Shown here in pieces: positions 1 to 55,289 of a stretch of 55,289 bases of DNA. The DNA lies in the NCBI GenBank assembly GCA_025454975.1, contig JALONK010000017.1, positions 1 to 55,289 on the forward strand, given 5' to 3'. The notes below the pieces were generated by a model that made no database searches, had not been told where the DNA came from, and saw only the letters and a program-made list of their open reading frames with translations. Positions within the stretch are counted from its first letter, which is position 1. Every line of letters begins with the position of its first letter. A program made the translations under genes and the position numbers. The stretch is from Bacteroidia bacterium. GTDB lineage: Bacteria > Bacteroidota > Bacteroidia > UKL13-3.

Positions 1-1
1 T

Positions 2-1615
2 TATGAAAAATTTGAACGTATTAATGATATTGAACTTGGAAGATTTATTTCGCCTTACGCAATTAACTTCCCTAAAACTTTTAAGTATGATTATATCTAC
101 GATGTAACTGATTATGCAGCTTTATTAACTGATTCAACAGAATTTAGGATAGTGTATGAAGGTTATTCATACGGATTTACGGCTACATGGGATATGATAT
201 TTGTAGAAGGAACTCCGGCGAGGGAAGTGATAGATATCGTGAATGTTTATAATGGTTATTATAACTATGGACAATCAACAAGTATTGAGCAAGCATTAAA
301 AGCAGTAAATTTTACGGTTCCTGCCGGAACCGCTTTAACAAGGGCTCGTATTATCATTACAGGACATGGAGGTGAACGCAATGAAAATTGTGCCGAGTTT
401 TGTGCGAAAAATATGTATTTGAATGTAAATAACCGATTAACTGCAACTCAATTGGTGTGGAAAGATGATTGCGGAGAAAATGCAATAATTGCTCAGCCGG
501 GTACTTGGGTTTACAATCGGGCAAATTGGTGTCCGGGTGAAAAAATTCGAGTGTATGATTATGATTTAACTACACTACAAGGAACCAATACCATTGATTT
601 AGATATGGAAGCATTTACAGCTAATGGCGCTGCGGGATATAATATTGCATTACAATTATTGCATTATAAAGCACCTAATTATGCAACAGATGCTTCAATA
701 GAAGAGGTGTTGTCACCAACCAATAATTTTTGGTATAATCGAACCAATCCGGTTTGTGGTGAAAGTAAATTTATCTTAAGAAATAATGGTTCTTCTACCT
801 TAACATCTGCCGAAATTTCAATTAAAATTGGTAACGGTACAACATTCACCTACAATTGGTTGGGTTCATTAACTACCGATAAAGAAACTACGGTTACTAT
901 AAAGGATTTACCTTGGCCATCTGATTTGTCTAACAATACCTTCAGGGTTTGGTTGAGCAAAATAAATGGAAATACAGCCGATGATAATACCTACAACAAT
1001 ACGAAGCAAACCAATTTTAATGTGCCATTGGTTTTGCCTGCTCAATTTATTATTGAAACCAGAACGAATGCTGTTCCACAACAAAACAGTTATCTAATAA
1101 CCGATATTAATGGGGATGTGGTGTTTAATAGAAGTTCTTATGCATCACCTAATACCATGTTTAGAGACACCTTTAATTTAAAGTTTGGTTGCTATAAATT
1201 AAAATTTAAAGATAGTGGAAATAATGGACTAGGTTGGTGGGCTGCCTCATCAGAAGGCAATGGAATGTTTCGTATTGTAAGTCCGCCACCTATTCGAGTA
1301 CTCAGGAATTTTGGTCTTGATTTCGGTAGTTCAATAGAATTAAACTTTATGGTAAACTTTGCTTTAGGTAATGAAGAATTACTTACTGCAGAGGAAATTG
1401 GAATTTATCCAAATCCGGCAAATCATTTGGTTGAAATTACGGGTTTACTTGCGCAACAAATTGATGTGCTGGATATGACAGGCAAAGTTTTTCAAACTGT
1501 TTTAAACAGTAACGAACTTCATACTATTAACTGGCCCACAGGTATGTATTTATTAAGAATTACTTCTGTTAAAGGGCAAGTTGTTGTTAAAAAATTATTG
1601 GTACAGCATCAATAA
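2..1615 (+). CDS. Secreted PNGase F-like glycosidase, 5'-truncated by the window edge, with T9SS sorting domain
   Basis: The reading frame is open from base 2 with no start, so the N-terminus lies outside the window; the GTG at 152 is internal. The protein resembles peptide-N-glycosidase F, which releases N-glycans from glycoproteins. The segments GHGGERNENCAEFC, VWKDDCG and GTWVYNRANWCPGEK match the C-terminal PNGase F fold with its disulfide cysteines. A middle region of Ig/CARDB-like beta strands follows. The last 75 or so residues begin with IYPNPAN and read like a type A T9SS sorting signal (DMTGKV, GMYLLRI), so the protein is probably exported and anchored at the cell surface. Catalytic residues of the N-terminal domain lie partly outside the window, so activity is inferred. 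Confidence 0.85.
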   Translation, partial: YEKFERINDIELGRFISPYAINFPKTFKYDYIYDVTDYAALLTDSTEFRIVYEGYSYGFTATWDMIFVEGTPAREVIDIVNVYNGYYNYGQSTSIEQALKAVNFTVPAGTALTRARIIITGHGGERNENCAEFCAKNMYLNVNNRLTATQLVWKDDCGENAIIAQPGTWVYNRANWCPGEKIRVYDYDLTTLQGTNTIDLDMEAFTANGAAGYNIALQLLHYKAPNYATDASIEEVLSPTNNFWYNRTNPVCGESKFILRNNGSSTLTSAEISIKIGNGTTFTYNWLGSLTTDKETTVTIKDLPWPSDLSNNTFRVWLSKINGNTADDNTYNNTKQTNFNVPLVLPAQFIIETRTNAVPQQNSYLITDINGDVVFNRSSYASPNTMFRDTFNLKFGCYKLKFKDSGNNGLGWWAASSEGNGMFRIVSPPPIRVLRNFGLDFGSSIELNFMVNFALGNEELLTAEEIGIYPNPANHLVEITGLLAQQIDVLDMTGKVFQTVLNSNELHTINWPTGMYLLRITSVKGQVVVKKLLVQHQ

Positions 1616-1624
1616 TAATATTTC

Positions 1625-2293
1625 TTGCAACCAACAACCGAGCATTTTATAAATATTCATTCGCATCGCAAACCTCAGTTAGCAAATGAGTTTGTGATTC
1701 GTAATTATATGATGTATGGTATTGGTATCAACATTCAAACTTTACCTTATTTAATTTGTGCCGGGCTTCATCCTTGGCATTTATCAAAATATAAGGAACG
1801 AGAGGCTGTAAATTTTTTAACTGATATTGTAACCGAATCAAAGGTTTGGGCAGTAGGTGAAATTGGATTAGACAGGGCGATTAATATACCTATATCCTTG
1901 CAACTCTCTTATTTTAATGCCCAATTGATGATTGCACGGGCGGTTAAAAAGCCTGTTATAATTCATGCTGTACGTACTTATAATGATTTTATACCTATTA
2001 TTAAAAAGGTAAGAGTGCCATTTATTTTTCATGGTTTTAATGGGAACTTACAATTGGCAAAAGAACTACTTAAGCATGGGGCCTTCCTTTCCGTAGGTAA
2101 ACATATCTTTAACGAGGCATGGCAAGATGTTTTTGCTCAAATTCCTTTAGAGCAATTATTTCTTGAAACCGATCGTTATTCCGACGTCACTATAGAAAAC
2201 ATTTATCAACGTGCTGCATTATTAAAAGATATCTCAGTTGATGAGTTGAAGTTGAAGCTGTTTTGTAATTTTGCAAACCTAAGCACAATATAA
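1625..2293 (+). CDS. TatD family metal-dependent hydrolase
   Basis: This 222-residue protein carries TatD amidohydrolase motifs in order: INIHSH (the HxH metal pair), AGLHPWHL, VGEIGLD (metal-bridging Glu), VIIHAV, FIFHGFNG and the late ETD motif LETDRY. TatD proteins are cytoplasmic metal-dependent deoxyribonucleases or related hydrolases. The protein is shorter than the usual 255-265 residues, as is common for the Bacteroidota branch. The only start near the motifs is TTG at 1625, just after the preceding stop, and HxH lies 12 residues in. It is 8 bp from tcdA and probably co-transcribed with it. Confidence 0.82.
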   Translation: MQPTTEHFINIHSHRKPQLANEFVIRNYMMYGIGINIQTLPYLICAGLHPWHLSKYKEREAVNFLTDIVTESKVWAVGEIGLDRAINIPISLQLSYFNAQLMIARAVKKPVIIHAVRTYNDFIPIIKKVRVPFIFHGFNGNLQLAKELLKHGAFLSVGKHIFNEAWQDVFAQIPLEQLFLETDRYSDVTIENIYQRAALLKDISVDELKLKLFCNFANLSTI

Positions 2294-2301
2294 CAATCGT
2301 A

Positions 2302-3036
2302 ATGAATAAAGAGATTAAGCCTTGGATGGGCAGAACCCAATTATTATTAGGTGAAACAAAACTCCATAAATTGGTGAATTCAAATGTGTTGGTAGTTGGC
2401 CTTGGTGGAGTAGGCGGTATTGCGGCCGAAATGATTGCCCGAACCGGAGTGGGTAAAATGACAATCGTTGATGCTGATACTGTAGAAGCAACGAACCGGA
2501 ATCGACAAATTCCGGCATTATCAAGTACCGAAGGTGTACTAAAAACTGAAGTGCTTGCGAAAAGATTATTGGATATTAATCCAGACTTAGATTTAACTGT
2601 TATTCCTGAGTACTTTAGAGACGATTTAACCCATAGGGTTTTAGATGAAGGGAAATTTGATTATGCACTTGATTGCATAGATACTTTAAGTCCTAAAGTG
2701 TTTTTCATAAAAGCTTGTATGGATAGAAATATCCCACTGGTGAGTAGTATGGGAGCCGGAAATAAAGTTGATCCTACACAAGTGCAAGTGGCAGATATTG
2801 CCGATAGTTATAATTGTCGTTTAGCAAAATATACCCGAAAGTATCTTCATAAGTTTGGTATTTATAAAGGTGTTAAAGTAGTGTTTAGTCCCGAAGAAGC
2901 AGGAATTGACGCAGGAGTTACCATTGTAGGAGCGCGTAATAAAAAATCGGCACCGGGCACTATCAGTTATATGCCTGCTGTATTTGGATGCGCGGTTGCA
3001 AGTGTAGCTATTCGCGATTTATATGAACGTGTATAG
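2302..3036 (+). CDS. tcdA: tRNA threonylcarbamoyladenosine dehydratase TcdA (CsdL)
   Basis: This is an E1/ThiF-like enzyme that uses ATP to cyclise tRNA t6A37 to ct6A. The nucleotide-binding loop VVGLGGVGG is at residues 31-39. It is followed by VDADTVEATNRNRQ, with the acidic residue and Arg that bind ATP, and by YALDCIDTLSPKV. The C-terminal GTISYMPAVFGCAVAS segment is typical of TcdA and separates it from MoeB and ThiF. Length (244 aa) fits the Bacteroidota form, which lacks the extended C-terminus of the E. coli protein. The ATG at 2302 follows the TatD gene by 8 bp. Confidence 0.9.
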   Translation: MNKEIKPWMGRTQLLLGETKLHKLVNSNVLVVGLGGVGGIAAEMIARTGVGKMTIVDADTVEATNRNRQIPALSSTEGVLKTEVLAKRLLDINPDLDLTVIPEYFRDDLTHRVLDEGKFDYALDCIDTLSPKVFFIKACMDRNIPLVSSMGAGNKVDPTQVQVADIADSYNCRLAKYTRKYLHKFGIYKGVKVVFSPEEAGIDAGVTIVGARNKKSAPGTISYMPAVFGCAVASVAIRDLYERV

Positions 3037-3138
3037 CTTGTTGATAATACTTCTCTTAATTAAGTCCTATGTCAGTTATGTAAATGCAAACATTTTACCA
3101 TATTTGCGCCACCTTAAATTGACCTAAAATTTATTGTT

Positions 3139-4368
3139 ATGAACAAAATTAAAGTAGCGAATCCTGTTGTGGAATTAGACGGCGATGAAATGACCCGTAT
3201 TATTTGGAAGTTTATTAAAGATAAATTGATACTTCCTTACTTAGAGCTTGATATTAAATATTACGACTTAGGTATGGAACACAGGGATGCTACAAATGAT
3301 CAAGTAACAATTGACGCTGCAGAGGCAATAAAAAAATATAATGTTGGGATCAAATGCGCAACAATCACACCTGATGAAGCACGTGTAAAAGAATTTAACC
3401 TAAAACAAATGTGGAAATCGCCTAACGGAACCATTAGAAATATTTTAGATGGCACCGTGTTTCGCGAACCTATTGTTTGTAAAAATGTACCAAGATTAGT
3501 GCCAAATTGGACTGCCCCAATTTGTATAGGCCGTCATGCGTTTGGCGACCAGTATCGTGCTACTGATTTTGTTACTAAAGGAAAGGGCAAACTAACCATC
3601 ACATTTGAAGGTGAAAACGGTGAAATCATTAAGCATGAAGTTTATCAATACAAAGACGATGGTGTTGCTTTAGCAATGTATAATACCGATGAAAGTATCA
3701 GAGGCTTTGCGCATGCTTGTTTTAACCAAGCTTTAGGTAAAGGTTGGCCACTCTATTTATCAACTAAAAATACCATTTTAAAAAAGTACGACGGTAGGTT
3801 TAAAGATATTTTTCAAGAAATTTATGAAGCCGATTATAAAGCAAAGTTTATAGAGAAGGGCATTGTTTATGAGCATAGATTAATTGATGATATGGTGGCA
3901 AGTGCCTTAAAATGGAATGGTAATTTTGTGTGGGCTTGCAAAAACTACGATGGTGATGTGCAGTCGGATACAGTAGCTCAAGGGTTTGGCTCGTTAGGTT
4001 TAATGACTTCCACCCTCGTAACTCCGGATGGAAAAACCATGGAGGCGGAAGCAGCTCACGGAACAGTTACTCGTCACTTTAGAGATCATCAAGCAGGCAA
4101 ACCAACATCTACAAATCCTATTGCATCAATTTTTGCATGGACACGCGGATTGGAATTTAGAGGCAAGCTGGATGGTAATCAGGCCTTGATTAATTTTTGT
4201 CAGACTTTAGAAACTGTTTGTGTTGAAACTGTTGAAAGCGGTAAAATGACAAAAGATTTGGCTGTTTGCATTCATGGTAATAAAGTAAACCATGGCGAAC
4301 ATTATTTATATACTCAAGAATTTTTAGATGAATTAGATAAAAATTTAAGGGCTAAATTAACAGCTTAA
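3139..4368 (+). CDS. icd: NADP-dependent isocitrate dehydrogenase (eukaryotic-type, IDH type II)
   Basis: This TCA-cycle enzyme oxidatively decarboxylates isocitrate to 2-oxoglutarate with NADP+. The 409-residue protein matches the homodimeric eukaryotic-like class: [12 protein letters not shown] near the N-terminus, [22 protein letters not shown] (substrate serine and Asn), the GTVFREPI arginine motif, IDDMVA with metal-binding Asp, and the NADP-binding [10 protein letters not shown]. It is preceded by about 100 bp of non-coding DNA and followed by a clear intrinsic terminator, so it is probably monocistronic. CATATTTG at 3099-3106 is one mismatch from the Bacteroidota TAnnTTTG box and could be its promoter. 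Confidence 0.95.
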
Positions 4369-4375
4369 TTAGCAT

Positions 4376-4404
4376 AAACGTCGGCAACAAACCGACGTTT
4401 TTTT
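4376..4404 (+). terminator. Intrinsic terminator after icd
   Basis: A perfect 9-bp stem AAACGTCGG / CCGACGTTT with a 7-nt loop runs into a T run just after the icd stop codon. It ends 26 bp before recO and separates the two transcripts. Confidence 0.85.
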
Positions 4405-4430
4405 ATGTTTACTTCTTTTAACTTGCAACC

Positions 4431-5165
4431 ATGCTTACTAAATGCAAAGCAATTATTATTAAGTCAATTGATTACAGCGAATCAAGTGTAATTGTTAAGT
4501 GCTTTACAAACCATTATGGCATGCAATCATATCTAATTAATGGGGTGAGAAAACAAAAAGGTGCGATTCGACCTTCACAGTTATTGCCTTTAAGTTTGTT
4601 AAACCTGGAAGCCTATCATCAACAAAATAAAAATTTACAACGCATTAAAGAATTGCGCTGCGAACCACAATTGAAACAATTGCACTTCCAAATGACAAAA
4701 AGTGCAATAGGTATGTTTATAGCCGAAGTAATATACAGAGCCGTTAAAGAAGAAAATCATCCGGATTCACAATTGTTTGAGTTTTTATTTCAATTTATTC
4801 AACTGTTAGATGAAGAAGATGAACAAGCTTTAGCGAATTTACCTTTATATTTTTTATTGCAAATAGCAAGGCTCATGGGTATAGCACCAAAATTTGAAAA
4901 TGTAGGAACCGGTACACTTGGATTTAATTTTAAGGATGGGCAGTTTGAGTGGTATGATGATAAAAATCCCTTTCAGTTTTCATTAGTAAGTAGCGAGTTA
5001 TTAATGCTTTGTTTGCCTGCCGGATATAATGAAATAAGGGAAATGCAAATTGCAGGAGTTCATCGCCGCCAGTTGATTCAAGATATTTTAATTTATTTTA
5101 ACGAACATATTTCCGGTTTTAGTAATATGAAAAGCCACGAAATATTGGCTACGGTTCTAGCCTAA
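4431..5165 (+). CDS. recO: DNA repair protein RecO
   Basis: RecO loads RecA with RecR during recombinational repair of gaps. The N-terminal OB fold is recognisable (CKAIIIKSIDYSESSVIVKCFT, then the GMQSYLINGVRKQ strand), followed by the helical domain with LPLSLLNLE and FIAEVIYRAV. At 244 residues it has family length. The zinc-finger cysteines found in some RecO proteins are not evident, as is usual in Bacteroidota. Its stop codon overlaps the convergent Spx/ArsC-like gene by 9 bp. Confidence 0.9.
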   Translation: MLTKCKAIIIKSIDYSESSVIVKCFTNHYGMQSYLINGVRKQKGAIRPSQLLPLSLLNLEAYHQQNKNLQRIKELRCEPQLKQLHFQMTKSAIGMFIAEVIYRAVKEENHPDSQLFEFLFQFIQLLDEEDEQALANLPLYFLLQIARLMGIAPKFENVGTGTLGFNFKDGQFEWYDDKNPFQFSLVSSELLMLCLPAGYNEIREMQIAGVHRRQLIQDILIYFNEHISGFSNMKSHEILATVLA

Positions 5166-5507
5166 CTCTTTTTCCCAATTCGCAGCATCAAATCCTAACA
5201 ATAATCTTTTTCCTGCTACAACAATCGGTCTTTTTATCATTGATGTATAAGCCATCATAAGTTTGATTCCGGTGGGATTTGATAATGCTTCTTTTTGTGA
5301 TACTTCATCAAGCTTCTTAAAAGTAGTTCCTTTTGTATTTATTAACTGATCAATATCGAACTCTTGTAACCATTGCTTGATGGTGGATTCATCAATCCCT
5401 AATTTTTTGTAGTCGTGAAATGTATATGCTATGCCATGATTATCTAACCACGTGAAAGCTTTTTTCATGGTGTCACAATTTTTTATTCCATATATTTTTA
5501 TAGCCAT
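5157..5507 (-). CDS. Spx/ArsC-like (YffB/MgsR-type) thioredoxin-fold protein
   Basis: This small cytoplasmic protein has an ArsC/Spx fold: MAIKIYGIKNCDTMKKAFTW puts a single cysteine in the NCDT active loop, followed by FHDYKK and later MIKRPIVV with the cis-Pro region. ArsC-family members are reductases or, like Spx, RNA polymerase-binding regulators; the sequence does not decide which. The ATG at 5507 gives 116 residues and starts directly on the family motif. A longer TTG start at 5531 exists but would overlap the upstream hydrolase gene. It lies downstream of the YheT-like gene and is probably in its operon. Confidence 0.82.
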   Translation of the reverse strand: MAIKIYGIKNCDTMKKAFTWLDNHGIAYTFHDYKKLGIDESTIKQWLQEFDIDQLINTKGTTFKKLDEVSQKEALSNPTGIKLMMAYTSMIKRPIVVAGKRLLLGFDAANWEKELG

Positions 5508-5520
5508 TGCGCTGATAGTT

Positions 5521-6465
5521 TTAGTCTTCAAAGAAATTAAAAATTACAGGTTCCAGCCAACTTTGTTTGCTGTTCATCATAAATCCTACATGCCCTCCAT
5601 GTGAGGTAAATATCCCATGTAAAAAAGGATGGTCTACGATTTCTTCATAAGGGAAGCAACCCGGATTTAAAAACGGATCATTTTTAGCATTTATTAATAA
5701 CGTTGGCACATCAATGGTGTTTAAGCTAAATATACTGGAACATTTATCCCAGTAATCATAAGCATCTTTAAAACCGTGAATTGGTGCGGTATAAGCATCA
5801 TCAAATTCTTTAAAATTTTTTATTTTATGTAATCCTTTTATGTCGAGTTGACCAGGGAATTGTTTGTGTTTTTTTAGAATTTTCTGCGATAGTGAGTTTA
5901 AAAATCGTTGCATATAAATACGGTTGGTTCCTTTGTCGAGTTCAAACGCCGAACCTTTTAAATCAACCGGAACCGAAACAGCCGCAGCAGCCACCAAATT
6001 ACCCGGCACCACACTTTTGTTGGATAAATACTTTAATAAAGCATTGCCGCCTAAACTAAAACCAATGGCATATAGTTGAGCATACTTTTTACTGATGAGT
6101 TGCAAATAGTAAGCTAAATCATCGGTGTAACCACTGTGGTATGAGGTTAGCTTGTTATTCATTTCACCGCCACAACTTCTGAAATTAATGGCATGTACAT
6201 CATATCCGTTATCAGCAAATAGTTTAGCAAAACCTTTAATGTATTGCGAGGCACTACTCCCCTCAAGTCCATGTATTAATACAACAGCTTTAGATTGATT
6301 ACGTTGTATACAATCAACCAGAAAAAAATCATCATCAGGGGTTGTTATTTTATTGCGTACATAATGCACTTCATGTTTCCTGAACAAAGCAGGAACAATA
6401 GTGGCAAAATGCTTGTTTTTATACAACAATCCGGCTTTTAAAACAGGGTAATCCGTTAATATCAT
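5521..6465 (-). CDS. YheT-type alpha/beta-hydrolase
   Basis: This 314-residue alpha/beta hydrolase belongs to the YheT/ABHD1-3 group. VVLIHGLEGSS forms the oxyanion loop, IGFSLGGNALLKYL is the nucleophile elbow with the catalytic Ser, LLINAKNDPFLNP holds the acid, and TSHGGHVGF holds the His. INFRSCGGEMN is typical of this branch. Bacterial substrates are poorly known and are probably ester lipids. There is no signal peptide, so it acts in the cytoplasm. It is first in a leftward pair with the Spx/ArsC-like gene, which starts 13 bp after this stop. Confidence 0.88.
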   Translation of the reverse strand: MILTDYPVLKAGLLYKNKHFATIVPALFRKHEVHYVRNKITTPDDDFFLVDCIQRNQSKAVVLIHGLEGSSASQYIKGFAKLFADNGYDVHAINFRSCGGEMNNKLTSYHSGYTDDLAYYLQLISKKYAQLYAIGFSLGGNALLKYLSNKSVVPGNLVAAAAVSVPVDLKGSAFELDKGTNRIYMQRFLNSLSQKILKKHKQFPGQLDIKGLHKIKNFKEFDDAYTAPIHGFKDAYDYWDKCSSIFSLNTIDVPTLLINAKNDPFLNPGCFPYEEIVDHPFLHGIFTSHGGHVGFMMNSKQSWLEPVIFNFFED

Positions 6466-6826
6466 CTCTGCTTACAAAGTTCTATACATTTTTGTGTGTT
6501 AACGGCATGCCGTCTGTGCTAAATATCTACGCTTTTACGGTATTTAATGTGGATTATCCTCTATGGCATTCGTTTTTATGAGTTTTGGCTTGTTTATCCC
6601 GCTTATCTCAGCCCGAAATAGTTTAGTTGATTCAAATTATATTTGATGAATTAACCATTGCCAATTCAGCATACATAGGTTGATAAAATTAATAAAGGTT
6701 TTATCTGCCCGGCTTCATATCAAGCGTATTTTTCATATTAGCAAATGAGTAAATACAACAACCTTCTGCATCCCGAAAAATAAAACTGATTTTAAAACCA
6801 AATTTAAACCTAACGGTTATTAGGTT
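6466..6826. other. Intergenic region (361 bp) between divergent genes, no gene seen
   Basis: No credible coding frame is present; the longest ATG frame near the right edge is only 11 codons. It must hold promoters for the leftward hydrolase and the rightward CRY-DASH gene. TATATTTG at 6638-6645 matches the Bacteroidota TAnnTTTG box but lacks an obvious -33 partner. A 12-bp palindrome ACGGCATGCCGT lies at 6502-6513 and has no assigned role. Confidence 0.5.
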
Positions 6827-8275
6827 ATGAATCGTTTAGTTTGGTTTAGGAATGATTTACGCGTGCACGACCACGAGCCATTATTTAAAGCGGCACAAAA
6901 AGGAAGGGTATTGGCTGTTTATTGCATTGATAACAGACATTTTCAGCCAACCTCATTAGGTTTTAAAAGGATGTCGGACCAACGCATGCGATTTTTATAT
7001 GAAAGCATAATAAATTTAAAACAAAATATTAATGCACTTGGTGGTAAATTATTAGTGGTAGTCGGACAACCCGAAGATATTATACCTGAATATTGCAAAA
7101 CCTACAAAATACAAGAGGTGTATTATCATCGTGAGGTTACTGATGAGGAAACAAAAGTTGAACAGCAAGTAGAGAAAAAATTGGCTGCTGCTGCCATACC
7201 ATTTACAGGCTTTTGGGGAAGTACGTTGTTTCATCTGGAAGATTTGCCATTTCCTGTTAAACATTTGCCGGATGTGTTTACTGATTTTAGGAAAAAAACG
7301 GAAAGGGAATCGGATGTAAGAAAAACTTTTCAGGTTTCCTCTATTACGCCGGTACCGGAAGTAGTTGAACATGAAATTCCCGAATTCTCCGAGTTAAAAC
7401 AAAACGTAACTTCATGTGCAGAAAAGTCGGTAATGTTATTTGTTGGTGGCGAAACAGCCGGTTTAAAAAGATTGGCTCATTTTATTTGGGAATCGCGGGC
7501 AATTAAAACGTATAAAGAAACACGCAATGGTTTATTGGGCGCTGATTATAGTTCAAAACTATCCCCTTGGTTAAGTTTAGGTTGTTTAAGTGCACGTAAA
7601 GTTTACGAAGAAATAAAGAAATACGAAGACCAATATACAGCTAACGACAGCACTTACTGGATGATTTTTGAATTGTTATGGCGTGATTATTTTCGATTTG
7701 TAGCCTTAAAACATGGTAATAAATTGTTTCATGTAAACGGTGTTCGACAAGTATTGGTGGACTATGACGACAATAGGGAAGTATTTAATAAATGGTGTAA
7801 CGGCGAAACCGGTATTCCATTTATTGATGCCAATATGCGTGAGTTAAAAACCTCAGGTTTTATGAGCAACCGTGGGCGACAAAATGTAGCTTCTTTTCTG
7901 GTGAAAAATCTAAATATAAATTGGCTTTGGGGGGCTATGTGGTTCGAATCGCAGTTGTTAGATTATGATCCATGCAGTAATTATGGCAACTGGTCGTACA
8001 TAGCAGGTGTTGGTAATGATCCAAGAAGCTTTAGGTACTTTAATTGTATTAAACAAGCCGGGGATTATGACTCGAAAGGCGATTATGTGAGGCATTGGTT
8101 AACCGAACTTCAACATATTCCGGGATTTAAAATAAACTATCCATATCAATTAACCTCCAACGAACAAAAGCATTACGGTTTTACTTTGGGTAAGGACTAT
8201 CCATTTCCTATTTTAGATATCGAACAATCAATCAAAAAGCTAGAACGCCAATCAAGGGCTGTTAGAAAAGCATAA
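6827..8275 (+). CDS. CRY-DASH cryptochrome / single-strand DNA photolyase
   Basis: This flavoprotein of the photolyase/cryptochrome family uses light to repair cyclobutane dimers, in CRY-DASH mainly in single-stranded DNA, and may also signal. The N-terminal antenna domain opens with LVWFRNDLRVHD. CRY-DASH marks include TDFRKKTE in the linker, LLGADYSSKLSPWLSLGCLS in the FAD domain, LLWRDYFRF, and the late SNRGRQNVASF and DYDPCSNYGNWSYIAGVGNDPR motifs. It is 482 residues, without the long eukaryotic tail. ATG 6827 directly precedes the antenna motif. The SRAP gene follows after about 45 bp, so the two DNA-damage genes may share a transcript. Confidence 0.93.
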   Translation: MNRLVWFRNDLRVHDHEPLFKAAQKGRVLAVYCIDNRHFQPTSLGFKRMSDQRMRFLYESIINLKQNINALGGKLLVVVGQPEDIIPEYCKTYKIQEVYYHREVTDEETKVEQQVEKKLAAAAIPFTGFWGSTLFHLEDLPFPVKHLPDVFTDFRKKTERESDVRKTFQVSSITPVPEVVEHEIPEFSELKQNVTSCAEKSVMLFVGGETAGLKRLAHFIWESRAIKTYKETRNGLLGADYSSKLSPWLSLGCLSARKVYEEIKKYEDQYTANDSTYWMIFELLWRDYFRFVALKHGNKLFHVNGVRQVLVDYDDNREVFNKWCNGETGIPFIDANMRELKTSGFMSNRGRQNVASFLVKNLNINWLWGAMWFESQLLDYDPCSNYGNWSYIAGVGNDPRSFRYFNCIKQAGDYDSKGDYVRHWLTELQHIPGFKINYPYQLTSNEQKHYGFTLGKDYPFPILDIEQSIKKLERQSRAVRKA

Positions 8276-8320
8276 GAGCCAATCAAATGTTGTATACTTG
8301 AATACTAAACAGATGCAAGT

Positions 8321-9100
8321 ATGTGTTATGATATTGCAAGCGCTACTCTTGCTAAATTAAAGTATGCACAACATAGGGCCGACGACCCTGAATACATCAA
8401 ACAAATTGAGGATGAATTGAAAAAAATATCAGCTTCATTACATCCTTACTACACAGTTAATGGTTTTGCTCATCCGGGGTTATTGGTATTTACCAACCAT
8501 CAACCATATTTGCCTCAAGTATTTTCGTGGGGATTAATCCCTTCTTGGAGTAGATCATTGGATGAAGCCATCGCATGCAGTCAGTTAACTATTAATGCAA
8601 GAGGTGAAACAATATTTACTAAGCCTACTTTTAAACAATCGGCACGCTTTAAAAGATGTTTGGTTTATGCTGATGGATTTTTTGAGTATTTTCACTTTAA
8701 CAAACAAGCTTATCCATTTTTTATCAAGCACCCTCTTGGTGATCCATTAATATTTGCAGGGTTATGGGATGAATGGGTAGATCAATCAACAGGAGTGCTT
8801 TACCAAACCTGCACCATTGTTACTACGGTTGCCAACCCGTTATTGAAAAAAATACACGTGAAGCCGGGTTTGGAAGAAGCACGTATGCCGGTGATTTTAA
8901 ACAAAAGTGAGCAAGATATTTGGCTGCAAACCTCAATTGATGAGCAAGATTCGTCATTGATTAATCCTTTATTAAAGCCTTATTCCGATCAACTTTTAGC
9001 GCACACGGTTAAAAAATTAAAAGGTAAACAAGCTCCGGGAAATTCACCTGAAGCTATCATGCCATTTGAATATCCTGAATTGGCTTTGTTAGGCATTTAG
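8321..9100 (+). CDS. SRAP-domain protein (YedK/HMCES-like) that crosslinks abasic sites
   Basis: SRAP proteins shield abasic sites in single-stranded DNA by forming a thiazolidine link through Cys2. The chosen ATG at 8321 places Cys at residue 2 (MCYD), which the chemistry requires. The substrate-binding Asn lies in INARGET (Asn92), the catalytic Glu in DGFFEYF, and the late His in KKIHVKPG, followed by ARMPVIL. The YedK version of the Glu motif is GFYEW, so this copy has a conservative F/Y change. It ends 4 bp inside the convergent aroA. Confidence 0.9.
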   Translation: MCYDIASATLAKLKYAQHRADDPEYIKQIEDELKKISASLHPYYTVNGFAHPGLLVFTNHQPYLPQVFSWGLIPSWSRSLDEAIACSQLTINARGETIFTKPTFKQSARFKRCLVYADGFFEYFHFNKQAYPFFIKHPLGDPLIFAGLWDEWVDQSTGVLYQTCTIVTTVANPLLKKIHVKPGLEEARMPVILNKSEQDIWLQTSIDEQDSSLINPLLKPYSDQLLAHTVKKLKGKQAPGNSPEAIMPFEYPELALLGI

Positions 9101-10335
9101 CTGATTGTTTGCACATCAAATCCTGCTCTAATCATATCATCCCAATAATGAGGGTATGATTTACTAACCACATCAGGATTACGAATGTCAACATACGGAA
9201 ATACTAAACTCAAAGCACTCAAACTCATAGCCATTCTGTGGTCGCCGTAAGTTTCGAATGGAGCATCCGGTAAGGTAATTTCGTTTAGTGTTGGTTTTAT
9301 GATTAGGGTATCTGATTGATGTGATATATCATAACCACATTTTTCTAATTCATTACACAAAGCACTTAAACGTTTGGTTTCTTTCAGTTGTAAATGACCA
9401 ACATGCGTAAATGTAGCCTCAATTTGAAGTGCGCAAAATAATACCGCCATTGCAGGAACTAAATCAGGAAAGTCTTGCATATTATAAATGGCCTTTTTGA
9501 GGTAGTGATTGTTTCGTGTTAATTGAACTTGATTTTCGGCGTAATGTGTATCAACACCAAACCTTAGCATATAGTTGGCAATTTCTTTATCGCCTTGTTC
9601 AGAGTTAGCCTGCAAAGGTTCCAATATCAATTCTGATTCATTACTTAATGAAGCCATCACATACCAAAATGCGCTTGCACTCCAATCGCCCTCTACATCT
9701 ATTTCAAGTTGAGAAAGTCGCTTGCATCCGGGTTTGATAACCAAGTCTGTTTGAACAACTACATCAAAGCCACAAGCCCTCATCAAATCAGCAGTTAAAT
9801 GTACATAAGGTTTTGAAACCAATTGGGATATATCATTAATTACAATTCCTTGTTCTAATAATGGTGCAATCATCATTAATGCAGATACAAACTGACTGCT
9901 GTACGATGAATCAACTGAAACTATGCCGCCTTTAAGTTTTTTACCTTTTATACGTAGTGGAGGAAAACCAATTTTGTCAATATAATCAATATCGGCTCCT
10001 AATGTAACCAATGCATCAACTAAAGGAGCAACAGGGCGTTCATGCATTCGCTCATCTCCATGTAAAATGATGTCGCTGCCTTCTATTGCTGCATATAAGG
10101 CAGTTAAAAAGCGCATGCATGTACCTGCATTGTTAATATTAACTGTTCCGGTTTTGATCTTGCAGGCCTTCTTCATTATTTTAGTATCGGAAGCGCTTGA
10201 TAAATTATTAATGCTTAACATATAAGGAACAATTTGCTGTAAAATTAACAAGCGGTTGCTAATGCTTTTTGAAGCGGGTAGCTGGATGTTTCCTTTAAGT
10301 ATTTTGGTTGGATGAGAAATACGAACAACGCTCAT
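9097..10335 (-). CDS. aroA: 3-phosphoshikimate 1-carboxyvinyltransferase (EPSP synthase)
   Basis: This is the sixth step of the shikimate pathway, joining shikimate-3-phosphate and PEP. Recognisable motifs are LPASKSISNRLLIL near the N-terminus, NNAGTCMRFLTALYA, HGDERMHERPV, DSSYSSQFVSALMM, DWSASAFWYV, KETKRLSALCNEL and TYGDHRMAMSL. The 412 residues fit a somewhat short AroA of the Bacteroidota type. Its start codon overlaps the aroB stop (ATGA), so the two are translationally coupled in an aroB-aroA operon. Confidence 0.95.
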   Translation of the reverse strand: MSVVRISHPTKILKGNIQLPASKSISNRLLILQQIVPYMLSINNLSSASDTKIMKKACKIKTGTVNINNAGTCMRFLTALYAAIEGSDIILHGDERMHERPVAPLVDALVTLGADIDYIDKIGFPPLRIKGKKLKGGIVSVDSSYSSQFVSALMMIAPLLEQGIVINDISQLVSKPYVHLTADLMRACGFDVVVQTDLVIKPGCKRLSQLEIDVEGDWSASAFWYVMASLSNESELILEPLQANSEQGDKEIANYMLRFGVDTHYAENQVQLTRNNHYLKKAIYNMQDFPDLVPAMAVLFCALQIEATFTHVGHLQLKETKRLSALCNELEKCGYDISHQSDTLIIKPTLNEITLPDAPFETYGDHRMAMSLSALSLVFPYVDIRNPDVVSKSYPHYWDDMIRAGFDVQTIS

Positions 10336-11390
10336 AAAGAGTCGTAATAATTTAATGCCAACGAAATTTGTTGATCACTGCATGTATAATCAATTCCTGC
10401 TTTTCCAATGCGTTTAAGCAAAGTAAAATTAATTTGATGCAAAGTGTTTTTTTTATCCTGACGCATAAATTTAATTAACTCAGGTGATAAAATATTACGT
10501 AGTGAATATTTCTGATAATGTTTAGAAATAACCTCGGTTACGGCACGTAATTCCCTGCCCGAAAGTCCGCTGAATTCTTTTGATAGATAACTTTCACAAA
10601 TCATTCCAATGGCAATACATTCGCCATGTTTTAAAGGATGTTTATCTTTTATCAATGAATATGCTTCTATGGCATGTCCGATTGTATGCCCATAGTTTAA
10701 TAGTTTTCGTGTGCTTTTTTCTTCCGGATCTTTTTTTACAATTTGCATTTTAATTTTTAAAGACCCGGATATAAGAGGAACTATTTCTTCAACACTGATA
10801 CGCTGCACGTTTAATATTTTTGACCAATAATCTTCATCGGCAATTAAACCATGTTTAATCATTTCAGCAAAGCCATTTCTTAGTTCTCGCTCGGGAAGTG
10901 TTGTTAAGAAAATAGGATTAATATACACACCTGCCGGATTTTTTATCATCCCAATAGAATTCTTAACATCAGCATAATCAATACCTAATTTACCGCCAAT
11001 ACTGCTGTCAACCATTGCCAATAGTGTAGTTGGTACATTTATAAAGTCAATTCCACGTTTATAGGTAGATGCTGCAAATCCTCCAATGTCGCCAATCACA
11101 CCACCACCTAAATTAATCATTACCGCATGTTTATCTGCTTCACTCTTAATTAATTCGTTCCAAATGAATTGGGTGGTTTGAATATTTTTGTGCGCTTCGC
11201 CACTTTTGATTTTTATCACCTTTGTGTCGAACAGTGTTCGTTGTAAGGAAGGTAAACAATGTCGTTCACTTTCCTCATCAACCAGTATAAATACTTGAGA
11301 ATACGACTTTTCAATGAGTTGTTCCAACAACACATCAAAAACTTCATTTCCTAAGTAAATCGAATAATCTTTTAAGTTGTATTCTTTCAA
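10332..11390 (-). CDS. aroB: 3-dehydroquinate synthase
   Basis: AroB converts DAHP to 3-dehydroquinate, the second shikimate step, using NAD+ and a divalent metal. Visible motifs are KSGEAHKNI, the NAD-binding NLGGGVIGDIGGFAASTYKRG, VPTTLLAMVDSSIGGKLGID, NGFAEMIKHG, RKLLNYGHTIGHAIE (metal His) and LKHGECIAIGM. At 352 residues it has family length. It is the first gene of the leftward aroB-aroA operon and is transcribed divergently from proline dehydrogenase; a TATTTTTG box reads toward it at 11425-11418. Confidence 0.95.
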   Translation of the reverse strand: MKEYNLKDYSIYLGNEVFDVLLEQLIEKSYSQVFILVDEESERHCLPSLQRTLFDTKVIKIKSGEAHKNIQTTQFIWNELIKSEADKHAVMINLGGGVIGDIGGFAASTYKRGIDFINVPTTLLAMVDSSIGGKLGIDYADVKNSIGMIKNPAGVYINPIFLTTLPERELRNGFAEMIKHGLIADEDYWSKILNVQRISVEEIVPLISGSLKIKMQIVKKDPEEKSTRKLLNYGHTIGHAIEAYSLIKDKHPLKHGECIAIGMICESYLSKEFSGLSGRELRAVTEVISKHYQKYSLRNILSPELIKFMRQDKKNTLHQINFTLLKRIGKAGIDYTCSDQQISLALNYYDSL

Positions 11391-11417
11391 GTATAGATTA
11401 AATTTGGCTGATATGAC

Positions 11418-11446
11418 AAAAATAGCAATCGTAATTCTATTTTTGC
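11418..11446. promoter_or_regulatory. Candidate divergent Bacteroidota -7 boxes for aroB and proline dehydrogenase
   Basis: TATTTTTG occurs twice, once on each strand: minus 11425-11418 pointing to aroB and plus 11439-11446 pointing to the proline dehydrogenase gene. Both fit TAnnTTTG exactly. A convincing -33 TTTG at the usual spacing is missing for both, so this is a sequence match only. Confidence 0.4.
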
Positions 11447-11511
11447 GCGAACAAATTTGCTGTATTTTCGGTTAAATTAATAATTTGATTTTAAAAACTG
11501 CGCAAACAAAG

Positions 11512-12699
11512 ATGCAAAATAATTCTACTTCTCTAAGTTTTGACAATACTGAATTGGCTTTTAAACTTAAAACCAACGCCGAGTTAAAGCAATCTTATTT
11601 TTTATTTAAAGCCATTGGCTATAATTGGTTAGTTAAAGTTGGTCCACCACTGGTTAATTTTGCATTTAATTCCGGACTTCCGGTTAAAGGCATCATCAAA
11701 AAAACAGTTTTTAAACAGTTTTGTGGTGGCGAAAGTATGGATGAGTGTGAACATACCATGAACCGTTTGTATAGTAAGGGCGTAGGTACAATTTTAGATT
11801 ATAGTGTTGAAGGAGAGGAGAAAGAGGAAAACTTCGAAGCTACAAAACAGGAAACAATTGCCACAATTAACAAAGCAAAAGGGAATTCGCAAATTCCGTT
11901 TTGTGTATTCAAGGTAACCGGCCTAGCCAGGTTTGATTTATTGGCTAAAGTAAATGCAAATGAATCATTAACTGCAGCAGAAGAATCGGAATTTGCAAGG
12001 GTGAAAAATCGCATTTACGAAATATGTAAACTAGCTTATGCTAACCAAGTTCGATTATTTATAGATGCAGAAGAAAGTTGGATACAAGATGCCATTGATG
12101 CAATTGTACAAGAGATGATGATGGAGTTTAATAAACAATCGTGTATTGTGTACAATACTATTCAATTGTATCGCCACGACCGACTCCAATATTTGAAAGA
12201 AAGTTATGCGCACGCTGAACAATATCATTATTATTACGGCGTGAAACTGGTGCGTGGTGCTTATATGGAGAAAGAAAGACTTAGGGCCGATCAAATGGGA
12301 TATAAAAGTCCAATTCAACCTGATAAAGCTTCGAGCGACAGGGATTATGATGAGGCTTTAAAGTTTTGTTTACAACATATCGAGCGCATTTCCATTTGTG
12401 CAGGCTCGCATAATGAGCATAGTAGCATGTTATTAACCAAACTAATGCAGCAATATGGTATTTCACCAAACGATAAAAGAATATATTTTTCTCAATTGTA
12501 TGGCATGAGCGATCACATTAGCTTTAATTTGTCGGACGCAGGCTATAATGTAGCTAAATATTTACCTTACGGCCCGGTAAAATCTGTGCTGCCTTATTTA
12601 TTTAGAAGAGCTGCTGAAAATACATCGGTAAAAGGACAAGCAGGGCGAGAATTAACTTTAATTACTAATGAATTAAAAAGAAGAAGGATTAAGGGGTAA
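11512..12699 (+). CDS. Proline dehydrogenase (monofunctional)
   Basis: This flavoenzyme oxidises proline to delta-1-pyrroline-5-carboxylate, the first step of proline catabolism. The beta-barrel motifs include RLFIDAEESW, YNTIQLYR, VKLVRGAYMEKER, SIQ-like ICAGSHNE, and the C-terminal YGMSDHISF, YLPYGPVKSVLPYLFRRA and AAENTSVKGQ, which bind substrate through the RR pair. The ATG at 11512 (396 aa) is preferred over the TTG nine codons upstream. No P5C dehydrogenase domain is fused. The 3' end overlaps the convergent glycosyltransferase gene by 11 bp. Confidence 0.9.
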   Translation: MQNNSTSLSFDNTELAFKLKTNAELKQSYFLFKAIGYNWLVKVGPPLVNFAFNSGLPVKGIIKKTVFKQFCGGESMDECEHTMNRLYSKGVGTILDYSVEGEEKEENFEATKQETIATINKAKGNSQIPFCVFKVTGLARFDLLAKVNANESLTAAEESEFARVKNRIYEICKLAYANQVRLFIDAEESWIQDAIDAIVQEMMMEFNKQSCIVYNTIQLYRHDRLQYLKESYAHAEQYHYYYGVKLVRGAYMEKERLRADQMGYKSPIQPDKASSDRDYDEALKFCLQHIERISICAGSHNEHSSMLLTKLMQQYGISPNDKRIYFSQLYGMSDHISFNLSDAGYNVAKYLPYGPVKSVLPYLFRRAAENTSVKGQAGRELTLITNELKRRRIKG

Positions 12700-14161
12700 T
12701 TATTCTATACAAGGTAACACCATCACTAAAACTATAAGTTTTTATATCCACTGGTGTAAAAGGAAGGTGTTTTAATGTAAACTCATCAGTAATCCATAAT
12801 TGCTTATTTTTAGGTTGCATTGGATGTTCCGCTAATAAAATCAGCTTGTTATTAATCATAGGCACAAACCTTAAAAATCCTCTCCGGTTTAAAGTGGTTA
12901 CCGTTATTTCTTTATATGCTTCCAAACTATCAGCAAACTCCTGTTTTTGTTGCTCCTTTTGATGAGTATCTGCAAACCAAACACTTAAACTAACCAATAA
13001 TAAAAGTAGTTTAGGAATAAACTTAATCTCGCTTATACATTTAGCGGTTATTAGAAAAATTAATGGCATGGACATTACCCAATAATACCTTCCTGTGGCG
13101 TGATAAGGTGTAAAAAATAACAGGTAAGGTAAAATATGTAAACCAAGCAAATACATAAGCATGGCTAATTCCGGTTTATTGAAAAAAGCTAAATGGATGC
13201 GAATTTTTTTGATTTTACTTTTTAAAAACACAATTACTGCAACAATCCATACCAACCCTATGATAGCAAAAATATTTTTCACCCCCTCTTTTATCCACCA
13301 AACTGGAAAGAATAATTGAATAAAGGATAAAATTATTTTTAAAAATCGTTCGAGTAGTTGTTTGGTTTGATAAGGTTGTGCCCGTGTTTGTTGTGCATTA
13401 AATTGAATCCAAAAATCAGGATGAATGGCGTAGAACAATAAAAAGGCAATAACTAAACAAAAGGTAAGGTAAATGCTTTGTTTTACTGATTGTTGCCAAA
13501 CACTGTATAATAAAGTGAAAGGTAATACATACCAAAACAAATAATGAGTAAGCATTCCAAAGGTTATGAATAAGATGTAAACTATCCATAAACCCAAGTT
13601 TGGTTTTGTTAAAATAAGATTCCATGTGATATAAAATCCACTGAATAAAAATAATAACAGCATATACTGTCGTGCTACAAAAGCTGTATCAGCAATCGCC
13701 GAACTAAATATTAGCATAATCAACATTACGAATCCTATTGATGGAGGGATGTTTTTCTTTTTCAAATACCAAAACCATATAGTTAATGTACCTGCATGAA
13801 ATATGAAATTAAGCAAAAGCCCCGCCAGCATTAATGGAATACCCGACAATAAAAGCAGATGTAATAACCAAAAGTATAATGGAGGATGAATATCGCTTTC
13901 AACCAGTCCTTGGCTAATGCTTTGAAACAATTTTTGTTTGGGTTGAAATAAGGCCTGAAGTGAATCAACAGGAAGCAATTGGTTATATAATAGTTCGTGT
14001 GTTAATACCTTTTCATAAGTATTTTGGTTTCCTGCCGCACATAAATAGCTAATGGTTTCATCTCCATCAGGAACTGTTTTTATTATAAGCATACCACTGT
14101 AACAAACCATTAAGGCAATAAGCAGTATAATCAAACTTTTAAGGTGGTAAGGTTCTTTCAT
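12689..14161 (-). CDS. Polytopic membrane glycosyltransferase, GT39/ArnT-like
   Basis: This is a 490-residue integral membrane protein with about ten or more hydrophobic helices. The first extracytoplasmic loop after TM1 carries an acidic motif (VPDGDETISYL), and a second motif, ESDIHPPLYFWLLH, precedes the next helices; both are hallmarks of the GT-C lipid-linked sugar transferases in the mannosyltransferase/ArnT group. Such enzymes move sugars from polyprenyl-phosphate donors to proteins or lipids on the outer face of the inner membrane. The C-terminal 90 residues form a soluble tail. Donor and acceptor cannot be read from the sequence. Confidence 0.75.
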   Translation of the reverse strand: MKEPYHLKSLIILLIALMVCYSGMLIIKTVPDGDETISYLCAAGNQNTYEKVLTHELLYNQLLPVDSLQALFQPKQKLFQSISQGLVESDIHPPLYFWLLHLLLLSGIPLMLAGLLLNFIFHAGTLTIWFWYLKKKNIPPSIGFVMLIMLIFSSAIADTAFVARQYMLLLFLFSGFYITWNLILTKPNLGLWIVYILFITFGMLTHYLFWYVLPFTLLYSVWQQSVKQSIYLTFCLVIAFLLFYAIHPDFWIQFNAQQTRAQPYQTKQLLERFLKIILSFIQLFFPVWWIKEGVKNIFAIIGLVWIVAVIVFLKSKIKKIRIHLAFFNKPELAMLMYLLGLHILPYLLFFTPYHATGRYYWVMSMPLIFLITAKCISEIKFIPKLLLLLVSLSVWFADTHQKEQQKQEFADSLEAYKEITVTTLNRRGFLRFVPMINNKLILLAEHPMQPKNKQLWITDEFTLKHLPFTPVDIKTYSFSDGVTLYRIITP

Positions 14162-14374
14162 GTAGAATTTTCAGGTCCCAAATCTAATAGAAATAAAGCA
14201 ATTGAATGTTGATAATTGAGAAAAATGGTAATTCGTTTCACGCTAAAAATTATACTTAACTACTTAAAAAATAAGGAGTAAAAATTTCAACACCCCTGTT
14301 GATACTATACAATAAGGTTGTATATATGTTCCACAAACTAAACCTTTTCTTTGATACCATTAAAACAAACATAC

Positions 14375-15055
14375 ATGCAATTAACTTATTACGGTCATTC
14401 CTCATTTTTACTGCAAACAGGCGGTAAGAATATAGTGTTCGACCCATTTATAAAGAATAATGAGTTGGCATCTGAAATTGATTTTAACTCTATTAAAGCC
14501 GATTTTATCTTGGTTTCACACGGGCATTTCGACCATACCGAAGATTTAATTGAATTGGCTAATCAAACAGGTGCCACGGTGGTATGTAGTTGGGAAATTC
14601 ACGCATGGTTAAACAAACATGGCATTACCAAAACACATCCGATGAATTTAGGGGGAAGGTGGGTATTTGATTTTGGAACCGTTCATATGGTTTATGCCGC
14701 TCATTCAAGCTCATTACCTGATGGAACCTATGGGGGCACGGCGGCAGGTTTTGTGATTGAAAGCGACAAAAAAGTACTGTATTACTCAGGAGATACTGCG
14801 CTAACTAAAGATATGGAAATTTTAGGTTCACGATTTAATATTAATCATGCAGTATTACCAATTGGTGATAATTTCACGATGGGATATCAGGATGCTTGTG
14901 TAGCTTCTGACTGGATTAAGTGTAACAATATCATTGCCATGCATTTCGATACCTTCGGTTTCATAAAAATTAATCACCGGGAAGTTGATGAATATTTCAA
15001 ACAACATAATAAAAACCTTAGCATACCGGCAATAGGTAAAACCATAACTTTATAA
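14375..15055 (+). CDS. UPF0173-type metal-dependent hydrolase (MBL fold)
   Basis: This is a short metallo-beta-lactamase-fold protein of the UPF0173 (YtkL) group. It starts MQLTYYGHSSF and carries SHGHFDHTED (HxHxDH metal motif), YYSGDTALTKDM (bridging Asp) and AMHFDTF (late His). The biological substrate of this group is not established. ATG 14375 (226 aa) is preferred over a TTG at 14351 because the family begins at this Met. About 210 bp of apparently non-coding DNA precede it, and parA starts 40 bp downstream. Confidence 0.85.
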   Translation: MQLTYYGHSSFLLQTGGKNIVFDPFIKNNELASEIDFNSIKADFILVSHGHFDHTEDLIELANQTGATVVCSWEIHAWLNKHGITKTHPMNLGGRWVFDFGTVHMVYAAHSSSLPDGTYGGTAAGFVIESDKKVLYYSGDTALTKDMEILGSRFNINHAVLPIGDNFTMGYQDACVASDWIKCNNIIAMHFDTFGFIKINHREVDEYFKQHNKNLSIPAIGKTITL

Positions 15056-15095
15056 CAAATAAAATAATAGCACAAATAAGAAAAGCATTTCAGAC

Positions 15096-15899
15096 ATGGG
15101 AAAAATAATTTCAGTAGTTAATCAAAAAGGTGGTGTAGGTAAAACCACCACAGCAGTAAATCTTGCGGCTAGTCTTGCAGTATTAGAATATAAAACATTA
15201 GTTGTAGATGCCGATCCACAGGCCAACACTACTTCACACTTAGGTTTTGATCCCAAAAATGTTCAAAACGGTTTATATGAAGTGATGATTAATGATAGTT
15301 CAGCAAAAGAATCTATTTGTAAAACAGAGGTTGACTTTTTGGATTTGTTGCCTTCAAATATTGATTTAGTTGGTGCCGAAATCGAGTTAATTAATATTCC
15401 TAACCGCGAGCGTGTTATGCGCCATGCGATTGAGCCAATCAAAAAGAATTATGATTTTATTATCATTGATTGTTCTCCATCATTAGGTCTTATAACTACA
15501 AATGCCTTAACTGCAAGCGACAGTGTTATTATTCCTGTGCAATGCGAATATTTTGCCTTAGAAGGATTAGGTAAATTATTAAATACCATCAAAATTGTTC
15601 AAAGCAGTTTGAACCCTGAATTACAAATTGAGGGATTATTATTAACCATGTATGATATGCGTTTGCGCTTGAGTAACCAAGTGGTTGAAGAAGTGAAAAT
15701 GCATTTCCAGCAAATGGTGTTTGATACCATCATTCAACGAAATACAAGATTAAGTGAGGCTCCAAGTTTTGGTAAACCGGTTATAGCATACGATGCTGAA
15801 TGTAAAGGTACCATCAACTATTTAAACCTGGCCAAGGAATTGTTGAATAAAAATGGACTTACTAAAATCAATATGATGGAATCATCGCAGTTAAATTAA
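15096..15899 (+). CDS. parA: Chromosome partitioning ATPase ParA (Soj)
   Basis: This deviant-Walker ATPase segregates the replication origin together with ParB. The opening MGKIISVVNQKGGVGKTTTA contains the Walker A with signature lysine; DADPQANTT and IIIDCSPSLGL follow as Walker A' and B. Its 267 residues and lack of an N-terminal HTH indicate the chromosomal (type Ib-like) Soj form. It lies 11 bp before parB and is clearly in the same operon. No parS palindrome was recognised nearby. Confidence 0.95.
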   Translation: MGKIISVVNQKGGVGKTTTAVNLAASLAVLEYKTLVVDADPQANTTSHLGFDPKNVQNGLYEVMINDSSAKESICKTEVDFLDLLPSNIDLVGAEIELINIPNRERVMRHAIEPIKKNYDFIIIDCSPSLGLITTNALTASDSVIIPVQCEYFALEGLGKLLNTIKIVQSSLNPELQIEGLLLTMYDMRLRLSNQVVEEVKMHFQQMVFDTIIQRNTRLSEAPSFGKPVIAYDAECKGTINYLNLAKELLNKNGLTKINMMESSQLN

Positions 15900-15910
15900 T
15901 CAAATAAATA

Positions 15911-16825
15911 ATGAGTAAAACAATGAGTAATCCACGTAAAAATGCATTGGGCAGAGGATTGAGTGCCTTGTTAGAGAATGCAAATACAGATATAACAAAT
16001 ACGGCACCTGAAGCTAAACCGGCTAATTCAACTAGTGAAATTTTAATCAGTCAAATACAAGCAAATCCATTTCAACCGCGAACTGAATTTGAGGAAACTG
16101 CATTGCAAGAACTAGCAGAATCAATTAAAGTACATGGCGTAATTCAACCTATTACTGTTAGGAAAATGGGTTATGATATGTACCAAATTATTTCCGGTGA
16201 ACGTAGAACACGAGCCAGTATTTTGGCCGGATTATCAAAAATCCCTGCCTATATACGTGTGGCTAATGACCAAGAAATGCTTGAAATGGCATTGATTGAG
16301 AATATTCAGCGCGAAGAACTAAATCCGATTGAAATTGCACTTAGTTACAAACGATTGATGGAAGAATGCAGTTTAAAACAAGATGAGGTTGGCGATCGTG
16401 TTGGTAAAAACAGGAGCACGGTAACCAATTATTTACGCTTGTTAAAACTTCCTGATAGTGTTCAATTGGCACTTAAAGAGGGAAAAATAACCATGGGACA
16501 TGCCCGTGCAATTATTAATATAGATGATGCCAAAAAGCAGGAGTGGATGCTTGAGCAAATGTTAGCTAATGAACTTAGTGTTCGTCATGTAGAAAATTTA
16601 GTTAGAGAAGAACAACAAAAGGCTGAGGTTAAACCATCAAAGCCTGCTGCTAAAGCCCCAAAAACAGAAGCCTTTCAACAAGTACAACACCAATTGTCGG
16701 AACGTTTTAATTCTAAAATTAGCATTAAGGCAGATGATAAAGGAAGGGGAAGTATAAAAATAACATTCAGGTCGCAAGCCGACTTTCAACGCATCGTTGA
16801 TTTAATTCAACCGGATGAAATGTAG
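15911..16825 (+). CDS. parB: Chromosome partitioning protein ParB (Spo0J)
   Basis: ParB is a CTPase/DNA clamp that binds parS sites. The N-terminus carries the ParA-stimulating basic motif NALGRGLSALLEN; the ParB/Srx domain shows NPFQPRTEF and the CTP-binding SGERRTRASILAG; ENIQREELNPIE follows, then the HTH (LKQDEVGDRVGKNRSTVTNYLRLL) and MGHARAI. The C-terminal dimerisation part ends RIVDLIQPDEM. The 304 residues fit the chromosomal protein. A terminator follows at once. Confidence 0.95.
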   Translation: MSKTMSNPRKNALGRGLSALLENANTDITNTAPEAKPANSTSEILISQIQANPFQPRTEFEETALQELAESIKVHGVIQPITVRKMGYDMYQIISGERRTRASILAGLSKIPAYIRVANDQEMLEMALIENIQREELNPIEIALSYKRLMEECSLKQDEVGDRVGKNRSTVTNYLRLLKLPDSVQLALKEGKITMGHARAIINIDDAKKQEWMLEQMLANELSVRHVENLVREEQQKAEVKPSKPAAKAPKTEAFQQVQHQLSERFNSKISIKADDKGRGSIKITFRSQADFQRIVDLIQPDEM

Positions 16826-16844
16826 AAGAATATTTATCTAATAT

Positions 16845-16879
16845 AAAAGCCTTGAAGTTTACACTGCAAGGCTTTTTTT
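16845..16879. terminator. Bidirectional terminator between parB and the convergent glycosyltransferase gene
   Basis: A 10-bp stem AAAAGCCTTG / CAAGGCTTTT with a 12-nt loop is flanked by A and T runs, so it can work in both directions. It sits between the convergent parB and GT4 gene ends. Confidence 0.8.
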
Positions 16880-17993
16880 ATGCGAGCAATTTCATAAATC
16901 TGCTCACAATAGATTTCCAACCATATACTTCATAAAATTGACCTGGAATATTGGCTGTAATATTATTGGCTGCTATTATGTTTTGTGCAAAATCAGTCCA
17001 GTTGCCATCAGGTGAAACCAATAAATTTTTACCGCAAACTTCCGGAATAATTCCTGCGGCGCCGGTAACTGTGCTTACTACAATTTTGTTTCTGGCCAAG
17101 CCATCAATAGCTTTAGTTTTAATTCCACCTCCACTCAAAATTGGATTTAAAATTACATCAGCTTCATCAATATACGCATGTAAGTCATCAACAAAGCCTT
17201 CATAAATTACATCATCTAAGGTTAATAAAACATCTTTAATCTCCGAGGGTAAATTTTTGCCACATACAACCAATTTAAACTTAATAGATTTTTCACGAAG
17301 TAAAGGTAGAACGTGATTCACCACATCAACCACCCCATCATAATTTGGCTTATAGCTCATGGTCGCATAATACAAAATCATACAGTCGTTTTTAGCTAAA
17401 CCAATTCTGTGTTTTATTGCACCAGATGCAGTACTTTCAGGTATGGCATCTAAACTTACTCCATAAGGTATTACTGCTGTTTTTTCAGGCTTTAAGTCAA
17501 ATTCGTGTATGGCAATTTGCCTGTCTTCTTCAGTTAAAAAAATCATTACATCGGCATTTTTATATGCCCATTTTTCATACATATATAATATTTGCCAATA
17601 CCATTTTCTTAAACTTCTAAAACGAAGGTATTCGATGTTGTGACTCCTGATTACAATTTTATATGGGGTTAGCCATTTGCATAAAAAAATTAACCAAGCA
17701 AACCAAGGTTGTTCGAATAACAGCCACTGCGCATGTTTTTGTGCTGCAAGTTTTTTTAGCTTAAAAAACAGAAGAAGGTTAATATACCTGCTAGCCTTAA
17801 ATGGCATCACATAGTGCATTTCGGTTTTCCCGGTTTGTGTTTCAAATCCCGGTTGATAGGGTTCAACCGTAAATGCAGTTACCTCTGTTACCTCAGCTAA
17901 TTCTTTTAATAATCCGGCTGTGCATATAGTTCCGCCTGTGGTGGCAGGCAAAAAAGGGAAAGAAATAACTGAAATGATTCTTGGATTTTTCAT
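16878..17993 (-). CDS. Family GT4 glycosyltransferase
   Basis: This is a GT-B fold sugar transferase of 371 residues. The N-terminal half has the Gly-rich acceptor loop (SFPFLPATTGGTI) and VIRSHNIEYLRF; the C-terminal half has VIPYGVSLD, LVVCGKNLP, VIYEGFVDDL and the NDP-sugar motif around NPILSGGGIKTKAIDGLA with a Glu-to-Asp type change. It is cytoplasmic or membrane-peripheral. It starts in the last base of the methyltransferase stop (TAATG), so the two are translationally coupled; a role in a surface glycan or lipid is inferred. Confidence 0.85.
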   Translation of the reverse strand: MKNPRIISVISFPFLPATTGGTICTAGLLKELAEVTEVTAFTVEPYQPGFETQTGKTEMHYVMPFKASRYINLLLFFKLKKLAAQKHAQWLLFEQPWFAWLIFLCKWLTPYKIVIRSHNIEYLRFRSLRKWYWQILYMYEKWAYKNADVMIFLTEEDRQIAIHEFDLKPEKTAVIPYGVSLDAIPESTASGAIKHRIGLAKNDCMILYYATMSYKPNYDGVVDVVNHVLPLLREKSIKFKLVVCGKNLPSEIKDVLLTLDDVIYEGFVDDLHAYIDEADVILNPILSGGGIKTKAIDGLARNKIVVSTVTGAAGIIPEVCGKNLLVSPDGNWTDFAQNIIAANNITANIPGQFYEVYGWKSIVSRFMKLLA

Positions 17994-18898
17994 TAGCGAT
18001 ATGCTTCAACAGTAATACGGTCGCCTGCTACACCAAACCGTTTAGTTAAAAAGTAATTTGGATATTGTAGCCACTTTTTGATTAAGTTTTCTAACCAACT
18101 CCCTCTCAAAGGAATTTCGTTAGGATGTTTAATGTCGTGCTTAACGATAACCTTACTAAAACCGGCAACTGCACACATTTTTCTGATGGTTTTTTCATTA
18201 AACTCAGTTAAATGGTAAGGAGGTATATGCATGGTTTTTTGTGAACCAATTAAACGATAAACTAAAAATGCAATTTTGCTGGATATTAAATTTAATGTCC
18301 CCGGTAAATGTATAATGGCCACGCCACCCGGCTTTAAAATAGTTTGAACCAAACGCATGGCCGATGTCGGATTTGTGAAATGTTCTAACACATCACCCAT
18401 TACTACAACATCAAATTCTTTTGGGAAAATTTCTTTTCCTAACAACTCTTCGTCGAATGGGCGATTTATAAGCGAAATATTAAAATGCTCCTTTGCGTAT
18501 TGTACTGCAAAATCTGATAATTCAATGCCCTTTACTGAATATCCTGCTTGTTTTAAAGCGTATAAAAAATTTCCGGTAGCACATCCAATTTCCAAAATAT
18601 TTCCGCCGGTTGTGTAAGTTTGCATATATGCAACGCCATCAGCATAATTACCTGAATTTAACAAAGCCAAATAATCTGTGTTCATGTGGTGGGTAGCCGA
18701 ATCAGCTTCCGTAAAATAGTTAGCAGCATACATTTCTGCAATTTCATGGCTATTGGGTTGAGGCCAAATTGACCTGAGCTTACAGGCATTACATTCATAC
18801 AACCATAAATACCTACCTTTAAACTCATATCTAAAGGGAATTTGTTTGGCTTTATTATTTCCACATAAATTACATTTAAAATCAACAGCCTTGCTCAT
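17993..18898 (-). CDS. SAM-dependent methyltransferase with N-terminal zinc ribbon
   Basis: The first 40 residues contain two CxxC pairs (CNLCG and CNACKLRS) that would form a zinc ribbon. Then comes a class I methyltransferase fold: ILEIGCATGNFLYAL (SAM loop), VKGIELSDFAV, and DVVVMGDVLEHF, as in the Methyltransf_23 family. This architecture is common in enzymes that methylate sugars or lipid-linked intermediates, which suits the coupled GT4 gene. The target is unknown. It is the first gene of a leftward pair. Confidence 0.85.
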   Translation of the reverse strand: MSKAVDFKCNLCGNNKAKQIPFRYEFKGRYLWLYECNACKLRSIWPQPNSHEIAEMYAANYFTEADSATHHMNTDYLALLNSGNYADGVAYMQTYTTGGNILEIGCATGNFLYALKQAGYSVKGIELSDFAVQYAKEHFNISLINRPFDEELLGKEIFPKEFDVVVMGDVLEHFTNPTSAMRLVQTILKPGGVAIIHLPGTLNLISSKIAFLVYRLIGSQKTMHIPPYHLTEFNEKTIRKMCAVAGFSKVIVKHDIKHPNEIPLRGSWLENLIKKWLQYPNYFLTKRFGVAGDRITVEAYR

Positions 18899-18934
18899 AT
18901 ATTTGAAAATTCAAACCACAAGTAAACAACAATA

Positions 18935-19474
18935 ATGTCAATCATCAAAGTTCATGACCGAAATTTTCAGCCCTTTATTTCGGAAGAAGAAATTAAAAGC
19001 AGGGTATCACAAATTGCTGATTCCTTAACTGTGAAGTATCACGATAAAAATCCTTTGTTTTTAGCCGTATTAAATGGCGCTTTTATTTTAGCTGCTGATT
19101 TAGTGAGGTCGGTCAAATTTCAAAGTGAAATTTCGTTTACGAAAATTTCCAGTTATCAAGGAACAACATCAACAGGAATGGTTAAACAACTGATTGGATT
19201 TACCGAAAGTATTACCAATCGTCATGTTATTATTGTTGAAGATATTATTGATACCGGTTTAAGTATGCAACATATCTTACAACAAGTTAAAGAGCAATCT
19301 CCGGCTTCAATACAGGTTGTTACTCTTTTATTTAAGCGCGATTCGTTAAAAGTGGATATTCAGCCTGATTATGTAGGATTTGAAATTCCTTCTAAGTTTG
19401 TTTTGGGTTATGGATTGGATTATGACGGATTAGGCCGAAACTTACCTGATATTTATGTTGAACAACAGGGCTAG
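18935..19474 (+). CDS. hpt: Hypoxanthine phosphoribosyltransferase
   Basis: This purine salvage enzyme makes IMP or GMP from hypoxanthine or guanine and PRPP. Visible are [16 protein letters not shown] (PPi loop), the flexible loop [10 protein letters not shown], the PRPP loop [14 protein letters not shown] and the purine-binding [11 protein letters not shown]. It is 179 residues, family length. It lies divergent from the methyltransferase, with TATATTTG at 18898-18905 as a possible promoter box. Its stop codon overlaps the convergent DUF2256 stop. Confidence 0.94.
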
Positions 19475-19608
19475 TTTTTTTTTCTGCATTTATCGCTACA
19501 ATATTTTACTTCATCCCATACTTTTTCCCACTTCTTTCTCCAAGTAAATGGACGCTCGCATACAACACAAATCTTTTGGGGAAGGTGCTGTTTTTTCACT
19601 CCTTTCAT
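19471..19608 (-). CDS. DUF2256 family small zinc-finger-like protein (45 aa)
   Basis: This gene is easily missed because it encodes only 45 residues. The translation begins [17 protein letters not shown] and continues with RPFTWRKKW and VKYCSDKCR, giving the CxxC...CxxxC pattern and the FTWRKKW core that define DUF2256. Four cysteines suggest bound zinc; the biochemical role is not known. Its ATG overlaps the stop of the DUF2805 gene (ATGA), so the two are translationally coupled, and both are divergent from the second photolyase-like gene. DUF2256, DUF2805 and photolyase-family genes are known to co-occur. Confidence 0.88.
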
Positions 19609-19886
19609 CGCCTCTTACTTATTTTGTTTAAAGTTATTTGTCGTTGTAACGAACATTTAAACCTTTCAATTTCCGGATTACGTTTATGCAAGTGCTTTTG
19701 TGAAACACCTTGGTTAACCCTTTTGCGCCATAATCGCCAGCTCGAGGGTTTTAGTTGGTTACGCATTAAATTAACAACTTCCGATTCGCTTAACCCAAAC
19801 TGATACTTTATGGCTTCAAACGGTGTTCTGTCTTCCCAAGCCATCTCAATAATTCGGTCTATTTCCTGTGCATTTAATTGTGACAT
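19605..19886 (-). CDS. TIGR03643/DUF2805 family protein
   Basis: This 93-residue protein starts [20 protein letters not shown] and continues [22 protein letters not shown] and [13 protein letters not shown]; this is the TIGR03643/DUF2805 pattern. The second segment reads like a helix-turn-helix of the kind that follows the family's ED(R/H)TPF motif, so DNA binding is possible but unproven. It is upstream of and coupled to DUF2256, and its start lies 40 bp from the divergent photolyase-like gene. A shared promoter region suggests a common, perhaps light- or damage-linked, job. Confidence 0.88.
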
Positions 19887-19926
19887 ATCTGTTAAACACT
19901 CTTTAACCTTAAGTGTTTAGTTAAAA

Positions 19927-21450
19927 GTGAAACAAGCTGTAAATATCGTTTGGTTAAAAAGAGATCTGCGCTTAACGGATCACCAACCTTTATTTAATGC
20001 ATCTCTAAGTCCCTTGCCCGTTATACTATTGTACGTGTTTGAGCCAAGCTTAATTAATGCTCCCGACGGCGATATCAGGCATTGGCGTTTTGTATGGCAA
20101 AGTTTAATGGATATTGAACAAAAGCTTAATCATTTAAATCAACACCTTACCATTACTTACGGTGAAGTAATTCCTGTTTTAGAAGAATTACAAAAAGAAT
20201 TTAAAATCGTTAATATATACGCTCATCAAGAAATTGGTGTGAAGATTACTTTCGATAGGGATAAGGCTGTGGCTTCTTTTTGCAAACAACATCACGTTAA
20301 GTTTACCGAATTTCAGCGTGATGCAATACAACGTGGCCGCAAGAATAGGGAGCAATGGGACGAACAACGATTATCTTACCTGCAAGAACCAATTTCTGTT
20401 ATTAATTGGAATCGTATAAAAACCATAGAAGCAGCAAAGATTAATGCTAGAAACCTTATTCCTGAAGAAATAAAACACTCGCATCCCGATTTTCAGATTG
20501 GAGGTTCAACCGAAGCCCGGAAGTTGTTAGATTCTTTCTTAAACGAAAGAATTTATCAGTATATGAAACAAATTTCTAAACCTAAACAAAGCCGAACCGG
20601 TTGCAGCAGGTTATCTCCTTACTTGGCATGGGGAAATATCAGTATGCGCGAAGTGATTCACGCTATTGCAAATCATCCGGTAAAAAATAATAAACGAATG
20701 GTTTCCTTTTGGATGTCGCGATTACAATGGCATTGCCATTTTATACAAAAATTTGAAACTGCATGTGAAGTAGAAAATCAAAACTTAAATAAAGCTTTTG
20801 ATGATGTTAGAACTGAATGGAATCAAACTTATTTTGAGGCTTGGTGTGAAGGTAAAACAGGATACCCATTAGTGGATGCATGTATGCGTTGCGTAAAACG
20901 AACAGGTTATATTAATTTTAGAATGCGCGCCATGTTGGTTAGTTTTTTAACTCATAATTTATGGCTTGATTGGAAAAAAGGAGCAGTTTTTTTAGCTAAA
21001 CAATTTTTGGATTATGAGCCTTGCATTCACTATCCTCAATTTCAAATGCAAGCCGGTACCATGGGGGTGCATATCATTCGCACGTATAATCCAATAAAAC
21101 AAAGTATTGATCACGACCCGGATGGTGCATTTATTAAAGAATGGATTCCTGAATTAAGTTTAGTGCCTACACCTGCATTGTTTCAACCTTGGTTGATGAC
21201 TGAAATAGAGCAAAAAATGTATAAATGTGTAATAGGAAAAGATTATCCATTTCCGATTGTTGATTTGAAATTAAGTGCTAATCATGCCTCAACACATTTA
21301 TGGGCTGTTAAAAAAACTAAAATAGCAAAAGAAGAAGGCCAACTTATATTGAATAAACTTTCATCACGGAAGAATGATCAGGCTCTACTGCCTAAAACTA
21401 AGCGTTCAACTAAAAATGAAAAACAAGATTTGAATTTTAAATTGTTTTAA
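19927..21450 (+). CDS. Cryptochrome/photolyase family protein (DUF2256/DUF2805-associated type)
   Basis: This 507-residue FAD-binding photolyase homologue opens NIVWLKRDLRLTDHQPLF (antenna domain). The FAD domain shows CSRLSPYLAWGNISMREV, FWMSRLQWHCHF, WCEGKTGYPLVDACMR, FRMRAMLVSF and YNPIKQSIDHDPDGAFI. The typical NWQW segment after the helix is replaced here by HYPQFQMQAGTMG, so it is neither a standard class I CPD photolyase nor CRY-DASH. The start is GTG at 19927: a stop lies just upstream and the motif begins a few residues in. Repair or sensing activity is inferred from family only. Confidence 0.88.
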   Translation: MKQAVNIVWLKRDLRLTDHQPLFNASLSPLPVILLYVFEPSLINAPDGDIRHWRFVWQSLMDIEQKLNHLNQHLTITYGEVIPVLEELQKEFKIVNIYAHQEIGVKITFDRDKAVASFCKQHHVKFTEFQRDAIQRGRKNREQWDEQRLSYLQEPISVINWNRIKTIEAAKINARNLIPEEIKHSHPDFQIGGSTEARKLLDSFLNERIYQYMKQISKPKQSRTGCSRLSPYLAWGNISMREVIHAIANHPVKNNKRMVSFWMSRLQWHCHFIQKFETACEVENQNLNKAFDDVRTEWNQTYFEAWCEGKTGYPLVDACMRCVKRTGYINFRMRAMLVSFLTHNLWLDWKKGAVFLAKQFLDYEPCIHYPQFQMQAGTMGVHIIRTYNPIKQSIDHDPDGAFIKEWIPELSLVPTPALFQPWLMTEIEQKMYKCVIGKDYPFPIVDLKLSANHASTHLWAVKKTKIAKEEGQLILNKLSSRKNDQALLPKTKRSTKNEKQDLNFKLF

Positions 21451-21471
21451 AATGCTTATCAATAGCATTGA

Positions 21472-22410
21472 ATGTTTTATTTTGCGAAAAAAGATTTTTT
21501 GTTGAAAGCAATTATTGATTTAGGTACAAATACCTTTCACCTATATATCGCCGAAGTTAAAGCAAATACTTTACATGAGTATTATAAAATGCAAATCCCT
21601 GTTAAGTTAGGTAAAGGAGGAATTAACAATGGTGAAATTACTAGCGACGCTTTTAGAAGAGGATTAACAGCCTTACATGAATTTGCAAAGTATATCGAAC
21701 GTTTTCAGGTTAAGGATATTCAAGCATTCGCCACTTCTGCCATTAGAAATGCAAGTAATGGTAATCAGTTTATTGAAGAAGCACACCGTCAGTTTGGAAT
21801 ACCTATACAAGCCATTTCAGGTGATGTAGAAGCCGGGTTTATTTACCGGGGAGTTAATCATTCATTTAAATTCCCCGACGAAACTGTACTGGTTATGGAT
21901 ATTGGTGGTGGAAGTGTTGAGCTAATAATTGGGAAACAACAAAACATATTATGGAAACAAAGTTTCGAAATCGGTGCAGCCAGATTAATTGATTTATTTC
22001 ATCACGAAAATCCAATTAGCTCTAGTGAAGTTGAGGCACTTACTGCATACCTCACCGAAAAGTTGAAACCGGCAGTAGAGGCTTGTGAAAAATATAATCC
22101 ACAGATTTTTATTGGAGCTGCCGGTTCTTTCGAAACATTATTGGATGTAGTGATTAATGACCTCGCAGTTATCCCGCTTTCATTAAGCAAACATGCTTAT
22201 GAAATACGACGCGAAGATTTTGATGTGTTTGTAGAAATTATGAAAACAGGTACCCAAGCCCAACGTGAAAAATTAAAAGGTATGGTATCTTTTCGTGTTG
22301 AGATGATTACGGTTGCAGCATTGTTAATGCAATTTGCCGTAGAGCAGTTTCAGATTAAACGAATTATTTGTTCTGATTATTCACTAAAAGAGGGTGTGTT
22401 GTTTAGTTAA
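21472..22410 (+). CDS. Ppx/GppA family phosphatase (exopolyphosphatase-like)
   Basis: This member of the ASKHA fold hydrolyses polyphosphate or pppGpp. Motifs are IIDLGTNTFHLYIAE (phosphate 1), QAFATSAIRNASN, ISGDVEAGFIYRG, VMDIGGGSVELIIG (phosphate 2) and the FEIGAARLIDLF strand. It has only the catalytic domains (312 aa) and lacks the long C-terminal HD region of E. coli Ppx. ATG 21472 is used; the family often starts at the KAIIDLG residue, where a TTG lies ten codons in. The gene overlaps convergent maf by 27 bp. Confidence 0.88.
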   Translation: MFYFAKKDFLLKAIIDLGTNTFHLYIAEVKANTLHEYYKMQIPVKLGKGGINNGEITSDAFRRGLTALHEFAKYIERFQVKDIQAFATSAIRNASNGNQFIEEAHRQFGIPIQAISGDVEAGFIYRGVNHSFKFPDETVLVMDIGGGSVELIIGKQQNILWKQSFEIGAARLIDLFHHENPISSSEVEALTAYLTEKLKPAVEACEKYNPQIFIGAAGSFETLLDVVINDLAVIPLSLSKHAYEIRREDFDVFVEIMKTGTQAQREKLKGMVSFRVEMITVAALLMQFAVEQFQIKRIICSDYSLKEGVLFS

Positions 22411-22971
22411 GTTTTTTATTTGTTGATATAAAGAAGAAACAGGCAACCCCATTACATTATAAAAGCAACCCGTTATGCTTTGCACCGCAACATATCCAAA
22501 CCAATCTTGAATACCATAAGCACCTGCTTTATCATAGGGTTTATATTGTTGGATGTAAAATCTAATCTCATCATCACTTATGGCTTTAACACTAACTACA
22601 CTTTTTTCAATAAAAGTGATTTGATGAAACATGTTTTTTATTGAAACTCCTGTATACACTTCATGCGTTGTGCCACATAATTCCGATAACATGTCATAAG
22701 CTTCACTTTCATTTTGCGGTTTATTTAATACATGATTATTAATCCAAACAATTGTATCGGCTGTAACTAAAATTTCGTTTGGTTTAAGTTGATGAGGATA
22801 TGCATTTGCTTTTTTTTCTGCTAAAAATCCTGCAATTTCTCCGGCCATTAAATGAGCAGGAAAGGTTTCGTCAACCTCAAATGTAACCACCGTATAGTTT
22901 AGCCCCAAGCCTTTTATAAGTTCTTGCCTGCGCGGTGATTTTGATGCTAGAATTATCTCCTGTTTTTCCAT
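22384..22971 (-). CDS. maf: Maf family nucleoside triphosphate pyrophosphatase
   Basis: Maf proteins are house-cleaning pyrophosphatases that remove non-canonical or excess dTTP/UTP. Visible are IILASKSPRRQELIKGLG (phosphate-binding), the catalytic Asp in TADTIVWIN, LNKPQNESEAYDML, GTTHEVYTGV and YDKAGAYGIQDW. The length of 195 residues is typical. Its start is one base from the end of the upstream Ldh-family gene, suggesting a shared leftward transcript. Confidence 0.93.
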   Translation of the reverse strand: MEKQEIILASKSPRRQELIKGLGLNYTVVTFEVDETFPAHLMAGEIAGFLAEKKANAYPHQLKPNEILVTADTIVWINNHVLNKPQNESEAYDMLSELCGTTHEVYTGVSIKNMFHQITFIEKSVVSVKAISDDEIRFYIQQYKPYDKAGAYGIQDWFGYVAVQSITGCFYNVMGLPVSSLYQQIKNLTKQHTLF

Positions 22972-22972
22972 G

Positions 22973-24043
22973 TTATAAGGGAATGCCTAATTGTAATGAT
23001 AATGATTGTAAATCCTCTACTACTTTTGAGTTTAATGGTATGCCTTGCACCGACCTTAATTTTTCTTGCTCAAATTCAGGCTCACCCGGAATAATTACAG
23101 GTATATTTTCATCAACACGAGCTGCTTGTTTAAAGGTAGCAATCCAATTGTCCATGTGATTTTTAAACTCATCAACCTTACGAAATGCATCCACTCTCAT
23201 GGCAGCTACGAAATGTCCTATGCCTCTTCCTGGTTGGTTTTCTATAGGGTCGAGAAATGCAACAAATGGTGGCACCCAAGGTCCATAATTCGCACCACTC
23301 AATACTGCACTTAACACATCAACAATAGCACTTAAGCCAAATCCTTTATGTCCGGCCATGCTATCGCCACTTCCTAATGGTAATAATATTCCACCTGATT
23401 GCAATGCACTTGGGTCATTGGTATCCTTGCCATCCTTGTCAATAATCCATCCTTTTGGAACAGTTTTGCCAGCTCGTTGGGCAATTTCTAATTTTCCGTT
23501 TGCAGCAGTTGATGTAGCTAAATCAACAACCAAAGGCTGATATTTGCCCGCAGGAAAAGCATAACAAATAGGGTTGGTTCCTAACATTCGTTGTTTGCTG
23601 TGGGTTGGTGCAACCAGCGGACTGGCATTTGTTAATGCCATACCTATCATATCATGTTCTAAGGCTAACATGGCATGATAGGCAGCTATTCCAAAATGAT
23701 TTGAGTTTTGTATAGCCACCATTCCGGTTCCACATTGTTTGGCCTTTTGTATTGCTATTTGCATACCGGTTTGCGCACTAATAAGGCCTAGCCCTAAGTC
23801 GGCATCAAGTGTTGCTGTAGCAGGTGTTTCATGAATAATCTTCATATCTGGTTTTATGTTAACCCGATTTTTTTCAATTAACCTAACATATCCGCTTAAA
23901 CGAGCAACTCCGTGTGAATCTATACCTCTTAAATCTGCACGTATTAATACATCTGCCGCTTGTAATGCCTCATTTTCATTAATACCACACGCCATAAAAA
24001 TATTGGCGGTAAATTTTTTTAATCTATTTGCATCTATAATCAT
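22973..24043 (-). CDS. Ldh family NAD(P)-dependent oxidoreductase (malate/lactate/ureidoglycolate type)
   Basis: This 356-residue protein belongs to the AllD/YbiC-type dehydrogenase family, which is unrelated to classic MDH/LDH. Hallmarks are LRGIDSHGVARLSGYV, NSNHFGIAAYHAMLAL (catalytic His), GTNPICYAFP, DLATSTAANGKLE, PKGWIIDKDG and AGHKGFGLSAIVDVLS. It oxidises 2-hydroxy acids with NAD(P)+; the substrate cannot be told. It lies downstream of the histidine kinase on the same strand and directly before maf. Confidence 0.87.
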   Translation of the reverse strand: MIIDANRLKKFTANIFMACGINENEALQAADVLIRADLRGIDSHGVARLSGYVRLIEKNRVNIKPDMKIIHETPATATLDADLGLGLISAQTGMQIAIQKAKQCGTGMVAIQNSNHFGIAAYHAMLALEHDMIGMALTNASPLVAPTHSKQRMLGTNPICYAFPAGKYQPLVVDLATSTAANGKLEIAQRAGKTVPKGWIIDKDGKDTNDPSALQSGGILLPLGSGDSMAGHKGFGLSAIVDVLSAVLSGANYGPWVPPFVAFLDPIENQPGRGIGHFVAAMRVDAFRKVDEFKNHMDNWIATFKQAARVDENIPVIIPGEPEFEQEKLRSVQGIPLNSKVVEDLQSLSLQLGIPL

Positions 24044-24058
24044 TGTTGCTATTTAAAG

Positions 24059-25801
24059 TTATTTAATGGGTAGCGCAAACTCAAACGTAGTGCCTTTTCC
24101 GTAACTACTTTTAACCTCAATTTTTCCGCCATGTTGAGTAATCAATTCATAGCATAATAATAAGCCTATTCCCGTTCCTTTTTCATTACTTGTTCCTCGA
24201 GTACTTAGGGTTTTGTAGCTGAAAAGTTGCGCTGCCTTTTCACTTTCAATTCCTACACCAAAATCAGTTATGGTAAATATATGCCATGAATCTTGTTTTG
24301 TATATCCTATAATAATTTCTCCCCCTTCATACGAAAATTTGATAGCGTTTGAAATTATATTTCTAAAAACAACCCTCAACATTTCTTTATCTGCTTCAAT
24401 TACTAATGAATCAGGTGTAGTATCTTTTATTGAAATATTTTTCAAATTCGCTAATTGTCCTAAATGTGAAAGTTCGCCCAATAATAATGGCTTAAGTAAA
24501 AAGGGTTCAATAAATAAGTTTGTACCTTTAAGTTGACTACCCGCCCATTGCAATAAATTATCTAATAAAGATGAAGTATACATCACATCTTTAGATAACA
24601 TATCTATAAATTTATTAAACTTTTCCGGGTCTAATTTTTGATTTCGATTAAGTGTTAATAAGGAAACTAAACCGGCCAGCGGACTCCTTAAATCATGCGC
24701 AATAATCGAAAATAGTTTATCCTTTTGTTCATTTAATGCTTTTAGTTGGCTGGCTTGATTGCGCAATTGTTCAGTTGCATGCTTAATAACTGTAATATCC
24801 TTAAAAATATAAGTGTATCCTTTGGTACTTTGATCGGGATTTTTAAGATGATTTTTATGTATTTCAAATATGGTATTATGATAAGTGAATTCAATGTTTA
24901 AGTTTGAGTTGGAGGTTAACCACTGTTTAATTTCAGGCGCCGACTGAAATAATTCTTCTATTGGTGAGCCGGGTTTAAAAGCTTTACCCATATTAAATAA
25001 AATTGTTCGCATCGAACTATTAATATCAATTACGAGAAAATGTTTATCAGTAATTAAAATACCATCAACCATTGTTTCAACTATACGCTCGCGAGCTATA
25101 GGTAATAACATAAATAAGTTGTATCTAATAAATCCTAAACCAATAATTATGGCAGTGAATATGAATGCATACGGAGTAAGGTCAATAATTTCGTAAGGAC
25201 GCCAACCAATTAAATACATCATATTAGTAATCCATGGAATAAAGGATGCCGCAACTATTACTTTATATTGTGTATTGTATAAGTTGTTTTCTTTCGAATA
25301 AGCTCTTAATAATAAATAGTTGCCAATGGCCAACATGCTGTAAAAAAATACTGTATGTATATGATACCAAATCCCGGGTTTAAATGCCAATAATGGAAAC
25401 GGTCCCTCTGTGTTAAATCCCACCTCGGCATAATGCAAGTGGTGCATAGCATTGGTCCAAACCAAAATGAGTGTAATTATCGGTTGGCAGAAAATGAGGA
25501 TATACTTTTTAGCATTTAACCAATGGTCGTTACCGATAAATTTAATTACAAAAATGATCCAGCAAGCCGGTATAAAAGCAATTCCAATATATTCTACTTT
25601 TATACACCACAGCATTGATGGTAAATTTAAAGAAGCTAATTCAATTGCATATGTGCATGCCCATATTGAAACACTAAGCATGAGTGCGCCAAACCATTTT
25701 GTTGCGCCACCGGTTTTTTGCAATACTATAATAGCAATAAACGCATTAAATATTCCTGTTAATGCCAGAGATGATGCGAATATATTCCATTCAAGTTCCA
25801 A
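24059..25801 (-). CDS. Membrane sensor histidine kinase, 7TM-PAS-HisKA-HATPase
   Basis: The 580-residue kinase starts with seven hydrophobic helices (about residues 8-230) resembling the histidine kinase N-terminal 7TM domain. A PAS-like segment follows (about 235-345, DGILITDKHFLVIDINSS). The HisKA H-box FSIIAHDLRSPLAG places the phospho-His near residue 366. The HATPase domain shows FRNIISNAIKFS (N box), DFGVGIES (G1) and GTGIGLLLC (G2). No response regulator gene is adjacent, so it is an orphan; the ligand is unknown. It ends 15 bp before the Ldh-family gene. Confidence 0.88.
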   Translation of the reverse strand: MELEWNIFASSLALTGIFNAFIAIIVLQKTGGATKWFGALMLSVSIWACTYAIELASLNLPSMLWCIKVEYIGIAFIPACWIIFVIKFIGNDHWLNAKKYILIFCQPIITLILVWTNAMHHLHYAEVGFNTEGPFPLLAFKPGIWYHIHTVFFYSMLAIGNYLLLRAYSKENNLYNTQYKVIVAASFIPWITNMMYLIGWRPYEIIDLTPYAFIFTAIIIGLGFIRYNLFMLLPIARERIVETMVDGILITDKHFLVIDINSSMRTILFNMGKAFKPGSPIEELFQSAPEIKQWLTSNSNLNIEFTYHNTIFEIHKNHLKNPDQSTKGYTYIFKDITVIKHATEQLRNQASQLKALNEQKDKLFSIIAHDLRSPLAGLVSLLTLNRNQKLDPEKFNKFIDMLSKDVMYTSSLLDNLLQWAGSQLKGTNLFIEPFLLKPLLLGELSHLGQLANLKNISIKDTTPDSLVIEADKEMLRVVFRNIISNAIKFSYEGGEIIIGYTKQDSWHIFTITDFGVGIESEKAAQLFSYKTLSTRGTSNEKGTGIGLLLCYELITQHGGKIEVKSSYGKGTTFEFALPIK

Positions 25802-25809
25802 TGGTATAT

Positions 25810-26526
25810 TTATAATCCCATTGCCAACAAATCGGCAAGGTGCAAGGTTTTTATGCTGTAATTTTTTTGTTTAATGATGCTATCTAAATGCATCAAACAT
25901 CCAAAGTCAGTACTAACAATATATTCAGCTCCGGTTTGAATGGCTTCGGTAATTTTTTGTTCACCCATAGCAACACTGATAGCCTCATTTTTTATGCTGA
26001 AACTTCCACCAAAACCACAGCAAGTGTCGTGCTTCAATTCAACCAATTGAAGTCCTGCAACTTTTTCTAATAACAACCGAGGTTGTTCTTTAATTTTACA
26101 TTCCTGTAATGCTTGGCAAGCGTCCATATAGGTAACCTTTGCGGTAAGCATGCTTCCAAGTTCAGTAATTTTTAAAACATCAACTAAAAACTCACTTAAC
26201 TCAAAAATATTTTTTTGTAGTTGTCGAAATTTATTGTGGTGTGAAGAGTTTTGATATAAAGCATCATACGAATTTCTAATCATGGATACACAGCTTCCAC
26301 CCGGACTAACCATATATCGGTTTGCGTTTGACTCACTTAAAAATTTTACACCAACTTCTCTGGCTTCATCCCAATGTCCTGCATTAAAAGCTGCTTGTCC
26401 GCAACAGGTTTGTTCCACATTATAATTTACCTGACAACCTGCTTTTTCTAAAACCTTGATGGTATTAAATGCAGTTGAAGGGCTGATCTGATCAATATAG
26501 CATGGAATAAATAAATCAATTTTCAT
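25810..26526 (-). CDS. LutA/LldE-like iron-sulfur protein (CCG domains)
   Basis: This 239-residue protein has two cysteine-rich CCG domains: DLFIPCYID with EQTCCGQAAF and SPGGSC, then YMDACQALQ with HDTCCGFGGSF and DFGCLMHL. This pattern is typical of LutA/LldE, a subunit of lactate oxidation complexes, and of related heterodisulfide-reductase-like subunits. ATG 26526 is chosen over a TTG 13 codons upstream that would overlap the previous gene. LutB and LutC are not neighbours here, so partners must be elsewhere or the role differs. Confidence 0.82.
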   Translation of the reverse strand: MKIDLFIPCYIDQISPSTAFNTIKVLEKAGCQVNYNVEQTCCGQAAFNAGHWDEAREVGVKFLSESNANRYMVSPGGSCVSMIRNSYDALYQNSSHHNKFRQLQKNIFELSEFLVDVLKITELGSMLTAKVTYMDACQALQECKIKEQPRLLLEKVAGLQLVELKHDTCCGFGGSFSIKNEAISVAMGEQKITEAIQTGAEYIVSTDFGCLMHLDSIIKQKNYSIKTLHLADLLAMGL

Positions 26527-26527
26527 G

Positions 26528-27928
26528 TTACGGATGAAAAGTTTTGAAGTTTTTGATGCGTACAATAAACAAAAATCCTAGCACAAAATAAAGTGCTAAG
26601 GCAATTATACTGTCTCTCATACTTCCTGTTAATTCGGCAATTAATCCATAGCTAAATGTCCCTATTACAATAGCAAACTTCTCTGATACATCATAAAAAC
26701 TGAAATAGCTTGCATGGTTAGGCGTTTGGTCAGGTATTATTTTCGCAAAGGTGCTTCTAAACATAGATTGGATTCCACCCATAACAAAACCTACTAATGC
26801 CGCCAAAGCATAAAAAGCATTCTCTTGTCTTATTTGATAAGCAATTCCACAGATAGCCATCCAAATAACAATCATGATAAGTAAGGTATAAATATTCCCG
26901 ATTTTTTCGCTGATACGTGCAAAACACCATGCGCCTAAAATGGCTATAAGTTGAATAATTAAAACGGTAGCAATTAGGTTTGGTGTTTTTAACTTTAGTT
27001 CTTGCGAGCCAAATAAAGTAGCTACATACATTACTGTTTGTAGGCCCATACTTGTAAAGAAAAATCCCCACAAATATCTTTTAACCCTATTATGTGTATT
27101 TTGCTCGTTGATTTCCTTCCAAACCGCTTTAAGCTCATTATATCCCGTTCTTAACATACGTTCTGTAAAAGTGGTCTTTCTCCTCACTTCCGGAACCAAA
27201 CGAAAAGTTATTTGGGCAAAACCTGCCCACCAAATGCCAACGGAAACAAAGGATAAGCGTGTTGCTAGTGTACTGTAATACTCTTTTGATTGGGCTAAGG
27301 CATCAACATCTGCTATGCCTGATTGTATGAGCTCATTTGCATACGATTGGACAGGATAAATTTTATCGACAAATAAGATATTTATCAAATTCAAGATTAG
27401 TAATATAACGCTTCCGATATATCCCATGCTAAAACCGCGCGCACTAATTCTATCGAATTTATCTTCACTTACAATCTCAGGTAAAAAGGCATTATAAAAA
27501 ACAATGCTTCCTCCAAAACCAATTAAACTAAGTACAAATAAAACTAATCCTAAAACTAAATTTTCAGCAGTGAAAAAATACATCAATATACATGATATAC
27601 TCCCTAAGTAACAGAAAAATTTCAAGAAGGCTTTTTTATTACCCATGGCATCAGCAATACCAGATAAAATTGGACTTATAAAAGTAATTAATAAAAAACC
27701 TAATGATAAGGTATAAGAATACAACGAACTGCTGTTAACAGTAAAACCCAGTAAATTGATAAGATATGGACCTTCAGCAGATGAGGCATTAATAGCAATA
27801 CTTTTGCTTAACGCTTCGTAGTATGGAGGAAAAATAGCAGTGGCAATTGTTAGTGAAAAAACCGAGTTTGCCCAATCATACATGGTCCACCCAAAAATTA
27901 CCTTTTTATCATTTAAGGCTGTGTTCAT
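26528..27928 (-). CDS. MFS transporter, UMF1/Atg22-like family
   Basis: This 466-residue membrane protein has about twelve helices. It opens with the UMF1 signature KKVIFGWTMYDWANSVFSL and carries the MFS loop PILSGIADAMGNKKAFLKF; Atg22-like transporters in this group carry amino acids in yeast, but bacterial substrates are unknown. The segment GGIQSMFRSTFAKIIPDQ is characteristic of the family. It ends one base before the LutA-like start, indicating an operon. Confidence 0.88.
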   Translation of the reverse strand: MNTALNDKKVIFGWTMYDWANSVFSLTIATAIFPPYYEALSKSIAINASSAEGPYLINLLGFTVNSSSLYSYTLSLGFLLITFISPILSGIADAMGNKKAFLKFFCYLGSISCILMYFFTAENLVLGLVLFVLSLIGFGGSIVFYNAFLPEIVSEDKFDRISARGFSMGYIGSVILLILNLINILFVDKIYPVQSYANELIQSGIADVDALAQSKEYYSTLATRLSFVSVGIWWAGFAQITFRLVPEVRRKTTFTERMLRTGYNELKAVWKEINEQNTHNRVKRYLWGFFFTSMGLQTVMYVATLFGSQELKLKTPNLIATVLIIQLIAILGAWCFARISEKIGNIYTLLIMIVIWMAICGIAYQIRQENAFYALAALVGFVMGGIQSMFRSTFAKIIPDQTPNHASYFSFYDVSEKFAIVIGTFSYGLIAELTGSMRDSIIALALYFVLGFLFIVRIKNFKTFHP

Positions 27929-27998
27929 ACTTATGCAAAGTAGTTTTTTGTTTTAATTAATAAGACTCTTACCTTTTATAGTTATGCACACCTTATGC

Positions 27999-29396
27999 CT
28001 ATGGCTTGCTTATTATAATGGTGCCAACGGTTGTTATATTATCCTTATTTGTAAATCGTATGTAGTAAGTTCCGGATTCAATACTTGATAAGTCGAGTTG
28101 ACTTTGGTTTTCATTAGTTAAAAATGTATTCAACAACCTCCCTTTTAAATCATAAATCTCCACACGTTCAAAACTTTCTTTCAAGTGGATTATTCCGTTG
28201 GTTGGATTAGGATAATAAGTTGCTCGTGTACTTATATTGCCGGAGTTTTTTGTTAAACCACTGCTTAACTCTTCATACAACCATCCAAATGCTTCCCCAA
28301 ACTCTCTTCTCCAAAACCATTCACTGTGTGCACCATCCTGTTTTAGGTTGTTGTTAATAATTAACCCTCCGCTTTGGTTGGATTGCATGCGAAGAGACAA
28401 GGAATTGATATCGCTTGACATGGTTGAGCTTTCATTAATTCCGGCTACAAATGAAACTTTACAAGGGAGATTGATTTTTTCATTAGTGATAAATGCCAAA
28501 ATTGAGTCACGATTAAACCAAATAGCAGGTGAAAACAACATTAGTTTGCTAAAAACAGATTGGTGTTTAATGCCAATATATAAACTAATTAGAGCACCTA
28601 ACGAACTTCCTCCGATACCAGTATAGGCCCTTTCTGTTTCTACGCGATAAGTTGAATCAATAAGTGGTTTCACATAATTAATCAGAAAATCTTCTGTTTG
28701 TTCACCATTTCCTCCTCCGTAGGTTGGATTTACAAACGGACTATATTCATCAATTCGTCGTGAATCGCCATGATTTATGGCAACAATAATTGCAGTTGAT
28801 TTACCTGTATTTTCTCTCGCCACTAAAGTCTCATCAACACCCCATTCCCCGCTGAATGATGTTGCTTGGTCAAATATATTCTGACCATCAAATAAATACA
28901 TTACCGGGTATTTTTTTTGAGGTTGTACTTGATAATCTTGTGGTAAATAAACCCAAATTCGTCTGGCTATTCCTGTGTATGGATACGTAATGGAAAGGGT
29001 GCGTACCTGAGGAAGTGCAGTGCTGTTTCCAACTGATTTAAAATCTTCCCATCCCGCAACTTGAATAAATAATTCCTTGTTAGTTTGATAGGTGAAAGAA
29101 CGGTCAGGAATAAAGTTCCCACTCGCATTTCCTTCCACTGTGGCCCAACTACCCCTTGTAACTTTAAATTTGCCCTCACCCGAACCTGCCGGAATGGCTA
29201 ATTCGTATTGATTATTTATTTTTTGAAAGGCGAAATTTCCATCCTTTGGATTCCAATTGTTGAAGGTGCCGGCAGCGTAAAGTGTATCTGTAAGAGGAGT
29301 TACAACCGGCACTGACGTGATTTTAATTGTAACTTGGGCCTTTACTGATACAAACGGAATTAGAAATAGGTGGGAGAGAAGCAATCTTTTTAGCAT
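27999..29396 (-). CDS. Secreted esterase-fold protein with N-terminal glucan-binding-like domain and T9SS tail
   Basis: A signal peptide (ending near VSVKAQ) is followed by an E-set/CBM-like domain of about 100 residues with AAGTFNNWNPKD. Next is a putative esterase (PF00756-type) domain: YPVMYLFDGQNIFD, GGSSLGALISLYIG with the nucleophile Ser, and a late His in DGAHSEWFWRREF. The C-terminal 80 residues start YYPNPTNG and form a T9SS sorting domain. It is thus exported across the outer membrane; related proteins cleave feruloyl or acetyl esters on polysaccharides, or enterobactin-like esters. The substrate is not decided. Confidence 0.87.
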   Translation of the reverse strand: MLKRLLLSHLFLIPFVSVKAQVTIKITSVPVVTPLTDTLYAAGTFNNWNPKDGNFAFQKINNQYELAIPAGSGEGKFKVTRGSWATVEGNASGNFIPDRSFTYQTNKELFIQVAGWEDFKSVGNSTALPQVRTLSITYPYTGIARRIWVYLPQDYQVQPQKKYPVMYLFDGQNIFDQATSFSGEWGVDETLVARENTGKSTAIIVAINHGDSRRIDEYSPFVNPTYGGGNGEQTEDFLINYVKPLIDSTYRVETERAYTGIGGSSLGALISLYIGIKHQSVFSKLMLFSPAIWFNRDSILAFITNEKINLPCKVSFVAGINESSTMSSDINSLSLRMQSNQSGGLIINNNLKQDGAHSEWFWRREFGEAFGWLYEELSSGLTKNSGNISTRATYYPNPTNGIIHLKESFERVEIYDLKGRLLNTFLTNENQSQLDLSSIESGTYYIRFTNKDNITTVGTIIISKP

Positions 29397-29398
29397 AC

Positions 29399-29683
29399 TT
29401 AAATCAATTCTGTTTTAGTTATGCAGTGCAAAGGAATTATTACGCCACCTTTCAAGGTAACCGAATCGTCAGTTGCAGCCCACACCGTGGTTTCTACTTC
29501 CATTAGTCCTTCTTCAGTCATAAAAAATATTTTGCTTTTCGACTTGCTACTATTCCCGATTAACATGGCTTTTTCAATATTTGCCCTTCTTTCCAATTTT
29601 TCTTCAGGAGTGTTTAATACTTCAAACGAACTGAATTTTAATGATGGAATTTGTTCTTTTTCAATCAATTTAGCTGTGTGCAT
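29399..29683 (-). CDS. Conserved hypothetical protein, 94 aa
   Basis: I do not recognise a characterised family. The protein is soluble and charged, with a helical N-terminal part (TPEEKLERRANIEKAM) and a beta-rich C-terminal part (KIFFMTEEGLMEVETTVWAAT, VTLKGGVIIPLHCI) that may form a small barrel. It ends 2 bp before the esterase gene and probably shares its transcript. The opposite-strand frame here is a shadow: this strand gives a well-composed protein starting at an ATG. Confidence 0.6.
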   Translation of the reverse strand: MHTAKLIEKEQIPSLKFSSFEVLNTPEEKLERRANIEKAMLIGNSSKSKSKIFFMTEEGLMEVETTVWAATDDSVTLKGGVIIPLHCITKTELI

Positions 29684-29758
29684 AACCTTTATGGCTTTTA
29701 ATTGTTTATAAAATTAATATTTGAAATTTAAATCACCAATTTTGTTTTAAATAAACCC

Positions 29759-30439
29759 ATGAGTCAAACTTACTCATCGCTTATATTAGGTAATATAACA
29801 CCCAAACAACAAGAACATAAAGTTAGTTTGCAACAAGCATTAAAAAAATATTTACCTCCTGCTGTTGTTGAGCTAAGCGCTGAGCTTATAATGTATTATA
29901 AATTGCATTTGCATATTGAGGTTGAGCGCCGCGACAGGTATGGTGATTACCACCCACACATGGGTAAAGGTAATATGATAACAGTTAACCACAACCTAAA
30001 TCCTTATGAGTTTTTAGTAACCTTTATCCATGAACTAGCCCATCATACTACATTTTTAAAACATGGCAATAAAGTTGACCATCATGGTGCTGAATGGAAA
30101 TCTGAGTTTAGAAATAATATGAAACCATTTTTACTCTTGGATGGCGCCTTACCTGATGATGTAAAGTTGGCAGTAATTAAACACATGAAAAGTCCGAAGT
30201 ATTCCCATAGTGCTGATGTGAATCTTACCAAAATTTTAATGAAGTATGATAAGGTTAAAGACTACATTACGCTTGACGAATTGCCTTATGGAGCTTTGTT
30301 TAAAATGTCGAATAGAGCAAAAATTGTTATGAAAAAGTTAGAGAAACTAAGAACATATACCATGTGTATTTCAGTTTCCGATGGGAAAATGTATAAAGTA
30401 CATACCTTAGCTAAGGTAATACCAATCCAAACAACTTAA
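29759..30439 (+). CDS. SprT-like zinc metalloprotease-fold protein
   Basis: The zinc motif FIHELAHHTTF (HExxH) is followed 22 residues later by HHGAEWKSEFRNNM, the SprT/Spartan third ligand region. Spartan proteins cut DNA-protein crosslinks, while bacterial SprT-like proteins are little studied. At 226 residues it lacks the C-terminal zinc-ribbon cysteines. It is divergent from the 94-aa gene, and its 3' end overlaps the convergent M28 gene by 4 bp. Confidence 0.85.
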   Translation: MSQTYSSLILGNITPKQQEHKVSLQQALKKYLPPAVVELSAELIMYYKLHLHIEVERRDRYGDYHPHMGKGNMITVNHNLNPYEFLVTFIHELAHHTTFLKHGNKVDHHGAEWKSEFRNNMKPFLLLDGALPDDVKLAVIKHMKSPKYSHSADVNLTKILMKYDKVKDYITLDELPYGALFKMSNRAKIVMKKLEKLRTYTMCISVSDGKMYKVHTLAKVIPIQTT

Positions 30440-31713
30440 AATTGAATAGTTATTTTTATTTCTTCCGTATTTCTTAAAATTACACCCTCTGTTTGGTCGC
30501 CTTTTTTATACTGTTGTAAAATTTTCATGTATACTTTAACATCTTCAACAGTTTTTCCTCCAAGCATCAATAAAATATCTCCTCGTTTTATACCTGCTAA
30601 AGCCGCCGGCTTATTTGGTGTTACACCATCAATTTTCACCCCTTTACCATCAAATAAATAATCGGGCATTATTCCAAGTGTTACCTTAAAACTTACTTTC
30701 ATGCTCGAATCTTGCGATGTTGGTGTAAATAATGGTTTAGAACCGGCATCGCTTATTATAACTAATTGCAGGATGTAATCAATAATTTTAACTGTTCCTG
30801 TGAAGTTAATTTTCTCAGTGTCATCACTTGGTTTGTGATAATCGTAATGGGTACCTGTAAAAAAATGTAAAGCAGGTATATTAATGTAATAAAATGAGGT
30901 ATGATCACTGGCACCAGTTCCTGCATCATCTGTTTTCACTTTTAAATCACTGTTCACTTTGTTTATCCATTCTTTCCACTTAGGCGTTGTGCCTGTTCCA
31001 CTAATGGCAAAACTGTTTTTTGTTGTGTCTAAGCGACCTACCATGTCCATATTAATCATGAAAGCTATTGTTGAAGTATCAATGGTAGGATGTTTAGTAA
31101 AATAATTACTTCCTAACAAACCTTCTTCTTCACCACTAAAGGCTATAAACAGATAATTATATTGTTGGTACTTTTTATTTTTCAGTTGTGAAGCAAGTTC
31201 AATTAATGCTGCGGTTCCGCTGGCATTATCATCTGCACCATTATGTATTTGTGGTTTTTCATTTGTTGATTCAGGTTTGTAAGTACTATGCCCGAATTCA
31301 TTATAGCCTAAATGATCGTAATGCGCACCAATAACCACAGTGTATTTTGCTCCATGATTTAAATATCCGATAACATTATGTCCGGTAATAATTACTGCTC
31401 CCGAATCATGGTCGTGTCCGTGTGGATTGGCTAAATTTTTCTTAGTTGAAAAGGGCTGTAAATATCCTTGCTCTCCTTTAGGTGTTATTCCAATTTTTTT
31501 AAATTGTTTGATGATGTATGTATAGGCAAGTTTTTCACCTTTCGTTCCGGTTAACCGACCTTGCAATTTATCATCCGCTAAATATTTAATATGTTTTTTT
31601 ACTTGACGAGCAGTTTGCTCTAGTTCTGCCTGATTTAATAATTGAGCAAAAAGTGAATTAACCTGAAAAAGGCTAATGAAAATTAAAACAATGTATAGTA
31701 ATTTATTTTTCAT
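30436..31713 (-). CDS. Secreted M28 family peptidase with C-terminal PDZ domain
   Basis: After a signal peptide (VNSLFAQ) comes an M28 aminopeptidase-like domain with the five metal ligands in order: VVIGAHYDHLG, NGADDNASGTAALIEL, FSGEEEGLLGS (catalytic Glu), NMDMVGRL and FFTGTHYDYHKPSDD. An apical PA-like insert precedes it. A PDZ domain follows at about 330-420 (VTPNKPAALAGIKRGDILLMLGG). It probably works in the periplasm or at the surface on peptides. Its ATG overlaps the TauE/SafE stop (ATGA), so the two genes are coupled. Confidence 0.9.
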   Translation of the reverse strand: MKNKLLYIVLIFISLFQVNSLFAQLLNQAELEQTARQVKKHIKYLADDKLQGRLTGTKGEKLAYTYIIKQFKKIGITPKGEQGYLQPFSTKKNLANPHGHDHDSGAVIITGHNVIGYLNHGAKYTVVIGAHYDHLGYNEFGHSTYKPESTNEKPQIHNGADDNASGTAALIELASQLKNKKYQQYNYLFIAFSGEEEGLLGSNYFTKHPTIDTSTIAFMINMDMVGRLDTTKNSFAISGTGTTPKWKEWINKVNSDLKVKTDDAGTGASDHTSFYYINIPALHFFTGTHYDYHKPSDDTEKINFTGTVKIIDYILQLVIISDAGSKPLFTPTSQDSSMKVSFKVTLGIMPDYLFDGKGVKIDGVTPNKPAALAGIKRGDILLMLGGKTVEDVKVYMKILQQYKKGDQTEGVILRNTEEIKITIQF

Positions 31714-32528
31714 GTAAAAAATAGTTGGAATATAGTTTTAAAGAAAATAATGGATACCAATACCGCAAATACTTTACGAGTTGTATTACTATTTACCTTA
31801 TGCGAAGTGGCAACCCCAAAAGGAGCTAAAAGCATGGATCCTATAATTAGCGGCAATACAACAGGAAAAACAACAGTTCCCATTTGCCAATCGGACACTT
31901 TTGTTATAACGGTTGTATTTAAATTTAATGCACCTATGGCAACTGCAAAAATTGGAATTACTCCATTAGAGATGGCACTTGCTTTTTTCATGTCGGTACC
32001 AATCCAATCAGTAAATACAGGTGTCATAACAACTCCTCCACCTAAGCCACTCATAGCTGTGATGATGCCTGCAAAAAATCCTGTACTTGCATATTTAACA
32101 GGTTGCGTTGATTCAGCTTTAATAGATTTGTTGGAGGGAATAAACAGCATTCGGGCAGCGATGAATAAAAGCATTACAGCGAAAAAAATTGTAAATAATT
32201 GAATGCTGTACCAAGTACCTTGTTTAATTAACCATGTAGTAATAATTGCTGTTACCACACCTGCACTTGATGTAAATAATATTTCTTTTGGATGAAAATT
32301 ACCGGCTTTAAATTGCTGGTAACAACTCATGGATGAAGAAAAAATAATGGTAAAAAGTGAGTTTGCCAGAATAGCTTTAACTAACTCATCAGATTGAAGC
32401 CCCAATTGCCTTAGGTAATAATCCAGTACTGGAATAAATAAAATCCCACCACCAACACCTAAGAAGCCGGACAAAAATCCACCTGCCGCTCCAAAGAATG
32501 CAATTATAATGTAAGAAGAAATTGTCAT
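31710..32528 (-). CDS. TauE/SafE family membrane permease
   Basis: This 272-residue integral membrane protein has about eight helices and the duplicated Gly-rich TauE/SafE motifs, GFLSGFLGVGGGILFIPVLD in the first half and GIITAMSGLGGGVVMTPVF in the second. The family exports sulfite, sulfoacetate or other organosulfur anions; the substrate here is unknown. ATG 32528 is chosen over TTG 32537. It is first in a leftward pair with the M28 peptidase. Confidence 0.88.
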   Translation of the reverse strand: MTISSYIIIAFFGAAGGFLSGFLGVGGGILFIPVLDYYLRQLGLQSDELVKAILANSLFTIIFSSSMSCYQQFKAGNFHPKEILFTSSAGVVTAIITTWLIKQGTWYSIQLFTIFFAVMLLFIAARMLFIPSNKSIKAESTQPVKYASTGFFAGIITAMSGLGGGVVMTPVFTDWIGTDMKKASAISNGVIPIFAVAIGALNLNTTVITKVSDWQMGTVVFPVVLPLIIGSMLLAPFGVATSHKVNSNTTRKVFAVLVSIIFFKTIFQLFFT

Positions 32529-32714
32529 GCATTGCAAAGCTAATCAGCAAATTCAAATAAAAAACAAAGCAAAGCTTATAGTTTGCATAAGTGCTTGCTT
32601 ATATTAGAAATTCTTGGGTTGCCCTCATTAGTTTTATTGGTTCTCCATGTAAAAATCGGCTTTTGTGATAGGGTAGTAGTAATAATTAACAAATGATTTG
32701 GCATCATTTTATGT

Positions 32715-34025
32715 TTATTGAAATACAAATAGTGCCTTAAATTTATCTAAAAATAATTTTTCTAAAACACTTTTATTATCCAACGTAATGGTAGCGGTTC
32801 CTGTTAAGCCATACCTAGGTTGTATTGGTTTATGGTAAGTTGTTTTCATGTTATTGTTTAAACCAATTTGCACCAAGTATAGGTTAAGCAAACCATCATT
32901 GGTTTTGATTTCTTGTGGAGTTGCCGAAATTGATTTTACAAATCCTTTTATAACACCATACTCCTCAAAATTATATCCGTCAAATTTTAAAATTGATGTT
33001 TGATTTAAAGTTATTTTCCCGAAGTTTTGTTGTGGAATTAGCACTTCACAAATCCAATTAGTTGAGTCTGAAATTAAATAAAGTATAGGCTCACCGGCTT
33101 GGATTTGAATACCTTCATATAAGTTTTTATGAAAAGAAACAATGCCATTGAAAGGTGCAATAAATAAAAACTTACTTTTCCAATCTTGAATAGTACTTCT
33201 TAGCAATGCAAAACTCTGCAAATAATTTTGCTGTTGTTGAAGTATTGATTTTTCAAGTACCAACAGTTGCTGCTCTATATCATTAAGTGTATTTTCATTG
33301 TTAATTAAGTTTTGTTGTAAGTTATTGATGTTTAATTTTCTTTGTAGTCTTGTTGATTCTGCACTCCTTAATTCTGTTTTGGTAATGCTTCTTTGTTGAT
33401 TTAATAGGGAGTCGGATTCCCATGATTCATTAGCCAAATCATATTCACGTTCATAAATTAATTTTTGTTGCCATAGATTCTGTCGAGTTAATAACAGGTT
33501 CGACTTTCTTTTAAGGATAATATCTTTCTCTCTTCTGTATTGTCCATCTGAAATTGCTTGGTATAGTTCATTACTACTTCTTTTAAATTGTTCGAATGAT
33601 TGTTGTACTTCTCCAAGATTTTGAAACGATAAAGGATGAATAAAAGGAATGCTATCAACCAAGTTGCTGTCAAGTAAGGTTTGGATGGTATTTAGCTTAG
33701 ATTCTAGAGCTTCAACTTCTGTTAAATCTGCTACACTTTCAAGTACCAATAATATTTCACCTTTTTTTACTGTGCTTTGGTCGTGAATGTTTTTTTTGAT
33801 AATACGACCGTTTAGTTTTGCAACCAAAGCCTTTGGTGGGCTGCTGCTTGTAAGTGTAAATTTGCCCTCAAGCACATCGGGCGTTTTGATAAAATATAAT
33901 CCAACCAAAACAATAATACCAATAAAGAATAAAAACGACATACCATATCTTAATACAAAACTTAATTTACGACTAAGTAAATAGTTGATGTTTTCGTTGT
34001 GTTGATATAGTTTGTCTTCGTTCAT
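32715..34025 (-). CDS. HlyD-type membrane fusion protein of the lanthipeptide exporter
   Basis: This 436-residue adaptor links the inner-membrane ABC exporter to an outer-membrane channel. One N-terminal helix (about 29-47, YGMSFLFFIGIIVLVGLYFI) is followed by a lipoyl-like half-motif (ALVAKLNGRIIKKNIHDQ), a long coiled-coil hairpin rich in Gln/Leu (about 100-270), the second lipoyl half (FLFIAPFNGIVSFHKNLYEG) and a beta-barrel domain. It lies 2 bp downstream of the C39-ABC gene, completing the inner-membrane side of a type I secretion system. The matching TolC-type gene is in the opposite operon. Confidence 0.9.
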   Translation of the reverse strand: MNEDKLYQHNENINYLLSRKLSFVLRYGMSFLFFIGIIVLVGLYFIKTPDVLEGKFTLTSSSPPKALVAKLNGRIIKKNIHDQSTVKKGEILLVLESVADLTEVEALESKLNTIQTLLDSNLVDSIPFIHPLSFQNLGEVQQSFEQFKRSSNELYQAISDGQYRREKDIILKRKSNLLLTRQNLWQQKLIYEREYDLANESWESDSLLNQQRSITKTELRSAESTRLQRKLNINNLQQNLINNENTLNDIEQQLLVLEKSILQQQQNYLQSFALLRSTIQDWKSKFLFIAPFNGIVSFHKNLYEGIQIQAGEPILYLISDSTNWICEVLIPQQNFGKITLNQTSILKFDGYNFEEYGVIKGFVKSISATPQEIKTNDGLLNLYLVQIGLNNNMKTTYHKPIQPRYGLTGTATITLDNKSVLEKLFLDKFKALFVFQ

Positions 34026-34027
34026 TT

Positions 34028-36301
34028 TTAATTTCCTAGTTCTAATTGATTTTTTACTAATTCATAATATTTTCCTCTATGTGCAGTAAGCGTTTGATGA
34101 TTGCCGATTTCCATAATTTTACCATTCTCCATCACAATAATTTGGTCGGCATGTTGCACTGTGCTTAATCTATGAGCAATAACAACAACTGTTCGCCCTT
34201 CAAAAAAGGCATTTAAATTGTCCATGATTTTTCGCTCATTGTTCGCATCCAAACTGCTGGTGGCTTCATCCAAAAATAAATAGTTCGGGTTTTTATATAC
34301 AGCTCTAGCTAATAAAATACGTTGCCTTTGTCCCATGCTTACCTGTGTACCGTCATTGCCGATTTCAGTTAAGTATCCATTTGGTAGTGTGCTTATAAAA
34401 TCATCAATATTGGCAATTTTACCTGCCTTAATAATATTACTCATATCTACGGGTAAACCCGAAGCAATATTTTCTGCAATGGTTGTATTAAATAATCTTC
34501 CATCTTGCATCACCACCCCGCATCTATCCCTCCAATGTCCGTGATGAAGATTTTTAAAATGGGTTGAACCTAAAAAGATATTTCCTTTTTTCGGGTCGTA
34601 AAATTTCATCAACAATTTTAATAAAGTTGTTTTACCACTTCCACTTGCGCCAACAATAGCTGTTATTTTTCCTGATTGTATGGTAAAGTTTATATCATCA
34701 AGAACCGGTGTTAATCTCTCACTTCCATATACAAAACTTACATTTTCAAGTATAATAGGTTCTTGTTCCGGTATGTCATTTAATAAATTTAAAGTGGTAT
34801 CTGTTTCATCTTTTTGCAATACCACATCACCAATTCTATCCATACCAATTCTGGCTTGTTGTAGCGAGTTTACCAAACCATACAATTGTTGAATGGGTGA
34901 ATTTAATTGTCCAATAATCATATTAATAGCAAACATGCCACCCAAACTTAAATCACCATTTATAACTGCCGTGGCCGATGTAAAACTAATTAATATGCTA
35001 GTGGCTTGCCCCAACATGCTACCACCAATACTTTGGAATTGACCAACATTTAAGTTTACAATTTTTTGTTTGTATAAGTTTGCTTGTATTTCCTCCCATT
35101 GCCAGCGGTGTTGTTTGGCACTGTTGTTTATTTTTATCTCTTGAATCCCTTCTAACATTTCAATCACCTTGCTGTTTTCTTTACTGCCTAGGTGAAACAT
35201 TTTATAGTCTATTTTTTTACGCCATGATAAGAACAAATATGTCCACACAAAACCTAAAACTGCGCCTACAGAAAAGATAAGCAAAATGCCGGGATGGTAA
35301 CCGCCAAGCATAACCACCAAAATGCTCATATTAAGCAATGAAAAGATGGTACCTAAAGAACTTACTGTTAACAAACCTTCAATACGTTTATGGTCGCCAA
35401 TACGTTGCATGATGTCTCCGGTTACATGGCTGTCAAAAAATGGAATATTGAGGTTGAATAATTTATAAAAAAAATCAGATACCATACCTACATTCATGCG
35501 TGTGCCAAGATGCATGAGAATTTTAGTTTGAATAAACTGAATAAGAATACTACCAACAAAAACCGCCAACTGTGCCAATAGAACCAACCGGATCATGCTT
35601 TGATTATGCATGTTTACGCCCTTATCTATCATGGCTTGGGTAAGCATGGGGCTGGCAAGTGTTATTATGCTGCTAAGCAACATGCCCATAGCCAACTGCA
35701 CAAAATAACTTTTGTAAGGTTTGAAGTAATGTAACAGGTAATTAATGCCTAATTTTTTTTGTTCACCATCATTTTGTTCACGACTAAAAAATTCTGGAGT
35801 AGGTTCTAATACTAAGGCATAACCTTGGGGTTGGTTCGAGGTTTCATGATTGATGTTATCGTCAGTTCGAGAATCAACTGCGAGTGCATGGTGCATTGTA
35901 TTTTTGTTTGATTTTATTGCCCAATGTTCAATCAATTCTTTTTCTGTTAGCTGTAATAATTCTTTTGCCGGATCGGCTATACAAAATTTGTGATCACCAA
36001 ACCACTTGCGTTTATAATCATACAATACCACGAAATGGTTATTATCCCAGTGCAAAATGCTTGGGTGGCTCGTTGCGATTTCTTTTAATTTATCTATATC
36101 TATTTTAACACCAATTGTTTTAAATCCTATCGCTTCGGCTGCTTCACTGATGCCGAGCATACTTACTCCAGTTTTTATGATGTGGCTCCGTTCTCTTAAA
36201 TAATCTATCGAATAATTTCTTCCGAAAAATTGCGCAATCATTTTAAGGCAAGCGGGTCCGCAATCTTTTAAGCCTAGTTGGTGGTAGAAAGGGAATGTCA
36301 T
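34028..36301 (-). CDS. Peptidase-containing ABC exporter (C39 peptidase, ABC membrane domain, ATPase)
   Basis: This bifunctional exporter cleaves double-glycine leaders and pumps out the mature peptide. The C39 domain occupies about 1-135: HQLGLKDCGPACL gives catalytic Cys14, NNHFVVLYD gives His89 and ADPAKE gives Asp110. Six membrane helices follow (about 195-480). The nucleotide-binding domain has Walker A GASGSGKT (551-558), a signature VSMGQRQ (654-660, Met for the usual Gly), Walker B YLFLDEA (674-680) and H-loop His710. Intact catalytic residues fit the GG sites in both precursor peptides. The gene starts in the regulator stop codon (TAATG). Confidence 0.94.
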   Translation of the reverse strand: MTFPFYHQLGLKDCGPACLKMIAQFFGRNYSIDYLRERSHIIKTGVSMLGISEAAEAIGFKTIGVKIDIDKLKEIATSHPSILHWDNNHFVVLYDYKRKWFGDHKFCIADPAKELLQLTEKELIEHWAIKSNKNTMHHALAVDSRTDDNINHETSNQPQGYALVLEPTPEFFSREQNDGEQKKLGINYLLHYFKPYKSYFVQLAMGMLLSSIITLASPMLTQAMIDKGVNMHNQSMIRLVLLAQLAVFVGSILIQFIQTKILMHLGTRMNVGMVSDFFYKLFNLNIPFFDSHVTGDIMQRIGDHKRIEGLLTVSSLGTIFSLLNMSILVVMLGGYHPGILLIFSVGAVLGFVWTYLFLSWRKKIDYKMFHLGSKENSKVIEMLEGIQEIKINNSAKQHRWQWEEIQANLYKQKIVNLNVGQFQSIGGSMLGQATSILISFTSATAVINGDLSLGGMFAINMIIGQLNSPIQQLYGLVNSLQQARIGMDRIGDVVLQKDETDTTLNLLNDIPEQEPIILENVSFVYGSERLTPVLDDINFTIQSGKITAIVGASGSGKTTLLKLLMKFYDPKKGNIFLGSTHFKNLHHGHWRDRCGVVMQDGRLFNTTIAENIASGLPVDMSNIIKAGKIANIDDFISTLPNGYLTEIGNDGTQVSMGQRQRILLARAVYKNPNYLFLDEATSSLDANNERKIMDNLNAFFEGRTVVVIAHRLSTVQHADQIIVMENGKIMEIGNHQTLTAHRGKYYELVKNQLELGN

Positions 36302-36987
36302 TAAATATCTGTGTTTATGCCTAGGTTAAATGTGTAAACTTCACCATGTTTAACCAAGTGATTGGCAATAGCCCAAGCAGTTGCTTGAGGCATGGTACTA
36401 AACCCCAATATTTGAAGCATGTTAGCTCTGTATTGCTCAATAGTATGTTTTTTTAGTTTCATTGCATCGGCAATCTCTGTGGTAGTTAAACCTTGACAGC
36501 TATACGACAAAATTTTCAAATGGTTTGAGTTAAGCAATTCAAATTTAGGGTCCTGATCCTTTTTGGATAATTGTTTTATTTTAGTGATACTATCCCAATT
36601 CGCAAATAATTTTTCATCAAAGCCATTATTTCTTTCTATTACCTTTGAAAGCATTTGAAATAATTCGTTTTTTTCTTTTGGGCAGTACCCAAATGCGCCC
36701 CCATTCAAGGCTCCAACCATGTGTTTATAATTGAACGCGTGGCTCATTAATATGGGTTTACCTGAATAACCTTTTTTTAGTAGGAGGGTAATAACATCTA
36801 TACCATCAACAAGCGGCATGTGGGCATCAATCAAACAAATATCCGATTGAATTTCTACAATGTTATGGATAACTTCAATACTGCTGTTATAAATACTGAC
36901 TATTTTATAATCCTTGCTGTTTTCTATCCAACATTTTAGCAATTGGATATCAAGATGGCTATCATCAATAATGGTTAATGTTTTCAT
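36301..36987 (-). CDS. LuxR/NarL-type response regulator of the lanthipeptide locus
   Basis: The receiver domain has Asp8-Asp9, phospho-acceptor Asp54 in CLIDAHMP and switch Lys104 in GYCPKE. A LuxR-type HTH follows at about 150-215 (SCQGLTTTEIADAMKLKKHTIEQYRANML). It is probably a DNA-binding activator or repressor controlled by phosphorylation. No histidine kinase is in the locus. It is coupled by a one-base overlap to the exporter gene and faces lanA1 across a 218-bp promoter region. A broken copy of its first 55 codons lies upstream of lanA2. Confidence 0.9.
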   Translation of the reverse strand: MKTLTIIDDSHLDIQLLKCWIENSKDYKIVSIYNSSIEVIHNIVEIQSDICLIDAHMPLVDGIDVITLLLKKGYSGKPILMSHAFNYKHMVGALNGGAFGYCPKEKNELFQMLSKVIERNNGFDEKLFANWDSITKIKQLSKKDQDPKFELLNSNHLKILSYSCQGLTTTEIADAMKLKKHTIEQYRANMLQILGFSTMPQATAWAIANHLVKHGEVYTFNLGINTDI

Positions 36988-37033
36988 GAATACAAATTGT
37001 TATACAGAAATAGTTGAATTTTTCATAAAAGGC

Positions 37034-37051
37034 AATAGAACTTATTCTATT
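37034..37051. promoter_or_regulatory. Operator-like dyad 1 upstream of lanA1
   Basis: AATAGAA-CTTA-TTCTATT is an 18-bp palindrome with 7-bp arms. It is 172 bp before the lanA1 ATG at 37206. An identical-arm dyad occurs 173 bp before the lanA2 ATG. A LuxR-type dimer binding site is a plausible role, by inference. Confidence 0.6.
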
Positions 37052-37061
37052 TATTTTCTTT

Positions 37062-37079
37062 AATAGAATAAGTTCTATT
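37062..37079. promoter_or_regulatory. Operator-like dyad 2 upstream of lanA1
   Basis: AATAGAA-TAAG-TTCTATT has the same arms as dyad 1, start to start 28 bp away. Because the central four bases are complementary, the two dyads also form a perfect 18-bp inverted repeat with a 10-nt spacer, so a strong hairpin is an alternative reading. Confidence 0.6.
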
Positions 37080-37134
37080 GAATAGAATGGAATTCACGAA
37101 TAATATTGTTTATAGAATTTACCATAGACCCTAT

Positions 37135-37150
37135 TGCGCATAAAGGTTAA
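37135..37150 (+). promoter_or_regulatory. Conserved box upstream of lanA1
   Basis: TGCGCATAAAGGTTAA ends 55 bp before the lanA1 ATG. The lanA2 region has TGCGCATAAAAGTTAA at exactly the same distance. It is conserved inside otherwise diverged DNA; function is inferred to be promoter or regulator binding. Confidence 0.5.
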
Positions 37151-37205
37151 ATGGCAAATACAAAAAACAATATTTTTATTTTACTAAAGTTTTTGGCAGG
37201 TTTTG

Positions 37206-37553
37206 ATGTATAAACCGCGAAATAATATGAAACCAAAAAAGATAAAATTACAATTGAACAAAGAGACTATTGTAGAATTAAACAATGTTGAAATGTCAGC
37301 CATTGAAGGTGGGTTGATGTGGACAACCAGTTTTGGCCATTGCCAAAGTAGTTGCTGTCCCCCACCTACTGGTTACACTTTAGGCCATCCACTTTGTTGC
37401 ACATCTGAAGACACAGATTCTTGTATGCCACGAAACGGTAGGTATGTTTTAGCGGGAGAAAGAGATACTTTTAGAGGTGAAATAATTCCTACGGATTTTA
37501 TGCCTAGATTTGACGACCGCACCAATCCTGTCATTGATGGTACAGCTGGGTAA
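37206..37553 (+). CDS. lanA1: Lanthipeptide precursor 1 (class I, double-glycine leader)
   Basis: This 115-residue peptide has a leader with the Bacteroidota class I lanthipeptide signature KLQLNKETIVEL and a GG cleavage site at residues 35-36 (SAIEGG). The predicted 79-residue core has six Cys (core positions 10, 14, 15, 28, 29, 37) and many Ser/Thr before position 37, then a 42-residue tail with no Cys. ATG 37206 is used because an AGG lies about 6 bp upstream; ATG 37227 (MKPKKIKLQL) is an equally likely start and fits family models. LanB and LanC in the same direction would make (methyl)lanthionine rings; the C39 exporter should cut after GG. Confidence 0.85.
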   Translation: MYKPRNNMKPKKIKLQLNKETIVELNNVEMSAIEGGLMWTTSFGHCQSSCCPPPTGYTLGHPLCCTSEDTDSCMPRNGRYVLAGERDTFRGEIIPTDFMPRFDDRTNPVIDGTAG

Positions 37554-37576
37554 TAATTTCTTTGGTTGATTCAGAT

Positions 37577-37624
37577 TGTCAAAAATCTAGTCATTAATTT
37601 ATTATAATGATTAGGTTTTTGACA
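37577..37624 (+). terminator. Strong hairpin after lanA1, likely attenuator or RNA-stabilising element
   Basis: Two 20-nt arms (37577-37596 and 37605-37624) pair at 18 of 20 positions, with the two others G-T, around an 8-nt loop. No T run follows, so it is not a textbook intrinsic terminator. It sits between the precursor and the modification genes, where partial termination would give precursor excess, as in many lanthipeptide operons. Confidence 0.6.
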
Positions 37625-37640
37625 TTTAGAACGATATTTT

Positions 37641-38894
37641 ATGCATAAAACATTGTATTTTGTGTTCAGTCTATTCATCAATGTATTCTCCTTTGCGCAG
37701 CGTTCAAATTTTGGCGAATTAAGTAAATTAGTTACACCGGTAAAACTGAATGATTATGAACAATATAGCTATCTCTCAAAGATATTGGAGAATAATAAAA
37801 TTTTGGCGTTAGGTGAAGAAACCCATGGTACTTCAGAATTTTTTAAAATAAAAACTGATATTATTAAATACTGTGTAATTCATCTAAATTATAAAATACT
37901 TTTTATTGAAGCAGATGTTTCTGGCACTGAAAGTATTAATAACTATATCACGAAAGGAGTCGGTAGTGGAAAAACTGTATTATTTGAATTAGGTACTGCT
38001 GCATGGATGACTAATGAAATGTTACAATTAGTCGAATGGTTAAGGATTTATAATTCGCAAAATACTGAAGATAACAAGGTGCTTTTCTGCGGCATAGATG
38101 TACAATGGTCCTCAAATATAATTAAACAATTGAACAAGTATTATTTTAAGTCCAATATGCTATCAGTAAACTCGAAAAATTATTTGGATTCTTTTTCTAA
38201 GTTTAAATATATCCATTCTTATGTGAGGGATACTTTGCTTATTAATGAACTTAACAGCTTAGACTTCTCTGATGTTGATTCAAACGAAAATTATAAAAGA
38301 CTAGTAAACTTATTAGGTCAATGTTTAAAGTTGAATCAAGAAATTGATGATTTTAAGAAAAGTAAACTGAGGGACGAATTTATGGCGCAAAACGTAATCC
38401 AGTCATACAAAAAATTTAATAAGAAGGCAATTTTATGGGCGCACAACGAACACATTACGAAGACATTAAATTTAGCTAAATATTATCCATTGGGTTATTA
38501 TCTTTCAAATGAATTTGATAAAAGCTACTATTCAATAGGGCTTCATACTTGTCAAGGTAAAATTGGATTTTACAATAAGATGATAAAAGAGGTTAATTAT
38601 TTAGACATCCCCTTAGATAATTCTAATTCTTCGCTCAGCTTTATTTTAAGTAGGTTGGAATACAATACATTTTTTTTTGATATAAATGACCTTAAGAATA
38701 AGACTATTAAGAGTCAAAAGCTACTATATAAAAAGCTTCGAATAAGGGCAGCTACTCTCATTTTTGACAGTAAACTAAATAAGTATTTTATTACAATTCA
38801 TTATAAAAAGTCCTTCATAGAAAAGAACTACAATGCAATCATTTTTATTAATCCATCAAATGGATCTACTCCATTTAAAATTAAATCAGAATAA
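37641..38894 (+). CDS. Erythromycin esterase-like secreted protein
   Basis: The N-terminus is a signal peptide (MHKTLYFVFSLFINVFSFAQ). The rest matches the erythromycin esterase family (PF05139): LALGEETHGTSEFFKIKTDI with Glu59 and His62, LFIEAD with Glu90, FCGIDVQW, and WAHNEHITK, whose His residues correspond to the catalytic region. The known enzymes open macrolide lactones, but the family is broad and most members are uncharacterised. Its place between lanA1 and lanC1 suggests a role in maturing or handling the peptide after export, since it is predicted to be periplasmic or secreted. This role is inferred. Confidence 0.85.
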   Translation: MHKTLYFVFSLFINVFSFAQRSNFGELSKLVTPVKLNDYEQYSYLSKILENNKILALGEETHGTSEFFKIKTDIIKYCVIHLNYKILFIEADVSGTESINNYITKGVGSGKTVLFELGTAAWMTNEMLQLVEWLRIYNSQNTEDNKVLFCGIDVQWSSNIIKQLNKYYFKSNMLSVNSKNYLDSFSKFKYIHSYVRDTLLINELNSLDFSDVDSNENYKRLVNLLGQCLKLNQEIDDFKKSKLRDEFMAQNVIQSYKKFNKKAILWAHNEHITKTLNLAKYYPLGYYLSNEFDKSYYSIGLHTCQGKIGFYNKMIKEVNYLDIPLDNSNSSLSFILSRLEYNTFFFDINDLKNKTIKSQKLLYKKLRIRAATLIFDSKLNKYFITIHYKKSFIEKNYNAIIFINPSNGSTPFKIKSE

Positions 38895-38908
38895 TAATTT
38901 CTAAATTA

Positions 38909-40102
38909 ATGAATCTTAATTCCGATATACTTGCAAAAGTGCGCGAAGAGCTCAATGTAATAAACAAAATATTATTGTCTGTTGATGTTAATAGACAACA
39001 GTTAGGTCTTTATAATGGTTTATCTGGTATAGCCTTAATGATGGCTACAAATTATCTTGCAAATAAGGAGTCAATATTCAGAGATAAACTGAGCGAAATA
39101 TTAGAAAAAACATCGCTGATTATTGAAAACGATAAAGTTGATGGGATGTTCTCAGTGGGCCTTGCAGGCTGGGGTTGGCTAATATTGCATCTTGAAGAAA
39201 AAGAACTCCTTGAAGATATTGAGGATGTGTTAAGCCAAATTGATTATGTTTTATTTCTTGATTTAAGAAGATTACTTTATCAGAATGAATACGATATGCT
39301 GAATGGAGCAATTAGTATAGGACTATATTTTATCAAAAGAAAACAACCAGAAAGAGTATCTCCATTAATTAATTATTTAGAAGCCTTTTGTAAGAGTGGT
39401 GTGTTCGATTTAAAGAGAAAAATGCATAGAACAGGAGAGTACGTATTCGATTTTGGATTGGCTCATGGATATGCAGGAGTCATTTATTTTCTATCAAAGT
39501 GTGCTCAATCAAATTATGAGGTAGAAAAAAGTATTTCTCTAATAAAACTTGCAAAGCAATTCATGTTTTCTAATTTGCTTAATTATGAAATAGATGGGGC
39601 CTTATTTCCACACTTAAAATGGGTTGAAACAGATAGAATGGAAAAAGGTCGCTTGGCATGGTGCTATGGAGACTTAGGAGTTCTTTATACTTTACTAAAA
39701 ACAGCTAGTATCATTGAGGATTTTGGACTTGAAAAATTTTCTATAAATGGATTAACTCTTAACTCCGATAGAAGGAATTTATTAGAATGTATGATTTTTG
39801 ATGCAGGATTTTGTCATGGTACGGCAGGGGCTGCTTACCTATTTAACAAAGTTCGGCTTTTAGTTCCTAAAAGTGAGAATTTTCTTTTTGCCACAGAATA
39901 CTGGATAAATTCAACTCTCAAAAAAGCAACTGACAAAATTACATTAGAACGATACCAATTTTATAATCCAAATTCTGAAGGTAAGGGCAGTTTTACTTCA
40001 TCTTATGCACTCTTAGATGGAATAACTGGAGTAGGTCTAACGTATTTAACGATATTATACCCTGATTTATCAGATTGGGATGAATGCTTGTTATTAAGTT
40101 AA
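38909..40102 (+). CDS. lanC: LanC-like lanthionine cyclase 1
   Basis: LanC cyclases add Cys thiols to dehydrated Ser/Thr to form lanthionine rings. The alpha/alpha-barrel repeats are marked by GLYNGLSGIAL, FGLAHGYAG (183-190), LAWCYGDLG with zinc ligand Cys252, and FCHGTAG with zinc ligands Cys302 and His303. All three zinc ligands are present. The length of 397 residues is normal. It follows the esterase-like gene by 14 bp and precedes lanB by 4 bp. Confidence 0.93.
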   Translation: MNLNSDILAKVREELNVINKILLSVDVNRQQLGLYNGLSGIALMMATNYLANKESIFRDKLSEILEKTSLIIENDKVDGMFSVGLAGWGWLILHLEEKELLEDIEDVLSQIDYVLFLDLRRLLYQNEYDMLNGAISIGLYFIKRKQPERVSPLINYLEAFCKSGVFDLKRKMHRTGEYVFDFGLAHGYAGVIYFLSKCAQSNYEVEKSISLIKLAKQFMFSNLLNYEIDGALFPHLKWVETDRMEKGRLAWCYGDLGVLYTLLKTASIIEDFGLEKFSINGLTLNSDRRNLLECMIFDAGFCHGTAGAAYLFNKVRLLVPKSENFLFATEYWINSTLKKATDKITLERYQFYNPNSEGKGSFTSSYALLDGITGVGLTYLTILYPDLSDWDECLLLS

Positions 40103-40106
40103 TCCA

Positions 40107-43100
40107 ATGAAAAGTCAATATGATATTAAAGGAGTGATTATACGCACTCCACTTTTGCAATTCTCACAAATCAATAACTCAACTTCCGAAGAAACTTTTG
40201 AAAGACCAATTTTAAGTAATGCACTTTTCATTGCATCATCTGTACTCTATCAACAGCTACAAAAAGTAAAATTCGTTGAGAAACAAGATGAAAAATTCAT
40301 CAAAAGCCTTTTAAAATACCATACTCGAGCCTGCACGCGCTGCACACCTTATGGCTTGTTTGCCGGGCTTCATACTTCACCAATAAATAGTTCAGCAACC
40401 CTTGTAACAATATCTTCTACTCCAAAACCCAGCTTGCGTTTAGATATGGATTATTTGGTAAATGTATATCATGATTTATGTAAGGATGAAACACTGATTG
40501 AAGAACTGATTTATTATCCCAATACCAGTTTGTATTTAGTAGGCAAAAAGTGGCGGTATCATGAGTTTAGAACGCTTAATTCTCGTACTGTTTTTCATTT
40601 GGTAAACATTGATGATAATGTGGTACTAAGTAAACTTATTAAACAAAGCTCAAATGGACTGAGCCATAATCAATGTATAAACATTATCACTGAATTTGGT
40701 TTTGATAAAGCAGAAGCAACACAATACCTTAAAGAACTTATTACAAGCCAGGTGTTGGTTAATGAATTATACCCAAATGTAAGTGGTGAGGAATACCAAA
40801 CTGTATTATTTAATAAGCTCAGTCAGTTTAAGCAATATGAAAATTTGCCAACCGAGGTTAACACAATTTTAGCTTCAAAAGAGTCAATTATAAACAAGAC
40901 GGCGAAAATAAAAGAGGTATTAGCATCCTACTTTACTACAGCCATTAACGAAAGTAAATTTATCCAGGTTGATACACTTAAAGAGCCTATTCAATCGAGT
41001 GTTAATCAAGAAATTCCCAATCAGGTATTAGAAGCAGCCGAGGTATTGAATAGATTAAGTGCATTTGATGAAAGCCAAAGTACACTTGCCAAATTTAAAC
41101 GTGCCTATTACGAACGATATGAAGAAGCCGAAATTCCATTGCTTGAATTATTAGATACCGATATTGGAATTAACTATAAAAATGCTGTAAGTGAAACCGA
41201 ATACCGCAGCAGTAATAAAAATAATATGCTGTGGGATGTACACTCAAAGTTTAGGTTTGATTTATACCTTAAAGCACAAAAGGAAAACCTAACTACAATT
41301 GCCATTACTGATGAAGACATTAAACAGTTTAAAACACCCAATCATCCCTTGCCTAATAGTATGGCGTTTATGGGCGAACTATTGCAAGATGGTGAAGTAA
41401 CCAAAATAGTTTGGGGAGGCATGAGTAATAATGCTACCATATTGCTCGGTAGATTTGGTCATCTAGATAAAAGCATAGCCAATTTGTGTATTGACATAGC
41501 AAAGAAAGAAGAAGCCTTACAACCCGATAAAATATTTGCCGAAATCGTTCATATTTCAGAAGGGCGTTTGGGTAATATTTTAACACGCCCACATTATCGC
41601 AAATTCGAAATACCTTACTTAGCTATTAGCACCTTGCCATATGAACAGCAAATACAAGTGAATGACTTGATGGTAAGTGTTAAAAATGATAAGGTTATAT
41701 TACGTTCAAAGCGACTAAATAAGGAAGTAATACCGCGCATGGCAAATGCACACAATTATTCAGCAATGGGCTTACCTATTTATCATTTTTTGTCTGATTT
41801 GCAGCATCAAGGTATTAAAGGATATTTTGCTTGGAATTGGAGTTTTTTAGGTGGAGAAAAGTTTTTACCGAGAGTTACCTATAGAAACATCATACTTTCA
41901 CCTGCATATTGGAATGTACAATCGATAAAATTACTAGCTATACAAAAATCAAAACCTGAACAACGACATACCATGTTTGCTGATTTGATTAAAGAATACA
42001 ACTTATACGAAAAGGTATTTTTGAGTGAAGGCGATAATGAATTGTTATTGGATTTAACAAATCAATTATGCATCGACATTCTATTGGATGTCGCAAAAAA
42101 ATATACTACTGTAAAACTCACCGAGTGCTTATTTAATGAAGATAACTTATTAGTTAAAGATGAAAACGGGAATGGTTACACAAATGAAATTATTATACCA
42201 TTTGTAAAACAAGCTAATAACAGAGAAGGGATAAAAAGTGTAAGCAACAAAAAACAAACTATACAAGCCAGAGTACAACGAATTTTTGAACCATATAGCG
42301 AATGGGTGTATTTTAAACTATATACCGGAACCAAAACAGGAGACAAAGTACTCATTCAACAAATTGAAAGCATCACTAATAAACTGAAGAAAGAAGGTGT
42401 AATAAGGAAATGGTTTTTTATACGCTACACCGATCCTAAGAATCATCTTCGTTTACGATTTCAACTAACTCAAACAACTGATTTTATCACTTTAAATAAA
42501 GTTATTAGAAAAGAGCTAGCAGGACTTGTAAATAAAGGTATAATCTGGAAGGTACAGACAGATACTTACCAACGTGAATTGGAACGATATGGTCATGAAA
42601 CAATGGACTTCTCAGAATCAGTCTTTCATATCAATTCACAAACTACTTTGAGACTCTTAAAGTTAATTAAAACAGACCAACTGCAAACTCACCGATATTT
42701 AGTTGGTTTACTTGGTGTAATTAATATGTTTGATGCGTTTGGATATAACATCGAAAAACGATTAATCTTAATTGAACAAAGTGCGGATGTATTTGCAACG
42801 GAGTTTGAACTTCAACAGTCACATATGCTTCGAGATAAGATAAAAGACATTTACAGAAGCAACTCTGCTTTTATTGAAAGATTAAATAATGGGGTAATTC
42901 CTGAGAATTTAAATGACAATTTTTTTAATGCTGTACTAACGATTTACAAAAAGCAGAAGCAACAACTACAACCTTTGGCAAAAAATATTCAACAAGCGAA
43001 AAATGGCAAACCCATCGATGAATTAATACCGAGTTATATACACATGTTTGTCAATCGCATTTTCAATTCAAACCAACGCTTCGAGGAGTTTATGATTTAT

Positions 43101-43163
43101 CAAATACTTAAGAAATATTACACCTCTTCATTAGCTAAAGCAAAATATGCAAAAGCGAATTAA
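40107..43163 (+). CDS. lanB: Full-length class I lanthipeptide dehydratase LanB
   Basis: LanB dehydrates Ser/Thr of the precursor using glutamyl-tRNA. The 1018-residue protein has both parts fused: the glutamylation domain (LKYHTRACTRCTPYGLFAGL near 70-88; RAYYERYEEAEIPLLELL; LGGEKFLPRVTYRN) and the elimination domain of the SpaB_C type from about residue 728 (YFKLYTGTKTGDKV, WFFIRYTDPKNHLRLRF, TYQRELERYG). It is the only LanB in the window and so must serve both precursors if lanA2 is modified. Its last 17 bases overlap the TolC-type gene. Confidence 0.95.
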   Translation: MKSQYDIKGVIIRTPLLQFSQINNSTSEETFERPILSNALFIASSVLYQQLQKVKFVEKQDEKFIKSLLKYHTRACTRCTPYGLFAGLHTSPINSSATLVTISSTPKPSLRLDMDYLVNVYHDLCKDETLIEELIYYPNTSLYLVGKKWRYHEFRTLNSRTVFHLVNIDDNVVLSKLIKQSSNGLSHNQCINIITEFGFDKAEATQYLKELITSQVLVNELYPNVSGEEYQTVLFNKLSQFKQYENLPTEVNTILASKESIINKTAKIKEVLASYFTTAINESKFIQVDTLKEPIQSSVNQEIPNQVLEAAEVLNRLSAFDESQSTLAKFKRAYYERYEEAEIPLLELLDTDIGINYKNAVSETEYRSSNKNNMLWDVHSKFRFDLYLKAQKENLTTIAITDEDIKQFKTPNHPLPNSMAFMGELLQDGEVTKIVWGGMSNNATILLGRFGHLDKSIANLCIDIAKKEEALQPDKIFAEIVHISEGRLGNILTRPHYRKFEIPYLAISTLPYEQQIQVNDLMVSVKNDKVILRSKRLNKEVIPRMANAHNYSAMGLPIYHFLSDLQHQGIKGYFAWNWSFLGGEKFLPRVTYRNIILSPAYWNVQSIKLLAIQKSKPEQRHTMFADLIKEYNLYEKVFLSEGDNELLLDLTNQLCIDILLDVAKKYTTVKLTECLFNEDNLLVKDENGNGYTNEIIIPFVKQANNREGIKSVSNKKQTIQARVQRIFEPYSEWVYFKLYTGTKTGDKVLIQQIESITNKLKKEGVIRKWFFIRYTDPKNHLRLRFQLTQTTDFITLNKVIRKELAGLVNKGIIWKVQTDTYQRELERYGHETMDFSESVFHINSQTTLRLLKLIKTDQLQTHRYLVGLLGVINMFDAFGYNIEKRLILIEQSADVFATEFELQQSHMLRDKIKDIYRSNSAFIERLNNGVIPENLNDNFFNAVLTIYKKQKQQLQPLAKNIQQAKNGKPIDELIPSYIHMFVNRIFNSNQRFEEFMIYQILKKYYTSSLAKAKYAKAN

Positions 43164-44646
43164 CCAATATAATCGCATTGTTACACTTATGCTAACGAAA
43201 TGGTTAGCACTATTAGTTCCATGTTTTGCATTTTCGCAAACTGCACTAACCCTGCAGCAAGCCATTGCACTTGCGCAAACACAAAGCATTAAAGCCGCCA
43301 TTAACAAAAACAATAGTGAGGTCGCCTATCAAACATACAGATTACAACGCGCGCAGTTGTTTCCACAGGTTAACTTAAATGCAAACCTGCCGGGATATAC
43401 CAATAGTATTACTAGCGTAACCCAACCTGATGGTACCATTAAGTTTACTACCGTGGAGCAAGCGTATAGTTCTACCGGTATTAGCCTTACCCAAAAAATT
43501 GCTGCTACAGGTGGTACTTTTACTGCTAGCAGTAATATCAATAGATTTGATAGGTTAACAGGCGATAGAACCAGCAACTTTAATACCCAACCTTTTGTGT
43601 TAGGGTTAAGCCAACCTTTATTTCGGTTTAATGAAACTGCTTTTAATGTAAAGGTTGCACAAATGAGTTTGTTAATTAGCTCTAAAGTATTTGTTAAAGA
43701 TCAAGAAGCAATTGCTGTAGAAGTGTGCACTCAGTTTAATAGTTTATTGCAAATGCAACAACAAATAATGTTGTTAAAACTTACCAAATTAAGAACCGAT
43801 ACTTTATTCAATAACTCAAAATTAAAATTAAAATTGGGAAGTATTGGAGAAGAAGAATATCTACAAATACAGTTAGAACAAATAAATAATACAACCGCGT
43901 TACAGCAAGCAGAAATGAATGCAGAGTTACTTCGTATGAAATTTTGTAATTTATTAAATTTGCCAACTAATACCTTAATTACATTAGTTGTAAGCACGCC
44001 AAATAATCTTACTGCAGCAGTCATTGATAACATCAACAATAATCTTTTATTTGAACAGTATAAGAACAATAATCCGGAATATGAACAACTGCGAGTAAAG
44101 CAATTTCAGCATATTGCAGATGTTAAACGAGCAAAGTTAAGTAGATTACCAAACCTAAATTTAACGGCTGGTTATGGAAGTAATCAATCAGCTTCCACTT
44201 TTAATAACGCCTATGAAAATGTATTAACTCAGCGTAATGCTACTTTAGGAATTAGTATGCCAATATTTACATCGGGTGCTAATAATGCAAATCTAAAAAT
44301 AGTAAATTATCAACAACAAAATTTACAATTACAAAGGCAACAATTAGAGCAACGTGTAATGAATGATTTAATGAAGATGATGCAAACCTTTCGTGTTAGT
44401 ATTATTCAAATACAAAACTCACAATTAGCAGATAGTATAGCCCAACGCAGGTACCAAATTAGTATGAACAAATATCAAGCAGGTAAAATAACCTACAATG
44501 ATTTATTGCTTGCTCAAAACCAACAAATACAAGCCAATCAAAATTACCTCAATGCCATAGCTGCATATTGGCAAGCGTATTATCAATTGCGATTAACCAC
44601 CTTATATGATGTTACCAAACAAGAACCACTTTATTATACCAACTAA
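43147..44646 (+). CDS. TolC-type outer membrane efflux protein
   Basis: A 499-residue outer-membrane channel. After a signal peptide (TKWLALLVPCFAFSQ) it shows the OEP repeats: ALTLQQAIALAQTQSIKAAINKNN, long Gln-rich coiled coils, and LPNLNLTAGYGSNQ in the second half, ending with a helix of the YNDLLLAQNQQIQANQNYL type. It should join the HlyD adaptor and C39-ABC exporter, encoded on the other strand, into a full tripartite export system. ATG 43147 overlaps lanB; an internal Met 14 codons on is an alternative. Confidence 0.92.
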   Translation: MQKRINQYNRIVTLMLTKWLALLVPCFAFSQTALTLQQAIALAQTQSIKAAINKNNSEVAYQTYRLQRAQLFPQVNLNANLPGYTNSITSVTQPDGTIKFTTVEQAYSSTGISLTQKIAATGGTFTASSNINRFDRLTGDRTSNFNTQPFVLGLSQPLFRFNETAFNVKVAQMSLLISSKVFVKDQEAIAVEVCTQFNSLLQMQQQIMLLKLTKLRTDTLFNNSKLKLKLGSIGEEEYLQIQLEQINNTTALQQAEMNAELLRMKFCNLLNLPTNTLITLVVSTPNNLTAAVIDNINNNLLFEQYKNNNPEYEQLRVKQFQHIADVKRAKLSRLPNLNLTAGYGSNQSASTFNNAYENVLTQRNATLGISMPIFTSGANNANLKIVNYQQQNLQLQRQQLEQRVMNDLMKMMQTFRVSIIQIQNSQLADSIAQRRYQISMNKYQAGKITYNDLLLAQNQQIQANQNYLNAIAAYWQAYYQLRLTTLYDVTKQEPLYYTN

Positions 44647-44660
44647 CAGTTTATTACAGT

Positions 44661-44825
44661 TCAATCAAACAAATATCCGATTGAATTAATTTATTGAATG
44701 TTATGAATAACTTCAATACTGCTGTAATAAAGACTGACTATTTTATAATCCTTACTGTTTTCTATCCAACATTTTAGTAATTGGATATCAAGACAGCTAT
44801 CATAAATAATGGTTGATGTTTTCAT
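44661..44825 (-). pseudogene. Broken copy of the 5' end of the response regulator gene
   Basis: Read leftward from ATG 44825, the translation starts MKTSTIIYDSCLDIQLLKCW and tracks the first 43 residues of the intact regulator with few changes. It then hits a stop and an indel, yet recognisable homology continues to about 44661 (the DICLID region). Asp8 of the acidic pair is changed (DDS to YDS). It is a remnant with no HTH and no exporter gene behind it, left by duplication of the regulator-promoter-leader segment. Confidence 0.85.
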
Positions 44826-44871
44826 GAATTCAAATTTCAGAACACAATTAGTTATGTCCTGCATATTGTGC

Positions 44872-44889
44872 AATAGAACTTTTTCTATT
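44872..44889. promoter_or_regulatory. Operator-like dyad upstream of lanA2
   Basis: AATAGAA-CTTT-TTCTATT has both 7-bp arms identical to the lanA1 dyads, 173 bp before the lanA2 ATG. The bases in between differ, so the arms look selected. Confidence 0.6.
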
Positions 44890-44973
44890 TTTATTTAAAA
44901 CATAGAATAATTACTAATAATCAAGTACTGTAATAGTTTTATGATTGTGTTATAAATTCATGATTAGCTTCAA

Positions 44974-44989
44974 TGCGCATAAAAGTTAA
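44974..44989 (+). promoter_or_regulatory. Conserved box upstream of lanA2
   Basis: TGCGCATAAAAGTTAA differs by one base from the lanA1 box and ends the same 55 bp before the start codon. Confidence 0.5.
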
Positions 44990-45044
44990 TTGAGAATTAT
45001 TAAACTTTATTATTGTTTTAACCTAAATTTTTTAGCAGGTTTTG

Positions 45045-45389
45045 ATGTATAAACCGCAAAGAGAAATGAAATCTAAAAAACTAAAATTGGAATTGAACAA
45101 AGAGACAATTGCAGTGTTGGATGAAATGCAACTTAACCAAGTACATGGTGGAACGGGAAGTTCTCAAGCATGCGCTCAAACTATTAAATACACAGTTGAA
45201 GTTGCTGTTGCTATTTCTACTAATATTCTTTTTGAAGAGGGTAAAGATACCTCTTATTGGAGATGTGATCCAAATGTTTACATAAAGATGGAGGACAAAT
45301 CACAATGGGTTGGTAGAAATGGTGGCGCTACCCTTGATAATACAGCAGTATCGCACGGAGGGCAGTACATTTGCATAAAACCTTATTAA
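45045..45389 (+). CDS. lanA2: Lanthipeptide precursor 2 (double-glycine leader, divergent core)
   Basis: The 114-residue peptide has a leader very like that of lanA1 (KLELNKETIAVLDEM, then NQVHGG with GG at 35-36). The predicted 78-residue core is unrelated: only three Cys, at core positions 7, 38 and 74, a hydrophobic stretch VEVAVAISTNILF, and scattered Ser/Thr. ATG 45045 mirrors lanA1; ATG 45066 is the alternative. It heads a second arm with its own LanC but no LanB. The wide Cys spacing allows few rings, or disulfides instead. Confidence 0.82.
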   Translation: MYKPQREMKSKKLKLELNKETIAVLDEMQLNQVHGGTGSSQACAQTIKYTVEVAVAISTNILFEEGKDTSYWRCDPNVYIKMEDKSQWVGRNGGATLDNTAVSHGGQYICIKPY

Positions 45390-45432
45390 TTAGCTTTGTT
45401 AAAATTGTAGATAAAAACGTTTAAACATAACC

Positions 45433-46248
45433 TTGCAAACGAATTCTTTTTTTAAAAAAATTGTACTTGCCGTTGTGTATGTCATTATATACATCGCTCT
45501 GTATATAGCTATTCGTATTTTGTATGATGAATACAAAACATATGGGTGGGATTCTGTTGAAATTGAACAGCAGACGATTGATTACATCAATAAGAACTTT
45601 ACGTTTGACGAGATTTATTTTTTCTCTGAAATAGGTTTTGAAGATGAAGGAGGTAATACCGCAAGTGTCAAAAAGTTTGATTCTGATACAATTACTTACC
45701 AAGTTATAGGTACTCCAACAGAATCCCAAGCCCTTTTCCTGAGCAAAATGGTAGATACTCTTAATAAAGTTTTACTCTACAATAAAATTATTGAGGTTGG
45801 TAACAAAGATTTTAATGCCAACCTCATTGTCAATTTCTGTAAGAGTAATGATTTAAAAAAGATTAGTAAAAATAGATATTCAGATGCTACAGCAGGTTAT
45901 TGTATAATAAAACAACTTGAAAAGGCAGTATTGAAAAGGGCTGAAATTTTTATACTTATTGATAAACAAGATCAGATTAATATTTACGGAGTAATACTTC
46001 AAGAATTCACACAAAGTTTGGGTTTGTTTAATGATTCGGAAAGATTAAAAAATACCATTTTTAGAGATGGATATGGCCTCGATAGTGTATATGGCCCGCT
46101 AGATTTAGCATGTATAAAAATACTCTATAACAGCGGAATTAAACCTGGGGTAAGACTAAAAACCTTTGAAAATGCAATGGGCATTGATTATGAGCAAATA
46201 GCAAATGAACAAACGAAAAAGAAGAAATCAATTTTCGAATTCAATTAG
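45433..46248 (+). CDS. Membrane-anchored DUF2927-like protein
   Basis: One N-terminal helix (IVLAVVYVIIYIALYIAIRI) anchors a soluble domain. Its later half matches the DUF2927 pattern: GYCIIKQ, VILQEFTQSLGLFNDSE, then GLDSVYGPLDLACIKILYNSGIKPGV. DUF2927 proteins have a predicted protease-like fold but no shown activity; the central Glu and Gln of QEFTQ fit the family, and a canonical HExxH is absent. The start is TTG 45433: an in-frame stop lies seven codons upstream and no ATG lies near. It follows lanA2 by 43 bp, suggesting a role in processing, immunity or display of the second peptide. Confidence 0.7.
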   Translation: MQTNSFFKKIVLAVVYVIIYIALYIAIRILYDEYKTYGWDSVEIEQQTIDYINKNFTFDEIYFFSEIGFEDEGGNTASVKKFDSDTITYQVIGTPTESQALFLSKMVDTLNKVLLYNKIIEVGNKDFNANLIVNFCKSNDLKKISKNRYSDATAGYCIIKQLEKAVLKRAEIFILIDKQDQINIYGVILQEFTQSLGLFNDSERLKNTIFRDGYGLDSVYGPLDLACIKILYNSGIKPGVRLKTFENAMGIDYEQIANEQTKKKKSIFEFN

Positions 46249-46326
46249 AGTATAACGATATATAAACCCTATTCGCACAAAAACGGAAGAATGCTATGAC
46301 TAAATTCTAAAAAATACTTTATAATA

Positions 46327-47463
46327 TTGGAAAAAGAATCAAATCTTACATCACTTTTATTTCTACTGGAAAATGAGCTAGAGTGCAAAACAGACGGGAA
46401 TAGCCCACAAGAATTATATCAATTATGGGGCGTTTGTTTGTATTATCTGTATAGATACTATTCAACTAACAATAAAAAATATGTTGACAAATGCATTCAA
46501 GTATACACTGATGCCATTTCAAGTATAATTATAAATAAGGAAGTATCAGTTTCTTTACATGATGGGCTTGGAGGTTTCTACTTTTTATATTTAAAACTAA
46601 GCGGAAATATGCTGATAGAAAAAGATGATAGATTGGAGACATATTTTTCAGGTAAGCTTAAAACCTCGAATTCAAACCTCAAGCTTGATTTAATTGGCGG
46701 TGTTTTTGGAAACTACATTATCACGAAAGATAAGTTATATTTGAATATAGCCTATAAGTTGCTAATGCAGTTTAGTACAGAACTAAATCTTCTAATTGAA
46801 AGTTTTCAAAAAAATGAAGGTCAAAAGGAACTCAGTTATAAAGAACGTTATTTTCTGAATACAGGATTAGCTCACGGTTGGGCAGGTAAGTTACAATTCA
46901 TCATAAGATATTATAACCAAATAAAAAACGAATTTGTTAGAAATAAATTAATTGACATATCAAATAATCTCTACAAACATATAATTAACATAAGGCAAGA
47001 TAATCATAAGTTGCAATTTCCAAGTTTTGCCCTTTATAATCAATTTAATGTTAAGAGGCTATCTTGGTGCCATAACGATTTAGGTATCGCCTTTTCACTT
47101 TTAATATACTCTAGGCAAACTAATAATAAAAATGTAGAAGCCATTGCAATAGATATTGTTGATAGAACTTGTGATTTAAACATTAATGATAATATTGGTA
47201 TTGACGATCCATTTATTTGCCATGGTACTGCTGGCGTAGCATTAATTTATTATCAGATATACCAAATAACTAAGGTTACTAGGTATTATGATAAATCACA
47301 ATATTGGCTTAATATAAGCTATGACCTTTATAAAAAGTATGAATCATCAGCTTCAGATATTGGACTATTACAAGGCTTGTCCGGTTTAGGGATTGCGGTG
47401 CAATATTTAGAAGGAGAGATTACATGCACAGATTGGCTTGAATTGATTCAACTTAAAATATGA
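46327..47463 (+). CDS. lanC: LanC-like lanthionine cyclase 2
   Basis: This second cyclase of 378 residues is clearly different from LanC1 yet keeps the barrel signatures SLHDGLGGFYFL, TGLAHGWAG (179-187), LSWCHNDLG with zinc ligand Cys248, and ICHGTAG with Cys298 and His299. LanC1 has WCYGD where this has WCHND, so the active-site rim differs. The start is TTG 46327. It overlaps the next gene by 4 bp (ATGA). It probably cyclises lanA2 product. Confidence 0.88.
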   Translation: MEKESNLTSLLFLLENELECKTDGNSPQELYQLWGVCLYYLYRYYSTNNKKYVDKCIQVYTDAISSIIINKEVSVSLHDGLGGFYFLYLKLSGNMLIEKDDRLETYFSGKLKTSNSNLKLDLIGGVFGNYIITKDKLYLNIAYKLLMQFSTELNLLIESFQKNEGQKELSYKERYFLNTGLAHGWAGKLQFIIRYYNQIKNEFVRNKLIDISNNLYKHIINIRQDNHKLQFPSFALYNQFNVKRLSWCHNDLGIAFSLLIYSRQTNNKNVEAIAIDIVDRTCDLNINDNIGIDDPFICHGTAGVALIYYQIYQITKVTRYYDKSQYWLNISYDLYKKYESSASDIGLLQGLSGLGIAVQYLEGEITCTDWLELIQLKI

Positions 47464-48386
47464 AAACAGAGATTTACCAAAGCTTATGGCTTAAGCCAGC
47501 ACTAGTGAGCGAAAAGGAGGGTTTCCTTACAGGTAATCAACGCTTTAATGGTGGCTGGTACACACCCGAATTGTATTATTTATCACTAGCCTACAGCTTT
47601 TATAAGCTTAAATTTTACTATAATAACGTCTCGTTGATATGTGACAAATATGCCAAAACACTATTAGTTGACATTTTAGGTTTAACCTATGAAAACGTAA
47701 TCATAGAATTAGATAAAATTGACACTTCATTCTCTAAATCTTGGGCACTTGGAAAGATACATGCTTATAGTATTGCAACGGCACCTTTTCAACACTATGA
47801 TGGTGATGTTTTTCTTTGGGCAAAGACAAAGCTGTTTACAACAAAAAATGAACTCATTTTTCAGAACTATGAATACAATGAAACATACTATAGAGATTCT
47901 TTAACAGAGATACATGAAAAATTATCATTCATTCCAGATGAGTTGAAAAATATCAATAAAAATATAGTAAGCATTAATGCTGGAGTAATAGGATGTAATT
48001 CTCCTGACTTTATAAAAGAATATACAGAAACGGCTTTAGAATTTGTTTATGCAAATTCTAACTATCTAAAGTTTATAGACCAAGGTAGGTTTAATACTGT
48101 TTTTGAACAACTTCTCTGTTACAAAATTGCTAAAAGACGTAAGCTAAAAATGACTCCCAATTTAAGAGTATCCAAAACCAATAATACGGCTAACTTAAAC
48201 AAGTTTACAAACTTCTATGGTGTGCCTGAGAATGTAAAATACATACATCCATTAGGTTTTAAAAAGAAAATTGATTTAATAGGTGCTCATATACATAAGT
48301 GGTTTAATTATGAATTTCCGATTGAATATAAAGTTACCAAACAAAAAATAAGTGATGCAGTTGAATACGTTAAAAAACCAATTTAG
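47460..48386 (+). CDS. DUF6734-like, glycosyltransferase-like protein of the lanthipeptide locus
   Basis: The protein starts KTEIYQSLWLKPAL and has GGWYTPELYYLSLAYSFYKL, WALGKIHAYSIATAPFQHYDGDVFLW and a C-terminal HPLGFKKK. This pattern resembles the DUF6734 group of Bacteroidota, which has a GT-A-like layout with a DxD-type motif (DGD). A sugar-transfer role on the peptide is possible but unproven. The ATG overlaps the lanC2 stop and the 3' end overlaps the next gene by 32 bp, so it is firmly within the second arm. Confidence 0.6.
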   Translation: MKTEIYQSLWLKPALVSEKEGFLTGNQRFNGGWYTPELYYLSLAYSFYKLKFYYNNVSLICDKYAKTLLVDILGLTYENVIIELDKIDTSFSKSWALGKIHAYSIATAPFQHYDGDVFLWAKTKLFTTKNELIFQNYEYNETYYRDSLTEIHEKLSFIPDELKNINKNIVSINAGVIGCNSPDFIKEYTETALEFVYANSNYLKFIDQGRFNTVFEQLLCYKIAKRRKLKMTPNLRVSKTNNTANLNKFTNFYGVPENVKYIHPLGFKKKIDLIGAHIHKWFNYEFPIEYKVTKQKISDAVEYVKKPI

Positions 48387-49035
48387 ATATAGTAACTTTC
48401 TACTTTATATTTCTGGTTTGACGAAGGACAAGGATTTTTTTTATTCAGAAATCAACTATCGAGATAGAATTGATGATTTAAATCTTGACTCTTTCCCAAC
48501 ATTCAAAAAGTATTTTAATGAAACCTTTCTGTATGAATTACATAAAAGTTTAAACCTGAATAACTGGATGAATGAAGCGAAAATAAATACCATTGAACCC
48601 CTTTCTTACTTGAGTAGAAAAAAAAGTCTTTTGAAGATAGAGTTTATTGTTGTTAAGGATTGTGAAATTTATAAAGCTAATTATGAGTTCGATAGAATAA
48701 TGTATTTTGAGTTTTCCAAAGGAATAGATTTAGACGATTATTTCGAAAAATTTATAAAAGTCGAAAGCTATTACATGTTTAAATTTGATTTTTTATCTAA
48801 ACAAGATATTGAAATAAAGTTAAACAAAATACAACGATTAATTATAGGGTTGATAAAAGGAAATTCTGTTCCATTGGGTGATTTAATCTCTTATGTCACC
48901 TCTGGTGATCTTATTCCTGATATAAAATGGAGTCGATATCATAAAAATTTTGTTTTAAATCAACTAATTCCCCTAATATATTGGGGTTTTATCATACCAA
49001 AAAACACAAGCAAGTTGGATACTATAAATTTTTAA
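48355..49035 (+). CDS. Unrecognised protein, last gene of the lanthipeptide second arm
   Basis: I do not recognise a family. The 226-residue protein is soluble, Lys/Asp/Phe-rich and has no signal peptide. The C-terminal quarter (IQRLIIGLIKGNSVPLGDLI, then NQLIPLIYWGFIIPK) reads like a helix-turn-helix or winged-helix segment, a shape also used by RiPP leader-recognition (RRE) domains. It overlaps the DUF6734-like gene by 32 bp, so it is likely co-translated. ATG 48355 is used, next to a GTG one codon upstream. Confidence 0.6.
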   Translation: MQLNTLKNQFRYSNFLLYISGLTKDKDFFYSEINYRDRIDDLNLDSFPTFKKYFNETFLYELHKSLNLNNWMNEAKINTIEPLSYLSRKKSLLKIEFIVVKDCEIYKANYEFDRIMYFEFSKGIDLDDYFEKFIKVESYYMFKFDFLSKQDIEIKLNKIQRLIIGLIKGNSVPLGDLISYVTSGDLIPDIKWSRYHKNFVLNQLIPLIYWGFIIPKNTSKLDTINF

Positions 49036-49475
49036 TAACTCAACCTAAACGGCCGACTTCTAAAAACCTATAAAGTATTAACTCTTTAACTTCAACATCA
49101 TGGAATATGTCAACATAATTTTATGCCTTTATCATTAAAGCGATTTTAAAATGGAAACCATAAACCAAATCTTGTGCTTTTTTTTAATCTCAGTTTTTTA
49201 AATAATAAAAAATATTAATGGTTTTCTTGTTTCATAAGCCTTGTTAAACTATGCTGATTTACTTCTGAATTGCTGGAATGAGTGTTGTTCATTCATCTCA
49301 TTTACTAGATAAAATTTCAAATAGCAATCACTTCTAGCTTATTACAAAATAATTAAAATCAAATTAATTCAACAGGAGGCGAAAACAGATTAGGCTAAAA
49401 AATTTAAATTGTTAATAGTTACATCATCATCTCTTAAAAAGTTCTACGTTTTTATAATTATAAATTTAGTATTCT
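49036..49475. other. Intergenic region (440 bp), no gene seen
   Basis: This very AT-rich DNA separates the lanthipeptide locus from the surface-protein genes. The longest ATG frame noticed is 12 codons. No strong hairpin with a T run and no tRNA-like fold was recognised. It probably holds the promoter for the stub and adhesin genes. Confidence 0.5.
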
Positions 49476-49730
49476 ATGAAAAATAATTTTTTACAAAAGT
49501 TTAATCGTCAACATTTGTATAGTTTCAAACTAATCCTGGTGTTAGTGTTATTATCTTTCCTTTCAATTTATACAAAAGCACAAGTGGCAACTAGGTCAAA
49601 CTACACTTTCACTACAAATGTATTAAGAAACCTTTCACAAGGAATGAACGGTAACCCTATAGATTTGAGTACACCAGAGAACTTAACCTCTTCTACACTG
49701 TCAACAAACGCATCACCCCTTTTTAGCTAA
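49476..49730 (+). CDS. Short secreted protein, possibly a truncated surface-protein stub
   Basis: This 84-residue protein has a clear signal peptide (KLILVLVLLSFLSIYTKAQ) and about 45 residues after it, VATRSNYTFTTNVLRN and onward, which resemble the first residues of large Bacteroidota adhesins (AxxYTF opening). The frame then stops. No folded domain can fit, so it may be the broken start of a former adhesin gene or a small secreted peptide. The real adhesin starts 79 bp downstream. Confidence 0.45.
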   Translation: MKNNFLQKFNRQHLYSFKLILVLVLLSFLSIYTKAQVATRSNYTFTTNVLRNLSQGMNGNPIDLSTPENLTSSTLSTNASPLFS

Positions 49731-49808
49731 AGATATAAATCACCTAACTTTTAGCCTCATTAACTTTAATAGCATTTGAACAACTTCAAAAACAAAAATT
49801 ATCAATTT

Positions 49809-52800
49809 ATGAATAGTAGATTTTTTTTAATTACCCTTATTTGTTTCGCCTTTTGTTCACAAAAGCTTTCAGCTCAAGTGAATGTTAATGCAACAGGCGG
49901 AACAGCCTCGGCAACTTATACCACACTTGGTAGTGCTTTTGCTCAAATTAACAATGGGACTCACACAGGTGCCATCACTATTTCGATTACAGGAAACACG
50001 ACCGAAAGTGCCTCTTGCATGTTGAGCGCAAGTGGTAGTGGTTTGACTAGTTATACTAGAATTACTATTTCTCCCTCGGGTGGGTCTTACACTATCAGTG
50101 GAGCCATAGCTGGTGATTTAATTGATTTAAACGGAGCCGACAATGTTAAAATTGACGGTCTGAATACCGGTGGCAATGCGCTTACCATTGCCAACTCCAG
50201 CACGAGTACAACTAGCAGTGCCATACGCTTTATTAATGATGCGCAAAACGATACCATAACCAACTGCACAGTTACCTCTTCGCAGACTGGTTCAGTTTAT
50301 GGAACCATTGTTTTTGGAGTATCGGCTGGCGGAACCGGAAACGACAACAATGTGATTACCAACTGTACTATTGCAGAAACAGGAACTAACCTCCCTACTG
50401 TAGGTGTATTTTGTAGCGGTACCAACACATCGGGTCAAGAGAATAGTGGTATCACAATTTCAGGTTGCAACATTGCCAACTATTTCAACCCAACCAGTGT
50501 AACCAATGGTATCTTTGTGAGCACCGGTGGAATGGGTTGGACCATCAGTTCCAACAAACTTTACCAAACTGCTACACGAACATATACTACAGCAAATACA
50601 CATAATGGAATTTCTGTGATATCAGGTAGTGGTCATACCATCACTGGTAATACAATTGGTTATGCTGCATCCAACGGTACAGGAACTTACACATTGGCCG
50701 GAACTGTTGCCACAAGGTTTATAGGTATTAATTTGGGTGTAGGTACTGCTGCGGCAACATCTGTACAAGGTAATATCATTGCCTCAATTAATTTGGCTAC
50801 TTCCAGTGGTGCAGCAGCTACCAATGGTATAATATGTGGCATTAATGTTACTGCGGGTAATGTAAATATAGGAACAGTAACAGGTAATACAATAGGTGCA
50901 GCAACAGGTACCAATAGTATTGTAGCAACCTCTACTGCCGCAGGTGGTTTATTGGTGGGCATTAACAGCAGTTCTACCGGAACCATTGATATTCAAAATA
51001 ACACCATTGGCGCTCTCAGCTCCTCGGGAACAACTGCTGCTATAGCCGGTAGTGTAACTGGAATAAACGTTTCTGGTGTAGCTACATTAATTACGATTTC
51101 AAACAACACCATAGGCAACGGAACAGCCAATAATTTACAAGGAGGTACATCCGGGCTAACCACAGGTAGTTCTCTAGTTAGTGGTATTCACCTGCCTACA
51201 ACCCCCACGTCAGCAACAATAAATGGTAATACCATTCAAAATCTTTCTTCTTTTGGCACTGGTACAACTGGTTTTGTAAGGGGTATTCATACAGCAATTT
51301 CCGGAACAACCACCTATACCATTACTAATAATACTGTAAATAACCTTACTACCAACAATACAAATTCTTCACTTAGTAATGGACAACTTGGTGCTATTGG
51401 TATCTTTATTGGTACAGGAACATCATCGGTTGTAAGTGGCAATATCATTTCAAATATCAGCAATAGTAATTCAGGCGCTGTTTCAACTAATGTGGCAGGT
51501 ATAAGTCATGCTGTTGCAGGAAATACAGTAATTAGAACTAATCAAATTTATAACATCACCAATGCTAGTACCGTTACATCTACCACAGTACCCGGCTTAG
51601 CTTGTGGCGTATATGTAAGAGGTGGGCTCAATAATTTGTCAATCATTAACAATATGATTTCTTTAGGAACCGGCCAAACAACTAATACTGCATTTGTTGG
51701 AATAATAGTTTATTCAGGGGGTGGATCACCAACTGTAACACAGGTTTTTCATAATACAGTATTTATAGGAGGTACAGTAACCACAGGAGCGCAACCGTCA
51801 ATGGGTTTCTACAGAGGAAATTTTTCTACATCAGCTGTCACTTTTCCTGTAGACGTACGTAATAATATTTTTGTTAATACTAGAACAGGAGGTACAGGAC
51901 CTCATTTTGCAATTGCCAACAATTATGGAGCAACCACAGCATCAGCATCAGGTTGGGGAGCAAATTTTAATGTATTAAATGCAAATTCGGCTACTATTGG
52001 TCATTGGACAAGTGCACAAACCCTTTCAGGTTGGCGGACAGCATCTTCCGGAGATGCCAACTCTTTGTCGGGTATTACCACCACCTTTACCAATTCTGCA
52101 TTGGGGGATTTGCATTTAAATATGGGGACTACTCCTACACAATTAGAATCAGGAGGCACAACCATATCTGGAGTGAATACTGATTTTGATAATCAAGCCA
52201 GACCTGGGCCGGCAGGTTCTGTAAATGGTGGTGCCTTTGCACCGGATTTTGGAGCAGATGAGTTTGATGGGGCACCTTTAGATTTAGTGCCACCAATTAT
52301 TTCTTTTACTGCGTTCGGCAATGGACCTGTTGTATTGAGCAGAACAGTTACAGCAACTATTTCAGATGGAAATGGAGTTCGAGTTGTTACAAATGGTCCA
52401 CAGTTGTATTACAAGAAAACTAACGATAATAATGCCTTCAATGGAAATACAAGTGCAGATAACGGTTGGAAATATGTTAGCGCAAGCAATGTTGGATCAC
52501 TTTTTACCTTTAACATTGATTATTCCCTATTAACCGGAGGAAGTGTAGCAGTTGGTGACACCATACAATATTTTATTGTTGCCATGGATAGCACTGCAAA
52601 TAATAATGTTGGTATAAGTAATGGTACTTTAGCTCTTACACCAACAAGTACTGTATTAGGTTCGGCTAATTTCCCAATAACAGGTACAATAAACTCGTAC
52701 AGAATTGTAGCAAATTTATCCGGTAATGTAACGGTTGGTGTAGGTGGTACTTACACTTCTTTTACCAATACAGGAGGTTTGTTTGATGACATAAATAACA

Positions 52801-55289
52801 AGTTTGTAAGTGGCAATCTAACTGCTCAAGTTATAAGTGATATTAGCACTGAAACGGGAGCCATTGGCTTGCTTGAGTTTAATGCAAGCAGTCAATTAAC
52901 TATAGTTCCGGATGCGCCTGTTTTGCGCACGGTATCAACTACATCAGCTATTTTGTTAGGCTTATTGGGTGCAGATAATGTAACTATTGATGGAAGGAGC
53001 GGTGGTAATGGAAAATATTTATTGTTTCAAAATAATAATGCATCCACCACTTCTATTGCATTGCTGATATCAAATGCTATTGGTACCAATAATGGATGTC
53101 GGAATATAAATATTAAAAATGTATTATTTGAGTCGGGAAGCACCAATTTAACAGCAGGAACATTGGTGAATAATATTCATATTCAAAATAACGGCCATCG
53201 AAAAATTAATATAGATAGTTGCGAGTTCAAAAAGGCATATAATGGGCTTGTTATTGGTGCAGGAACGGTTACTACTAATTACGATAGCTTGTTTATTACC
53301 AATAATACTTTTGGGGAAGACTTATCAACCAAGTATCTCACTTTTTCAGGCATTCAACTGTTTTTTACATCAAACTCAAACGTCAGAAATAATGTATTTA
53401 AAAATGTTATTACAAGCTTAACTCTTAATAACGCTGGTGTTATTGTTAGTACAGGAGCATCTAATGTTGTAGTTGAACAAAATAGAATTTTTGGAATTAG
53501 ATCTACCAATACTGGTTTATATGGAAGTTATGGAATAAGTGTGCTGGCAGGAACAAATATCACCTTAAAAAATAATGCCATTTACAATATCAACTCTACT
53601 TCTTATAACTTAACAAGCCAAACAGATAATTTGTACGGAATTCGACTAGCCGGTGCTAATGGAGTAAAAGTCTATAATAATAGCATTTCTATTGATGGGG
53701 TTTCACTGAATACCACAAACGCTCAATATTCAGCTTGTATAGCAAATTTTGGGGCAACCAATGTGGAGATAGTAAATAATATTCTAAGGAATGCACAAAC
53801 CGGGTTTACTGGGTCTAAGTCTTACACTCTTTATTTAAGCACCGGTACTGTAACTAATGCAAGTAACAATGCGTTGTTTGCTTCGGGTGGTAATTCGGTA
53901 TTGGCATTGGTGGGTACTACTGATTATACAACATTGTCAGCGCTGCAAACTGCAACAAGTGCGCATGCAAATTCCTTTACAGTGAATCCGGTTTATCAGG
54001 ATACCAATAACAACCTGACACCAAGTTCTTGTATATTAAATAATCGAGGAGTGGTTCTGGCAGATGTTACCAATGATTTGAATGGAGTCACGAGAAGCGG
54101 AACGCCTGATATTGGGGCGATAGAATTTACGCCTTCTACAATTGCTGCTCCTTCAGTTACAACTCCTGTTACTTTTTGCAAGAATGTTTCATCTGCCCCG
54201 TTAACAGCCACAGGTAGCAATACATTATTATGGTTTATGTCAGCATCTGGTGGAATTGGTAGCAATATTGCTCCAACGCCATCTACAACAACTGCAGGCT
54301 CTACTAGTTTCTTTGTGGCTGATAGCAGTGTTGTTTCAGGTTGTATCTCTTCAAGATCCCAAATTGTAGTTAATGTATCAGATAGTATTTACAACAATAC
54401 CATTGCTTCTACCCCACAAACTATTTGTGCAGGGTCAACCCCTAGTGCGTTAACTGGTAGTACTCCCGCTGGAGGAACAGGGACATATACCTATACTTGG
54501 TTAAGCTCAACTACAAGTGCAACAACAGGCTTTGTTGCGGCAAGTGGAACCAACAATACACAGAACTATACTCCCGCTGCATTAACACAAAATACTTGGT
54601 TTAGACGCGTGGTTACTTCTGGTTCTTGTAGTGCAGACACTACCTTAGCATTGGCAATCACAGTAAACACGGCTATTGCATCCAATACTGCAAGCGGTAC
54701 ACAAACCATTTGTTCGGGCTCTACCCCAACCGTACTAACAGGTAGCACACCCACAGGTGGTAATGGTTCATCATACACTTATGCATGGATTAGCAGTACA
54801 ACCTCATCAACCAATGGGTTTGCTGCTGCCGGTGGAACCAATAATACTCAAGATTATTCTCCTGCTGCTTTAACTCAAACTACATGGTTTAGGCGAATAG
54901 TAAGCTCAGGTGCTTGTAATGCTGATACATCAGCCGCAGTGCTTGTTATAGTTACTAACGCTATTGCTAACAATATAGTTAGTGGAGCACAAACCATTTG
55001 TTCGGGCACTACTCCAACCGCACTAACAGGCAGCACACCCACAGGTGGTAATGATTCATCATACACTTATGCATGGATTATCAGTACAACATCAGCTACA
55101 ACAGGTTATAGTGCAGCCGTTGGAACCAACAATACTCAAAACTATTCACCAGTTGCTTTAACTCAAACTACATGGTTTAGGCGAATAGTAAACTCAGGTG
55201 CTTGTAGTGCTGATACCTCTGTAGCTGTTGCTATAACAGTAAATCCGATAATTGCAGGTAATACCATTGGCAGTAACCAAAGCATACTT
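49809..55289 (+). CDS. Giant secreted beta-helix/Ig-like surface protein, 3'-truncated by the window edge
   Basis: The frame is open from ATG 49809 through the last base (1827 codons) without a stop. A signal peptide (FFLITLICFAFCSQKLSAQ) is followed by a Ser/Thr/Gly/Asn-rich right-handed beta-helix with repeated N-x-I and GNTI turns (to about 52250). A short domain with GADEFDGAPLDLVPP follows, then a second beta-helix (about 52690-54120). Next are Ig-like modules: APSVTTPVTFCKN, then repeats containing TICSGSTPT, TWFRRIV and CSADT. Such proteins are usually T9SS adhesins; the sorting domain would lie beyond the window. Confidence 0.85.
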   Translation, partial: MNSRFFLITLICFAFCSQKLSAQVNVNATGGTASATYTTLGSAFAQINNGTHTGAITISITGNTTESASCMLSASGSGLTSYTRITISPSGGSYTISGAIAGDLIDLNGADNVKIDGLNTGGNALTIANSSTSTTSSAIRFINDAQNDTITNCTVTSSQTGSVYGTIVFGVSAGGTGNDNNVITNCTIAETGTNLPTVGVFCSGTNTSGQENSGITISGCNIANYFNPTSVTNGIFVSTGGMGWTISSNKLYQTATRTYTTANTHNGISVISGSGHTITGNTIGYAASNGTGTYTLAGTVATRFIGINLGVGTAAATSVQGNIIASINLATSSGAAATNGIICGINVTAGNVNIGTVTGNTIGAATGTNSIVATSTAAGGLLVGINSSSTGTIDIQNNTIGALSSSGTTAAIAGSVTGINVSGVATLITISNNTIGNGTANNLQGGTSGLTTGSSLVSGIHLPTTPTSATINGNTIQNLSSFGTGTTGFVRGIHTAISGTTTYTITNNTVNNLTTNNTNSSLSNGQLGAIGIFIGTGTSSVVSGNIISNISNSNSGAVSTNVAGISHAVAGNTVIRTNQIYNITNASTVTSTTVPGLACGVYVRGGLNNLSIINNMISLGTGQTTNTAFVGIIVYSGGGSPTVTQVFHNTVFIGGTVTTGAQPSMGFYRGNFSTSAVTFPVDVRNNIFVNTRTGGTGPHFAIANNYGATTASASGWGANFNVLNANSATIGHWTSAQTLSGWRTASSGDANSLSGITTTFTNSALGDLHLNMGTTPTQLESGGTTISGVNTDFDNQARPGPAGSVNGGAFAPDFGADEFDGAPLDLVPPIISFTAFGNGPVVLSRTVTATISDGNGVRVVTNGPQLYYKKTNDNNAFNGNTSADNGWKYVSASNVGSLFTFNIDYSLLTGGSVAVGDTIQYFIVAMDSTANNNVGISNGTLALTPTSTVLGSANFPITGTINSYRIVANLSGNVTVGVGGTYTSFTNTGGLFDDINNKFVSGNLTAQVISDISTETGAIGLLEFNASSQLTIVPDAPVLRTVSTTSAILLGLLGADNVTIDGRSGGNGKYLLFQNNNASTTSIALLISNAIGTNNGCRNINIKNVLFESGSTNLTAGTLVNNIHIQNNGHRKINIDSCEFKKAYNGLVIGAGTVTTNYDSLFITNNTFGEDLSTKYLTFSGIQLFFTSNSNVRNNVFKNVITSLTLNNAGVIVSTGASNVVVEQNRIFGIRSTNTGLYGSYGISVLAGTNITLKNNAIYNINSTSYNLTSQTDNLYGIRLAGANGVKVYNNSISIDGVSLNTTNAQYSACIANFGATNVEIVNNILRNAQTGFTGSKSYTLYLSTGTVTNASNNALFASGGNSVLALVGTTDYTTLSALQTATSAHANSFTVNPVYQDTNNNLTPSSCILNNRGVVLADVTNDLNGVTRSGTPDIGAIEFTPSTIAAPSVTTPVTFCKNVSSAPLTATGSNTLLWFMSASGGIGSNIAPTPSTTTAGSTSFFVADSSVVSGCISSRSQIVVNVSDSIYNNTIASTPQTICAGSTPSALTGSTPAGGTGTYTYTWLSSTTSATTGFVAASGTNNTQNYTPAALTQNTWFRRVVTSGSCSADTTLALAITVNTAIASNTASGTQTICSGSTPTVLTGSTPTGGNGSSYTYAWISSTTSSTNGFAAAGGTNNTQDYSPAALTQTTWFRRIVSSGACNADTSAAVLVIVTNAIANNIVSGAQTICSGTTPTALTGSTPTGGNDSSYTYAWIISTTSATTGYSAAVGTNNTQNYSPVALTQTTWFRRIVNSGACSADTSVAVAITVNPIIAGNTIGSNQSIL
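54417..55289 (+). repeat. Tandem Ig-like repeats, 285-288 bp each, in the adhesin gene
   Basis: The segment coding QTIC(A/S)G starts at 54417, 54702, 54990 and, as Q-S-I at the window edge, about 55278. Periods are 285, 288 and 288 bp (95, 96 and 96 codons). Copies 2 and 3 are near-identical over long stretches, suggesting recent duplication or gene conversion. Confidence 0.85.

Follow-up and report, generated by a model that had tools for sequence, protein, structure and literature searches.

The window analysed here, the whole stretch of 55,289 nucleotides from a Bacteroidia bacterium (contig JALONK010000017.1), holds at positions 32715-49035 a two-product lanthipeptide gene cluster, in which gene calls and family searches place all named genes at the expected coordinates. 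The first-pass annotation had described a class I locus of two arms that has a single LanB, a pair of LanCs and two GG-leader precursors, accompanied by a C39-ABC/HlyD/TolC export system and accessory genes. Both descriptions hold: the profiles of the two-arm locus score above cut-off at matching coordinates, and the export and accessory genes are in place with family matches. To these we add a LuxR-type response regulator, its decayed copy and the identities of the accessory genes. The features are listed below; the genes marked as chassis belong to the part of the locus that is shared with relatives.

32715-34025, minus strand: HlyD-type adaptor, chassis (PF13437, TIGR01843)
34028-36301, minus strand: C39 peptidase-ABC exporter, chassis (PF03412 101 bits, PF00664, PF00005)
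36301-36987, minus strand: LuxR-type response regulator (PF00072 and PF00196)
36845-37275, no strand: duplicated control region, copy 1, with the regulator 5' end, divergent region and leader start (direct repeats)
37199-37217, plus strand: palindromic start-site element GGTTTTGATGTATAAACCG, ahead of A1
37227-37553, plus strand: precursor A1, 108 aa (NF038153 33.3 bits)
37641-38894, plus strand: erythromycin-esterase-family accessory protein of arm 1 (PF05139 120 bits)
38909-40102, plus strand: LanC1 cyclase (PF05147 139 bits)
40107-43163, plus strand: full-length LanB dehydratase (PF04738 406 bits, PF14028 220 bits)
43147-44646, plus strand: TolC-type outer membrane protein/OEP, chassis (PF02321 138 bits)
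44664-44825, minus strand: response regulator 5' end, decayed copy (78% identity over 54 aa, D1 repeat)
44683-45114, no strand: duplicated control region, copy 2 (direct repeats D1, D2)
45038-45056, plus strand: start-site element, second copy, ahead of A2
45066-45389, plus strand: precursor A2, 107 aa (NF038153 36.3 bits)
45433-46248, plus strand: DUF2927 membrane-anchored protein (PF11150 74 bits)
46327-47463, plus strand: LanC2 cyclase (PF05147 98 bits)
47460-48386, plus strand: DUF6734 protein, candidate glycosyltransferase (PF20508 234 bits)
48352-49035, plus strand: orf227, conserved orphan of arm 2 (42% identity to its L007 counterpart)

Both arms lie on the plus strand, arm 1 comprising A1, the esterase-family protein, LanC1, LanB and TolC, and arm 2 comprising A2, DUF2927, LanC2, DUF6734 and orf227. 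Among the neighbouring genes scanned around the response regulator there is no histidine kinase. Downstream of the cluster (49476-55289), a small ORF is followed by Thr/Ser/Gly-rich repeats that look like a portion of a large surface protein.

The leaders of A1 and A2 both exceed the 22-bit cut-off of NF038153, the NCBIfam model for class I lanthipeptide leaders, and both match LxLxKx5L...GG, with the C39 exporter close by. The A1 core (79 aa) contains 6 Cys, 5 Ser and 10 Thr, while the A2 core (78 aa) contains 3 Cys, 6 Ser and 7 Thr and has the C-terminal end LDNTxV...CIKPY; in searches against family models, neither core has a match past its leader. The TTG starts that the ORF caller proposed for A1 and A2 were discarded, because the spacing between the element and the ATG varies among relatives (8 to 10 nt) and the upstream frame is thus not kept. 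LanB is a single chain of 1018 aa that aligns along its length to the solved dehydratases 9g04 and 5ehk, carries the FxRYxDPxxHLRLR region and has both its glutamylation and elimination domains above cut-off. The zinc-site motifs are retained in LanC1 (WCYGD and CHG, in an alignment to the solved LanC-like 8byk) and in LanC2 (WCHND and CHG), two proteins that share 24% identity. Together, these marks favour a locus that is predicted to dehydrate its peptides, close rings in them, cleave them at GG and export them. Moreover, this LanB is the sole LanB of its genome, and A1 and A2 are its sole leaders of this type. Thus, the cluster is not a chance pile-up, and for A2 the genome offers no alternative dehydratase of class I.

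A third LanC-like gene is present elsewhere in the same genome. Outside the window, locus L148 of this genome (G000:C75:58000-76000, positions 4797-9718) encodes a 446-aa Thr/Cys-rich tandem-repeat ORF with units like GPTGWYTCGQATHLLGCTTATSTP, followed by APH-family (25 bits, cut-off 23), HopA1-family (115 bits) and LanC-like (194 bits) proteins. By family matches these parts resemble class V lanthipeptide loci, but the putative repeat precursor is unusually large.

The two arms are joined by a duplication. About 430 bp, running from the regulator 5' end through the divergent region to the start of the A1 leader, recur ahead of A2 as direct repeats (D1, 84% over 213 nt; D2, 77% over 141 nt), and the regulator copy before A2 is decayed and carries one stop. 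This relic shows that arm 2 originated with a copied control region ahead of it. For comparison we used 64 genomes of the order, all of one family, numbered from G000, the window's own. In all four two-slot loci (G000, G057, G010 and G003), the upstream region of slot 2 is closest to slot 1 of its own locus. What follows the second element downstream of TolC differs: the window has a lanthipeptide cassette there, G003 one for a graspetide and G010 a KKLERMD-type precursor. Many relatives are fragmented assemblies, and only the window and G010 have both slots and both precursors on one contig; the second element of G057 lies at a contig end, and the G003 locus is split over two contigs.

The palindrome GGTTTTGATNNAYAAACCG stands 8-10 nt ahead of both window precursors, and equally ahead of precursors of all three chemistries described below. 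It has 17 exact copies in 10 of the 64 genomes, against 0 matches for the reversed control pattern, and the window's genome has exactly two, one for each precursor. Every exact copy lies 8-10 nt before the ATG of a small ORF, which encodes a lanthipeptide precursor, a KKLERMD-type precursor or a small secreted/lipoprotein-like protein; the element is not genome-wide. Copies with one or two mismatches occur in G054 (one), G003 (one), G057 and G130 (two). Conservation reaches 1.85 bits per position in the element, compared with 0.45 in the coding region after it. Since the spacing to the ATG shifts the frame, the element must be conserved as DNA or RNA and not as protein; the upstream RNA of the 5' region folds no better than shuffles, which leans towards a DNA site. 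The element also led to several small-ORF precursor candidates in G056, G058 and G062, and can serve as a short sequence tag for locating precursor genes overlooked by family models. At four further loci (L136, L138, L142 and L145) it precedes small secreted/lipoprotein-like genes, with no chassis exporter within the stretch read; in the last three of these a regulator homologue adjoins it.

In G057, G010, G056, G058 and G062, a regulator closely related to the window's (38-54% identity) is divergent from the element and about 200 bp away from it, just as in the window, and in G003 such a regulator adjoins the one-mismatch element. The element is present in 7/7 genomes with a close regulator versus 3/57 without one (Fisher p = 2e-7, shared ancestry uncorrected), and the association between exporter and element across the 64 genomes is similar (p = 1.5e-6, again uncorrected for shared ancestry). 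Because the statistic ignores shared ancestry, we take the link between regulator and element as support and not as proof. G050 has the element and no close regulator, and the regulator of G014 is only 30% identical. From this arrangement we infer that the response regulator could act at the element.

The chassis exporter is found in 8/64 genomes (G000, G054, G058, G003, G057, G062, where it occurs twice, G010 and G014), and the window's copy is 74-93% identical to those of the seven others. It adjoins LanB/LanC genes in G000, G057, G010 and G003, with the LanB of G014 lying on a separate contig (loci L032-L037). In G062 it adjoins a LanM class II synthetase (L140; 413 bits, cut-off 304), and in G062 and G058 it adjoins grasp-with-spasm maturases. 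GRASP/SPASM genes exceed the cut-off of TIGR04192 in L141 and L036, and that of TIGR04193 in L139 and L141. The precursors and gene order of G054 resemble those of G058, and in G003 the graspetide genes come after the LanB-TolC pair on the same contig. As to the other export genes, the window's HlyD is 49-66% identical to those of relatives of all three chemistries, the HlyD of G003 is 92% identical to that of the LanM locus (G062a), and the TolC of G003 is 87% identical to that of the graspetide locus of G058. At some loci (G003, G062b, G014) the place beside the exporter is taken by a regulator of XRE type rather than one like the window's response regulator. All exporter matches in plasmid records fall below 60% identity, and in our searches of the open-licence literature neither the shared chassis nor the element was described.

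In one locus from another family (L108, in G130), an XRE regulator and the element, here with two mismatches, accompany a chassis exporter that is ~87% identical to the window's. The LanB of this locus is only 30% identical to the window's, and an ORF that resembles a transposase lies nearby. This suggests either a transfer between families or a misbinned contig, and as the contig may be misbinned, we kept it out of the main evidence.

The accessory genes of both arms recur in other loci. The A-Ere-LanC-LanB order of arm 1 is also present in L096, L103 and L110, and in L100 an Ere-like gene adjoins LanC/LanB. ATP-grasp loci have also been noted to contain an esterase-family protein, for which a part in modification or resistance was proposed (PMC8939145). 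As regards arm 2, DUF2927 is retained next to A2 in G003, G014 and G050, and DUF6734 occurs near C39 exporters or LanB/LanC in three loci outside the order (L043, L044 and L045). The H-x-D-x-D-x3-W motif of DUF6734 is invariant in 10/10 sequences, and from this DxD-like motif we read the protein as a candidate glycosyltransferase. The structure predictions of DUF6734 (pLDDT 40) and orf227 (pLDDT 34) were unusable, orf227 has no Pfam or NCBIfam match, and PDB sequence searches with DUF6734, DUF2927 and orf227 profiles gave no meaningful match.

The closest counterpart of arm 2 is in L007, a locus of a Bacteroidetes MAG on the same contig as G003:C447, where the order is A2, DUF2927, LanC, DUF6734, an orf227-like gene and LanB, so that in G003 the LanB orthologue comes after the A2-type cassette. 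Identity to the window is 90% for the exporter and 76-82% for the LanB orthologue of L007/G003 (78% over the part covered in L007), intermediate for DUF6734 (65-66%) and HlyD (66%), and 44% for LanC2, 43% for DUF2927 and 42% for orf227. Members of the A2 family occur in G003, G014 and G050. In G014 (L035, 12530-15365) the arm-2 cassette is decaying, with a LanC fragment adjoining ORFs that resemble IS21-type istA/istB, and in G050 (L038, 8367-9882) arm 2 persists without LanB or exporter. A separate observation concerns the G057 precursor (L032, 7161-7376, minus strand), whose core has no Cys, a single Ser and a single Thr, yet LanB and LanC adjoin it.

Overall, we propose, with a probability of roughly 0.7, that the cluster makes two class I lanthipeptides from two cassettes set in a chassis common to other RiPP chemistries. 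Its gene content, the sharing of the chassis, the element, the duplication and the relic of the regulator are apparent from the sequences compared; on the chemistry, the service of a single LanB to both arms and recombination as the route of cassette swapping, we infer as follows. One LanB would dehydrate Ser and Thr in both A1 and A2 through their common LxLxKx5L leader, and rings would be closed by LanC1 on A1 and by LanC2 on A2. The arm-specific proteins may tailor or protect, the esterase-like protein serving A1, and DUF6734, DUF2927 and orf227 serving A2. The C39-ABC protein would cleave behind GG and export the products together with HlyD and TolC. The arms would thus be cassettes in a chassis made of the exporter, the regulator and a ~45-bp 5' region that ends in the palindrome before the precursor start, and in relatives the same chassis carries cassettes for graspetides or class II lanthipeptides. 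As for the slot downstream of TolC, it probably formed when the slot-1 control region was copied and another cassette was placed behind it. A bolder version, to which we give a little under even odds, is that a portable RiPP chassis, comprising the C39 exporter with its adaptor and TolC, the orphan response regulator and the palindromic element, changes its chemistry by swapping cassettes. The conserved 5' element would then be both the site of the regulator and the seam for attaching new precursor cassettes after a copied control region.

The strongest competitor, though an unlikely one, is that we are looking at an ordinary Bacteroidota class I cluster with a recent duplication, in which the sharing of exporters reflects close kinship and the element is a family promoter for small secreted proteins. 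The pairing of LanB with a C39 exporter is indeed common, a full C39-ABC lying within ~9 kb in 15/40 LanB loci sampled from the class, and it is already published (PMC7268733). The exporter tree also follows genus and not chemistry, as the four loci of genus g1, two of class I and two of graspetide type, group at 0.92 support. In addition, the class sample contains no exact element outside the window's family, the G130 copy having two mismatches. However, exporters that are 87-94% identical adjoin LanB, LanM or ATP-grasp/SPASM genes, which differ in kind; the flanking genes differ among G000, G003, G010 and G062, although G054 and G058 share one site; and the restriction of the element to small precursor-like or secreted-protein ORFs also speaks against this account.

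It is less probable still that arm 2 is a decaying remnant and that a lanthipeptide is made from A1 only. The dead regulator copy inside the A2 control region would fit this idea, as would the broken or orphaned A2-type arms of G014 and G050, and arm 2 could be partly inactive. On the other hand, none of the five arm-2 ORFs is interrupted, the zinc-site motifs of LanC2 are intact, A2 is preceded by a perfect copy of the element, and G003 (L007/L037) keeps the full arm-2 gene order. That the mature A1 and A2 peptides work jointly as a two-component lanthipeptide, as the co-occurrence of two precursors and two LanCs with a single exporter might suggest, is very improbable, because A2-type cassettes occur without A1 in relatives and slot 2 downstream of TolC begins with a different leader type in G003 and G010, so that the pairing is not conserved.

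Returning to the reading of two cassettes in a shared chassis, our data suggest that what RiPP clusters of this Bacteroidota family conserve at their core is export and control rather than the enzymes of modification. If so, a single type of exporter may take graspetides as well as lanthipeptides of two classes, and an exporter that tolerant would be a candidate for moving engineered peptides out of Gram-negative hosts.

A 2020 study (PMC7268733) described Bacteroidetes precursors of class I that combine an LxLxKx5L leader and a GG site with a nearby C39 protease, and the window shares with these systems this leader motif, GG, LanB, LanC and the C39 exporter. The joining of LanB to C39, which the first-pass annotation had read as a Bacteroidota, pinensin-like pattern, is therefore a known pattern of the phylum; the likeness to pinensin, also a class I product of Bacteroidetes, fails in that pinensin uses a split LanB (PMC7268733), whereas the window's is full-length. 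Unlike the systems of that study, the window has two LanCs for its LanB, a duplicated control region with a regulator relic, the arm-2 accessory set and a chassis common to other chemistries; among the 40 LanB loci of the class, at least two LanCs occur in 3 and an esterase-family gene in 4. The lanthipeptides of Chryseobacterium and Runella produced in E. coli (PMC9993889) likewise come from class I LanA/LanB/LanC systems of Bacteroidota; the window's cores are long, at 78-79 aa. Grasp-with-spasm graspetides (TIGR04192/TIGR04193; PMC8939145) are paired with the same exporter and element in relatives of the window; of the genes scanned in the window's own cluster, none is of ATP-grasp or SPASM type. 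The window is thus a new two-arm example of an already known kind of cluster, and what is unusual about it is visible only by comparison: by sequence similarity, its exporter, control region and palindrome are common to class II and graspetide loci.
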